A stretch of DNA of 64,000 nt from Dastarcus helophoroides (Eukaryota; Arthropoda; Insecta; Coleoptera; Bothrideridae), in assembly GCA_028583605.1 (NCBI GenBank), contig CM053331.1, positions 15,174,857 through 15,238,856 on the forward strand, read 5' to 3'. Both the position numbers and the translations under genes were made by a program. The notes below the pieces were generated by a model. The model was not told the origin of the DNA and made no database searches. It worked only from the letters and a program-made list of their open reading frames with translations. Of the stretch, positions 1-64,000 are shown piece by piece (the stretch's first letter is position 1; every line of letters begins with the position of its first letter).

Positions 1-186
1 AAGACAAATAAATGTTTTACCCTTATAACACATCCAATTGACAAATCAAATAAATTCCGTGCTCATTTTGCCACTTAAAAGCAGTCAAATTAATATGCTT
101 GACAGTACCAGTCGTGCTGACGAAATATACATCGCGTATTTTTTTTTTAGTTTGATTCACTTGCAAAGAGTAACCCCATTATGCTT

Positions 187-2104
187 TCAAAGCACTGCGA
201 GTAGGATGCGGAAACAAGGATAGATGGCGATGAACCGCCTTCTTAAACAAGGATGGGTTGTAATTTTTGGGAAAATTCCTTTCGGTAACAAATTCCATAA
301 TTTGGAAGTTCTATAAAAAAAAGAGTCTCCGTAGACAAAAATCCTCACTCTGTCAAGCTGGACCGCACAGGAATTTGCTTTCTCCGACTGTCTAGTACGC
401 CTTAAGAATCTTGCCCTTGGGGGGATTAATCATATTAATTTCTGCTAGAATCTTTCATGATAGTACTTGTAGAAAAGAGACAAGTCTTCAACCATACACC
501 TGTGCTCTAGTGTTTCGAGAAAATCGGTCAGACTCTCGTCATCAATTTGGCGAATCACTCTTCTTTGAATTGAATCCAAGAGAGCTAAAGTCTGATTTGT
601 GGCTGAACTGCAAACATAAGAACAGTATTCTAGTGTCACCCTAATTTGAGCTTTGTATAATGGTAATAGCTGATGAGATGTGAAGTACTTTTTAGCTTCA
701 AAAAGAAAGCCTAGCTTCTGTGAGGCGGATTTAGTAATGGCGCGCACATGATCGTCCGAAGAGAAGTTAGTGCCTGCATTCACTTCTAGAATAGATGGAT
801 TGGATCCCATGGAAAGGATTTTATCGTCCATTAGTATGTTTGTTGCATTATCCCTTGATGTTTTGATGTTTTCTTAGATAAAACCGCGGTCTGAGTTTTT
901 GAAGCGTTGAAGTCGACCATATTGTTCTTACCCCATTTCAAAATAATCTCGAGATCCGGATTAATTGTCTGTATCTGCTGTTCCCTTAGTCGATCTGAAG
1001 CAGAGATAGATAATGGTTTGTCGGAAAAAAAGATGACACAAGGTTACTATCATCTGCGTAGCTATATATAGGATTGAAAGCTAAAGCGAAGAGATCGTTT
1101 ATGTATATCAGAAATGGAGTAGAAGACAGAACAGACCCCTGAGGCCCCCTGCGTTAATCGCAAATGTCTGGGATGAGACGACGATCTGAAGAGACCTGTC
1201 AACGAGAAAATTGAATATCAAATGACAAAGTCCAATAGTAAGGACCATAAGATGTTAATTTGGCGAGAAGAGATCGGTGCCAGACTCTGTCGAAAGCCTT
1301 TGAGATATCCAATGCCACAATCCTAGCCTCACTATGTTTTTCTATAGCTGATTTACAGATATGAGTAACATATGCCAGTAGATCGCCAGTGGAACGTTGT
1401 TCTCCATAACCGTATTGCCTGTCGGAGATGATTCTATTTTTCTCCAGATATTTGAGAATTTCGATGTTGTTACCCTTTTCATCACTTTAGATATAACGGG
1501 TAACAAAGATATAGGGCGATAGTTGTTAGCCAGATTCCTTTTTCCTTTTTTAGGGACAGGCTGCACTCTAGCAGATATCAAGATGTTAGGGAATACACCT
1601 TTGTTGTAAGAGAGTGTGAACAATTTGCTAAGGACAGGAGTCAACTCTAAGGCGCACTTCTTAAGAACAATAGCGGGAATACCATCAAGGCCAGACGCTT
1701 TCGAGGTTTCGAGCTCAAGGAGAATCTTCCCGATTTTGCGTTGTCTAAAAAAAAACTTTAGGCATCGAAGTGCTAACCTTAGGGAGAATAGGAGGTTCTG
1801 CGTTTCGAGAACCAAGATTGGAATTTTCAGCAAACATTAAAGCTAACATGTCAGCCTTTTTCTTGGAGGTAGTAGCAATATTGCTATTTTCATCGAGTAA
1901 AGGTGGAAAATTTGAAGATGTAAAATTCTTTCCAATCGACTTGGCAAATCACCAAAAGGACCTGGAACCGTTTGGACAGTTGATAAGCCTCTGGCGCATT
2001 TTACGATCGAAATCACCTTTTGCCTCGTCAATAACCTGCTTACAATAGTTTCGTGCATCTACAAATATGGTCCGAGTCTCGACTGAGGGATTATTTCGCC
2101 AACG
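187..2104 (-). pseudogene. Reverse transcriptase and C-terminal region of LINE copy 1
   Basis: This is the reverse transcriptase part of the same element. Motifs in order on the minus strand are SKASGLDGIPAIVLKKCA (about 1700), NYRPISLLPVISKV (about 1530), GPQGSVLS (about 1140), the catalytic YADD box (1049-1060), then LGFLFEAKKYF and the C-terminal HERF segment (ending near 445). After further frame breaks, a recognisable tail (FYRTSKLWNLLPKGIFP) continues to the stop at 187-189. Both catalytic aspartates of YADD are present. At least four frameshifts or stops disrupt the frame, so this is a fossil. The linker at 1840-2100 resumes exactly across the solo LTR insertion. Confidence 0.85.
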
Positions 2105-3815
2105 TGTTACGGAGTTTTTCCCCAGTGAAGGAGTCGTGGCTAAGTATTTATAATATACTGGAAATTCTGTGCCACTATCAAACTAGGAAATAATTTCCTT
2201 CACTATCGCCGGCTAGCGTTTGGGAAAGAGCAAGAGCCTCTTCTTGTTACAGGCTGGGAGACGTACACCCCTGTGAGGACCCCGCGTTTGGGCCGATGTG
2301 ATAATCTAGGGGGTGGAAAACTTTCCAAAAAGTGACAAGTCCGGAACTCAAGAGTGAAAATATTTCTAAGTCCCAGATTTCGCTTAAATAGAATTAAGTT
2401 TGGTAATTGCGCGGCACGACGGCTAAAGAATACCAAAAAGGGGCGCCAAGTGATTTTGAATCACGCAAGATACCTAACGGAGACGTCGAAAAATCACCAA
2501 AAGATGCTCAACACGGAAGCTGGACAATTCAATCCTAGATGGCGTAGTTCCCGTTCTCGTTGCCACTCTCTCTGTGACCTACCTTGTTGAGAGTGTTGCT
2601 GTCTAGGTTCTAACCTTACAATTTAGACAGACAGGAAAATAATTCTTAGAAGCAATAAAATAAAATATTTCAAAGGCATGATAAGTTCTAATGTACTGCA
2701 CGGTATTTCACACTTGACAATGTACGCACTCAAGGTACGTGTATCTTTCACAAACTTTCTTATTCTGGTCTTAAATTACTGACACTATTTATTTGAAAGA
2801 AAGTGCGCACTTTGTTCCGTACAGCTGTTTACAAAAGTTGGTAAACGTTACCATTAATATATATTTAAAATACTCTATTCATGGACATAAATATTTAGTT
2901 CCTGTGACGTTTTAGCAACAAGAGCAGAAGAAAAATTAATGAACAACTAAAATTTGAAAATCACACATAAAATTAACACTGGTTGGACCCAAGCCCACCA
3001 GAACAAGCTACTTAAGCAAACGAAAAGGGGCTGTAGGTAAAATTTCAAACTGAATTATAGTTTAGGTCACACTCCAAATAATTGACATGGTTGGGAAAAT
3101 CCCCAAATAAAAATATAAAGATGGGGAAATTAAGTAATCGTCGTGAAGGGTCCCAGGTCGAAGTGGATGCTGGTATTTCGTGCAGCTATTGACTCGATTT
3201 ACACGAACTTCCTTCGCCGAAGTCCTCGAAGCCCACACTTGGAGGTTTCCACGAGACGATGATCACTCCTTTGGACCTCCTTGTGTCTCGTTACAGGTCC
3301 TGATTGACAGATCAGAGATGGATCCAAAGTTTCCGATGACCAGGATTTAAAAACGAATCCGACAAGGATCCCAACCGAAAAAGAGCCTATAAAGATGAAG
3401 AAAAATGGGATTTGCTCTTTCAAATACCGAAGGTTGAGGGGGACATGCTCATACCTTGGTTATTAGGCGGCTCTGCCGCGTGCTTGGAAAGCAGCTTCCT
3501 GCTTATTACCGAAAAACCGAAACCATCTGAGGTTTTCGTCCCAACTCAGTAACACCATGAAATACAATCGCCCCAGACGGTCCGAAGATGGGTTACAGTA
3601 AATCCCTTACAGGAAGAACAACCAAGATGCACTTGGAAAATGCTGTAACCTCACCTTGAGAAGGATGACACCCAAGTGAATGACAAGAGAGAAGATGGCC
3701 GACTTCCCCCACACCAAGACTGACAGAAGATATGCCAGCACTTATAAAACCAACCAATGTATGTTTGGTGGCCTAGCCACAAGCACTATTTCTTGCGAAA
3801 ATTTAAACCGTAACA
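2105..3815 (+). mobile_element. Solo LTR (1711 bp) inserted in LINE copy 1
   Basis: The segment begins TGTTACGG and ends CCGTAACA, a perfect 8-bp inverted terminal repeat with the TG...CA ends of LTRs. It is flanked on both sides by AACG (2101-2104 and 3816-3819), a 4-bp target duplication typical of Gypsy-type integration. Removing it with one AACG rejoins the LINE linker so that it matches copy 2 at about 22405-22440. No gag or pol coding is visible inside; the 74-codon minus-strand frame at 3199-3423 matches nothing I recognise. A TATA-like TTATAAAA at about 3741-3748, about 70 bp from the right end, suggests plus orientation with a long U3. It is much less AT-rich than its surroundings. 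A complete non-autonomous LTR element is less likely, since no internal LTR repeat is seen. Confidence 0.82.
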
Positions 3816-3819
3816 AACG

Positions 3820-4911
3820 ACGATATGCGCGATTTTTTCAGGAGACAACTTGAGCACATTTTATACTGAACCAAGGTTTACTGAAGCCAGACTTCTTTTG
3901 CAATTGGGGAATTGAGCATTCCATACCAATCAGGATAGTTTCCGTGGTGGATTCGGCGACTAAGGAAGGGTTGTCTGAGTTGAAGCAGACTTCCTGCCGT
4001 GGAAAAGATGCAAAGAAGTCTCTTAATTCTTTCCAGTTTGCAGAGTTAAAGTACCAAACTTTACGGGACTGCTTCTGAAAAAAAGGCGGTATATAAAGCG
4101 AGCGACAGGCTGCTACAAGCTTGTGATCCGAATTTCCAAGCGGTGATGTCACAGAGATTTTATACAAATTTGGTGAATTTGTAAGGAAAAGGTCGAGTAG
4201 ATTAGGTTAATGGGTATCTACATCAGGAATTCTTGTGGGTTCCTCAACTAATTGCGCTAGTCCACAAGTGATGGCAAAAGCCTTTGCCACTCTTCCCGCG
4301 TCGTCAGTTCCGGAAGGAAACCTTTACCAGGGGATGTTGTGTACGTTGAAGTCACCGAGAAAGACAACCTCAGCTTTTGGATAATTCGTCTGTAGGTGAT
4401 CAAAGGTTACGGAGAGATAAGAGAAGAGCTGTCTGTATAAGGGATCATTTGGAGACAAATAAAGTAAAAAAATGAATATTACTTTGTTTTTGGAACAGAT
4501 TTTCAGCCAAATCACATCATGATCAGCAGATTCCACTGCTTCTTTTTGTTGACAGGACATGTCGCTTCGCGTAAAAGCACAAATTCCTCTATTGTGTCGA
4601 AATTTTGTGTGTAAGTCGTAGTTAGGGCAAAGCAAATGGACTGTATTGATGGATGGGGAGACTTGGGTCTCTGTCAGAGACATCACATGGGGTCTTTCCT
4701 TTTGAAGGTGTCGATGAACCGAGTTTAAATTTGAGTTTAGACCCCGAATGTTACAGAATTAAATTTTGAATGAATTGTTTGAAAGAAACTTGGCCCGTGG
4801 TTCATTAAAATTTTCCGTTGATTTTGGATTCCCTTGTACACCCTCCACCCGGCCATCCGAACGGGAGGGTAATTTACGTCCGGAATTTTTTGCACGAAGA
4901 GAGTCCATCAT
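3820..4911 (-). pseudogene. APE-type endonuclease domain of LINE copy 1
   Basis: This is the N-terminal part of the LINE polyprotein, which nicks target DNA for target-primed reverse transcription. The likely start is the double ATG at 4906-4911, because copy 2 also has ATGATG at the same place. Visible endonuclease motifs, in order, are CNIRGL (about 4741-4758), SLTETQ, LYLSPND, GDFNVHN (about 4328-4350) and NSDHKLV (about 4117-4135). The catalytic Asp and Asn of GDFN and the SDH triad are retained here, whereas copy 2 has lost the GD. An in-frame stop lies just before CNIRGL (4759-4761) where copy 2 has a Gln codon, and there is a frame break between GDFNVHN and the SDH segment. Family assignment is firm; activity is not expected. 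Confidence 0.85.
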
Positions 4912-5159
4912 ACTTGTTTTTAATAATTAGAAGCAAGCATTCTACCACCTACCATCATTAATTACGGATGTGGGAAGAAAGTAAAAAAAAACTCTTTGAA
5001 CTATCCTAAAGAGTCGCAAAACTATAATGTTCCAGGAAACTGGATCTTAAAAGCGATGTGTTTCATCAACGTTATATTGTATATTTTTCAATTATAATAA
5101 ATGTTCTCTAATGAAGCAATGCGAAGGTACTAAAAATTCTAAATATTCAGAACCGCTAT

Positions 5160-5300
5160 CATACAGGGTGATTTACATTAGGGTACGCCCCACATAAGCC
5201 CGAAACATAATCCAGTATACAGGGTGATTTTTGAAAGCGATCCAACCTAAATATCTAGAAAACAGAAATTTTATGTGCAAAATGCCAAAACCAGACAATG
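5160..5300. repeat. Two transposon end motifs (ACAGGGTGATTT)
   Basis: ACAGGGTGATTT occurs twice, near 5165 and 5219, 54 bp apart. TACAGGGTG is the terminal sequence of several foldback elements in this window. The second copy lies downstream of the transposase remnant at 5840-6700 and may be its 3' end. No matching opposite end could be found nearby. Confidence 0.5.
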
Positions 5301-5839
5301 TTAGTTATAAGGAGGACACTTAATTAGTGTAGATCGAGTTCTCAGGTGCTCACCCTTGGCCGGGGTAGCCGCTCCCTGAAAAATCCGAAATGGAAAAGGG
5401 CTTAAAAAAGTTTTTTGTTTGAAAGGTCGATAAAATCTCTTTTTAGCTATGTGGTAGTTTTTTATTTCTACGATTAGTTTTTGAGAAAACCGCTTGCTGT
5501 GCAACCAGCTTACGTTCACGTTTTTCCCGCACAACATTGTTATTAACGCCTATTGTTAGTAAAATCAACGCTTTGGGATGTCAACTATCAACGATATAAA
5601 TGTTTTGATGAAACTAATGTTTAAACCACTGTTTAGAGTATAACTTCAAGTAATCAGTTAAACGTCAATTAATAAGCAAGGAAACACTATATAAATGAAA
5701 AAAAGGAAACTTTAATGTCTTTAAAATTACAAATTTTATTGTTTAAAACAGTTGAATTTTACAAGAGATAAAAGAAATAAGCACTGGTTTGTTCCAAGCA
5801 GTAGTAGATCCGGTTTTTAAATTCTTTTGCTTTTTAAAG

Positions 5840-6700
5840 TGTTTCATTCATCAACAGTTCCTTATCCAAATTAGCCAGTTGTGTTTTGTATATCACTGAT
5901 CTCAAATAGCCCCAGAAAAAAAAGTCTAAACTTGTCAAGTTTGATAATCATGCAGGCCAATGAATTTTACCACGTCTGCAAATCCAGTGGATCGGCAATC
6001 GATTGTTAAGCCAATTACGAACGTTTGCGGTGAAGCTTTATCTTGTTGCAAGAGGAACTCATTTTTGTCCAATATTTGATTTGCTTCTAAATCTAACCGA
6101 TTCTCTATTTTTACGGTTATTAAAGGATCTATGATATTTTCTAATATATTCAAGTAAATGTCCTTAGTTAGTGTTTCATTTATAAATATGAGAGCATCCT
6201 CAAGAATCCGTGCCCCTAGAGAACTTGAGAGTATGGCCTTCTCTGACAAAATGGGGGTTTTCATCGCTCCAGTAATGCACATTGTGTTTATTAACAGAGC
6301 CATGTAAATTAAAGCTGCCTTCAATACTGAAACATATATTTTTTGCAAATGTTTGGTTTGCACTGACTAAATTCGACATATTCTCCGAAAGGTCTATTAA
6401 TCTGTTTAATAACCTTCACAAAAATGTTTAACACTTCACGAACTGATGAATATAAAAGCACAGTGCCAAGTAGTTTCAACAGTCTAGAGCAAAGAGTTAA
6501 TGGGGCCTATTACCTCAATTTAAATCATTTCATTTACCACTCTGTTACCACGTCTTTTCTTATGTACTACCAATCTTATGTCTATGAATTTTTGTACAAG
6601 CTTTGTAACGTATTTGTGGCTCAAATTCTTATCCAGATACCTACCATTAAAAACCTTTGCAGTGGCTTCAGCACATTTGTTTTAGGAGCCATAAATTAAA
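5840..6700 (-). pseudogene. Mariner-superfamily transposase remnant
   Basis: This is a decayed DNA transposase read on the minus strand. From the N-terminal side, 6480-6600 gives KYVTKLVQKFIDIRLV followed by KKRRGNRVVNEM, the helix-turn-helix and basic linker pattern of this superfamily. The longest open piece (5935-6363) includes a YLNILEN segment and FLLQQDKASPQTF, corresponding to the catalytic FQQDGAPPH block. A different frame at about 5850-5920 gives LDKFRLFFWGYLRSVIYKT, matching the DFFLWGYLK block. The catalytic Asp in QQD is kept; the last acidic residue region is degraded. Several frameshifts and stops are present. A CAGGGTG end lies downstream at about 5219; the other end was not found. 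Confidence 0.7.
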
Positions 6701-8640
6701 ATAATTTTAATTCTTTCAGGAACCGAGTACACCATTTTCACCCGAACATTTGCAGATTTACTTTAAAACTGAAAAATTGTCAACCTCAATGCGGATTCTT
6801 GACCAGTGACCCAAAAAAAGAACTCCTGCGACACCATTTCGAAAAAAAGTTTCATCATATTGTCTCAAAGCCCTATGAAGCCTACTAGAATATTAAAAAA
6901 TTTTTATGATTTTATGTCCAAAAAATGAGTTTTTCGGAAAAAACAGATCTCGGATTTTTAATCAGCGATCCCAAAAACCCCTACTACACCCTAAGCAATG
7001 AGTTTTCCGAGAAGACCAACCACGGATTTATGGTCAGCATCCTAGGATGCATTTCCGAGGCAATTTGTGTTAATTTTCCCGACTTTGAGAATTGCTTAGC
7101 AAAACGCCGCATTTAGGGAGTTGTTTTCAATATTAAGTGGCGAACAAAAATCTAGCGACTGCGTTTTAGTAGCAGTGAATGTTTCTTGGGTCATCAGAAA
7201 TGGAATGCAGAAAGAATTTTGAAAATCTAACTTATTATATGATTTATTTTTATCTATTTCCCGGCTTATTGCCTGGATTAGTATATGGCCTGAGGTTTAA
7301 AATATTGTCAGTTTTTAACGTTCGCACTGTTTCATTAGAGAATATTTAAGTGAAATAAGTTCACATATCTAAATGCATGTCTTGCCGAGGACGCTTGTAT
7401 TTAATGGAATTTGCTATAAATAATGCAAATTTCGAATATAAGAAAATTAAATTTGCCTCACTCAGCGACCTTTGTAACCGTTTAGAAAAACTTAGGATTA
7501 CATCGTTCTTTTGGTTATATTTTTAGACATACTCTAGAATTAAATACCTTGCTATTTTTTTAACGTTTCGTATTTATATAAATTGCTTATCTGATGTATA
7601 TTTTTCTTCTGAAGGTACTAATAATATAACAGATAAAAGAAAAATATATTTAATATAAAAACGTGCATCAAATGTTACTAATAAGTTCAACGCATTTATG
7701 TTAAATGCGCAGGTATTAAGCTGAATTCGTGATCTCCAATATGTTAATAAACTGTCTAGAAAATGCATTTAAATCGACCAAATGATCTGCTGAAATCCCA
7801 GCAGTTGTGATCATTAAGTCCCCCTTAGTTGCTCTTTTAATTAAAGTAAACGGTAATGCCCAGTGGAACGTTTACCAGACGTTTGTTTCAAGCTGAGAAT
7901 ATTCAACATGTGGCTGATGGCGTTATGATGCCAATGGCAAACTTCTACTGTTATTACTGGAATCGAATGGCGAAAAATATGTGTAATGCACAAGATTAAC
8001 GAGCACGGATCTTCCTGCTAACTTGGTCTCTTCGTGCTGTACTAGTAATAATTTAGATGAAATCTCGCGTTAATGGTATAATTAAATACAAACCGAACGT
8101 GCTTCAAATTATTTATGTTTCATTTGAGGAAACGCAATGATAGATACTTTTTTGCTTGCGAGGCCATAGAGGGAGCAACCTTCTTAGTTGCAGTCAAATC
8201 TATCTTTGTGTTTGAAATGCGTATATAGTTTCTAGTGGAATTCTGTGCTTTTAATTGGAAATGAACCAGTTTTTATAAATGATTTTCGTGAACAGCGGCA
8301 ATTACTTCATGAAGCTTTAAGGCTTTTTTTGTGTATAAAATGAACCTACTACTTGTATTGTAGTATTATTTTTACATTTTTATTATTACATGATTGTTAA
8401 TTTAGTACGACTGTGTTCATGTTTTTATATGAATGCATAATGGGTTCAAAATGTTATAGTTTCAGCATTCCCTTATCTCAAAAGCGTAACATGCAATTAT
8501 GAAAATTTCCACTAAACAGTTCTGCTTTCAAACAAATCTCTTACCACGTAATTTCTTTTTTATAATACTAAACCAATTATCACAAAACATAGATTCAACC
8601 AATGCTTTCTACTTTTTTGCTTTTCTTAAAATTCATCGTT
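6700..8640. other. Unassigned AT-rich DNA with short degenerate direct repeats
   Basis: No gene is recognised. Within 6790-7060 a short motif recurs three times: GCGGATTCTTGACCAGTGAC near 6791, CTCGGATTTTTAATCAGCGA near 6948 and CACGGATTTATGGTCAGCAT near 7021. The 63-codon frame at 6925-7116 lies within these repeats and has no protein signature. The rest shows only scattered short open frames. Confidence 0.45.
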
Positions 8641-10620
8641 TTTTTTTGTAAATTCGACTTATTCTCAAAATTAGACTTTTTCAAGGTTTGAGAATATGAA
8701 AATTCTGCCTTTTGGAAATTTGTTCTTTTTAAATTCGATTTTCCGAAAGTTTAAATAATCGATTATTTAATAAAGGATTAAGAAATTAAAAAAAAACAAG
8801 ACTTTAACAATTTTGAGAAAAATATCTTAGAGTTGTTTCCACTTTTGCTCATAATTCTATTTTTCTTTTCGTAGAACTTTAACCTATTCTCAAAATCCGA
8901 TTCATTTTAATTATCAAATTTTTTAAACTCCTAAAATTGCAACATTTTACTCGAAATTTTGTTCATTATTTCGAAATTTCGACCTTACTTCCATAATTTA
9001 AATTTCGTCACGTTTCTCAAATATAGTCTTCCAAAAATTTTGACATTTACTTGCTGCAAATTTTACTTGTTTGCGAAAATTCAAGGTTTTACGTTTCCGC
9101 AAATTTTGACTTTCCTCCCGATATTTTTCTTATTTTCATAAGCTAGACTTTATTCTAAGAATTTGATATTTTTAAATTTCGCTTTAACTGGAAAATTCCC
9201 AGTTATTACATAATTCGAAATTTCTTATGCTTTTTTTTTCAAATTATTTTACTGCTTCTCTCAACATTCGCATTTATTTAAAAATTTTTATTTTTTCATT
9301 TATGATGACGAAATTTTAAATTTATTTTGAATTTCCTTTTTTATCACAATTTTCTCTAAAATCCTATTATTTTCCTGGAGATTTATTTTTTTAAGTGTAG
9401 ACTGGTCTCACAGATTAATTTCTTGCATAAAATTTCCACTCTAGGAAATTTTGACTTTCTTCAAGTTGACATTTATTTATTTTCCAAATTCATCCTTTCT
9501 TTTAAAATTTTGCTATTTTCCTAAAAAAATTTTCGAAAAGTTAAATCCTTTAATTCGTTTTATTCTTGTCCAATTCAGTCTCAATATTCGATTTATTTCA
9601 TCAAAATATGAAACTTTTAGCTTCTTCTGAAACTTTTCCTCGAAATTTCGTTCTTTTCCAAAATTGAATTTTTTAAATTTTTTATTATTTTTCAAAATGT
9701 TGACACCTTTTTCGTGAGTTTGTTTAAGTTCCATTTTATTTTAAAATATCTCAAAATTTCGAATTTTTCTTGAAAATTTGTCTTTTCTTTTGAAATTGTA
9801 TATTTTTTTGAATTACTTTTACATTTAAAATTACTTTTTAATTGTCGTTTCCCGAAAAATTAATTTATTCCCCAAATTCGCGGTTTTCTATCAAAATTTA
9901 ATTTCTTCTAGAAATGTTGAAGCTTTAGCTAAAATTTTCACTCTTCATAAAATTTGATTTTTTTACAGATTTTGATATTTTTATCAAAATTATTTTTTTT
10001 TTCATAATTTAATTTTATTTTGAAAATTATGTTTTCCTTAAATTTAGTTTTCTTTAGTAACCTTTGCCTTTTTCCAAAGTTTAATAATATTCTCAAAGTT
10101 TCGAGTTCATTTTCAAACCTCGTTCTTTCTTTCAAAATTATACAAATATTATCAAAATTCTTTTCCACAAAACTTTGAGATTTATTTTTTAAAAATTTAA
10201 CTTTCCTAGGAAAAATTGGACTTTTCTATTGAAATTTCAATATGTTTTTAAATATTCTTCTTTCCCGGAGTTCTATTTTCTTAAATTTTTTTTCGACATT
10301 TTGTTTTGGAAATTTGGCTTTTCCTCCACTAAAGAGTTGTTACTGAAAATTTCAACAGTGTTCAGAAAAAGTTAACATTCTGATAAAAATGTTACTTTCG
10401 GCAAGGCTGAAAAAATATTTTTTGAATAGTTTCGACCTTTGCCTGATAATTCGTTACTTGTTCGAAATTATGTTGAAATGTTAATAAAAGAGATAAAGAT
10501 GTGGGAAAATAAATTTGTATTAAAAATTTCAACTTTTCTCTATATTTGAAAACTATATCAAAATTTAAATAAAAAATATAACGTTCCCTATATTTGCAAC
10601 TTTTCACTTTTTCCTAATTT
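8640..10620. repeat. Degenerate AAATTY-type array, T-rich on the plus strand
   Basis: About 2 kb consists of endlessly varied short units of roughly 25-30 bp. The theme is TTTTCnAAATTTTGACTTTTTC, with nearly all G on the plus strand confined to GA or TTTTG steps. The same theme appears in inverse orientation (A-rich plus strand) at 31.2-33.4, 33.7-35.2 and 42.3-43.7 kb. Open frames here on either strand are low-complexity Phe/Leu or Lys/Asn/Ile strings and are not genes. The exact unit length cannot be fixed by eye. Confidence 0.6.
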
Positions 10621-11380
10621 TTTTGCCCTTTTAGAGGTTGATGTGTTAAAGTGGATTTTGTGTTTATCTTTTTCATAAATTATTTGCACAGAGTTTTGAG
10701 TCAAGAAATATTTACACCAAATTTTAGTTAATAAACCGCATTATTAACTTGGTTCCACACAAATCTCGAACCTCGATTTCAGCCCCATTTACTCTTTAGG
10801 TGCTGAATTTTTAAATCGGCCAAATGAATGTTATTCATAGGTTATTCGCATAGAGTTTTGTATTATGCAACACCTTTTTAATTTTTTGTACTTAAGCTGT
10901 GATACTCCTTTTTCTTCATTTAGGTGTTAAATATTAAAATCGCCTATGTATATGCTCAATTATTTATTATTTTTTAAGCAAAACTTGAGGTTATAAAATG
11001 ATTTTTTTATTTATTTTTCTTACCAAATTTTAATACACCCTTTAACCCCGTTAGAATTTAAATTATTAAAATCAGCGAAATATTGGTTTCATTATTTCTT
11101 TCATGGATTATTTCTACAAACATTTCAGTTCATAAAACGCACTATTAACTTTGTTTCATGCTTAACTCAAAATTTAAATTTACCCTCTTTTTTGCTTTTG
11201 GAGGCTGAATTGTTAAATTCGCCCAAACACGGCCTAAATATTTTTTTCGTAAATTATTTGCATAAAAAGTTATTATTAACTCCCTTCCATGCTAATTTCG
11301 AAACTCCATTTCACCTCCTTTTTAAAGAACGCATTTCCAAAAGTCCCCTCCTATTGCCTATCTATGACTGCAACACCTAC
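10620..11380. repeat. Imperfect tandem repeat, unit about 125-160 bp
   Basis: Five or six diverged units carry a shared pattern: a purine-rich GAGGYTGA or TTAGGTGYTRA start, TTAAAATCGCC-like sequence, then TTATTTGCAYARAGTTTTG and AAAACGCAYTATTAAC. Starts fall near 10634, 10797, 10921, 11050 and 11196. A CACCCTGTA transposon end follows at about 11447-11455, so this may be the internal minisatellite of a decayed element. Confidence 0.45.
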
Positions 11381-11455
11381 TAGATTTTGAAAAAGCATAA
11401 AATATATAGGTTGCTGTTTAAAAAACAAAGTTATCATCTGCCCAAAACACCCTGT

Positions 11456-13860
11456 ACAATCAAGGCAATTTGTTAATTGTAGAACTATTGCAATTTTCCG
11501 AAGTTAGAAAAAATGAAAAGGATAACTTTTTCCTTAAGGAAGATATCGGACCTCCGCGTAGTGGTGGGATACACCGTATGTACCATTGTGCCTAAAATAC
11601 GTAGTATGCCACATGTCACAGTCATATTATATCATTAATTTTAACCACGTATCTGAAGGCTTGGTATAGACAGAATACCGACAAAAACCTCCCTCTAACA
11701 GAAGATTCCTCTTTCGAAACGGGCTCTTTTAACAAATATTGATTACGACTTAATAGGTACCTTATCACCTTGAGCAGCAATTGATAAGGCAGGGGCTAGT
11801 AAATATTACCAACTAATTAGCAACGAATGTTTACGTATTAGTTCGTCGCATAACTTTCTTATTACCTTGTACTTGAAATTAATATGAAAATGATTACTTC
11901 TGTTTTATATTTTGTATTATGTAGAGGATCCATTTTAGAGTAAAACTTATAGGTACTTCAGACGAAAAATCGAGTATGGACAATTTACTTTGTTTTATTT
12001 CAGAGAAAAAAAAACGCGATAACCGTCTTTTTAATTTACGGATCTAGAACTTTTTGGAAGACGAAGAAAATTAAGATAAATCCCAGAATTTAAGTCGTTA
12101 TTCTGGATTGTTTGTATTGCGTTTAATGGGTTTCCAAGGAAAGGAATCATTTTTTTTACAATTCCTCGTGTTGTCTTACATAGGCACTATTAAATTATAA
12201 AGACAAAAATAACAATAAAGGCCTGTAATTTTTACAATTTTAGTTTTTAACGAACATGAATGAATTTTAAAAAACAACTAACAATTAGTCAACAATATAA
12301 TGTTTCAATGTTTTGAACGCATAGTAAAAGTAAAACACTAATAGCTGATTAAAGATTATATGCAGTTATAACTGCTGCATCAGCATTTCTCTCTTAGTGC
12401 AATAATGAGCAATTGCTTATCGAATAGATAGATATAAATATCATTCACTTTTTTAAGGCGGTTCTCTAACACCTACGATTGGTTGGTAGCCATATATTAC
12501 ACATCTCATTTCTTAATTACCACCCATTAAACGTCTAATTCTATTGATACTTTCTCTGTAATACCTTAATTAACATTTGCTCCCATATTAAGATGATCCT
12601 TAATGCTCGTATATAAGGTTCTCAAGTAGGCGTTTTATTTGATTCCTGGACAATCTGATTTAAATCCTCAAGTCACATACAAATTTAGAAAGGAATAGAA
12701 ATACCATATCCGCCCACATCTGATTTGTATCATAATTACATATCTATATCCATTAATGCTTAATAAAAAATCATTCGACACCCACCTGGACAAATCTATT
12801 AAAATTGTAAAGCGCTGCATGTTCACGCTAATGGTTCTTTGTTTGTATTCTAATTTAAAGGTTTATTAAATAATTAATAAATGTGTATCAATATTTTGAC
12901 ATGCAAAATAGATGGAGTAATTATAAGACGTTTATTTTAAATATTCCTAGAGAGAAATGAAACACAAAGTTGGGAGATAAATCTTAATAATATAGTCCAT
13001 TTCAGATAAATTTGCGTCAAAGTGGGCACTGAAATTCTGATTTTGTAGTGACAACATCAGGTACTAGTAATATTTAGTAAAGATGGTAATGTGGCAGCGC
13101 TGTGAGAGCTCCTGTGATCCTAAAATCATAACCTATCATTAGATATTTTAATTTGTTGTCGTTGTTTTAAAAGTGATTCTTTCATATTTTATTTCGATTT
13201 TTGCTGAAAATTATTAAATTGTTCATAATACTAATAAAAAATGTGCCGTGACATTTAGTTCGATTATTTCTATCAAACAAGTTCTGAAATGCAGGCAATA
13301 CATTAGTCATCAAATTATTTTACGCGTAAATACAGCTTTAGTTTCGGTGATTTTTTTTAATGACTTATCTAAAGGTTAACTTTAATACTCCACAGCGTAC
13401 TGTTATACACATTTACCTGAAATGGACTATAAATACAGTTGTGTTTATAAAAAGGTCCTCTTTGGAAATTGTCAAAATTTAATAACGTTTATCAGATAAT
13501 AGTATATTCTACAACAAGTTATGGTATGGCGCATATTTCACACAAGCGAAAAAATTGTAGCCCGAGCCGCAGGTGATGGTTTCGTGAGTGTGGAATATGC
13601 CATTTCAAACGTCTGTAAAATATCCTAATGGAAATGTTCATGGAAACCTCAAGGCTTTAGAGAACCTATAGTTAGGGCCATAAATTTCCACTCCAGTCAT
13701 ATGTGCTGTCTTTGATACATATTTAAACCAGATGGATAATTTGTATTTCTCTTCAGGTACTGATTTAGCGTCAGTGTGTCTATTTAATCCTCTTCAAAGG
13801 AATGATCAAATTCATATCTGGGTTGCATATAATCAACCGATCTTGCTAAATTCACATCTT
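11456..13860. other. Unassigned AT-rich DNA
   Basis: No gene, RNA or mobile element is recognised. Composition is AT-rich and non-repetitive by eye, with no open frame of note. It may be host intergenic or intronic sequence. Confidence 0.4.
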
Positions 13861-13869
13861 CACTAAAAG

Positions 13870-14560
13870 GTGAAGAGGAGTTAGATTTAGCATTACCTTA
13901 ATTGATGCTGTTGGGCAGGTGTTTATTACACTTGTTATGCCCAGACATGCGTACCTTTGAACTATGTTCAGTTGGTTTTGTGGTTTCTTTTTCGTTATTT
14001 TGAACGCTGTCGTGGCTCGCTTGATTTTTCAGGTCAAATGAGGATTCCAAGTGAGCTCTTGGTCTAGCACTATTTCTAGATATTTAGTCTCACTTAAGAA
14101 GTTAAGTTTAACTCCATTCATAGTGGAAACTGTTAGATTTAGCTTCCTTTTCTTCGTGAAAGAAATTATTATTTTGTTTTATTTGGGTTTATAATCAACT
14201 TTTGTTTTGAACACCAGTTGTTAATGGTCTTCAGGGCTTTCTGCATTAAATCCAACGTTTTTCTCCCTGATAATAACAGTCTTCGTATCTTATTGCTTCA
14301 AAGCCCGAGTAATGCAGTATATTTAGGAGGTCATTAACCACGATGGACCACAGCAGTGGAGATAAAACACCTCCTTGGGGACAACCCCTTGCTGCGCTCA
14401 CTGTGACTGAATCACTGCCTAAGTTTGTTTTGATTCTCCTATCATCTAACATGGAGACGATCCAGTCGATGACAGGTTTCTCAAAACCTTTTTTGATAGC
14501 TGCTGCCTTTATGGATTCTTATAGGGGGAAAAGTAAAAATTTTCAGTGTAATATTAACGT
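13870..14560 (-). pseudogene. Non-LTR reverse transcriptase remnant (second family, R1/I-like)
   Basis: The longest open piece (14246-14452, minus) contains ARGCPQGGVLSPLLWS, the RT block 4 turn characteristic of R1/I-type and related non-LTR elements. FEAIRYEDC corresponds to the degraded YADD catalytic box. After a frameshift the reading continues near 14220 (KALKTINNW) and 14110-14180 (KKRKLNLTVSTMNGVKL, then KYLEIVLDQELTWNPHL), the thumb region, and ends near 13880-13960 with SVINTCPTASIKVMLNLTPL. Part of the thumb appears deleted. This family differs from the LINE at 143-4915 and 21354-24056. The catalytic box is mutated and the copy is truncated at both ends. Confidence 0.78.
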
Positions 14561-14569
14561 ATCAGGGTA

Positions 14570-16290
14570 ACAATCAAAAGTTTGAGGTAAACCAAAGTTT
14601 AAATGTTGAGGTAAAGATCAAAAATCAAGCAAAAAACTTTTTCAGATCAAATCTCAAAACTTTTATTTGAAATTTAAAGGCTAAGCTCATTCATTTAAAA
14701 AAAAAATGGAAAGATTTTAAACGTTCTGTTTGTTATCGCAGGTGTGTGTGGTAGTGTGGTAGAGCGAGTTAATTTTTATAATCATTTTACTACGTTTATT
14801 TAATTGGAATATAGAGGATATGGATATTTTAAATCTTTTAGTGCAATTAAAATAAGTGACATAAATTTCTAATCCAATTTTAAGAAACATTTAATAAAAA
14901 TCTATATAACAACAACTTCGTAAAAATATAATCTAATAAAATGGAATTATGTCAGAATTTATTAAATTAAATAGGATTAACGTGAATCTATAATGAAAAG
15001 AACAGAACTTTTTGTTTATTTTTAGCATAAGAATATGGGAACCTGCATCTGAACCGCCTTGTGGAGCAGCATTGTCAGGATATATCAGACTTATGCAAAA
15101 ATTCAATAGTTTATAAGAAGCAGAACTCTTTAATTGGGTCTGAAAGTGTTTCATAAAAACACAACCGCAAGGAAAAAATTAAAACTACATTATTCATTAG
15201 AATTATAAAAATTGAATAAATGAGATATGCTAATTTTAAGTGATTATTGATGTTTCCCAGGGCAAAAATATGTTTGAAAAATATAAAAAGCAGTCCATAT
15301 TTCGTCAGCTGTACATCCATTGCTGATAATAATTTCGACAATTTGAAGAAACATTCAAAGTAATATAAATATTTTAAGCACTGATTTACATTGTGTCTGG
15401 TCTATTTATCTTTGGATATGTTGTCCTTATAGCTTATATTTCGTGGTTAGTGCTGTTTCAAATTCTTGATATGTCTGTTTTTCCAATATTATTATTTTTA
15501 AAATTATTTATAAATTGCTGAAATAATTTTTGTAATTTTAATTCAGGTGGAAAAACACAAAAACAGCTATGAAAAAATGTATATCTCAACGAGACAGTAT
15601 TTGAAAGAGGTAATAATAAGGCTTTCAAATATTACCTAGAGAGTAATACCCCGAGACTTACGGTACCTATACTTACGCTAACTCGGACTTACGCGGTTCC
15701 TAATGATACTTTTCCGCTCATATAGACCAGACGCTGAAGGATGTAATAAAAGAAACTAATTATATCATTGAATTTGGATTTCTAATGTATATCTGACTGA
15801 ACTCTTCGAAAAGAAAATACTTAAAAGGGATTTAATGGAAAATTGCAAATATACAAAACATATAGTTTAAGGTATGAAAATTCCAAGTGGCAGAAATTGC
15901 TGACAAGAGTTTAGATGGTGACTGCAAATCAAAAACGGTTACAAGCCCAATAGAAGGACTTATTTTATTGAAAACAAAAACATTCTGGAAAATATACAAA
16001 AGCCCCTACCAATGATTGCGTTACGAAGCAAGGAATAAAAAAAATATTAGCGGGTAATGAAACAACTCTGTGAGAAAAGAAAAGAATCACTGTCTCCTCA
16101 GACAAGATAAATTTTATAAAATTGTCCAAGTTTTTAGGCAAGTTGGATTTATGTAATAATGTAATTCATTCATTTATAATATGTGTAATGAATAGCAATT
16201 TTCATAAAATATTTATATACGTATACAATCCTGTTTAGCTTAGCTCCTGATCCGAGTTAGGCAAAATTTATATGCGTTTATATGGGAAAA
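14570..16290. other. Unassigned AT-rich DNA
   Basis: No feature is recognised. It has short open frames only, at 14933-15154 and 15111-15341 on the minus strand, with no protein signature. It ends at the left boundary of the nested foldback element. Confidence 0.4.
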
Positions 16291-17878
16291 TACAGGCTGG
16301 ACCATAAGTAATTTTACACAGAGAAAAAGCGGTTTTTCCATGTAAAAATAATGTATCGTAATTTAGGTAAATTTACCTTTTACCGAAAGTTAATATTAAA
16401 CGAGATACAGCATGCCAAAACTGAAAAAAAAACCTATTTTTTTATATAACTATTGAATAAATTGACACAAAGGGGTTTCTTAAGTCGACAAATTCTAATT
16501 TGCTAACATATTAACAATAGCTAATAGGGGGCGCTACCTGCACTATCCTGCATGACTTCAAATCATCATAACATTTTTGTGTACCCACGTATATTTATTT
16601 TAAATAAGTAGTTTTATTTCCTCATATTATTTACCTAAAAGGGCATACATTCTGAAAGTTCATACGCCAACCGTTGCCAAGATATTTGCCTTTAAAGTTT
16701 GATGTGCCTTCGTTTTAAATTACTCAAGATGTTAAATTTTGGAATTAGGCTTGTAAAAATATAATAATAACACAGCTTTCAAAGTCACCTATATCAAATA
16801 TACTTTGCCGATAATGTTATTCCCTCGATTTTTAAAATCTCAATCAAGAAAATGCAAACAAAATTAAAATATATTGTATAGGGTGAGTCATTATACGGTG
16901 TAGCTCTGTAGCTCCTACAGATTCTTCGCTAATATTTTTGTTACGAAAGTACATTAGCATAAGGTGCACTTTCTAAAATTATTTTGTAATATAGACAATG
17001 AACATATAAAGAGTGGTGCACTAAAATTGCTTTTTTTTGAATAAAACACCCTACATATTTTTACATATTTGATCTGTCCACAAAATTCTGATTAAAATAT
17101 TGTAAACAATAAAGGCCTGCGGTTAACAGCTTTTGACATATTTGACAAAATTTGACAAATTTAAGCCCCAATTACAAACTTGCTTGAAAGGTGGAAAACA
17201 CCCAAATAATTTCATTTTTTAGCGCAGATTATTTCAAAATAACTTTTTTTTAGAAAATGATGTAATTTTATTTAAATAACATTTGAAGTTATACGGGGAG
17301 GTTAGCAAAGGCAAAATGACATTTTTCTCAAAAAATTCAAATGACACACCCTTTATAATAATTTCTATTTTTATTATTCAAGGCTTTGCTTCAATACAAA
17401 TATCTGTGTGGCTAATTCTTATAGTTCGGGAAATATTTAATTTTAAATTAAAAAATTTAAAATTTTCTTATTTATTTTAGTAAAATGCGTTTTCTCTAAA
17501 TTTTTTTGGACCTAAACGTCTTTAAAATACATTAATTTATTGCATCGTTTTAATTTTAATTATATAAATTACATATTTTCAAAAACATGTTGGTTTGGAT
17601 GCTGCTTATTATCTACACATAAATTCTATGCATCCGTGTTCTATGTTCTCTGCACAGTTTACATTATTTAAAAAAATATGGGCAAATCTAGTTTATGGTA
17701 CAACATTCGTTCATTCTAGTCAATTTTAAATTTGTTTTGGGGAAGAAAATTTACGAAACAAACTTATTTTCCACAACGACAATAAAAAGAAAATTAATAA
17801 ATATATTTTGGGGAGCCTATTTTCAAAAAGAAAGTAGATTAAAGAAAGCTACGCTTTGGCCTAATCAAGCTAAAGTGA

Positions 17879-18344
17879 TGTTTTGAAACTAGATGAAAGT
17901 AAAGTCACGAGGACGTTTGTATCTATGGATGTTGCGATGCAACCCGTGATACAAGCTTTGCCTCATCTACGTGAACTTTGCAATTGCAGTCTAATTTTCT
18001 TTAGATTCTAATGAAATTGGATTTCAATTGCATCGTAATAAACTTGTATATATTCATATATACAAGGCTTATTATCTCAGCAGAGAGTAATGCTTCAATT
18101 AGCATGTAGCGAAAATGTTTGCGTAATAAACAGTTAAAAGACACTTACAAGTCACCCAATGGAGGTTTGCTCTCTTGGATACTTATACGACTGACTAACG
18201 GCTTTAAATTGGAAGTGTATACAACCACCGTACCATGCTGACGAGGCCAAGGAAGGCCGAAACTAGTCTATGGTTGCGGTTGTACATATTTTCAATTTTA
18301 GCACGTTTAACTGTTTAATTACAGAACATTTAATTGGTCATTTG
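17879..18344 (+). mobile_element. Retrozyme-like 466-bp unit with hammerhead ribozyme and 14-bp target duplication
   Basis: The unit is flanked by an exact 14-bp direct repeat, TCAAGCTAAAGTGA, at 17865-17878 and 18345-18358. This is the mark of a retroposed insertion. It has no open frame of note. It carries a complete type I hammerhead ribozyme at 18213-18291, about 55 bp from its right edge. It also has a perfect 10-bp hairpin with a 4-base loop (CTTGTATATA...TATATACAAG, 18044-18067) and a small hairpin GTTGC-GAT-GCAAC at 17931-17943. Its left edge starts TGTTTTGAAACTAG, repeating the GAAACTAG of the ribozyme 3' part, possibly a trace of a truncated upstream ribozyme copy. Non-coding units with hammerheads that spread as circular RNA (retrozymes) and Penelope-like elements are the closest known types. 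I do not recognise this family. Confidence 0.68.
18213..18291 (+). ncRNA. Type I hammerhead self-cleaving ribozyme
   Basis: All conserved core positions are present. CTGACGA (18238-18244) fits CUGANGA. Stem II is GGCC-AAGGAA-GGCC (18245-18258). GAAA follows at 18259-18262. Stem III is the minimal self-complementary ACTAGT (18262-18267), followed by C17 at 18268, so cleavage is predicted between 18268 and 18269 after GUC. Stem I has an inner helix ACCATG/TATGGT (18232-18237 with 18269-18274), an internal loop ACCGT/TGC, and an outer helix TACAACC/GGTTGTA (18220-18226 with 18278-18284) that continues with mostly paired bases to about 18213/18291. The internal loop and the six-base loop II are where type I hammerheads form their tertiary contacts. 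The tiny stem III suggests activity as a dimer, as described for Penelope-like and retrozyme hammerheads. Confidence 0.85.
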
Positions 18345-18613
18345 TCAAGCTAAAGTGAAATAATAACGGTTGTATATTTTGCCTTGGATTGGTAAAATTG
18401 CAAAGGCGAGGGAAGACATGTCGAATTTCTGGTTTTGTAAACTTTTTTTGGAAACTGTGCGCTAAAAAGTTTATTTATTAGTGTTTTTCATTACCTTTAA
18501 GAAATGTTTCAAACAGTTTTCATCGAGGATGCATTTTAAACATGAAAATATCAACATTTTTTACTTTTCAAATTTAAATTTAAATAACTCTTAAATTATA
18601 AAAGCTAGACCTA

Positions 18614-19907
18614 TACGAGGTGTGTTAAAAAAGTAAGGTGACTTTTTTATGAAAAAATATTTATTTATTCAACATTTATACTGTCCCCTTCAAAGTAATC
18701 TTCCTCAGATACAATGCACTTGTGCTAACTCTTTTTTTTTTTCAATTTTCAAAGTACTTCTCACAAGCACTTTTTGCTGTAGCCTTGAGCTCCTCTAGCG
18801 ATGCAGCTTTTATTTTAACAATCGTTGCAAATCTTCGTCCTATCATAGGTCTTTTAAGTTTTGGGAAAATAAAAAAGTCGCGCAGGCCAAATCCGGTAAA
18901 TATGGTGGCTGAGGCGTGATTGTCGTGTTGTTTTTGGCCAAAAAACCTCTCACAAGCAACGGTAAATAAGCAGATGCATTATCGTGATGCAAAAGCCATG
19001 AATTATTTGTCCACAATTCCGGACATTATTTTCGTATTGCTTTTTGTAAACGGCGCATTACTTCAAAGCAATATTCCTTATTAACCGTACGACCTTGAGG
19101 TAAAAACTTCTGATCCACTATGCCATGGTAATCGAAAAAAAAAAAAAAAAACAGTGAGCAAAACTTTGACATTTGGCGTGCTTTTTTCGATCTTGGCTCT
19201 CCTGGGTGCTTCCATTGGGACGATTGGGCTTTGGTTTTGATGTCATAACCATATACCTATGATTCGTCACCAGTTATGACCCTTTTGGGCAAATCAAGAT
19301 CATCACTGACGTAATTAAAGAGCTCCTGAGCGATGCTCATGCGACGGTTCGTCTGATCAAAATTCAGAAGTTTCGGAACAAACTTCGCTGACACACGTCT
19401 CATGCCCATAACATCCAAAAAAATTGCATTACACGAGCCGACTGATATGCCAACATCCTTGACAACTTCTCTTAAGGTAATTCGACGATTTTCAGAAACA
19501 ATTTTCTTCACAGCTTCGACGATATCTTCTGTTGTTGATGTGCTAGGGCGTTCAGAGCGAGATTTGTCGTCGACTTCTTCTCGGCCATCCTAAAAGAGTC
19601 TGCATCACTTGTAAACATTTTTTTTACTTAGAGCACACTCACCGTACGCCACTGTCAACATTTTAAGTGTTTTAAAGCACTTGACTTCATTTTTCACACA
19701 AAATTTGATGCAAATTCCTTGCTCAATTATTTATAATAGTAGAAAATTGCCGAGCACATCGCCGAGCAAAATACATCTAACCTTTTTATCTGTCAAAAAC
19801 AACCTAAGTATGCTATGTACCTAAAACTGTGAACGAAAAATCAATAATCGAATATACGTTGCCTTCGAAACTTGAAAAGTCACATTACTTTTTAAAGCCA
19901 CCTCGTA
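18614..19907 (-). mobile_element. Mariner element, 1294 bp
   Basis: The terminal inverted repeats are TACGAGGTG...GTGAC at 18614-18642 and the inverted, slightly diverged form at 19879-19907. They are flanked by TA on both sides (18612-18613 and 19908-19909), the expected mariner target duplication. The length is typical of mariner. It encodes one transposase on the minus strand (18665-19618). It lies inside the foldback at 16879-20420, so it is younger than that element's insertion. Confidence 0.88.
18665..19618 (-). pseudogene. Mariner transposase pseudogene
   Basis: This is a DD34D transposase that would bind the terminal repeats and cut and paste the element. The best-preserved part (19257-19511) reads ENRRITLREVVKDVGISVGS, the second helix-turn-helix, and continues through FVPKLLNFDQTNRRM to RVITGDES, where the Asp of ITGDES is the first catalytic residue. 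The N-terminal region starts near an ATG at 19616-19618, and the C-terminus reads DYFEGDSINVE before a stop at 18665-18667. The span allows about 317 residues, near the usual 340. The body between is broken by frameshifts, and a homopolymer of about 17 A sits on the plus strand near 19135-19151. Confidence 0.85.
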
Positions 19908-20950
19908 TACATTTAGATTAAACCAAAGCTTAGTTATTGCTTAACAAAAATGAAACATAATATACAGTTTGTGTTATTTAAATTTTTAAATGTAATTTTT
20001 CGTTTGCTAATGATCCTGTATAACAGCAAATATTATTTAAATAAAATTACATTATTTTCCAGGAAAAGGATATGCTGTAATAACTTGCACTAAAAATAAA
20101 ATCATTTGATTGTTTTCAGTATTTTAAACAAGATTACAAATAAGACCCAATCTTCATGATTTTTCTAAATTTCTCAAATATTATTAATAGCAGAAACTTT
20201 CGTTTGATATTATTTTAATTAGCATTTTGTAGGAGATTTAAATATGTAAAAATGTATAGGATGTTCTATTTAAAAAAGGCAACCGTGCACCGTGTATGTA
20301 TTCATCCTGAATGGTAAAAAATAATTTTAGAATGTGCTCCTCGTAGTAGTATTAAAGAACTTTTGCTATAAAAATAATTGTAGGAACTACAAGGCGTTTT
20401 CCTATTATCGACTCACCCTGTGTTTTCTAACATAGAAATGTGAGATATGATATGATTTCTGAATCCGTACAAGAAAATTTTATTGGTCTGGTTGGTCAAA
20501 GCAGGTATTTGGAGATAAATTCCGGTAACAGATAGCGAGATTTTTAATTGTTTACAATCCTTTTACATGACAGATCAATTTTCACATATTCATTTTTGAA
20601 AAAAATTTTGTTTTTGTATTTGTTTAAATTTAAAACATATGTGTAATAATAATGTTAGTGAAGTAATATTTAATATAAATATTTTGAAGTCAGTCTTATT
20701 CGTTTTATTTTAAAACTTACGACGGAAAGTTCACATTTAGATAATTTAAAATAAACCTACGACAAATTTTGAAAGCAAATATCTTGAGAACGGTTGCTTA
20801 AAACAACAACATTCTAAAGGTTTACAACATATAAACAAAAGTATTTATTTAAAATAAATGTACATGGAGACATAAAAAAGTTGTTATTACAATACAGGGT
20901 AATGACAAATCCACTCTTGGTCTATGTACCATTACTTATTGTCCACCCAG

Positions 20951-21353
20951 GCTTCGTGTATTTCGTCGGTCCCATCTATTGCATAACTTCGGGGTATTAC
21001 TGTGTTATAAAAAATACAACGTTTTGCATATAACAAAATCGTTGGGTAAGCCAAATGGGGATCGATTTTACAATTCGCAGTTATATTTTTGCAGAAAATC
21101 AAAAAGCACAAAGTTACTCTTGAAGCTTCTTGTATATTAAACTTATTGTAAAAATTTTTTCAAGTTGTAACGGAAGCTGTCAGTATCCCCAAGTCACCCC
21201 ACGTGTCACTAGGAGGAGGCGAAATGATGCTTACATCATGTTTTCGTCTTAGGCACGTGAATTGGTTCCTGTTATTTTTCTTTACTCATCCTGTCCTTTT
21301 CCTTATTTTTTTTTATCTTTTCTAATTTTTTCTTCTTATTATTAAAAACAAAG
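20951..21353. other. Spacer between the nest and LINE copy 2
   Basis: No gene is seen. The last 80 bases before the LINE start codon are pyrimidine-rich on the plus strand (about 21270-21340). They could be LINE 5' untranslated sequence or an unrelated flank. Confidence 0.35.
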
Positions 21354-24056
21354 ATGATGTACTCTTTTCGTGCAAAAAATTCTGCACGTAAACTACCCTT
21401 CTGTTCTGGTGTTTGGGTGGAGGGGTGCGAGGGAGTCCAAAATCGACGAAAATGCGGCACGAGCCAAGTCTTTTTTAAATAATTCATTCAAAATTCAGTT
21501 CTGTAACATTCGGGGACTAAACTCGAATCTAAACTCGGTTCATCAACACCTTCAAAACGAAAGACCTCATGTTCTGTCTCTGACCGAAACCCAAGTGTTC
21601 CCATCCATCAATACGGTCCATTTGATTTTCCCCAATTTATTCTTGCACATAAAGTTTCGACACAAAAGGGGAATTTGTGCTTTTGCGCAAAGGGACCTCT
21701 TTTGTCAACGAAAAGAAACTCTGAAATCTGCTGATTATGATGTGATTTGGCCGAAGATCTGCTCCAAAATCGAAATAATATTTATTTGTTCACTTTATTT
21801 GTCTCCAAACGATCTCTTATACAGGCAACTCTTCTCTTATCTCTTCGTAATTTTCCATCAGCTCCAGACAAATTATCCAAACGCTGAGGTTTCATTTCGT
21901 TGTGCCTTTAACGTACACAATCTCCCCTGGTTAAGGGTTTTTTTTCGAACAGATGATGCGGGAAGGGTGGCAGAGGCTTTTGCCATTACATGTGGACTAT
22001 CGCAATTGGTTGAGGAACCCACAAGAATTTCTGATGTAGATACATATAAAACTAATCAGTTTGATCTTTTTCTTACAAATTCTCCAAATTCGTATAAAAT
22101 TTCTGTGACGTCAACGCTTAGGAATTCAGATCACAAGCTTGCAGCAGCTCACTTCATATACCACCCCCTTTTCAGAGACAGCTTTGTAGGGTTTGGCACT
22201 TGAATTCTGCAAACTGGGAAAATCAATTTTGCAACCTTTTCACAAGAAGTCTGCTTTCACTCACACAACCCTACCTCAGTTGCCGAATCTATCACTGAAA
22301 CTATCCTAGTTGGTATGAAATCAATTCCCCATTCCCCAAAGAAGTCTGCCTGCAGTAAATTTTGGTTCAGCAAAAAAAGTGCTGTGCCTGTGTCCTAGAA
22401 TAATCGCGCATACCATCGTTGGCAAAGTAATTCCTCAGTCAAGACTTGGACGCACGAAATTTTCGAAAACAGGTTATTGAAAATGCAAAAAGTAATTTTC
22501 ATTTTAAAATGCGCCAAAGGCTCATTCAAGGTCCAAAGGGCTTTAGATCCTTTTGGGGATCTGCAGTCAATTGAAAACAATTAAACATCTTTAAATTTTT
22601 CACCTTTACTCGATGACAATAACTTCCAAAAAAAGGCTGACCTGCTTACCTTAATGTTTGCTAAAATTCCAGCCTTGATTCTCAAAACGCAAAACTCCTA
22701 TTTTTTCTAAGGTTGGCATTTCGATGCCTGAAGTTGTTTCTAGGCAACGCTCATCCATAAACATTCTCCCTGAGCTCGAGATATTGAAAGCTTCTGACCT
22801 TAATGGTATCTCCGCTATTGTTCTTAAGAAGTGCACCCCGGATTTGACTTCCGTCCTAGGCAAATTGTTTACACTTTCTTACAACAAAGGTGTATTCCCT
22901 AATATCTGAAAATCTGCTAAGATGCAGCCTGTCCCTAAAAACGAAAAAAGCAATCTATCTAACAGCTATTGACATATATCTTTTTGCTGTCCGTTATACC
23001 TAAAGTGATGAAAAATATCATCAACTTCGAGATTCTCAAATATCTGGAAAACAACAAAATCACCACAGAAAACTTTCAGGCAACAACGTTTAACTGGCAA
23101 GCTACCGGCATATGTTACTTATATCTGTAACTTAGCTATGGAAAAATACGTTGAGGCTAGGATAATGGCATTGGAAATCTCAAAGGCCTTTGACAGAGTC
23201 TAGCACCGATCTCTCTTTGCCAAATTAATATCTTATGGTGTTTCTCCTGGACTCTATCATTTGATATCCAGTTTTCTCGCTGACAAATATCTTCAGTTTG
23301 TTGTTGATGGCGTCTTATTCGAGACATTTGTGATTAATGCAGGGGTGCCTCAGGGGTATGTTTTAACTCCTATTCTGTTTCTGTTACACATTAACTATCT
23401 CTTAGCTATAATTTTCAATCCGATATACAGCTACGCAGATGGTAGTAGCCTGGTTTTATCTGTTTTCTCCGTCAAACCATTATCGACTAAGGCAACAGCA
23501 GATGCAGATAATTTATCGGGATCTTGAAACCCTTTTGAAATGGGTTAAGAAGAATCTGGTCAACTTTAACCCCTTAAAAACTTAACTCACGATTAAAAAA
23601 AAACAAGTAATAATGCAACAAACATACTCATGGGCGGTAAAATCCTCTCGATGGTATTTATTCCGTCTATCTTAGAAGCCAATGCAAGCACCAATTTTTC
23701 TTGGGACGATCATGTAAGGGCCTTGTCAGGTTTGCTTCTCAAAAGCTAGGTTTTATTTTAAGAGGTAAAAATTCCCTTCCATCTCATCAGCTGCTCACCC
23801 AATACAAAGGTAAAGCTAGGCCAATACTAGAATACTGGTTTTACATTTGAAGTGCAGCCGCAAAACAAACTTTGACTTTTTTGGATTAAATTCAAAGAAG
23901 AGCTATTCGCCTAATTGATGACAAGAGTTTGACCGATTCTCTCGAAACGCTAGAGCACAGGCGAATACGTTGTAACTTATATCTTTTCTACAAATACTTC
24001 TATGAGAGATGCTTGCAGGAACTAATAGAATTGATCGCTCCAAGGAAAAAATGTTT
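21354..24056 (+). pseudogene. Non-LTR retrotransposon copy 2, endonuclease plus reverse transcriptase
   Basis: This belongs to the same family as the copy at 143-4915. ATGATG at 21354-21359 marks the start by comparison. The endonuclease is open from about 21370 to 22203. It has CNIRGL, LSLTETQ, LYLSPND and a degraded FRCAFNVHN where GDFNVHN is expected (the catalytic Asp is lost), then NSDHKLAA. The linker spans 22204-22650. RT pieces follow: LKASDLNGISAIVLKKC (about 22790), GVPQGYVLTPILF (about 23345) and YADG (about 23432), in which the second catalytic Asp is replaced. A C-terminal part ends at FLYKYFYERCLQELI. Homology to copy 1 stops near 24056, so the 3' end is truncated. Frame breaks occur throughout. 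Confidence 0.85.
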
Positions 24057-24059
24057 AAG

Positions 24060-26590
24060 ACATTTTTATGATCTTTATTGTCTTTGTTTTATTTAAAAAA
24101 GCTCTATTTTCTTAAATGGAAAGTATGTGTTTTTAACCATTTTTCAATTCTATACATAAAAAGGAGACAAACGGTATATAACTATTTTTTTTTTAATTCT
24201 GCACCATTGCAGAGATTTAATTCAAAATATGAAAGAAAATTCAAAAAAGGAAAATATGTATATCTATTCTTTCTCTAATAGCAACTTGGCAGTAGACAAT
24301 AAAATTTAAAAAATAAAAACATAACCGCAAGGTCTACAAATTTTAGACTAAATAACATTTAAAAAATAACCATAATAAACGAATCAGTTTTTGGTTGTTA
24401 GAATAATTATTGAAAAATATTTGTGGAGATACAAATTTAAGTTTCGTAAAAATGGTTTGTTAGACAGACATCTTATTTTTGAAATAATAAAAATCAAGAT
24501 CAAACGTTGAAGTAATTCCCTCTTTAACTCTTATGTTTAAGATTAGAATTCAGGATTTGTAAGTGGTAAATTTTATAATAAAAATCTAATTAAAAAATAT
24601 TATTTAATGATTTTTTTTTAATTATTAATAAATTCTACTTTTCATATTTGGCTAAAGTACACAGAAATATTTTGCAATAATATGTTGATGATTATGAGAT
24701 ATTGAGCCACATTTAAAAAATAAACATATGTACATTTTATTAACACTATAGAGCTCATAACGGTAAAAAAGACAATGACTTTCTCGCCTACTTATTTGAT
24801 ACCCAGTTTATTACAAACGATGGTTTGCACGCGTAGCCGCCGCGCCGGCAAGATAAGATACCAATGGAATTCTATCATAGGCGAATCGTTAAGGAGCACG
24901 TTTTTTGCAATGACTATTGCATCATAAGAATATTGCTAGAAACAATCGGATGTGTTTAAAAATATTACTCAATTCGAAATCTTAAAATATGCCTTTAAAT
25001 GTATTGAAACAAGAGACCGTCATTGTTTTTCTTATTGAACATATTTTGTAAATTAATTTTATTTTCCTATTACCTATTATGATTAATTATTAATGTTTTT
25101 TATTACCTGCAGCTAATTTCCTACTTGAAAAAAAAGAGATATTTGATTCTTTTTATTTTGAAATGTATGTAAAATACCTTTGTAACAGTGCAAAATTTTG
25201 AACAATAAGTAATCTTTTTATGTAAGGAATCAAAAAATGATTAAAAAACATATTTTCTATTTAAAGAAAAAGAATTTTTTGAATAAATCAAAAACAATAA
25301 AAATCATAAAATTACACTCACCCCGTATAATAAATGTAAAATATGATTATGCTATTACAGTTTCCATAATATTCTATGACTTCAACCTAAATTTCTTTTT
25401 TTTTTGCAAATAATAAAAAAGGTACAAAAAGTCAAATAAATCCTCTTTTCTGTAAAACTATCAAAGGTAGCAATAAAAATGTATTTATAAACTCACCTTA
25501 TTCTTTTATGTAAAATCCAAATAAAATATAAAATATGCTATTTAAAGTAAGAAAGTTGATGTCTACTTTCGGTATAACTGGAAGTTGGAGAAAGTTGAAA
25601 ATATTTTTGAAAGATAGTTTAGCCCCGATTAGCGCGATTAACAAGAAATCAGTTTGATTTTATAATAAGTGGTATTCCATATAAAGGTTACCTCCTAATT
25701 AAAAAAAAAACACCCGATATATCATAAATACTTGAACACATACTTAGCCGATTTTAATAATTTGATCCAAGGGAGAAAGGGAATATCAAAGTTCGGATAT
25801 AATAAATATTAAAAGGGCTCCACACCACTCAAAATTTTGTGACAAAATTCTAAGAAAAAAATATTTGGCGTATTCGGCCAATTTGGCCATTAATGGGAGC
25901 GGGGTTGTAAGGAAGATTGTACACACAAAAAAATAGAAAATCGTTTTTAAATGAATTAACTAAGGACGTATTTGGCGTATATTCGAAATCCAAACCCTAA
26001 ATGGTAAAAAAAGATGTTAATTTAATACTGAAAAAATTTAAAGTTTTCTTGCATAAACCAAAACCTCGAGTTCCAAAAACAATTTTGGTTCACCTTTTAT
26101 AATTCCAGTTTTTTGAGGCAACAAATTTCAAGAATCTGATTCCGAAATGACGACTTTTTCATAGATTAATTAATTTCCAACGATGTTCCACTGACGGCAT
26201 CACATGAAAAATAAAACGCGTCACAGTTTTCTCATCGTTTCTCATAGCCCCATGAGCGTAGATAGAATTTACTTCAGGAAATGGGGCCCAACATTCATAT
26301 TGAAAAATTGAATTCCAAAAAACAGCTATTTTGTAGGACATTTTTTGCGTAATCAAATATTTTCGTTCTAATAATTTAGCCGCAATTTCCAAAAAAAAAC
26401 ATGAAAACATAATTTTAAAAGTCCTTGTCTCGAAAATGTTACTCTTTAAATTTTTACATAATTCATACTTTTAACAAAAAGTTAAATTTTTTTTCAAAAA
26501 CAATTTTTTTTTATCCCTTCTTTTACTAACATCTCGATCTAATTTTAAGCAATGAACGAATTTAAAAAAAACTGAGTTTGCCGCTTTTAC
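24060..26590. other. Unassigned AT-rich DNA with a small CpG-rich island and one transposon end
   Basis: No gene is recognised. A short GC-rich island (about 24825-24860, GCACGCGTAGCCGCCGCGCC) stands out from the surroundings. A possible transposon end, CTCACCCCGTATA, lies near 25317-25330. From about 26040 the sequence takes on the style of the foldback element that follows, but its left end is not resolvable. The 83-codon minus-strand frame at 26159-26410 lies in this zone and has no protein signature. Confidence 0.4.
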
Positions 26591-27747
26591 CGTATCATTT
26601 TGTAAATTAAAAGGTGTTTTTTGTATCTGTTAAACTACGCTTAAAACAAGTAAATAGTATAAAAGAAAGATCAATTTGACAAATAAAAGATACTTTTTTT
26701 AAATCGTCTAAATCGATCGGTTTTTAAGTAATTTACATTGAAACATTCCAATGTAGTTTTTTATGTGCAAATACATTCAGAAATATTAGGGAAATTTTGA
26801 TTTTGACATTTACAAATGTTTAATTTAAAATTTATTGAGGTTGGTGGTAGACACTTCAAACATTAGATTTGAAGTCTGGTATGGTTACAAATACCAATAA
26901 TCTTATTGCTATTTACTGTTGCTTTAACTGCTTTGCCATATTTTTGCACATTTTATTAAGAATAACAAATATATAACAAAATACATTGAATCTTTTAAAT
27001 CCAATTACTTAAAAACCGATAGATTTAGACGACCTGAACAAGGAAATATTTTCTTTGTAGAATTGGTCGTCCTTTCACACTAATTACTTATTTTAAGCAT
27101 AAATTATTGGATAAGAAAATACGTTTTAATATACGTAAATAAAAAGGTCAAAATAAGCCCCAATTCGTAATTCTCAGACTGAAAATTATAAAACTCTTAA
27201 ATTTTAGTTTTATAGTGTAACAAAATATAATTATAGAATTTAGTAAGGAATTTTTCTGGAAAAATTTGATAAGGGGAAGCGGCCGAGATAATGAATTAAA
27301 CGGCAGATAAGCGCTTTAGAAATTTCCGCAAACGATAAGTCTTATTCGTACTTTTCTTCTAGACGCCGGAACGGGATCTATAAATAGGTGGTCCTGTCGG
27401 CTTTCCCTCAGTCAGTTAGAGAGTCAATGAATAAGTTAGTTATTTAAACAGTGCTAATGAGTAAATTAGTTAGTCGATTAATTGAATTACACTTGTGGTG
27501 TTCCGAGATTTGTTTGGAAATAAAGTGGTTACAATTCACGCACTATTAATGTTCGAACCGATAACGCGCAACAATGGCATCAAAACTGTATTAATTATTG
27601 ACAAACTTTCAAATAAAATTTAAGCTTTAGACACCCTATATCTCTTAAACCAGCAACATTGGTATGAGGCATGTTAAGCTCAATCGAAATATTTAGGTAT
27701 CTAGCATATTCAGTTTAGCGTTTGCCCATTCTTTCTAACCCACCCTG
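26590..27747. mobile_element. Foldback element of the AATGGGCCAACGCTAAACTGG family, interrupted by an LTR
   Basis: The right end (CCCATTCTTTCTAACCCACCCTG, ending near 27747) and right arm match the copies at 41130-41796 and 59296-60496. The central part (about 26810-26950, with GGTGGTAGACACTTC) matches 59755-59890 in inverse orientation. The left arm is recognisable from about 26590 (TCGTCTAAATCGATCGGTTT); the left terminus is lost or unreadable. An LTR is inserted at 27241-27573 within the right arm. Confidence 0.65.
27241..27573 (+). mobile_element. Short LTR, probably Gypsy-type, copy 1
   Basis: The segment begins near TAGTAAGGAA (TGTAAGGAA in copy 2) and ends ACGCGCAACA. It holds a promoter with TATAAATA at 27379-27386 and a TCAGTCAGTT initiator about 30 bases on (27408-27417), as in many insect LTRs. 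An AATAAA polyadenylation signal follows at about 27519-27524. It aligns along its length with 55199-55500 in opposite orientation. No internal coding region adjoins it, so it is a solo LTR. A clear target duplication is not visible. Confidence 0.72.
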
Positions 27748-27909
27748 CAGAGCCTGAAAAATATGAAAAATATACTTACCAACCCTCCTATGAACTTATA
27801 ATTTCTAAACACTTTTTGCTACTATGTGAATCCTGGAAGCCAAGATAATTATTAGCGTAAGTTTCGCAGAGAAGCACGAGCCGTCTTTTTTAAGAGAATT
27901 GTATGTCTT

Positions 27910-28327
27910 CTAGATATGGTCAAAATGCAAGTGTACCCATAGAATGTGCATTAGACTTCCAACGAAGAACGCTGAGGCAGAAGAGAAAAACACAAAAGCT
28001 GTGGCAACCACATGCCAACAAAGCACAAACAATCTGTCAGTGACCCGAGAGAAGATACGTGTTCCGAATAGAAATGTCCAGGAGTACCGGAATCTCCTTG
28101 CCGTATACACCCGCTCCTCATCAATATACGCTTCTGCTATTTTCCTAATTAGCTGGACCATTGCAATTACCTTATATAATGCAGTTGTTTGTATGTCTTT
28201 AGAGTGCAGGTATTCCGAGTATGCAGTGGCTGAAAAGGCATTTCGTAGTTCTTTGTTCTTACGAAATAAGTCCATATCAGCTGTAATGTTACAGTCTTTG
28301 AACAAAATAGATCTTCCGTATAAGTCA
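27910..28327 (-). CDS. Exon-like open reading segment, unassigned
   Basis: On the minus strand a frame of about 139 codons is open from 28326 to a stop at 27910. It is preceded by a good splice acceptor (GTTTCAATCTTTCTAG, exon start 28327). The segment is richer in G+C than its surroundings. Its C-terminal part (FVLCWHVVATAFVFFSSASA) is strongly hydrophobic and could be membrane-spanning. The general pattern W...F...(20 residues)...FFVGSLMHI loosely recalls insect odorant-receptor exons, but I cannot support that beyond spacing. The opposite strand is also open over almost the same span (27944-28378, 144 codons), so the coding strand is uncertain. A possible donor GTACAC lies at about 27930. 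No neighbouring exon was identified. Confidence 0.3.
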
Positions 28328-28379
28328 CTAGAAAGATTGAAACGAACACCCGTTAGTTATGCGCAAACTATTGCTTGAT

Positions 28380-30440
28380 TTTATCCCATTCGGACATATA
28401 CAGCATCGATTTGTTACTAACGTACTTTATCTTTTTAATTAAAAATAGATATAATTTCACTGCACTTACAAGACATTTCTTTTTTAAGGATTAGAAATTC
28501 ACATTCCATATCTGGCAAAATTAACGGATGCCCAAAATTATCAGCTGCTTTCATTATTTCGAAAATATTTAAATACAGTAGAACGTCGATTATTCGAAGA
28601 AATTGTGATACCTTTTGTTTTTGATAAAAAGTTATTATGTCATTTGAATTTCCAAATTTAAAAAATATCGAGGATATTTTGAAGACTTATCGGGGAATTA
28701 TTGGTTGATAGGAATTGGCGCTATAGAAAGCGTGTCCCCATCAGTTTATTCAAATATCTTGGCACATATTAAAACTGGAACAAAAGCTAGTCTAAACTTG
28801 AAATATATTTCTTTCTTCAGAAAATTGTACATCATTTTATAATTGAAATTTTAATTTTCTTCCCATAAGTCCACATTTATCGCAACATTTTAAATCAAGT
28901 TGTTTGCTCACATTTCTAGATTTAAATCGAAATTAATCTGCGGTATATACATTTAATTTACAGTCGACTTTTAATTAAACTTGTGCAAAAATAATTAAGC
29001 AAAATTTTTATTTTCACTGTTAACAATATCTTCTCATTTTCAAATATTCGAGCAAAATGGAACATGTTCCTAAATATGGATTTGTTAGTATAATTGGGGT
29101 CCTTCTTATGTCTTTAACCTGCAGATGGCAAAATTGGGGTAATGATACATGTAAAGGTTTTGACCGAAGCTTTTATCGTGTCGGTTTACTAAGCGGATAA
29201 TCGTTCAAAATAATTCCCAAAAAGTGGCCAAAGACTGTTGATTGGCAGGCTAATTCTAATTTGTTGAATATTCTAGTAGAGACTAAATAGACTGAACGCT
29301 TCAATCTCGTAGCATGAGAACCGTTCAATGTAAAATACGGGGAAGATAGAATTCGGTATTCGCCTACTCTTGACCCTGCCGGATGAAGTCTTTGTAAATA
29401 TTAAACCTTCCGCGTAACGAAACTAACGATTTAAATGTAACTTTCAATACGCGACGAATGTGCACAATATTGTTAAGCGGATGCTGCAAATATGTGATAA
29501 TTGGCAGTGAAAAGGCGACTCACCAACGTTAATAATTGAATATTTATATATTTTATTTTTATCTATCCAAAAAATGAAACTCTTGATTGTCCTCCACTAA
29601 TATGTTTATTTCTATTCCGCAATACATTTTCCCATATTTAACGCCTATTTGCTAAAAAAAACTGATGTTGTCTTCGCAAAGATCTGTTAAGGAATAAGAG
29701 CGCATTGCGAGCTGGGCTTTCGGCGGGCTTCCAACTGCCTTAACTGGTAGCGTTCAGCAACTGGAGATTCAAAATTAGCTTATCTTAGTTTTTAGGTTGC
29801 CAACATGGACGTATATAGAGGGGGGCCGGGTGGGCCGTGCCCGCCCCAGAATTGTCTGGTGCCCATCCCAGAATATTAGGTTACCTACCCAAAAATAAAA
29901 CCGCGATATTTTATGATATCATAATACAAAAATTATTTTAAAATTTCCTAAGTCTGAAACATGAAACAATCTGTGGTACAGTTATCCTTCGCACTACGGG
30001 ATTCCAGGGATAAAAAGATGTGATTTGTGACAAAGTGACTTGACGCAATATCATAAAATAATATCATAAGTACCTCTCCACCCATAAATACTGCCAGAAT
30101 GGACGCACTAGCTTTGAGTTGTGCTAAAGTTACTGGCGCAAGTACTTTTGTATTACAAAATATCTTTAGGTTCTAAGACATTTAGTTGGTACTTTTGTGA
30201 GAAGTGAATCTCACTTGTGAATTGTGGGCGGATTTCCATTTTGGACACTCTGATCTAATAATTTTGTAGGTATAACTTTAATCCTTTAAAATTAGGGTAA
30301 TTGATTTAAATAAATCTTACAAGTTATTTATTATAATTCAGCTTCATTAGCATCCAGTTTTGCTAGTTGATAGTGATTTTTGGGATTTCATACATATTGT
30401 GTATTTGACATTTCAAAAAAAAAAAAACTGGGTATTTTCA
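28380..30440. other. Unassigned DNA
   Basis: No gene is recognised. A GC-rich patch lies at about 29818-29875 (GGGGGGCCGGGTGGGCCGTG and following), and a moderately GC-rich stretch spans 29690-29770. Neither has coding signatures. Confidence 0.35.
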
Positions 30441-30668
30441 CTGTGAATTCGAAAATATTAAGATTTCAAATTTAATGTTGAAATGTGCAGATCAGAGACA
30501 AAATTTTAAAGTTAAAGATGAAATTAAGAGACTTCAATCAAAATTTCAGATCCAAATTTGTAATTTCAAATTTTGATCAGAATATTGACTTTAACTTCAA
30601 TAATTCTATTTTTAATTTAACATTTTTGGAAGCAAAAACAAAAAATTTTTGCTGAAGGTTCACATTAT

Positions 30669-30684
30669 AGAGAGAGAGAGAGAG
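30669..30684. repeat. (AG)8 microsatellite
   Basis: Sixteen bases of uninterrupted AG lie within purine-rich degenerate DNA. The 62-codon minus frame nearby is low complexity. Confidence 0.8.
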
Positions 30685-31249
30685 AAAAAAAATGAATTTC
30701 AAGTCGACATTTTAGGAGAAACAATGACATCTTCGTGTTAGACCAAAATTTTAAGAGAAGAGTCAAATTTTCAAGAATACCAAAATTGGCAAAGAAAAAA
30801 TACTGATAAAAATGCCGCATGTTAAACTTCAAACTAAGTCTAGAGAGTACCAAAATTTATACAAAAAAATATGTTGATAAAAATTTCTAGGGTAAACTTG
30901 AAATATTAAAAGGTGCAAATTTTGTTTTAAGATTATAAGATGTAAGTTTGTTTTTCTGGAATACGTTTTATGGTACGGCCACTAGTATTCTCGAAATCTG
31001 AAGCTGATATTTCTATCCCATGTGATTCAATAAACCATCATTCATCTTGCCTTTTCGCTAGGATTTCGAAAATATTCAGAGTATTATAATAGCCATAAAT
31101 ATTTAATATATTAAAATATTTAAGTTGCGTTTCTCATTTAGTCTAGATTTTTAGAATAAGAATAATATTCACATGGGCATAGACAGGATTACAGAAGATC
31201 TTCAGCTGAGTATATTGTATATTTTTTTCTGCAAAGCGCGAGTTTGGGA

Positions 31250-33450
31250 AATCAAACTACCAAATTAGGGTCTAAATTTCAAAAAAGAAGGATTTTTCAG
31301 AAAAAGTCAGAAAATCGAATATGAAATAAAACCTTTCAGAAAATCTCGAAAAATGCTGGAATTTCTAAAAAAGTCGAAATTTCCAAAAGACAAATTTTGT
31401 ACAAAAAGTCACAATTTCCAGAATAAATCAAATTTGGAGAGGAAAACTGAAATAACCAACAATATCTTCCCCAGAATTTTTCTTTATTTAAATTTTAACA
31501 TAATCGGAAAGCTTTTTTTTGAAATACTCTAAAATTATTTTTCTCAATATTATGACGTTTTATTAATATTTTGTTCCAATTTTCAAACAATTAAACGAAT
31601 TTTGAGAAAAAGTGAAAATTTGGAGGAAGTAGAAATTTCCAGAAACAAAACGTCAAATTTTGGGGTATATCCTGTTCATAGAATAAAACGAATTTGGAAG
31701 TGGAAATCTTTTTTTTTTTGGTGGAACGGACTTGTCCTTGGTTATGTTCCAAAATTGAAAAGATTAAAAAATACGACAATACGACAAAAATTGCTCTAAC
31801 GCTTTTCGGTGGCCAAGCTATCATCTTCAGAAAGATACTGATATCCCCAAAGATGATAGTTTGGCTACTGAAACGCCTTACAGTAACTTTTGTTTTATTT
31901 TTTATCTTTCTTACTTTCAGAGGACAAGATTGGTATAACAAGTGAAAATCCACAAGGTCAAATTAAAAAAAAATCAGAAAAAACTGAACATTAATAAAAA
32001 TGAATTTCGAAAAATGCTGTCAAAATTTGGAGAAAATGATAGACATTTATAAAAAAAATTCAAATTTACAAGAAAATGAAAGAAAGAGCGGAAAAAGTAC
32101 AATTTAGAAAAAGTTATAGTTTTGAGAAAAGGTCAAAATTTTTAGAAAATCGAATTCCCCCTTCTGTGAAAATTTTAAAACTGTCGAAAAATCGAAAAAA
32201 GACAAAAAAAATTGCAATTTGGCAAAAATATTCTTTTCTAAATATTTACTTTTTTATTTAAATGTTAACATAATATTTAAAGTTCGGTAAAGAAGTTTAA
32301 TTTTATTCTTTAACTACAAAAATATTTTCTCAATATAGTTGCTTTTTATTAACATTCCGATCGAATTTAAAGAACATAAATGAATCAAGAGAAAGTAGAA
32401 ATTTTGAAAAGAGCCAATTTCGGGGAAGAAGTCTGCAACCCTAAAAACAAAATATTTCGGGATAAAAGTCAAAATGTGAAAAATAAGGCATAGTTTGAGA
32501 AATATGTAGGAGAAAAAAGAGAATATTAAAAAAAATATCGGAATTTCCAAACAACATAAATACATATTTAGAAAAGTGGCGAAATTTCGAAAAAAAAACG
32601 ATTTTTGGAAGAACGTTTCAAAAAGAAAAAGAATTTTGAGAATAAAGGCAAAATTTCGAATTTTTGATGATAAGGAAACTTTTAAGAAAAAAAACAGATT
32701 TGAAGAAGAAAAGTCAAGATTTCGAAAAAAAAAACAAATTTCAAGCAAAGAGTCGAAACTGTAGGAAACATTTAGTATCAAATTTTGAGAAAACAGCCAA
32801 AATTTCGAAAAAAAGCAAACTTTAAGAAACTAGTCAAAATTTTTGGAAAATTTGATTTTATTAATTTTTATAAAAATCCAAATGTTAAGGAAAATAAAGA
32901 AATTTCTAGAAATAGGCCAAATTTTAAGAAATCGGTTTAAAATATTTAAGTGAAACTGAGAGGAAATGAGGAATGATTTAATGAAAGTCAAATTTTCATA
33001 AAATAGTTTAATTTTAAATTTTTTTTTAATAAATAGGCAAATTTTGAAAAAAAAATCAAAATTTTCAGATAAAAAGGAATTTAAACGAAAATAATAAGAT
33101 TTTCAGGAACATAAAGGACTGGATTTGAAAGAGAATTACAATTTCTATAAAAAACCAATTTTGAGAAAACTATGGACATTTCGAAAAAAATCACAAATGC
33201 AAAAACAGATTTTGAAAAAAATTTGAAATTTCGAGAAAAAGGTCGAAATTTCCAAAAAAATCAAAACTTCTGAAAAAAATTTAAAATTTTATAAAAATTC
33301 GAAATTTTTCAGTAGTAAATTAATAATTTTTTTTTGAAAAATCACGAAATATGAAGAAAATTGAAATTATCAACAAATGTCGAAATTCCAAGTAAGGCAT
33401 AAATTCTGAAGAAAAAATCGAAATTTCAATTGAATATAAATTTTCGGCGG
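31250..33450. repeat. Degenerate GAAAAAGTCAAAATTT array, A-rich on the plus strand
   Basis: About 2.2 kb of short diverged units carry the theme GAAAAAGTCAAAATTTCnA. It is the strand inverse of the array at 8640-10620. Lysine-rich or phenylalanine-rich open frames, up to 155 codons at 32314-32781 on the minus strand, are composition artefacts. An inverted hammerhead-like element copy sits inside at about 31710-31935. Confidence 0.6.
31710..31935. mobile_element. Hammerhead-like foldback family, copy A (head to head)
   Basis: The left half is inverted: GGTGGAACGGACTTGTCC, then TTGCTCTAACGC...TCATCTTCAG (31791-31830). The right half reads forward (GATGATAGTTTGGCTACTGAAACGCC, 31851-31877, then CTTTCTTACTTTCAGAGGACAAG). 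The two halves meet within about 20 bp. The motif CTGAAGATGATAGC...GAAACGC is the family hallmark. It is more diverged than the copy at 34151-34638. Confidence 0.65.
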
Positions 33451-34214
33451 CTTCCAGAGTCAGGGAGTAAGTACCCTACCCTGCCCTATTCTAGATACCT
33501 ATAAATATAGATAGTTTTAGTTAACACAACTAGTAACATCTATGCAATAGATCGTTTACATTTTTTTTAATGATTCAAGGTGATTGAAGACGGTCTGTAA
33601 ATTTATATTGCTAGTTTAATCGTACGTCGTCCGTTAAGTACAATTCGCGTATAACTCATCGGCTTTTCTTAACAAATTTGGATATTATGAAATCAAAATT
33701 TTAAAAAATTAAAAAACAAAGACGTAATTATCACTGTAAAGTAAGAAATTAACAAAAGTAAAAGCTGAAACTGCAAAAAAATCAAAATGAAAAAAATCAA
33801 ATACAAAATATTTCAAAAATATTGAGAATCAGTTGAAATTTTGAGATTGAATTCAAAATATTTGAAAGAAAATGAATCCAGAAATATTTAGAAGAAAGTC
33901 AATATTTTAAAAAATTTATAGTTTATTTAATAATTTTCTTGGCATTTCAATTCTTAAGTGGAAGTGGAAGAAAAAAATATCGGAAAAATCAGATGTTATA
34001 GAAAATAGTTAAATAATTAAGTTGGAAATTAAAATTAATGTGACGAAAAGAAATTTGAAGAGGAAATCTAAATTTAGCGTTTGCATTAAAAATATAATTT
34101 TACATGAAAGTGTAAAATAGAATGCTAATAAAAGAATTGAAATTAAATTTAAAAATTGAAACACAGAACTTGTCCCCTGAAACCAAGAAAAATTAAAAAA
34201 CACAACAAAGGTTG

Positions 34215-34255
34215 CTCTAACGCGTTTCGACAGCCAAGCTGTCATCTTCAGAGAG
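34215..34255 (-). ncRNA. Hammerhead-like motif, left arm of the palindrome
   Basis: On the minus strand, stem I inner helix CTCT/AGAG flanks CTGAAGA (fits CUGANGA), one extra T, stem II GACAGC-TTG-GCTGTC (perfect) and GAAA. Then comes the self-complementary ACGCGT with T at the cleavage position. The extra base between core and stem II departs from the canonical hammerhead, so activity is doubtful. Confidence 0.5.
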
Positions 34256-34533
34256 AAACTAACATCTAATCTTAAAATTAACCCTTATATACTAAGAATA
34301 TTCACTTCGTGCGTGATCGGCCGCACCCGAACGCGCATCCAATCATACACGTCGTTGTGTCACAATTTCTTACCTATCAACCTTAAATAGTTAAAGTTAT
34401 AGTTAAGGTTGATAGGTAAGAAATTGTGACACAACGACGTGTATGATTGGATGCGCGTTCGGGTGCGGCCGATCACGCACGAAGTGAATATTCTTAGTAT
34501 ATAAGGGTTAATTTTAAGATTAGATGTTAGTTT

Positions 34534-34574
34534 CTCTCTGAAGATGACAGCTTGGGTGTCGAAACGCGTTAGAG
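34534..34574 (+). ncRNA. Hammerhead-like motif, right arm of the palindrome
   Basis: This is the same fold as the left-arm copy on the opposite strand, with one change: stem II here has a G where C is needed, giving one internal mismatch. The extra T after CTGAAGA is also present. Confidence 0.45.
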
Positions 34575-35199
34575 CAACCTTTGTTGTGTTTTTTAATTTT
34601 TCTTGGTTTCAGGGGACAAGTTCTGTGTTTCAATTTTTGAAGATAACCAAGGACCAGTCCGTTCCATCAAAATTAAATTTAAAGTCAACACTTAGAAAAT
34701 AAAAGGAAAATCGTTCTAATATGACATGCTGATCATAAAGTCAAAATTTTGAGGGAAACAGTCAAAACTGCATTTCAAATCGCAATTTTGAGAAAAAAAA
34801 TCACAATTTTGATTAAAAAATGGGGTTTTAACAAATTTTGAGGTTAAAAATTGAAGCTTCGAGAAAACCAAAGGCGTCAAAAATACTCCAAATTTCTTGA
34901 AAAGGTCGAAACTCTTACTTACGTGGAAAATGTCAGAAGAAATTGAAAGTGTAAAATGTATTAAATTTTAGAACTTTAATAAGGAAATCGAAATTTCGAG
35001 ATTCACATTTTGTAAAAAAATGGACATAAAAGAAAATTCTCAATTCACAAATAATTCTCTAATTTAAATAATTTCAATTTAGTTCTGAAGAGAAAATTAA
35101 AACACGTCGAAGAAAACGTTATGCCCGAAAGCGTTAAACGTTTTTGTGGAGAAAAATCGAAAATTAATATTTTATTTAATAATTAGTTAATTAATGCAG

Positions 35200-37070
35200 C
35201 AATCAAAATGAACACTTCTCACTGAAAATCTTTTTGGGTAATTTTATTTAAAGCAACATTTCACAAATGGATTATCGAAATTGTCATTTAAAATTTAAAT
35301 TACCTTTATTTTGTACATTTATCCGTTATCATTTTTCAGGGACCAGCCCCCCCCACCCCCCTAGAAAAAAATTGTAGATATGCCAATGGTTGCCAAGTTT
35401 TTTATATGTGTAATAATTATATTAAAGTATGTCATTGTCATCCAGTTCTAAGCGATGAATAATGTTTTAAGTTTCTAGCCCATCGGGAAGTTGGTTTAAC
35501 CCGGCTGTAGTCGCACCATTCTTTTGGGAAAATATGGTCGCGATGGTTTTCACAGACCCAAATAAGTTATGGACCCTATTTTTAGGAAATTAAATGACTG
35601 AAACCTTTAATCGGTTTATAGATCATGAGAAATTACCCCTTTAAGTAAATAACAACAGCAAAAATGAAAATAACAACATATAAGTAAAACACATGTTGCT
35701 TCATAATTCATATTAAAAATGTTTAATTCCACATTTTTCAATTTTACGGAGAGCTGATTTTAAAAACATAAATTAAACAACTGTATAAAATAGTCGTAAT
35801 GCACAAGCAACATAAAAATATTAACAGCAACTCAAAAAAACAAGATATAAAAATAATTGACATTTTTAACTTCTACTGCGTGGAATTCTTCAATTTTAAA
35901 AACCAATAAACTATATAAATGATAAATATAACAAGAGATATAAAAATTTCAGAATATTTTTATAAATGTTTGCTATGACCGGTTTCGATTTTCAGCATCG
36001 TCGTAGTTTGTTTAGACCTTGTTATGAAAACTAAGTTCCATGACTCACGGACTTCTAGGAATATTTCGTCTACTTCAAATTCTCATCTAAAACTTGAACT
36101 AGGGGTGTATCCAGAAGATCTCATTTATAAGTGTAAATTGTCTCGATTGTAAATATTTGCGATTTCTGCGGCTTTCAGGAAATTAAGTTTTTTAGTATTA
36201 TTGTAAATATGTTATACTTCCATTGTGTTCGCGTTTGTAAGTTCATTTTGTGTTTATAATAGATGCTTTACAAATTTGATCTTTGTGAATGTTTATTTCT
36301 GAAGGCACCAAGATGTTCATTCTACCTAATAAGAAAATTTCGTGGTGTTTGACCTATATACACAGCTTTACACTTAGAGTAATTTAATTTATAAATACCA
36401 GATTTACCAAATTCTGGATTTGTTTCGTTTTTTCTTTTGCATTAAAAAGCATTTCAGTTAACGAATTAAATGATTTAGAGCTAGGTGTCGCTTAAGATGT
36501 ACGAGAAACCATATTACTTTTTTTGAGATGTTTTTAAAATATATTATAGCAAAATAGTCTATTTTGTGGAAGGGGGCGCATTGCATGAAAGTTGTCATGT
36601 TCACGTTATCACAAAAAATAAAAACCATCGAGTCTAAGAGACCCGGCGCGACTACCGCCGATTAAAAAATGTGTACAAACACTCAGTCACATATGAGTGT
36701 CAAACGTTAATTGATGCTATTTTTCAATCACAGACAAGAAAGTGAGTTAGTGAAAAACGCGCAGTAAAATTAAGAGAAAACCCCGTGCCAAAAAGAGCAT
36801 GCTATAAAACGTTTTTTTTTATATGTTTTTATTATTCAGTAGTCTGTCTACGAGTAGTCGATTCTTTATCAGAAGTAAGGTTATTCTATCAAACAATTAT
36901 TAAAGTATTAATATATAGAATGATTCATAAAGAATACGACCGTCACAAGTCCGAAAGCTTAACCTAATTGATGATTAGATAGAAAAATATTATCTTTGGA
37001 CAACCCGTAGAAATGTCATAAAAATAGCTTAATTGACAAAAACTATGTTGAAATACAAATCTTCCTTCCC
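35200..37070. other. Unassigned AT-rich DNA
   Basis: No gene is recognised. It includes a short C-rich tract (about 35347-35361) and the degenerate hammerhead-like motif at 35973-36006, listed separately. Open frames such as 36785-36967 have no signature. Confidence 0.35.
35973..36006 (-). ncRNA. Degenerate hammerhead-like motif with ACCGGT stem III
   Basis: The minus strand reads CTACGACGATGCTGAAAATCG then GAAACCGGTCATAGC. GAAA, the self-complementary ACCGGT and the C of GTC fit the 3' half of a hammerhead, and CTA/TAG can close stem I. The 5' core is CGACGA instead of CUGACGA, so one invariant base is missing. A decayed relative of Penelope-type hammerheads is the best guess. Confidence 0.35.
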
Positions 37071-37074
37071 AAAA

Positions 37075-37255
37075 CCAAGAAAGATTAAAAAAACACAACA
37101 AAGGTTGCTCTAATGCGTTTCGATAGCCAAGTTATCATCTTCAGAGAGATACCCAGAGCAACCGTTGTTGTGTTTTTTGATCTTTCTTGGTTTCGGGGGA
37201 CAAGATTTGTATTTCAATTTTGGAAGTTATCCAAGAACCAGTTCGTTCCGCCAAA
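37075..37255. mobile_element. Hammerhead-like foldback family, copy C
   Basis: The left half is inverted: AACCAAGAAAGATTAAAAAA, GGTTGCTCTAATGCGTTTCG, then ATCATCTTCAGAGAGA (to about 37150). The right half resumes forward at AGAGCAACCGTTGTTGTG through TTTCTTGGTTTCGGGGGACAAG and ends near CCAAGAACCAGTTCGTTCCG. The right half has lost its hammerhead-like part, so this is an asymmetric derivative of copy B. Confidence 0.65.
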
Positions 37256-37422
37256 ACATAAAAATAACATAAAAAGAACTATGTTTCTAATAATACAAGA
37301 TCTCAACTAAAGCCAACTTACCATCGTTATTTAAAAAAGATGTATTTTTAATAAAAAATTAACGTAGAACGTGCCGACAATATGATGCCTAATTTGAGAA
37401 AGTAAATCAACACTTTACAAGG

Positions 37423-37490
37423 CTTAGTTAGTAGCTTAGTGGTAGAAAGCTAGGCTCGTAAGGACCTTTCTTCGATCTCAATCACACCGA
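37423..37490 (+). tRNA. tRNA-like sequence (pseudo-tRNA or SINE head)
   Basis: TAGCTTAGTGG at 37432-37442 is an excellent internal promoter A box. AGCT...AGCT can form a D arm, a CTCGTAA anticodon-type loop follows, and TTCGATCTC at 37471-37479 resembles the B box TTCGANTCC. The anticodon stem and acceptor stem do not pair well, so this is not a functional tRNA. A T-rich run follows. Confidence 0.35.
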
Positions 37491-37494
37491 TGAT

Positions 37495-39650
37495 TCGTTT
37501 TTTTTTAAATTTGTTACATTATTTTTATGGGATCATTTCTCTTACTTTATTTTCTTTATTTCAATACATATATTAGGGTAAATTACTATTACATTCTTAT
37601 GTATTCTGTTTATGCTACTGTCATGTCACGATCAACAATCATGATGTGCTATATGCACTGAACACCTTATGGAAGCACATTGATCAACGACCAAAAGTTA
37701 CAGTCATGTGTATTATTCATTGCCATACATTTTAGGTATATTTTAGTACCCATTTTTACGGCGTTAGAAGCTGAGATTTGAAAAATCCTTTTCTAGTGGT
37801 CACATGTGTAGTAGGGAAACACCTGTGTCAAATTTCACACTTCTAGATACACCAACCGATTTTTGCTGAGCGATGTCTATTAGTCAGTGGTTAGAGATTT
37901 ATTAAGTAGATTTTTATTAGTAACACAACTGCAATTTTCTTAGAAATCACGGGTCACAACTGTATGTCTATTTTCTTGATATTTACTTCGGTGAATATCA
38001 CTCCTAAAAAAAAACGCCCTCCAATTGAGTGTTGTTTAGTTCTTTGAGGGGCAACAAATTTAGTGAAGAAAAAATCGCATTTTAACGCGCTTTAGTCATT
38101 TATCAATGTCCTACAATAGCTTGCAAAGAGCTTGCAATGCTTAACTTTTTAGATATTTAATTTTATCCGAGTTGATAATTTTACTGCCTTATAAATCCAG
38201 CAATGACGCATTGACTAAATTCTCAGTAGATCTTCTTTAGCGAGATCATAAATGAAACTTGAATGCCGTAGATTCTTTCTTGTAGCGTCACAATGAGATA
38301 CCTTTTGAGTGAAACATTAATGCTATTTCAGTTCTGTTGCAAATGCACTTTTTCGATCAACTCGATTCTTATTATCTAATCCAATATTAAAATTAGCATA
38401 CACAAAAGCTTACCTGACTATGAACTGAAAATGTAAAACGCTATTTTAGAAATATTTTCGATAAAATGAACCTGTAATATGGAAGGATTATAGAAGTTTA
38501 CTATTTAATATTTGATTCTAAAAATATTTCTAGTAAAGTTAAACTTGCGACAATAAAGGTAATGCACATTCATAACTACTAAACTCTGTTAACAATAAAT
38601 ATAAAAATAGGTAGGTTAAAAATTCCATGATTTTTCTATAGATACTTGAGATGCCCGGATTTGGATTCATTTTTCAGTAACGTCGGCGGTTATACCAGTA
38701 TTAAAATTGTTAACAGAGTTTAACAGTTATGAAGTTATTAATATTGAAGAATTCCATATAGTAAGGGTTTAAAATATCAAGTATTCCACATAAAACTTTG
38801 AAAATGTGCCACGTAAGATCGAATATTAATAATAACTTTTATTTATTTTATTTACAAACGGATGTCATCAGACATCTGTCTTGCTAGACAACATAATCAA
38901 CTCAAGCATAAGTGTAATATCGACAAAAGAAATCAGAATACAGTCGCGTTGCCGTCATTTTTGCATCGGAAAGTAGCGACATTAATTAATTAAGCTGTAA
39001 ACAAAAACACAAACCTCGTTAGTCCTTGCTGTAATCTTGTATTAAATATTTTTTATGTCATACTATAAGACTTGTTCTCATACTTACACAAAATGCTGAA
39101 GCATTTTCTATCCATTTATCCCTTCAAAATAAATTACATGTTGTCTTTTGATAATTAATAATACATGCAAGTCAGCCCCCTAACATATTAATTAAAAACT
39201 TGATAATTAAATTTCTCGATGAATGACCTTTGGTGTAGATTTTTATTTGGTTTATTAAATTAATTAGCTTCTTTTCTTTATTTCCTTTGCCGGAAAGCCT
39301 TATAAGAATGGAATTGATATGATGGTAATTATAGTACTCAATTCAATAAATGGCAATGCGTTGCCACAGAGGTAAAAGTTATTAAAAATAATATACAAAA
39401 ATTAAAAAAAAACAAATCTTTATCCTAATTCAAAAATGTCAGTAGTAAATATTTCTTAATTTTACAGGAGGCGTTAAAGGCTAGAATGAAAGAAGTTGTA
39501 TGTTATTGAATTACTTATTGTCGCAATGTTTCAGTAAGTTACAAGTGCAGTTTCGTAGTATATTTAGTTAGGGCAAACACTGTGTCTTCTAATATTGCAG
39601 AGTTCTACTTTTAAAGCGGAAGGAATACACCCGTAGGGGCAATAATTTAT
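37495..39650. other. Unassigned AT-rich DNA
   Basis: No gene, element or RNA is recognised. It may be host intergenic or intronic DNA. Confidence 0.35.
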
Positions 39651-39654
39651 TGTA

Positions 39655-41129
39655 ATCATACAGGGTGGGTAAAAATTATTGCAGCAAATGGGATTATGTA
39701 CAAACGGTTTGACATTTAGATTTGAGGCTTGATGGTATTAAATTAATCCTAAATACCAATATTTTGATGTAAGGTATTTATTATAGGCAGCCACCTAGAA
39801 TTTTCTTAACGCAACCTAGGTTTAGTTTGGTGTCATTTGGCAGGTAACTGAAGGGACCCTATTTAATGGCCTCCCAAGTCTCCAGACAACTCGCACGGAT
39901 TATTTATTCTATGGTATTTGAACAAAATTGTGTATCGTAACGAGGGAGCAATGATGACTTAGAATGATGAATTAAAAGCACTTTTGTCTAAAGATTTAGA
40001 TATTGTCAGGAGCGATACAGGTTTGAGCAGTTATTGTAATTCTCTTCAGTGAAGTAACTCAATTTGCTTGTTTAATTTTATGTTTTTCTCATCTGTTGAA
40101 GTATTTTTTTCTTCGTTATTTTATTATAAACAAGCTTACGATGATATACTGTTTTGTATTTATAAATTTATTACTTGTTAAATGACAGCAACCTAAACCT
40201 ATGCTGCTATTTATCAAAATTCAAGATGACTGCCTCTAATAAAAACCAGTCGTACAAAACAAATGAAGCATCTATCAATATATGGGTATTTATGTTTAAT
40301 TTAATCCTACTAAGAGTCAAACCCAAATGTAAAACCGTTTTTATACAGGGTGATTCAGCTATAATGGCATTAATTTTAACAGAAGGTAGAGAAAAATGAG
40401 TATGATACGAATCCGTTATTAAACAAATATGTTTATAGTACATTTTTGCTGAAAAATAAAATCATTTCAAATCATAATTATAACCCCTTTTCGGGCTTCC
40501 ACTGACTTCATGCGGCTTCGTATGACACATCCAAATAAAACTCTATGTCTGCTTGGATACGACGTTCCACAATTAAAATATTTTTGTTAAACTTCATAAA
40601 TCTAGCTAAGGCGAATGACATTGATCCATAAAAATTATAAAAGATAAAAACTGTAATGTTTTGTGTAGTAGGAACAAAATCCGAGTGACGGTTGCAAAAC
40701 TAACTATTTGATTTATAAGTAAAAAAGTCATATATTGTGCTTTGATTGTCTGATTCTTTGTTTGAAGAAATTATAGCGAACAAAAGTAAGAGCAAGTAAC
40801 GAAAAAAAAAGGCACGCAATATCTTATTACATATTGTTATCTATGAAGTAAATAGTAGTTCAATGGTCACCTGTCATTGCCACCTGCCAATAGTGTCAAT
40901 TTTTGTGGTTTTGTTTATCATGCTTTGCTTTTCATGGTTTGTGCTTTTTATTATGGAGGTTTCATAATTGCTTTTGCAACAAATGCCGTGGTGAAATAGT
41001 TTAAACAAATAGCTTTGGAAATGCAATAAATCAAAAGTCAAACTATAGTGACATCTGTCAATAATTGAACTAATGGTTGACAAACATTTGTTGTTGCTAT
41101 TTGACTGAAAAATGTTCACGTGAATGATA
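39655..41129. other. Unassigned DNA with two isolated transposon ends
   Basis: TACAGGGTG motifs at about 39660 (TACAGGGTGGGTAAAAATTA) and about 40346 (TACAGGGTGATTCAGC) look like left ends of foldback elements, but no inverted partners were found. No coding region is recognised. The overlapping frames at 40175-40443 have no signature. Confidence 0.4.
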
Positions 41130-41796
41130 TGCAGGGTGAGTCAAAAAGAATGGGCCAACGCTAAACTGGAAATACTAGACACCAAAATATTACGATTAAG
41201 CTCAATATGCCTTATACCAATATGTCTGATTTAAGAGATACAGGGCGTTTAAAATTTAAATTTAATTTTGAAAGTTTTTAATAATTGAGAAAGTGTTGAT
41301 GCTATAAATACAATATTTGGGAGTTTTATGTTCTTCAATGTGAGAATCACGAATTTTGAATTTATATTGACGTTGCTTCTAGAGGGCGTTAGTTTCACGT
41401 AATCATTTAGGTAAATTAAAATATATTTTTTTTATCTGTTGAGTTATACTTAAAACTATAAAATAAAACAATATAAAAGGACGATTAATTCTACAAAGTA
41501 AAGGTACTCTTATTTAAGTCGCCTAAAACTAACGGTTTTAGCATATGCATTTAAAAGTTTCAGTGTATTTTTTTAAGACTTTTTTAGGCGTAGATGTTAC
41601 TATATTAATATATTAAATTTATAGCATCAAAACTTGCTCAATTATTGAGAAATTTCAAAATAAAATTTAAACTTTAAACGCTCTGTATCTCTTAAATCAG
41701 TCACATTAGTATAAGGAATGTTAAGCTTAATTGTAATATTTTAGTGTCCAGTATCTCCAGTTTTACGTTGGCCCTTTTTTTCTGATTCACCCTGTA
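41130..41796. mobile_element. Compact foldback element, 667 bp, same family as 59296-60496
   Basis: The left end (CAGGGTGAGTCAAAAAGAATG) and right end (inverted, ending GATTCACCCTGTA) begin inverted repeats of about 190 bp. Both carry the internal GAGATACAGNGCGTTTAAA motif about 105 bp in, and both end near TTGATGCTATAAAT. The middle (about 41455-41515) is nearly identical to the corresponding part of the 1.2 kb copy at 59296-60496. No transposase is encoded. A TA target is present on the right; the left shows TG. Confidence 0.75.
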
Positions 41797-41799
41797 TTA

Positions 41800-42270
41800 T
41801 TTATTAGTTTATGGGGAATTTCAAAAAAAAAAACCCTAGAAGAACAGGTGAATACTCTCTGATATACCCCGAACATATTATTCCAAACCTAAAAATATTT
41901 AAAAGTTTTGTTTCCAAAGGCTGTTTGATTAAATCGTACAATTGCCAATTTTTAATGAAACATTTTTTACAATAAATTTGCTTATAATTATTTAACGGAA
42001 AAATATATCAAATGTTTTTCTTTACAAAATTTGTTTACAAAAATTAGCTCTTCTTAAATGTGCAAAAATAAAAGTATGTTTCCCAAGAAAAAAAATCAAT
42101 GACGTCATTACTTTGGTTTACAAATCTGAAAAATAAGCAAATCTAGCCTAAAATGAATCTTATTTAATCCAATGTCAAAATCTCTTTTCAGATTTCTTGT
42201 TATCATTAGTTTTTCTTTTTCTTATAATAGTCCGAGTTATCGAGTTTCGCTCACCCTGTATATAATGAAG
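41800..42270. other. Spacer with one transposon end
   Basis: The only landmark is an isolated GCTCACCCTGTATA end at about 42240-42253. No coding region is seen. Confidence 0.35.
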
Positions 42271-42279
42271 TGAATTTTA

Positions 42280-43740
42280 AAAAGTGAGAAATTTAAAAAA
42301 ACTGGTTCAAATTTTGAAAAAATCCGAAAATTGTGGAGAGGTCAAATTTAAAAAAAAAAATAAAAAATGTTCATAGAAAATGTAAAATTTTCAAAGATTT
42401 TATGAGATGACAAAATTTTATAATAGTAAAAATTTGAAAAAATTTAGGATTTTAACCAAAATTGGAAATGCCGAACCTTTGAAAAAGATCTAAATAAGGA
42501 ATATATTGAAATTTTAAAAATTCAAAATTTGAAAACTCCGGAATTTTTAAACATTTGAAATTTTACCAAACAGTAGGAAATTAAGAAAACAAGCATTTCG
42601 AGAAATATCCTGATTTGAAAAATAATCGAAATTTTCAAAAAAGACGAACTTTCTATAGTAGCGCTAATTTCAAAAAAAAATTAATTAAAATCTTGAAAAA
42701 TGTCGATATTTTCCAAAATAGTCAAAATTTTGAAAAAAAATCGGAATTTTAAAAATAACTTTGACAAAAAAAAATTGAAAATAAAATCTTTTAAAAATGT
42801 AAAAATTTCAAAAAAAATCCAAATATGTATAAAAAATTGTAAATCGAAAATTTAATTTTCAAAAATTTTTAAAAAACTAAAATATTGAAAGTTCTACTAC
42901 ATTTCGCACTATATTTAACACATTCAAGAAAAACCATCAAAATTTTTAAACGAAAAATCGAAATCTTTGAAATCGTCCTAATTTTCCTACCGAATCGTAC
43001 TGAAATTTTGATAAAAACTTGAAAGATTTTCAACGAAATTTTAAAGAAATAGTGAAAATTTTTTAAAATTATTTTTTTTTAAAAAGCGAATCCTTTGACC
43101 AAAATCAAAATTTTGATAAAAAATGTCGAAATTTTAAAATAAAATCGGAATCTTTTACAAAATTCAAGAATCCCCAAATGTAAAAAATAAAATAAATTTC
43201 AAAAGAATCCAAAACATGTTGGAAATTGAAAAACTAAAATTTTGCAAAAATAAAATTTTTAAAACATAGTAGAAGTTTGAATAATTATTGAAATTATAAA
43301 GTTAAGAAGAAATGTTTAAAAAATATCAGAATTTCTAGAAAATTTTGAAGTTTTCAGCATAAAATTCAACTCCTTGAAATAAAGTCAAAACTATAAATTT
43401 CAAAAATATCAAACAAGTGGATCCAAAATTTTCGAAAACATCTAAATTTTGGAAAGTGGAAAATTTCAAAGAAAATTTAAATTTTGAAAAGCAGTCTAAA
43501 TTTTGAAATACAATCGAGATCTGTTACAAAAAAGATATTTTCAAAAATATTGGAGAACATAAATAATTTTTAAAAGAAGTCGAAATGAGAGATGATTGAT
43601 TTGATACATCTGTCAAACTGTTCCATTTTTGAAGAATTTTACATTAAAATACGGAAAAAATTCAAAATTTCTAGAAAAGATCGAAATGAAAAGTTTAAAT
43701 ATTTGGGGAAAGAATGAAAGTCAACTTTCTGAAAATTAAT
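42280..43740. repeat. Degenerate AAAATTTTGAAAAA array, A-rich on the plus strand
   Basis: About 1.45 kb of short diverged units share the theme TCGAAATTTTGAAAAAA, as in the 31-35 kb arrays. No coding content is present. Confidence 0.55.
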
Positions 43741-44041
43741 TTCATTCTGGTAAATTATGGTTATGTTTTTAGGATTTTGAAGGAGCTTGAACGTCGTTTA
43801 GCCTTTTAGAGTGCATATTATACTAAGTTGAACTATCGATCTTGATGACCTCTTCAGACAAAAAAAAAAGAACATTTGAAAAATTCGTCACCAGTTTTAT
43901 TGAGTGCAAATTTAACCGTTTGCCTGTTAGAGACGCAATAAAACACTAGTAGGAACGCCCTTGTTGCTCGTAGAAGTCGCTAAAGTTCTACCCTACTATT
44001 TTGGTAAATCAAGGAATTAAACTCAAGACCTGAAACAACTT

Positions 44042-44239
44042 TTATTTATTTACATTAACTATTATATTAATAATTAATATTATATAAACTACAGTGTATT
44101 TATACACGGGGTTTTCCACCCATCCAGGTTGTGTTGGGACAATCTTAGTTAAAATAGTTCTGTCCCTCGTCTTAATGGTGTACTGCGTTGTCCCAATTTT
44201 CCAGCGAATCGGCATGTCATCCCCACAGTCAGCAGTGAT
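44042..44239 (-). CDS. Probable terminal exon of an unrecognised host gene
   Basis: A strong splice acceptor on the minus strand (ACAATTTTTTTAG, boundary at 44240) is followed by a single frame of 65 codons ending at TAA (44042-44044); the other two frames stop early. The peptide begins ITADCGDDMPIRWKIGTTQY, passes TRDRTILTKIVPTQPGW and ends in a hydrophobic tail (TVVYIILIINIIVNV). The tail suggests a membrane or GPI anchor. Base composition is clearly richer in G+C than the neighbourhood until the tail. I do not recognise the family. Upstream exons would lie at higher coordinates and none was identified, so this could also be a fragment. Confidence 0.45.
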   Translation of the reverse strand: MTADCGDDMPIRWKIGTTQYTIKTRDRTILTKIVPTQPGWVENPVYKYTVVYIILIINIIVNVNK

Positions 44240-44249
44240 CTAAAAAAAT

Positions 44250-47200
44250 TGTAATTAATTTATAGCTTCAAATACATTTTTGTTACATTTTAGAGCTCCA
44301 GATGGGCTCTCTTGATGTTTAAAAGCTGTCAATCGAGCTCTTGCCTAGAGTTAAAGCATCAGCGATCATTCAAGTATTTTACCCAAATGTTTTTCTGCTT
44401 GTTATTGCAAAAGTTTCTTTTTATAACTTAAACAAGAGACTGGCATCAATTATGGTCTTGGCAATTCATAAGTTTGGGATATTCGTTGTGGAAAACGATC
44501 AAAATGAGAAGCGACATTATTTATCTCCTTTAAGAGTGGAAATTACTTTGCGCTATAGGAATAGTTCTTATGAATATTTTGATTGTATTTATCGACATTT
44601 TTCCTTTTATATATTTTTTTAATCGGCCACAGCTTAATGTAGTGCTAATTCAATAATGTCATAAATATTAGTGCTCATTTCATCATATCATAATTAGCGT
44701 CCTATTAGCAAAAAAATTTAAACCATTATCTAATTTTTTTGTAGTAAGAGACTATATGGTACTAGACTTGCTTTTCCTTATTCTTTCATATTCGATACGT
44801 TTAACGTGACCTAATTATTTCTTCTCTCAACACAGGGATGCTCTAATTTTATGAAATAATATTTACCTTCCATATAACGTCGGTTGCCTCTGTGCATTTT
44901 GTTTTTTTTGGAAAATTGAAAGAAACTTTTTCTGGAAAAAAACTCAAATTTTTGAGTGTAAAAATTATTTATAGCAAAAAGTGGAAATTTTAAGATTAAA
45001 ATAAAAATTTTGACTGTCGAAATTCCTACAAGAAATTTAAAGTTTGAGTTCAAAAAAAACTTGAGAAAAACTAAACCTACTACATGGTATCTATAACTTT
45101 GGCATTCTGAAAAAAAAGTTGAAATTGCTAAAAAAATACTCGAAATTTATTATACAACATTCAAAACTCTCGAATTTAAACTCGGAATTCCGTGGAAAGA
45201 GCCTACATTTTCAGAGTAAAGTATAATTTTTGAAAAAATATTCTAAATATTCTTAGTATTTAAATCCTAATTGTTCTTTATATTTTAAATTTGCACCTAA
45301 CTCAATCCTTGATACACCTGCAAGTTTTGCTCATCATTATAAAGTATTTATTATTTGTTCTTCATTCGCTTATTTTGCTTGATTTTTTTGACTTTTGACC
45401 TACTGGCATTAGATAAAATTTCAGAATTTCTTTTGCATTTTACAAACATTTTTTTAGGATTTTCGCAAAAAACCAATTAGTTTCTATCCTTTTTAACAGT
45501 GTTTTAGAAAATTACCCATGTTTTTTATGCTGATTTCTCAATTTTTCAATTTGAACGCTTTGAACCTGTGTAATGCAAACACACATCAAATATCGTCCAC
45601 CCCTACAAGCTTAAGAGCTTTTTGTGGAAAACATTTTTTCTACAGTGAAGAGCTATTCAGTTAAATAATTAAATATTATATATAATACGTTCAGCGAATT
45701 TAGCACCAAATTATATACAGACCCCTACTCGTGCAGGTATTTTTAAAACCCTCTGAACACAATATTAAAGAAGCTTAGAAGCTTAAAGTCCTTTAAACAT
45801 ACAGTTAATAGAGGTTGAATGCAATTAGCTGCACATGAAAGTAAACCGTTCGTGAACAAAAACCAGTCCAATTGGCCCGAGTTGTAAGTAAACTCCTACT
45901 ACTACAGAAATACCACACTTAAATATAATTTATAAAAATTCAAAGAGATTGAAAGGTTAGAAACTCATTTTAAATTATATACCCCACAAAATACTGTAAA
46001 AGCAGTTGAATTGGTGCCCTCTGGACATTCGTGACTTTAGAAACACCCGAAATTAAAGTATCTTAGGTGCCCTCTTCGCAGTCCGTTTAGAGTGAAATAA
46101 AAATATACGGGTGGTAATTAACTAGTATTATGCACTGTAGCACATATTTTGGATAATGTAAACCTTTTCCGTTGGGATGAGCAATATCTTTATGGCACAG
46201 GGTAAGATGCCTAAATGCTGTCAGCAGATATTTTCATTGATACTGCCGTCAGGGATTTAGTTAGTTTTGTCCTGCATATGCAACTATGACACTTAAATTG
46301 CTTTAATTTTGTTTTCGATGGCAAAATGTATAAGTAATCTACGTATAGGTGTAATATATTAAAGTACGTACAGGTAGTAACAAATTCGCTTCTTACTAGA
46401 GTGATCTTTAAAACGGTAAGAGATAAAGCCGCAGTTAAATTAAATCAAAGTTGCACAATTTGATGATAAGTAATATTCCGTTGAAAAAACAAAAATATCT
46501 TTTGCCGTTCTTGAAATTTTTTAAAAAAAGTAAAATTTTGAATTCAATATTTTATTTATTATTATTTGTTATTTTTTATTATTTTTTGGCTTTATTTCAA
46601 AAGTAATCGAAAAACTCAAAGTAATTTTTCATTGGCGTTTTTCATCCCTGAAATATGTTTTTATTAGAGACTTATTTTTTTCGCTTCCGTTATCAAGTAC
46701 ATTTTTTTAAATACGGACCTATAATTTTTATTGCATCTTTTTGTAGGTTTTGAAACTTCGAATTCATTGATGTATGTGGCTAAACATGTCATATTTTTAA
46801 ATCATCATGATTTCATAATTAATAAGTAATAATCATTAACAATGAAATTATATATTTTTTTAAATTGGTAAGAATACAAAGTAATGTCACAATTCATAAA
46901 TTTAAACAAAGAACAGCAGATAGAATTATAAATAATCGCTTGAATTTTATTACATTTAACTATTATTCAAAAATAGAAAATAGGTTAACCTAAAAAAAAG
47001 ATTTTTCACTGATGACAGTTTTGAATCACGAAAAGATTAGTTACATAAAAGTATAATATATCAGTGAAGTTGAAGATTTAAAAACTACACAAAGATGCAA
47101 TAAAAATTAAGGTCCATATTTAAAATAACGTACTTGATGATGGTAGCAAAAAGATGAAATGTGTAATAAAAGAACTTTTTAAGCTTTTCAGATCTTATAA

Positions 47201-47280
47201 GGGATAAAAAATGTCAACAAAATAACAACTTTTAGTTTTTTGATTACTCTTCAAATACCGCCAAAATATAATAAAAACGA
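44250..47280. other. Unassigned AT-rich DNA
   Basis: If 44042-44239 is a terminal exon, this may be intron. A short degenerate purine-rich stretch (about 44880-45250) resembles the arrays elsewhere. The 93-codon plus-strand frame at 44341-44622 lacks any recognised signature. Confidence 0.35.
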
Positions 47281-47284
47281 AAAT

Positions 47285-48376
47285 GTCAAAGTTGATATTA
47301 ACCGACATACAGGGCACCAAAACTGAAGAAAATAAAAACAAATTATTGTTTTTTTCGCATAACTATTAAAAGCCAATAGACCAGAAATTTGGCACAGGGG
47401 GTTTCCTTGGTCAAGATTGCCAGCAACTCATAGGAGGAACCACCTGCGTTATCATGTATGATTCTAAAGCGTCACAACATTTGTATGCCTCCATGTATTT
47501 AAATAGATGCTTTTAATAATCTGTATTTTTCGTATAAAAAAGATATATTTTCTGAATGATCCAAGCAACTATTTCTAAGTTTGCTGTGCGTTTATTATAA
47601 ACCATGTAAATGTGTTGTTGTAATGTTGTAAAATAAACAAATAAGACAGGTTCTAAAAAAGTTTATAATAAATATTACTCTACTAGCATTATTATTACAC
47701 ACCTTTTTATAAAATGTCTAATGTGAATGTAAAGACAAAATACCAAATCAAATAAATACCAAATATTTATTTTCAAAAATAAAGATGGGAGAAATGATCC
47801 GTGCCTAACCAGAGGGATTGTAAACAATTAAAAATGACTGCCTCTTAGATTGCCTATACAGATATCTGCCAAGGCCATTAAAATTTCCTTTTTCAGACAC
47901 AGAGATCATATTTTTCATCTCTATATTTGAAAATACATTATGTCTTAATTTGTTGCATTTTTTAATAAGATATTGGTATTAACTTTTAGAAAGTATACCT
48001 TTTTACGTAAAAAATATGGGGAATAAGACTACCTATTTATTGCTATTACTATTATTTAATATAATAGATAGATGCACAAAAAACTTATAATGATTTAAAG
48101 TCATTTTGTATAGAGCAGGTGGCTCTTCCTGCTGTTAATATGTCAAAAATTAAGATTTGTTGGCTTAGGAAACCCAGTGGCGACAAATGGCACGCTTATA
48201 TTACAAATTATTTAATATTTATATAAAAAAATTGGAATTATTTTTTAACTTTTACACCCTGTTTCTTGGTTGGTATCATTTTTTTGTATAAATTAAAATC
48301 AGCTAAAGCACATTATTTTTATGCGAAAACTGCACTCTTGCTTCATATACCATTTCTTAAGTTTTATCCTGCATAA
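47285..48376. mobile_element. Foldback element of the CCATAAGTAAT family, diverged copy
   Basis: It aligns with 51197-52561 through GACATACAGGGCACCAAAAC (about 47302), GGCACAGGGGGTTTCCTTGG, the central GACTGCCTCTTAGATTGCC region (about 47835) and a right arm ending near CATTTCTTAAGTTTTATCCTGC (48376). The outermost left about 100 bp are missing or unrecognisable. It is older than the 51 kb copy by divergence. Confidence 0.62.
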
Positions 48377-48379
48377 ATT

Positions 48380-49430
48380 TAAATAAATAGAAAGACCAAC
48401 TCATCATTTATAGAAATAAGGTAAACGCCATATTAATAATGAAATAGAAACTTTGGGTTTGTCGAGATTGTCAGGTACAGAAAATAGCTTCCCTATTTAA
48501 TAAAATATTTACACGTCCAAGAAAGATACAATACTACAATTTAGTAAAAAAGAAATAAACGTATGAAATGGTAACCCATAAATATATTTGCCTGAGAAGA
48601 AATTACATAATATTTGTGAGTTATCCTTAAGAAATTTGTATTTCAAACAAGATCAGCACACAAAGATAAGGGTTGCTGCGGATGCAGTTGTCGCATTTTC
48701 AACCTTTCCATTTTTGGAGGTACCTATAAGTTGGCAAGATATATTCAAATACCCGCACTTTTAACCATAATTGCACTTTATGTAGACTCACTTTCAACAA
48801 CCATTTCATCAATTTTCACTGAGAGAAACTTTAATGTAGCAAAACACTGTTCCTTTTTTAGTTTAATGTGGTAACAGGAGACACGTTGCCTTTAATTATT
48901 ATAATCTTTCACATTAATTTCAATAAAATTATGCCAGTTTGGAGATAAAATCCTGAGCTTATTTTAAATTGCTTAAAGTAAATAATTGCTTATAAATGGT
49001 ACTAATTTGTTAAAGTTAACAAACGACAATTGATTCTATCTGGAAATACTAATTAACTGCAGAAATAGCAGTACCTGCGCTCAATTAATTTGCATTGAAT
49101 AGTCCAACAGTAATTCTAAATACCTTGCCTACGATACTGCCCATTCGTACGTAAGCATTAAGCAACGAGTATATATTACATTGTATCGCAATCAGCATTT
49201 TCAATTGTGCGTTCTTATTATCATTTCTATTCTCATTTGTGAATCGATACAGCCAACTGGTATAATTTATTATTATATTAGTATCAGTGGTAGGAGCAAT
49301 ATTGACTCAAAACTTATAAAGGGTCTACCATTAAGAATGATTTAACTTCCAATTATTATAAAATGAAAACGAACTAATATATTTCCATGATTTATTTTTA
49401 TTTTATAGCAGGTATATTAGTTAACATTAT
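48380..49430. other. Unassigned AT-rich DNA
   Basis: Nothing is recognised. There is no open frame of note, and no transposon end was seen. Confidence 0.35.
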
Positions 49431-49439
49431 GTGTTGAAT

Positions 49440-49990
49440 AGGATGTCATTAAGGTGTCCACCTCGGCTGCTGCGGCAAACTATTGGACGATGAACCTGAT
49501 TTTTAATTACCTACATGTTGAGGGTGAATCTCGTGAATAATTTGGGTGATGTTCACTTTTAGGTCGTCGCAGGTTTGAGAATTGTTTGTGTATACCAGTG
49601 ACTTAAAACATCCCCAAAGAAAAAAGTCCAGAGGCATAAGATCACACGTCCTTGGCGGCCAGTTGATAGGACCATGTCACGAAATTACTGGCTCCTTAAA
49701 ACGTTCTCTCAGTAAATTCATTGTGTCTCAAGCAGTGTGCGATGTTAAATCGTCTTGTTGAAACCACTTCTGTTGAAAGTGCCCAACATCAATTGCTGGC
49801 CAAAGAAAGTTTGTTATCATATCGCGACAAGGATCTGCGTTAACTGTTACAGTTTGTCCATAGGCGTCCTCAAATAGTAGGGACCAATAATTTCTCCGGC
49901 ATGCAAAGAACACCATATAGTAACTTTCATTGGGAGTAATGGCCTCTCACTAGTTACTGGGGATTGCTTTAACTGCAGAAGCGGCAATTG
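49440..49990 (-). pseudogene. Mariner-superfamily transposase remnant, second family
   Basis: Minus-strand coding remnants read FEDAYGQTVTVNADPCRDMI, then NFLWP and KWFQQDDLTSHTA (49728-49916). After a stop they continue with HGPINWPPRTCDL and LDFFLWG (about 49600-49650) and a C-terminal part near HEIHPQHVGN (about 49500). These are the catalytic core blocks of DDE transposases common in insects: the Asp of FQQD and the Asp of the CDLxPLDFFLWG block are both visible. N-terminal helix-turn-helix sequence is absent or unreadable. At least two stops interrupt it. It differs from the remnant at 5840-6700. Confidence 0.78.
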
Positions 49991-49999
49991 TGCGTATTG

Positions 50000-51190
50000 A
50001 CAACGTCATTAGGAAAAGGGGGGACATACCTGATACTTACCTTTAATATCCTGGAAAAGATATTAAAAATCTGCTTATTGAGAAAATAAATATTGGTGTA
50101 TGTTCCTACAGTTGTAGACTAAATTCCAACAGCAAACTGGATCTTTATTTTAGTAAAATATTTGAACAAAAAAATATTTTTTGAAATTTGTGAAAATCCG
50201 GTTTTGCTCCTATACCCGGGGCACAACCGGACTGCTGCTGCTATTTAAGCATTTTAAGCAAGATTGCACTTGTCATAAGGAATATTTTTTAGGTTTTCTT
50301 TATATAAAGGGGTACTTCTCTCTTGTGCCCTTTTACCGGAAAATTCGATTGCAGTTTTGCCAGCTCTTTTGAAACCTATTTATTTTTCCTCTACTGCTTC
50401 TATTGCTTTGCTCCTACTTTCCGTATCCCCTCATTGCTTAATAAATTTTCTCTAGAACCTGGGTGGCGTTATAAAATTTTAACGAACATGCCACAGAATA
50501 ACCTTAAAGTCTGACGGAGCACAATCAAATAGCATACAATTTTGCCCTATCTGTTTTTACATCAAACATACTTTTTGGTTATGGGCATGATAATGCATGA
50601 TAATATTATTAGAATATCAGAAAGCATACAAAGTAAAACTTATAAGATAGTCTATCCATTTCACAAAAAATTAGAAACTACGTTTCTGGGCAACATCATT
50701 TGCTGGAACTCTAAAAATGATTTTAAATTAGATCAGGAATCCTTAAATCAGAATTTGGAAAAATTACTAAGAAAAATTGCTTTCTGACGATGTATCTTAG
50801 TTTTGTATACAGATCTATGCTAAATAGACTTATTTTACCCATTAAAGGGGGGATGTAAGTAATCGTTTTTAAATACTATCGAAATCTGGTTTTACCCCGC
50901 TATCAGATTATGCCCGCCCCCGCCCCCTTCCCCTACCCCAAAAATGGACCAGGTCTAAAAAGATGATTTGTTAACAAAATAAATAGGCTTCTTGTTCTAA
51001 CTGCAAAAGTGCCCAATCGGTAAATTTTCTCCGCAAATCGTGGTCGTCAGACTTGGGTACTTGGGTTAGAACCATCATGTACGGATGTAAACCTAAATCT
51101 TTTTTTAAAATGAGCCACAACGCTCACATTGGCAGTCGCGTTCATGCTCTCCAACATTAATAAGTAAATAAATAATGGTAATATTTCCAG
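50000..51190. other. Unassigned DNA
   Basis: No gene is recognised. Overlapping short frames at 50181-50514 and 50542-50787 lack signatures. A C-rich patch lies at about 50915-50940. Confidence 0.35.
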
Positions 51191-51196
51191 AATATA

Positions 51197-52561
51197 CAGG
51201 GTGGTTCATAAGTAATGGTACATAGCGCAAGAGTATATTTGTCGTATAAAAATAACGTGATTTAGCCACATTTACCTTTTACCAAAAGTTGATATTAACA
51301 GAGATACAGGGTGTCAAAGTTGAAAAAAAAATTGTCATTTTTCGCATAACTGATGAACACATTTCACTATAGACAAAAAATTTTGTATAGGGGGGTTTCT
51401 TTGATCAAGAAATTTTAATTTGCTAACAGATTGCCAGTAACTCATAGGGGGCGCCACCTACGCTACATTGTATTATTGTAAAGCATCATAACTTTTTTGT
51501 GCCTTCATGCACACTTATTTTAAATAGTTACTTTTATTTACCTACATTTTTTACTTAAAAAAGGTATACCTTCTAAATGTTGATACAAGAAATCGTTTTC
51601 AAGATATTTGCCTTTAAAGTTTGCAGTACGTTTATTCTAAGTTATGTAAATGTGAATTTTTCGCAGTAGGTTTCAAAATAAAAGTAATAAAACTGAGTCT
51701 AAGATAGTTTATATCAAATATTACTCTACTGCCATTATTATTACACATATTTTTTAAATTTCTAAAGCAAATTTAAATAAAATACCAAAACAAAATTTAT
51801 TTTCAAAAATAAGTATGTGGGAAATGACCTTTTTTATGTGAAGGGATTGAAAAAAAATAAAAATCTGGCTGTCTTTTATTAAAATTTATCTTCAAATATC
51901 TGCTTTGACCACCTAGACTATTAAAATTTTCTTGTGCGGACTCGGACATCAGATCTCACAACTTTATGTTAGAAAATAAATTACGTCTTATTTTTTTGGA
52001 TTTTCTTTATTGGGATTTTCAAAGCTTAGGTAATATTATTATCAGCAAAGTAATGTTTGACATAAATAACTTTCAAAGCTGTCTTATGTTTACTTCGAAA
52101 ATTTAATATTATAGTAATTTAAAACCAAGGCACGTCAAGCTTTAAAGGCAAATATCTTGGAAACGGTTGCTTGTATCAACTTTTAGAGAGTACTCCTTAT
52201 TAACGTAAAAAATATGGGAAAATAAAATAACCCATTTAAAACTAATATTCGTGGGTGCACAAAAAAGTTACAATGATTTAGAATTTTGCAGGATAGCGCA
52301 GGTAACGTCCCCTATCAGCTATTGGTAATATGTTACCAAATTGGAGTTTGTCGACTTAAGAAACCCCCTTGTGCCAAATTTCGTGCATATATTACAATTC
52401 ATTCCATAGTTATACGAAAAAATAGAATTTTTTTTTCAACTTTGACACCCTGTATCTCTGTTAATATCAACTTTTGGTAAAAGGTAATGTAGCTAAATCA
52501 CATTATTTTTATTCAAAAAATCCACCATTGCTCTGTGTACCATTACTTATGGTCCACCCTG
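51197..52561. mobile_element. Intact-looking foldback element, CCATAAGTAAT family, about 1.37 kb
   Basis: The ends are CAGGGTGGTTCATAAGTAAT on the left and the inverted ACTTATGGTCCACCCTG on the right, each next to TA (51195-51196 and 52562-52563). The arms are inverted repeats extending most of the way to the centre (about 51880). Paired landmarks include GAGATACAGGGTGTCAAAGT, GGGGGTTTCTT, AGGGGGCGCCACCTACGC with its diverged partner, and AAGATATTTGCCTTTAAAG. No transposase is encoded. TA target duplication and end sequence suggest mobilisation by a mariner-superfamily enzyme. Confidence 0.82.
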
Positions 52562-52684
52562 TATTTTTATAACCCACAGAAAAAAAAAACATTTAGCCGA
52601 TATTATCTTCATTCCTACCTTTATTCCAGTATAAATATATTTTTCGAGTGAAAATTTCAAACATGTAAATATAGACAACATAAC

Positions 52685-52704
52685 AATAATAATAATAATA
52701 ATAA
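52685..52704. repeat. (AAT)n microsatellite
   Basis: About six and a half units of AAT lie just upstream of the TA tract. Confidence 0.8.
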
Positions 52705-52795
52705 CTAAATAAACATTCTTTACAAAAAATATATAATACTGAAAAGGAAATATAAAAAAATATAAATATAACCGAAATAAAAAATAATATTCTTA

Positions 52796-52800
<5 letters not shown>

Positions 52801-52870
<70 letters not shown>
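52801..52870. repeat. (TA)35 microsatellite
   Basis: Seventy bases are pure TA, directly abutting the foldback element that starts at 52873. The long Tyr/Ile frames read across it on the minus strand are not genes. Confidence 0.95.
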
Positions 52871-52872
<2 letters not shown>

Positions 52873-52875
<3 letters not shown>

Positions 52876-53671
52876 GTTGAACCAAATTTGATTTCCACTA
52901 TAGGGATCTCGTAAACCATTAAAGATACAAGCAAGCTTAAATGGCAAAAGAAGTGCAGAATTTATTGCCTAATATTACATTGCTGAGAAAAGAATTGAAT
53001 TCCAATTCGTCTTGATTTTAGTTAGAAAAAACTGAAAATCGCCATTTTTAAAAATCAGCTTTAACTTGTTTATTTAAAGTCCAATCAAAAAATTTACAAT
53101 TTGCACACACAGTGCACAGTTTGTTACAATATTTTTAGTTTTTTAATAATTATTGTCACGTAATTAAATACTCTATTTTTATTATTAACAGTTGTATCGC
53201 CTACTATATTTTTGTTTGTTCAAAAATAAAAAAATAGTTTATTTAACCCACTTTGCCACATTTGAGGTATGACATGTCATATATCACAATAATCAAAAAA
53301 AATATACCAAATTCAAAAATGATAAAATCCAATATGGCGCCCAGAAGAAATAACAAAGTTGACATAATTTTCTGGGAAACAGCTGAATTTATAAAAATTT
53401 AACGTACACCAATAAAAAGGCCTCAAAAAAGGATTGAACAAAATTTTTGATTTTTTTAAATCGGACCTCAAATAAACAAGTTACAGCTCATTTTTAAAAA
53501 TGGCGATTTTCAGTCTTTTCTAAATAAAACCAGACGAATTTAAATGCAATGGTTTTCTCAACGGAATAATATTAGGCATTAAATTCTGCACTACTTTGCC
53601 CATTTAGGCTTGCTTGTATCTCTAATAGTTTATGAGATCCCTATAGTGGAAATCAAATTTGGTTGAATCTG
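52873..53671. mobile_element. Foldback element, CAGGTTGAACC family, 799 bp
   Basis: Inverted repeats of about 220 bp start CAGGTTGAACCAAATTTGAT on the left and end in the inverted form at 53671. Both contain TAGGGATCTCGTAAACCAT or its relative, AAAAACTGAAAATCGCCAT and AACTTGTTTATTT. The right end is followed by TA, and the left lies against a TA microsatellite. No coding content is present. Confidence 0.8.
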
Positions 53672-53677
53672 TATATA

Positions 53678-53992
53678 CAGGTAGAACCAAATTTGATTCC
53701 CACTACAGGGATCTCGTAAACCATAAGAGATACAAAGAAGCTTAAATGGGAAAAGTAGTGCAGAATTTAATGCCTAATGTTGTTCCGCTGAGAAAACATT
53801 TGAATTCCAATTCGTCTTGATTTTATTTAGAAAAAACTGAAAATCGCCATTGTTAAAAATCAGCTGTAACTTGTTTATTTGAAGTCCACTTGAAAAAATT
53901 CAAATTTTTTAGGCCTTTTTATTGCTGTACATTATTTTTTGCTAAAATTCAAATGTGGCAAAGTGGGTTAAATAAACAAATTTCGTATTTTT
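53678..53992. mobile_element. Second, truncated copy of the CAGGTTGAACC family
   Basis: It starts CAGGTAGAACCAAATTTGAT only six bases (TATATA) after the first copy ends. It repeats the left arm, then gives the CAAATGTGGCAAAGTGGGTT segment in inverse orientation and stops near 53992. It is a one-armed remnant inserted next to, or left by, its neighbour. Confidence 0.7.
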
Positions 53993-53994
53993 CT

Positions 53995-54546
53995 TTATAT
54001 TATTACAAGGGGGTTTAGCCATTATATCCTCAATGAAAACATTGGATACGTCTTCAGCAAATCTAAAAAATGAAGTCAAAATTTTTAATTCTCTTATTAC
54101 GACCTGTATTCTTGCGAACAAGAGACTGAATTTTGCAATGCCAACTCTGCCCTATATGGAAACGGCAGCCCTTAATATTTACATTTGACAAAAGTAATTT
54201 CACAGCTAAATCCTTTCCTCAAAGTCAACAAAAATATCGGTTGCTTGAAAGTGCAGTCCTCTTTTAAAATAAACATTTACCAAATATTTAAAACAGCCTA
54301 CATAGGTTCCTACGGTTTTGTTCGGGAAAAGCAAAACCGCAGGGGGACAAACAAATTATTATTTAAAGCATAAATTTTAAATAATAGATAGAAATATTTA
54401 GGGGAACTCTTAAACATATTATCTGCAGAAACATTAGTTACACGACATAGGGTTTCTAAGTTTTTCTTCGTAGCAAAACCGATGATCTTGGTCTGGAAAT
54501 CAGTTACAAACCCAAACTCTTTATAACCGTTGGTTTTAACATCCAT
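53995..54546 (-). pseudogene. MULE-type (Mutator-like) transposase remnant
   Basis: On the minus strand, 54310-54546 reads TKIIGFATKKNLETL, then VSADNMFKSSPKYFYLLFKI and YALNNNLFVPLRFCF. This is the N-terminal part of the MULE/FLYWCH-associated transposase fold, in which the D of the usual DGTFK block is a catalytic residue (here DNMFK). In another frame the copy continues with LLFPNKTVGTYVG, IFVDFEE (second acidic region) and NIKGCRFHIGQSWHCKIQSL (about 54080-54160). Frameshifts separate the pieces. It borders the truncated foldback on its left. Confidence 0.75.
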
Positions 54547-54549
54547 CTG

Positions 54550-55198
54550 TGTTCAGTGGAAAACGTCTGATCAATAGATTTCGGTTACATATGCAATAAT
54601 TGTCTGGCCCTATTTTTTCTTAACTTAATAGCTTGCGAGTTATGAATATTTGAAGTTAAAAAAAAATTCAAAATAACTCTTATAACGCACTTTTATTAGT
54701 TGTAAAATAGTAGTAAAAACATGAATACGGAATATTTTATTACCGACTGTTAAAATATATTTTTTGCTAATAATTATAACTCGGAGATTTACCTTTTTAC
54801 CCTTTTATTTATTTAAACCGTGGAAAAGTATTGCTGCACTCTCCTAACTGACTCAGTTGTAGAAGAAAAATTTTCATATTTCACTGTTCTTCTTTTTACC
54901 CCTACCTTACTCCAAACAACATAAAAGAAAAATTAACATTATCTGACCTTTTGCAAGGTAGACGCTTCTTTCAGCACAATTTGACTAGACTAATGACACA
55001 TTTTCACAAATTGTTTTTAAATACTGTTTTTATTATTTAATTTCTTTCGCTTTGAGCTGTTAGTGGTTTAAAGTCGTTGCAAAAATACCCTATCGCACTC
55101 GAAAGACTGAGCACTCCACAAACTTTCTCGTACGATATGAATATTATATTCACTAACTACAGCGCTTAATATAAATTAGGAGATTTTCTTAATAATAT
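54550..55198. other. Unassigned AT-rich DNA
   Basis: Nothing is recognised between the MULE remnant and the LTR. It could include decayed flanks of either. Confidence 0.35.
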
Positions 55199-55500
55199 TG
55201 TTTCGTGTTACCGGTTCAAAAATTAAAACTTAGTAAATTGTAAATACTTTATTTCAAGCTTATTTCGGAACACTGCAATAATGATTCACTTAACTATCAG
55301 ACTATCTAACTATCCGACTCTCTGCCCAGCTGACTGACTGAGGGAAAGACGACCGCGTATTTATACTGTTCCGGTTTCTAGAACGGATCTCCGTACAGAT
55401 CGAATTATCGCTCGCGAAAACGTCTAGAGCGCTTATCTGCCGTATGATTCGTTCTCGCGGCCGCTTTCATTTATCAAATGTTTTCAGTAAGTTCCTTACA
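55199..55500 (-). mobile_element. Short LTR, probably Gypsy-type, copy 2
   Basis: On the minus strand it begins TGTAAGGAACTTACTG and ends CACGAAACA (302 bp). Minus-strand signals are a TATAAATA promoter (about 55356-55366), a CCCTCAGTCAGTCAGCTG initiator region and GAAATAAAG polyadenylation sequence (about 55247-55255). It aligns over its whole length with 27241-27573. Flanks AATAT and CTTCA do not match, so no target duplication is visible, and no internal region adjoins it. Confidence 0.75.
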
Positions 55501-56435
55501 CTTCACAGTTTATAACTGCAGTTGGTGACAATATCAATTTTGCTAACAAAATGGGTGTAGCGTAGTTATCACTACATTCTGAAGGTAGTAGAATGATAAT
55601 TTCTACTATATTATTACGTTTGGTGATGAGACTTAAACGGGTAGAGTGGGTATAGACTTATAGAGGGGAAAAATTATTTACCGCTTAGCATTGATATCTG
55701 CATATTATGGCATTATGTTGTTTGTGTTCAGTATTTAACACTTAATTGAAGTAAGTAACTTTGTATTGTGTGGTAGATGTGATTTATGCATTTACATGAC
55801 AAACAATAAACTGGAATTCAGCTCTTACCAATGCACCAGATAAAAATAAACAGGTGTGGTAATATTGGACGTCCTTGCGCGGTCGCCCAAGCAGCCTTTA
55901 TGGAGTGCAAGGTAGTCGATTTCTATTGACAATAAAGAAACAATGTGTTGGAGAATTGTCAATCACGTAATACTACATTGCGTTATTACCTGCATAGCCG
56001 TACCCACCTGCAGAAAACCTAAACATAAATTCTGTTTCTCGGTAATTTTATTTACATTTGTTCTATTTATGCAGTCTGTGATGGCTGTGATGTCAAAGGC
56101 AGAATATACAATTCTTATTGCAATTTTCGATTTTTATTCTTCATATGAAATGATATAACAGGTTTTCTGGTTGCTCCTACCATAAATCAAAACAGATGCA
56201 GAATATGTAATTATATTTATGTTTGTAAAATATTTAATTTTCTCACAATAAAACTGTACAATTAGTAGGTAAGGGGCGTTGAGAAGCTACAGCAGAATAT
56301 TTCAAATTTTTTACATTATTTTTTTATATTCGCTTTCTCTGTCCCCCCTTATCTTAAATAAATCCAGAAAAAGCAGGAAATCATCTCTCCCTCTCTCTCT
56401 TCCTCTTCCCCCCCCTCGCTCTTCTCTCTCTCTTT

Positions 56436-56483
<48 letters not shown>

Positions 56484-57050
56484 TTCTATTGCACATAAAA
56501 AGTATATTAGGTGGGCTATTTAATTATCATTTACTGTCTTTATTGTTTAATTATTGTCAGTGCTGAAAATTTACATCTGAAGATTTTAAAACTCACTCTC
56601 ATTCTTGACAGTATCCAACAATATGTGCAAGAGATTTCACTCATTTTACTTGTTTACTTATTTTTAGTTAACAATTTTTGCGATGCAGTACGAAAAAAGT
56701 GAAGTAATGCGAAGGAATTAGACGAATAAATTCTTGTCTTCACATTTTTAGTACAAATTTTCTGTAAAAGATAGGTTATTTCTAATGTGGTTAGGTTTGT
56801 GTTATAAAAGAATCAACGTATTAACATTTTCTCCAATGATAATGGTTTTGCAGATTCTTCAAAGGCTGTTTCAATGAACAGCACATCACTGGCTTTTTGT
56901 ATCGATGTTTTATTGCACCGACTTAAAATAAAAAATTTTCTTATTTGCTTGGTACCGTCATTGTTACATTAAAGAGAACTTTTCTCAAATCTAGTTCTTT
57001 TTACAAACACATAGAACAAAAACGATTAAAACGCAAAAAGATGCGTCAAA
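55501..57050. other. Unassigned DNA containing a CT-rich tract
   Basis: No gene is recognised. A GC-richer patch lies at about 55868-55915. The frames at 55943-56158 and 56511-56702 lack signatures. The CT-rich tract is listed separately. Confidence 0.35.
56383..56482. repeat. (TC)n pyrimidine tract
   Basis: About 100 bases are almost pure C/T, ending in an uninterrupted TC run. The Ser/Leu-rich 95-codon frame read through it is an artefact. Confidence 0.92.
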
Positions 57051-57990
57051 CAAGACCATTAGCTATTTATAATTTTATGTGTTGCAAATTTTAAGAATAT
57101 TTTTTTAATTTGGAAGTTTCTAAAGAAAAACCTACGTTATAAATTTTGAAACAAGATTTTTGAGAAAAAACCTTCAGCATTGTTGGTTTCAATTCTGAAT
57201 TAAAAAGAAGCATTTAAAAATTTGCTCGTTAGTTATAAGACAATAAATTTTTAAAATTTCCTGCTTATGATTAAATTTTGGAATTTAATCTAAACAATTT
57301 TTAATCCTACTATCCGACATTTAAACGCGCCATTTTATTTGGGGCCGAAGACACCTAGAAAAACTTAAAATTTTAAATTTAAAGTTAGAGATCCGAGAAG
57401 AAATATAATATTTCCTGATTAAACTTGAAGGCGCCAAATACATTTTATACATTAAAATTTACGAATCTGCAATTACCCAATTTTATACACTAATAAAAAA
57501 TATGCCAAATTATTTAGTTTGAAAATTTCAAATCATTTGGAAAAAAACACAAAATTATAAGTACTATTATCCAAAGTAAAAAGTCTCAATCTAAATTTAA
57601 AATTTTGAGAAAAACTTAAAATTTATAAAAAATCGACTACTTGCTTATAAATTTTAAGATATTTATTTCTACAAATTTATACTTTTTTCTAAATATTTCA
57701 CAAATTTCGGCTTTTTTCTTGGAATTTTAAATTAAAACTGAAATTTAAAAATCTGCTAAATTTAACTCGACAATTTGACAAAAATTCCTTTCAAAAAAAT
57801 TCTTTAAAGTTATGTTTAAAATGAAAATATTCACTTTTATGACAAAGTGTTGAATTTATTTAACTAAACTGGATGTTTGAAATTTCTACTAAAATTATCC
57901 TCAAAATCTAAAGTTTTTTGGAAACAAAAAAAACTTTGATATTTTTATTATTCAACTCAAAATGTTGACTTTCTTTCTCGAAATTTAAAG
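57050..57990. repeat. Degenerate AAATTT-rich array
   Basis: It has short diverged units such as AAAAACTTAAAATTTATAAA in mixed orientation, similar in style to the arrays at 8.6, 31-35 and 42-43.7 kb but less regular. No coding content is present. Confidence 0.4.
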
Positions 57991-57994
57991 TTAC

Positions 57995-59290
57995 CAGAAA
58001 CCGAAACCAGAGCGAAAGCTCAAATTTGGTTTTGGTTTATTAGGCCAGAAAAAATGGATTTTTGTTCAAAATAAATAAACACCAATTGTTTTTAGAAATA
58101 TTTCCACTTCTGCTTAACAAATAGGTACAGACAGTTCCCCATTAAGATCGTGTGAAGATCGGCAGCCGCATTCATTTAAATATAAAAACTCTTGTTTTTG
58201 GTCAGTATCTCAAACAATTTAACTTACCAAAAATGTTTTTTTTTAAATGTTAGAAAGCTTACGATATGCTGCAAAAAAGGTATATGTCAGTTTTTTTTAG
58301 ACCTACTCGTTACTGAAAAAATGTCACATGAATAACATGCTTTTGAAGAGTTGCACTAATTTTGACATCACCCAAAAGGTATAGCATGTGACACGTTTTT
58401 TAACCGATTTTGCCAGAATGCCTAATGTACTATTCGGTATTTAACTAAATTCGCAATTTTCTGGTCTTTCTGCAGACTATCTTGGCGGGGAACTTCCTGC
58501 ACTTGTTTGTTAAGCCTAAGTGAAAATGGTTCTAAAATAAAAATTTAGTATTTAACTTTTTTACAACGAGGATGATTTTTCCATTCATCTTTTCTGGATT
58601 ATAAGTCAAAAATCTACTTATAGTCGGTCACTAAAAGACAGATATGTTGAGTTTAATATAGAGCTTTATTCATTTATTGGTACTCAGTTTAGTATCGCGA
58701 GGTGCTTAATTTTGGTTTTGCTAACAATATCATTTGGTCTACAGGCTGCAATAAATTAGATGCTATCTATTAGAGTCTCCGAAACGATAAATGATGCAGT
58801 TACTTAAATAGGAGCAAAGTCTTAAAATATCTTCAAAACCTGTTATCTGGAAAAACGGAGCCGTTTTTGCCAATTCTCTTTACTAACATGTTTTTTTTTT
58901 TGAATTTTTGAAACAAGTTTTTGATTTTGTCATGAACTTTATTTTCTTTAATAATAAATTTTGTTTTTTACAAATGCTTGACATTGCGTTCCATAAAAAA
59001 AAAACTTTTTTCGCATTTTGACTAATAATGTGCGATTTTAGTAAGCTCAAAATTATTCAGTAAAGTGCCACTTTACCCCGTAGATACTTCACTTATTGTT
59101 ATTTTTTAATTATTTTTGGGTTTAAGTAACTAAATTTATAAACCAGTTTTTAAAGATAAACAAGGATAAGTCCGTTCCACCAAAATGTCTTCCTGGCTTG
59201 AAGGAAGCACTATTTAACGATGTTGAGATAAGTTACATTTGAAATCATTATCATCATTTACCAGCTATTAAAAAATTTTATGTTTTTCTG
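57995..59290. other. Unassigned DNA with a fragment of the hammerhead-like family
   Basis: No gene is recognised. At about 59148-59186, AAGATAAACAAGGATAAGTC and GTTCCACCAAAATG match the outer end of the family at 34151-34638 (copy E, end only). Confidence 0.4.
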
Positions 59291-59295
59291 TTATA

Positions 59296-60496
59296 CAGGG
59301 TGAGCCAGAAACAATGGACTAACGTTAAACAGGAGATACTACATACCAAAATATGATGATTGCACTCAAAATGCTTCATACCAATGTCTCTGGTTTAACT
59401 TTTAATTTTATTTAGAAATTTCTTAATATTTGGGAAAGTTTTGATTCTACAAAGTTTATATTTAAGAGTTGTATATTTTTTGCCGTTAAAATTACAATTT
59501 TTAGGTTTATTTTGGCCCCGCCTCTCGAGAGCGCCAGTTTCACATTATTATTTAGGTAAGCTGAAACATATGTTTTTATCTGTTATGTTTAAAAAAAAGT
59601 AGACATAATGAAAAAAATGATCAATTTTACAAACAAAAGGTACATTTGTTTAGGTCGCCTAAATCTATTGGTTTTTGAGTTATTTGTGTTTAAATAATTC
59701 ATTTTATTTGGTTATGATTTTTTTATTCTTAAGATATGCAAAGTTGCGGGGAAGCAATCAGAGTAACAGTAAATACCATTCAAAATTATTGGTACTAGAG
59801 ACAGTGACAAACTTTAGATTTCATGTTGGAAGTGTCTACCAGTTACCTCAATAAATTTTAAATGTCACTTCCTTAAAAGTCAAAATCAAAATTTTCCTAT
59901 TATTCTTAAATATATTTCCGGCTTCTCGGATTATTTACCACAACTTCCAAAAATAATTTCATTCTTTCTGATGAACTATATTCTTTAAATTTAAAAAATA
60001 TATAGTAATCTATGCCTTATAAAATCATGAAAGATACATTAAAACCCTTAAATGCAAATATCTTAAAAACCCATAGATTTAGACGACTTAAACAAGAGTA
60101 CCTTTACTTTGTAGAATTAATCGTCCTTTTATATTGTTTTATTTTATAGTTTTAAGTTTCGTATTCTCTATTTGTTCTAAGCTTAACTGAACATACAAAA
60201 AACACATGTATTAATGTACCTAAATATTATAGCGAAACTAGCGCCCTCTAGGAGAAAGGTCAAAATTAGCTTAAAATTCGTAATCCTCACGCCAAAAACC
60301 AAAATCTTTAATTTTTATATTTATAGCAGCAACATTTTTTTAATCATTTAGTAATTTCAGAGTAAAATTTAAACTTTGAACGCCCTGTATCTCGTAAACC
60401 AGCCACATTGGTATATGGCAGGTTGAGCTCAGTCATAATATTTTCGTGCCTAGTATTTCCAGTTTAGCGTTGCCCCATTCTTTCTGACTCACCCTG
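59296..60496. mobile_element. Foldback element, 1.2 kb, AATGGGCCAACGCTAAACTGG family
   Basis: It begins CAGGGTGAGCCAGAAACAATG and ends TTTCTGACTCACCCTG, with TA on both sides (59294-59295 and 60497-60498). Arms of more than 500 bp pair imperfectly; both carry the CTCGAGAGCGCCAGTTTC or CTAGAGGGCGCTAGTTTC motif and the TAAGTCGTCTAAATCTAT region. The GAGATACAGGGCGTTCAAAG motif sits about 105 bp from the right end; the left copy has lost it. No transposase is encoded. It is the longest copy of the family whose members are also at 26590-27747 and 41130-41796. Confidence 0.8.
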
Positions 60497-60499
60497 TAT

Positions 60500-61148
60500 A
60501 CTGTACGGAAATATCTCAGTACTAAAGCATTTATCTTAAGCTGTGTTATATTTGATGTTACATGAACATGATTTATAAATATAAAAACATAAATTTAAAT
60601 GCTAATAAGGCTATCAAATTATAATAATTCATATTAAGCATAAAATTATGCAGGTAAAAAATAAGCAAAAACATTAAACTTGTAAAATAAAAGTGTTTTA
60701 ATTAATTATCAGTGTCTTGGAGAAATTTATGTAACATGGCCCTATTAAAAATAGTTGAATTAGAATATTCTGACGTGGGTGCAAACACATCAGATATTGC
60801 TAGCAGATTCTGGATATGCACATATTTCCTTTACACACTGTTAAAGATAAGAAGTCTGCATAACTATCCTTGATAAATTAACCAATTAAACAATCTTAAG
60901 CACTCACTTTGCATATGCAGGGTGTTGAATAACCTGCACACAGTTCACTATAAGCAAATATCCCGGAACATGATATGCTTGATAAACGACAGAATTTGTT
61001 AACGTAGATCTAAATGGCAAGACTATGTAATTAGGTATAGTTTGTTATAAATTTTCTCACTCTTAAGTTTATTACCATAAATTAGAAACCAAAATTAAAT
61101 GCTAATTGCACTGGGGAATCATTTGGAACATAATTTCTGTTGAGTTTG
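60500..61148. other. Unassigned AT-rich DNA with one transposon end
   Basis: An isolated end, TGCAGGGTGTTGAATAACC, lies at about 60916-60934. No inverted partner and no coding region were found. Confidence 0.35.
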
Positions 61149-61574
61149 TTTTTTGAGCTGCTTTAGCGTCAAATAATCATGCTGATTTCAGAACTATCGA
61201 TAGTTTTCTCTTGCCACGTCTAGTTTTTTCTTTACACCTTATGTTAGTATCCACTGGTAATATCCTACTCTTGATCAAGAGAAAGTGCATTTCTGCAATT
61301 TTTTCTAAATTTATTTAGTGATGATGGAATTGTTTTGTTGGAACGGACTGGTCCCTGGTTTTTTGAGGTGCTTTAGCGTCAAATAATAATGCTGATTTCA
61401 GAACTATCGATGGTTTTCTCCTGCCACGTCTAGTTTTTTTCCTACACCTTAGGTTAGTATCCACTGGGTATACCCTACTCTTGGTCAAGAGAAAGTATAT
61501 TTCTGCATTTTTTTCTAAATTTATTTAGTGATGATCGAATTGTTTTGTTGGAATGAACTGGTCTCTGGTTATCT
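61149..61574. repeat. Direct tandem duplication, period 210 bp
   Basis: Two units (about 61155-61364 and 61365-61574) share most bases, from GCTTTAGCGTCAAATAAT to TTTTGTTGGAA. Each unit ends with the outer terminus of the hammerhead-like family (GGAACGGACTGGTCCCTGG in the first, GGAATGAACTGGTCTCTGG in the second). The first copy therefore carries only a short tail of that element and the second runs on into copy D. Confidence 0.8.
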
Positions 61575-61800
61575 CCAAAAATTAAAATACAAATCTTGTC
61601 CCCCGAAACCAAGAAAGATTAAAAAACATAACAAATGTTACTCTAACGCCTTTCGATAGGCAAGCTATCATCTTCAGAAGAGATACTACTACTAGCTCTC
61701 GGAAGATAATATCTTGGCTATCAAAACGCGTATAGGGCAATATTTTATGTGTTTTTTAATCTTTCTTGGTTTCAGGGGACAAGATTTGTATTTCAGTTTA
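61540..61800. mobile_element. Hammerhead-like foldback family, copy D (head to head)
   Basis: The inverted left half runs from GGAATGAACTGGTCTCTGG through CCGAAACCAAGAAAGATT to TATCATCTTCAG (61676). The forward right half runs from GGAAGATAATATCTTGGCTA (61701) through TCAAAACGCG to TTTCTTGGTTTCAGGGGACA (about 61780). Both hammerhead-like cores are mutated. The halves are separated by about 25 bp. Confidence 0.68.
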
Positions 61801-64000
61801 TGATGGAATTGTGTATTGCCATATCGTACAAGGCTTAGAAGAAATGTTAGGTATTTCTACCTAAAACGCAACTAAATGGTCTTTTTTTATTGACAATACA
61901 AATTGAATATTGAAGTGCGTCCTCCACCACAATGGAAATTTATTTGAAGAAGTCCTAATAGGTCACTCAGTTTGTTTACATGGACAATAAAAAGGCATAA
62001 AGAGAGTTACTGATTTGTTGCAATATCACATACACCAATAGAAATAATCTATTGGTTGCAATATGACATACAGCAAAAGATTATTTGTATTGACCTTCCT
62101 GCTTTTTTCTTGTCGAGCAATGCAAATATATCATGGATTCTTATTTTTTATACAGTGTCTCACACTCAAAGTCGGATATCCAGAAGTTATGAAATAATTA
62201 AGCGAATAACGAAACATATAACACTTATTATTCATGACAATGCATCAAAATTTAATATTACTGATAACTATACCTAAGTATAAATGTAACCTGAAATTCT
62301 TACTTTAGGTAATGTAAAAACTTATGCAAAGCTAATCATCTCGTAATGGTATCAGCTCACACTTGCAAGTCAACCAGGCATAAACGGCAGTGAAAATTAG
62401 TTTTAATAATTGCAGCTAATAATTTGTCGACACACCTTTACACTTAATGATTGTCTCTAGACGTCAAGGCATAAAAAAACCAATATTTTTACAAGATTCG
62501 ATGAAATATTATTGCATCTACCCTCCAATATATCCTTGAGCTGCTGCTGGCTAAAATTTGGCACTTCCTCATGCCCCTATTTAATTAATTCCACAAATCT
62601 TTTACTGGACTGAGATCTCTTAAGATTTCATATGTGATTAAATAAATAAGAGCACTTATACAGAAACCATTGGAGAACGAGACGAGTGATTTTTTTGGAA
62701 TTCTTGTCCTAATTTAGCAAAAGCTTGGTTCGCAACCCAAATCCCAAAAAAGTATTTTGACATAAAAGAGTTTTTAAAATATCAAGGTACACATATTATT
62801 TCATAATTCCTTCTATAAAATGCACATTCCCTAATCCCCTATTCCTGCAGTTGTCATGCAACCTCAGAACGAAGATACCTCCTCTACTATGTTTCAGCGA
62901 TTTTGAAGATTTTTAAATTTTAGCTGTTTCCAGAACTTCTTCAATCCCTCACCAAACCATGTTATTACTAAACATTAAACTTGTTTTTCTCTACAAATTT
63001 AACTGATTTTCAAAGGTGGAAATTATTATAAACATACTTTTGGATAAACTTGAATCAATTTATTGTAATATCCAACGGTCATCGTGTACAATTACTATGT
63101 TTTCTAGGAGTTGCTGTATTATACTGTTGTTGATTTTTTAATCGACCTTTCTTTTCGTATCTATGAATAATATCATATAATACAGGTAATTATTTGTACA
63201 GTACAGTAAAGTCTATATTTGTACCAGACTTTCCATCTTCATTATGTTTAATAACAAATTTTCATATAATAAAGGGACTCTGTAATTTTTTGCTATATTG
63301 ATTTTCCTGTAGATTTATTATTTGTAAACGGCTTTCCAGTATATCCACACCAGTGGCATGCAGTGCCATTTGAGGCAGGGTTGGCAAATAGATATCCGAT
63401 GATTCCGATATAGATAAAGGTAAACGTTGGAGTAAATGTAACCTAGCAAAAATTATCGTCTACTTGCAGAACAGAAAATCGCTGCAAGCATCCTATTCGC
63501 ACGTTTGAAAGTGAAACTAAACTTTAACATTAATTAAACTTTTCTGCCAACGCATTTTTTTCTTTGAAAATAATAATCTATTTGAAATTGTGATTTTTTA
63601 TTAAAATATCCAAATATCCAAGTATAAGTGGAGGAATCAGACATCCTGTCGCGATAATTTCGTGTTTATTTTAAAATTATTTGAACATCAATGAAAGTTT
63701 TTTAACCTCTGTAAGCAGTTTTTACTATGATCGCATTTTCACTGCATTTTCGTACCGTCACCAGCAGTCCAATAAACTGAATAGAACAATTTAACACTAT
63801 GTTATTACTATTATTATATTAAATGTTTTCAATAAAGCTTTTTATAAAATAAAACGAATGAATTTGGTTTTTACTAAATAAACACTACAAAACACACGCG
63901 GAACCTAGACGTTGACAACAAGACTAACAAATTGCAAAATATCTTGGGGATTTACCGAAATAAAAAGTTCTAATGTACGTCCACTGTTACAAAGATGTCG
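61801..64000. other. Unassigned AT-rich DNA to the window end
   Basis: No gene is recognised. At 62013-62075 the motif TTGCAATATNACATACA occurs twice around a 7-bp hairpin (CCAATAG...CTATTGG, 62035-62055). A GC-richer patch at about 63310-63410 reads on the minus strand as a short cysteine-containing peptide, but without splice signals. Confidence 0.35.

Follow-up and report, generated by a model that had tools for sequence, protein, structure and literature searches.

Insert ends of a hammerhead-bearing retrozyme family in the Dastarcus helophoroides genome resemble those of Penelope-like elements

Penelope elements, Terminons and LINEs have been named as movers of retrozymes, and they figure as candidates only in the descriptions available to us (PMC7229834, PMC7761336). 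Some properties of these systems bear on how such an element may be copied. The axolotl retrozyme, which has a weak palindromic helix III, is described as cleaving well only as a dimer (PMC7229834). Among Penelope elements, head-to-head copies are reported to be the commonest arrangement, with a tail that is optional on one of the inverted pLTRs (PMC3846280). The protein of PAc, the anole element, is reported to cut and extend both strands from two internal sites, and in vitro no difference between the strands was described (PMC11167929). In the open-access literature, searched by titles and the first parts of abstracts, we found no account of where inserts of animal retrozymes end or where their copying starts.

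Here we describe a retrozyme family of the beetle Dastarcus helophoroides, starting from a copy in a stretch of 64,000 nt (hereafter the window). We use insert ends, from DNA alone, to ask what enzyme mobilises animal retrozymes and which form of RNA it copies. The kind of element, an animal non-LTR retrozyme, is already known; what is new is the insertion pattern in 67 loci, and start sites as well as a candidate helper family can now be named in this genome. We propose that the copy in the window represents one lap of a young, non-autonomous retrozyme, the circle of which would have been copied by a Penelope-like machinery, and we give this reading a probability of about 0.58.

The host genome that was searched comprises 538,885,228 bases (539 Mb) in 50 contigs. 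At least 99 family matches were found on contigs C1-C12, with 40 of 1856 first-look candidates scored, and 39 loci were chosen from this search for their near-full-length copies (first set). For a second set, the 76 bases 3' of the cleavage site were used as the query in order to escape this full-length bias. This search gave 70 candidates, of which 40 were scored, and at least 42 matches; 30 loci were retrieved, 3 were dropped as repeats and 27 were kept, three distant segments being set aside. The loci examined number 67, and the copies in both sets were picked by similarity.

The unit in the window consists of 466 bases (17879-18344) between two exact copies of the 14-mer TCAAGCTAAAGTGA, at 17865-17878 and 18345-18358, and a scan of the + strand of the window found no third such site on that strand. 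All six frames of the 466 bases are interrupted by stops, so that the unit is without coding capacity, as the original prediction had stated. The 14-bp repeat also proved to be what had been proposed, a target duplication and not a piece of a larger repeat, although with a 3-base overlap with the element end. Since other family copies terminate in ...ATTTGTCA, the right 14-mer shares its first three bases with the end of the element, and we read the true duplication of the window copy as 11-14 bp. On the left side the predicted border stood only as far as the exact repeat is concerned: the family monomer begins at 17886, with AAACTAG, and is preceded by a 7-nt filler, TGTTTTG (17879-17885, + strand), which differs from the junction sequence of other copies. 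The monomer itself (family m1-466, one lap) extends from 17886 to 18347 on the + strand and matches the L010 monomer at 97.9% identity. A motif at the left edge, GAAACTAG, had been read as a hint of a lost upstream ribozyme; this was ruled out, as the tandem junctions place AAACTAG inside every monomer. The insertion had further been regarded as dated by its placement in a foldback element, which is not supported, since the evidence for foldback arms is weak (they score 38, the best of 200 shuffles 34, and are 65-74% alike).

The GC content of the unit is 36.3%. Its linear fold reached a z-score of -7.8, none of 100 shuffles being equally good, and when folded as a circle it gave -141.6 kcal/mol, compared with a mean of -97.4 and a minimum of -110.6 for 60 shuffles. 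Adjoining the unit, at 18612-19909, lies a DNA transposon with 35-nt terminal inverted repeats that are 89% alike and a broken open reading frame on the - strand, which we take to be of the mariner type. A 210-bp unit is present elsewhere in the window as two tandem copies matching at 91% (61148-61570).

The type I hammerhead lies at 18219-18291 on the + strand. Its core, CTGACGA / GGCC-AAGGAA-GGCC / GAAA / GTC, is located at 18238-18268, stem I is formed by ACCATG/TATGGT (ACCAUG/UAUGGU in RNA) and stem II by GGCC/GGCC, and cleavage is predicted between 18268 and 18269. A descriptor requiring the core, at least 4 bp in stem II and at least 5 bp in stem I was run on both strands of the window and gave one match, at this unit; 200 dinucleotide-shuffled versions of the window gave none. 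The core bases expected by the original prediction are thus all present, and this is the only descriptor match in the window. A covariance-model search had also been suggested, and its outcome was mixed, in that the hammerhead was recognised in register while all matches stayed below the Rfam gathering score. At that score no Rfam match was found in the whole window; using permissive filters on 17000-19500, the best match was Hammerhead_HH9 at 18219-18291, with the core in register (E=0.016; 22.7 bits, where the gathering score is 52). Family copies with CUGAUGA match slightly better, the best at E=0.0092, which is again below the gathering score. The hammerhead shape is 2.7 kcal/mol above the optimum fold. 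Because CUAGUC comes after GAAA, helix III consists of one A-U pair under a palindromic CUAG, and by analogy with the axolotl retrozyme the window copy may cleave well only as a dimer. In the 72-76 copies that span the core, variation was seen at position 7, the tolerant one (C in 67, T in 5), and U16.1 was changed once. Several older copies carry CUGAUGA, and some have an A-U pair at the foot of stem I where young copies have G-U. A hammerhead pattern scan of viral contigs gave no match.

In the host genome the near-full-length copies are 97-98% identical and occur both alone and in head-to-tail tandem with a 466-bp step. The sequence TTTGTCA-AAACTAGATG stands, by our count, at 43 of the 48 tandem junctions of the first set, which defines a family circle running from m1 (AAACTAG...) to m466 (...TTTGTCA), with predicted cleavage between m386 and m387. 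One-lap copies are without terminal repeats, hence the element has no LTR. Solo and tandem copies with duplications of their own had been called for as a check on the prediction, and both kinds were found, most of them with flank repeats. From its sequence the family is almost certainly an animal-type (non-LTR) retrozyme, and we regard it as very young. Further copies were met by chance in loci L053, L085, L051 and L034; the one in L051 is a relative of 69% identity, and the one in L034 is a fragment that ends at m200.

Target duplications of the family measure 8-15 bp. When the 39 first-set loci and the window copy were tested for the longest exact flank repeat, 23 of 40 had one of at least 10 bp, compared with 6 of 1575 mismatched flank pairs. 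The 3' ends of the inserts carry no poly(A), A-rich tail or simple repeat; ARAGORN found no tRNA gene in the window. These 3' ends are nevertheless recurrent: among 54 outward 3' ends in the 39 loci, 35 lie at m460-466 (site A), 16 at m197-202 (site B) and 3 elsewhere. In the window copy, site A (m464-466, TCA) corresponds to 18345-18347, where it overlaps the right duplication, and site B (m197-200) to 18079-18082, both on the + strand, and both would be internal start sites of reverse transcription. One-sided inserts ended at A in 21 and at B in 4 of 25 cases in the first set together with the window copy, and in the second set at A in 9, at B in 5 and at another position in 1 of 15. The 5' ends of 24 one-sided inserts of the first set are scattered from m1 to m433. 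In the second set, none of 15 one-sided inserts had its 5' end within 5 nt of the cleavage site, the position at which a linear cut monomer would terminate. The lengths of the inserts in the 67 loci range from fragments up to 3.2 laps of the circle per arm. We do not claim that inserts of precisely one lap are overrepresented in the first set, because near-full-length copies were selected for it.

Head-to-head inserts were found at 15 of the 39 first-set loci and tail-to-tail inserts at none. Twelve of these 15 could be classified, and every one had one A and one B end; the other three have one unclassified end, and one of them (L018) is doubtful. Of the two-sided inserts of the second set, 11 of 12 were A/B and one was A/A, which brings the one-of-each rule to 23 of 24 classifiable head-to-head inserts in both sets. 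With 21 A and 4 B among 25 one-sided inserts, random pairing would give 27% A/B. An extra A/B pair of the retrozyme, outside these counts, lies about 400 nt past the Penelope ORF of locus L092.

In the first set, the arms and laps of one insert were also compared with one another at 12 sites with variants common to at least 3 loci, omitting segments shorter than 100 nt, three segments of low identity and the window copy. Within loci 397 of 406 comparisons agreed; between loci 21.6% differed, and the lowest value in 500 permutations was 15.9%. The second set is older, and there 67 of 376 within-locus comparisons differed (lowest of 300 permutations, 20.0%); when only segments of at least 95% identity were used 8 of 47 differed, a share that 500 permutations did not reach (their minimum, 19.7%). 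The laps and arms of one insert thus mostly share a haplotype, more weakly so in older copies; part of this agreement may stem from gene conversion once the insert was in place. Of the 24 inverted junctions that could be measured, 21 join arms at unlike coordinates, and overlapping bases were present in 12 of 24. Unlike coordinates fit two joined cDNAs rather than snap-back copying, and snap-back self-priming, which has been proposed for inverted Penelope copies (PMC3846280), is disfavoured by these 21 junctions.

Penelope-like elements are present in the window as 5' pieces in head-to-head inserts, and they form the candidate helper family. Four such inserts, with a piece that bears a minimal hammerhead, are located at 34143-34690, 31711-31957 (older), 37048-37267 and 61543-61803, and single pieces were seen at 59093-59186 and 61333-61360. 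The minimal hammerhead reads CTGAAG-ATG-ACAGCTTGG..., so that its core overlaps the start codon, and an ATG at A9 of the hammerhead is described for PAc too (PMC11167929). In the genome, at least 91 GIY-YIG matches at E<=0.001 were obtained, with 150 of 1070 candidates scored. Locus L084 has RVT_1 and GIY-YIG in one frame, and L086 has an open frame of 350 amino acids that matches GIY-YIG alone. Eight GIY-YIG loci, L050 and seven chosen mostly for long open frames, were checked for the piece with the minimal hammerhead. It lies within 75 nt past the stop of the GIY-YIG ORF in 6 of the 8 and about 270 nt past a premature stop in L050, and among these eight it is absent from L092. At least two distinct GIY-YIG Penelope types were observed (L050 and L087-L093, as opposed to L084-L086), and the piece was seen joined only to the type of L050 and L088-L090.

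A survey of this piece yielded 64 matches in 315,941 bases from 83 sequences, some of which had been retrieved for their Penelope elements. Unpaired pieces (n = 28) end at a short site in 11 cases, at a long site in 15 and at another position in 2. The 18 head-to-head pairs comprise 13 short+long, 1 long+long and 4 with an unclassified end, so that 13 of 14 classifiable Penelope pairs have one end of each kind. The two Penelope sites are about 35-40 nt apart, compared with about 200 nt for sites A and B of the retrozyme. A flank repeat of at least 10 bp was found in 1 of 10 Penelope pairs tested, a scarcity that is perhaps due to age. No sequence common to the retrozyme and the Penelope piece was detected, 82 and 89 of 200 shuffles being equally good. 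The retrozyme thus displays the Penelope insertion pattern while having no Penelope sequence. Near-perfect inverted repeats within Penelope head-to-head inserts, at 34326-34463 of the window and at 2136-2276 of L022, score in Rfam as plant or animal microRNA precursors, below the gathering score, and are a likely source of false microRNA calls.

Two old, diverged relatives of the retrozyme were also detected in the window. One, at 7284-7417 on the + strand (start 7279/7284), was obtained with the circle as the query (E=1.6e-10); its start lies no more than 5 nt from the cleavage site and it runs across the circle junction, its post-junction part alone being equalled by 5 of 200 shuffles. The other, at 5098-5163 on the - strand, begins at the cleavage site, and past its first 64 nt similarity was unsupported (199 of 200 shuffles as good). 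Both start where a linear cut RNA would end, and linear products may have been copied in the past, two cases being few. Two decayed copies of one LINE (endonuclease-RT) lie at 445-4758 (- strand) and 21358-24050 (+ strand), and they differ upstream of the first ORF. The old relative is situated about 480 bp upstream of the ORF of the - strand copy. The idea of a hammerhead at the 5' end of this LINE, based on the relative at 5163, was dropped, as this sequence belongs to the dispersed retrozyme family. The best match of the LINE protein bears a bacterial metagenome label, followed among named sources by a leaf beetle (51%) and a woodlouse (39%).

Several explanations have to be weighed for this insertion pattern. 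A satellite spread by DNA-level events, such as ectopic recombination or extrachromosomal circles, would account for tandem structure, a fixed step and variable end points, and is made highly improbable by the target duplications, the fixed 3' ends on one strand and the A/B rule, all of which argue for target-primed copying of RNA. As to the enzyme that would perform it, a LINE type, for example that of the endonuclease-RT LINE in the window (4758-445, - strand, and from 21358 onward, + strand), has in its favour the presence of these copies and the fact that LINEs likewise leave target duplications of similar size. LINEs are also among the candidates named in PMC7229834. We consider them improbable movers of this family, since the insert 3' ends lack poly(A) or a simple repeat, and two fixed internal 3' ends with pairs of one of each are the Penelope pattern, Penelope pairs being the only ones used in this comparison. 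The retrozyme is probably moved by a Penelope-type enzyme.

The same enzyme could also have copied an uncleaved linear multimer derived from genomic tandem copies, in which case the hammerhead and the circles would be minor in mobility. Tandem loci do exist, the laps of one array would likewise have a common haplotype, and the 5' ends do not cluster at the cleavage site (0/15). However, because inserts reach 3.2 laps per arm, the arrays they came from would need to exceed that length, and no longer one was found in the 67 loci; moreover, the hammerhead motif is kept across the family, a hammerhead of the dimer type should cut oligomers, and published animal retrozymes are described as accumulating as circles (PMC7229834). 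We therefore hold a linear multimeric template to be unlikely and favour, with some reserve, a circular one. The route through a self-cleaved, possibly circular RNA, as originally put forward, agrees with inserts that continue past both the predicted cut and the junction of the circle for as many as 3.2 laps, and the linear multimer fits these inserts too.

Under the favoured reading, that of a circle copied by a Penelope-like machinery, for which we infer the cleavage, the circularity of the template and the identity of the enzyme, the element would be transcribed and its type I hammerhead would cut oligomers into 466-nt monomers at the predicted site; given the minimal helix III, the active form would probably be the dimer. 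The monomers would be ligated into circles. A Penelope-like RNP (RT plus GIY-YIG) would then cut the two strands of the target at positions about 8-15 bp from each other. The cDNA would start inside the circle at one or both of the fixed sites, A (m466) and B (m~200), and run around it, covering anything from a fraction of a lap to about three laps. Extension of one DNA end would give a one-sided insert; extension of both ends, from A and B of the same RNA, would give cDNAs that join head-to-head, and repair would leave the target duplication. More tentatively, a Penelope-type enzyme might use a non-coding circular RNA directly as its template, engaging two different start sites of one circle, one for each cut DNA strand, and rolling around it for up to about three laps. 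If so, animal retrozymes would be circular-RNA parasites of Penelope elements and would imitate the two-start 'tail' signal of these elements by form, not by sequence. A weak helix III that works only in the dimer would then allow oligomers to be cleaved without the circle being opened.

Among known hammerheads, that of the amniotes (HH9, RF02275) is the best Rfam match, with the core in register and a score less than half of the gathering score; unlike it, the present family is mobile and has many copies. Plant LTR retrozymes, as described in PMC7761336, share with this family the lack of coding capacity, a hammerhead and the circular-RNA route. They are reported to carry a type III hammerhead in LTRs of about 350 bp and to leave a 4-bp duplication (PMC7761336), whereas this family has a type I hammerhead, no LTRs and, in the window, a duplication of 11-14 bp. 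The closest agreement in kind is with the metazoan non-LTR retrozymes, which are likewise described as non-coding and of low GC (36% here), with a type I hammerhead, tandem and dispersed copies without LTR, duplications longer than 4 bp and a highly self-paired predicted RNA (PMC7229834). The 466-nt monomer is slightly longer than the published metazoan repeats of 150-450 bp and circRNAs of about 170-400 nt, and its weak palindromic helix III is as in the axolotl, most invertebrate retrozymes being reported to cleave well (PMC7229834). The insert ends, the two start sites and the A/B rule seen here do not appear in the metazoan description as available to us (PMC7229834). Compared with the Penelope-like elements, the retrozyme has no ORF (RT/GIY-YIG), no sequence in common and a fuller hammerhead. 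Both target strands would be extended from two internal start sites, as in the elements described (PAc, PMC11167929; Adineta vaga, PMC3846280), with which it also shares head-to-head inserts whose longer end is on one of the arms, a type I-like hammerhead and duplications of about the same size.
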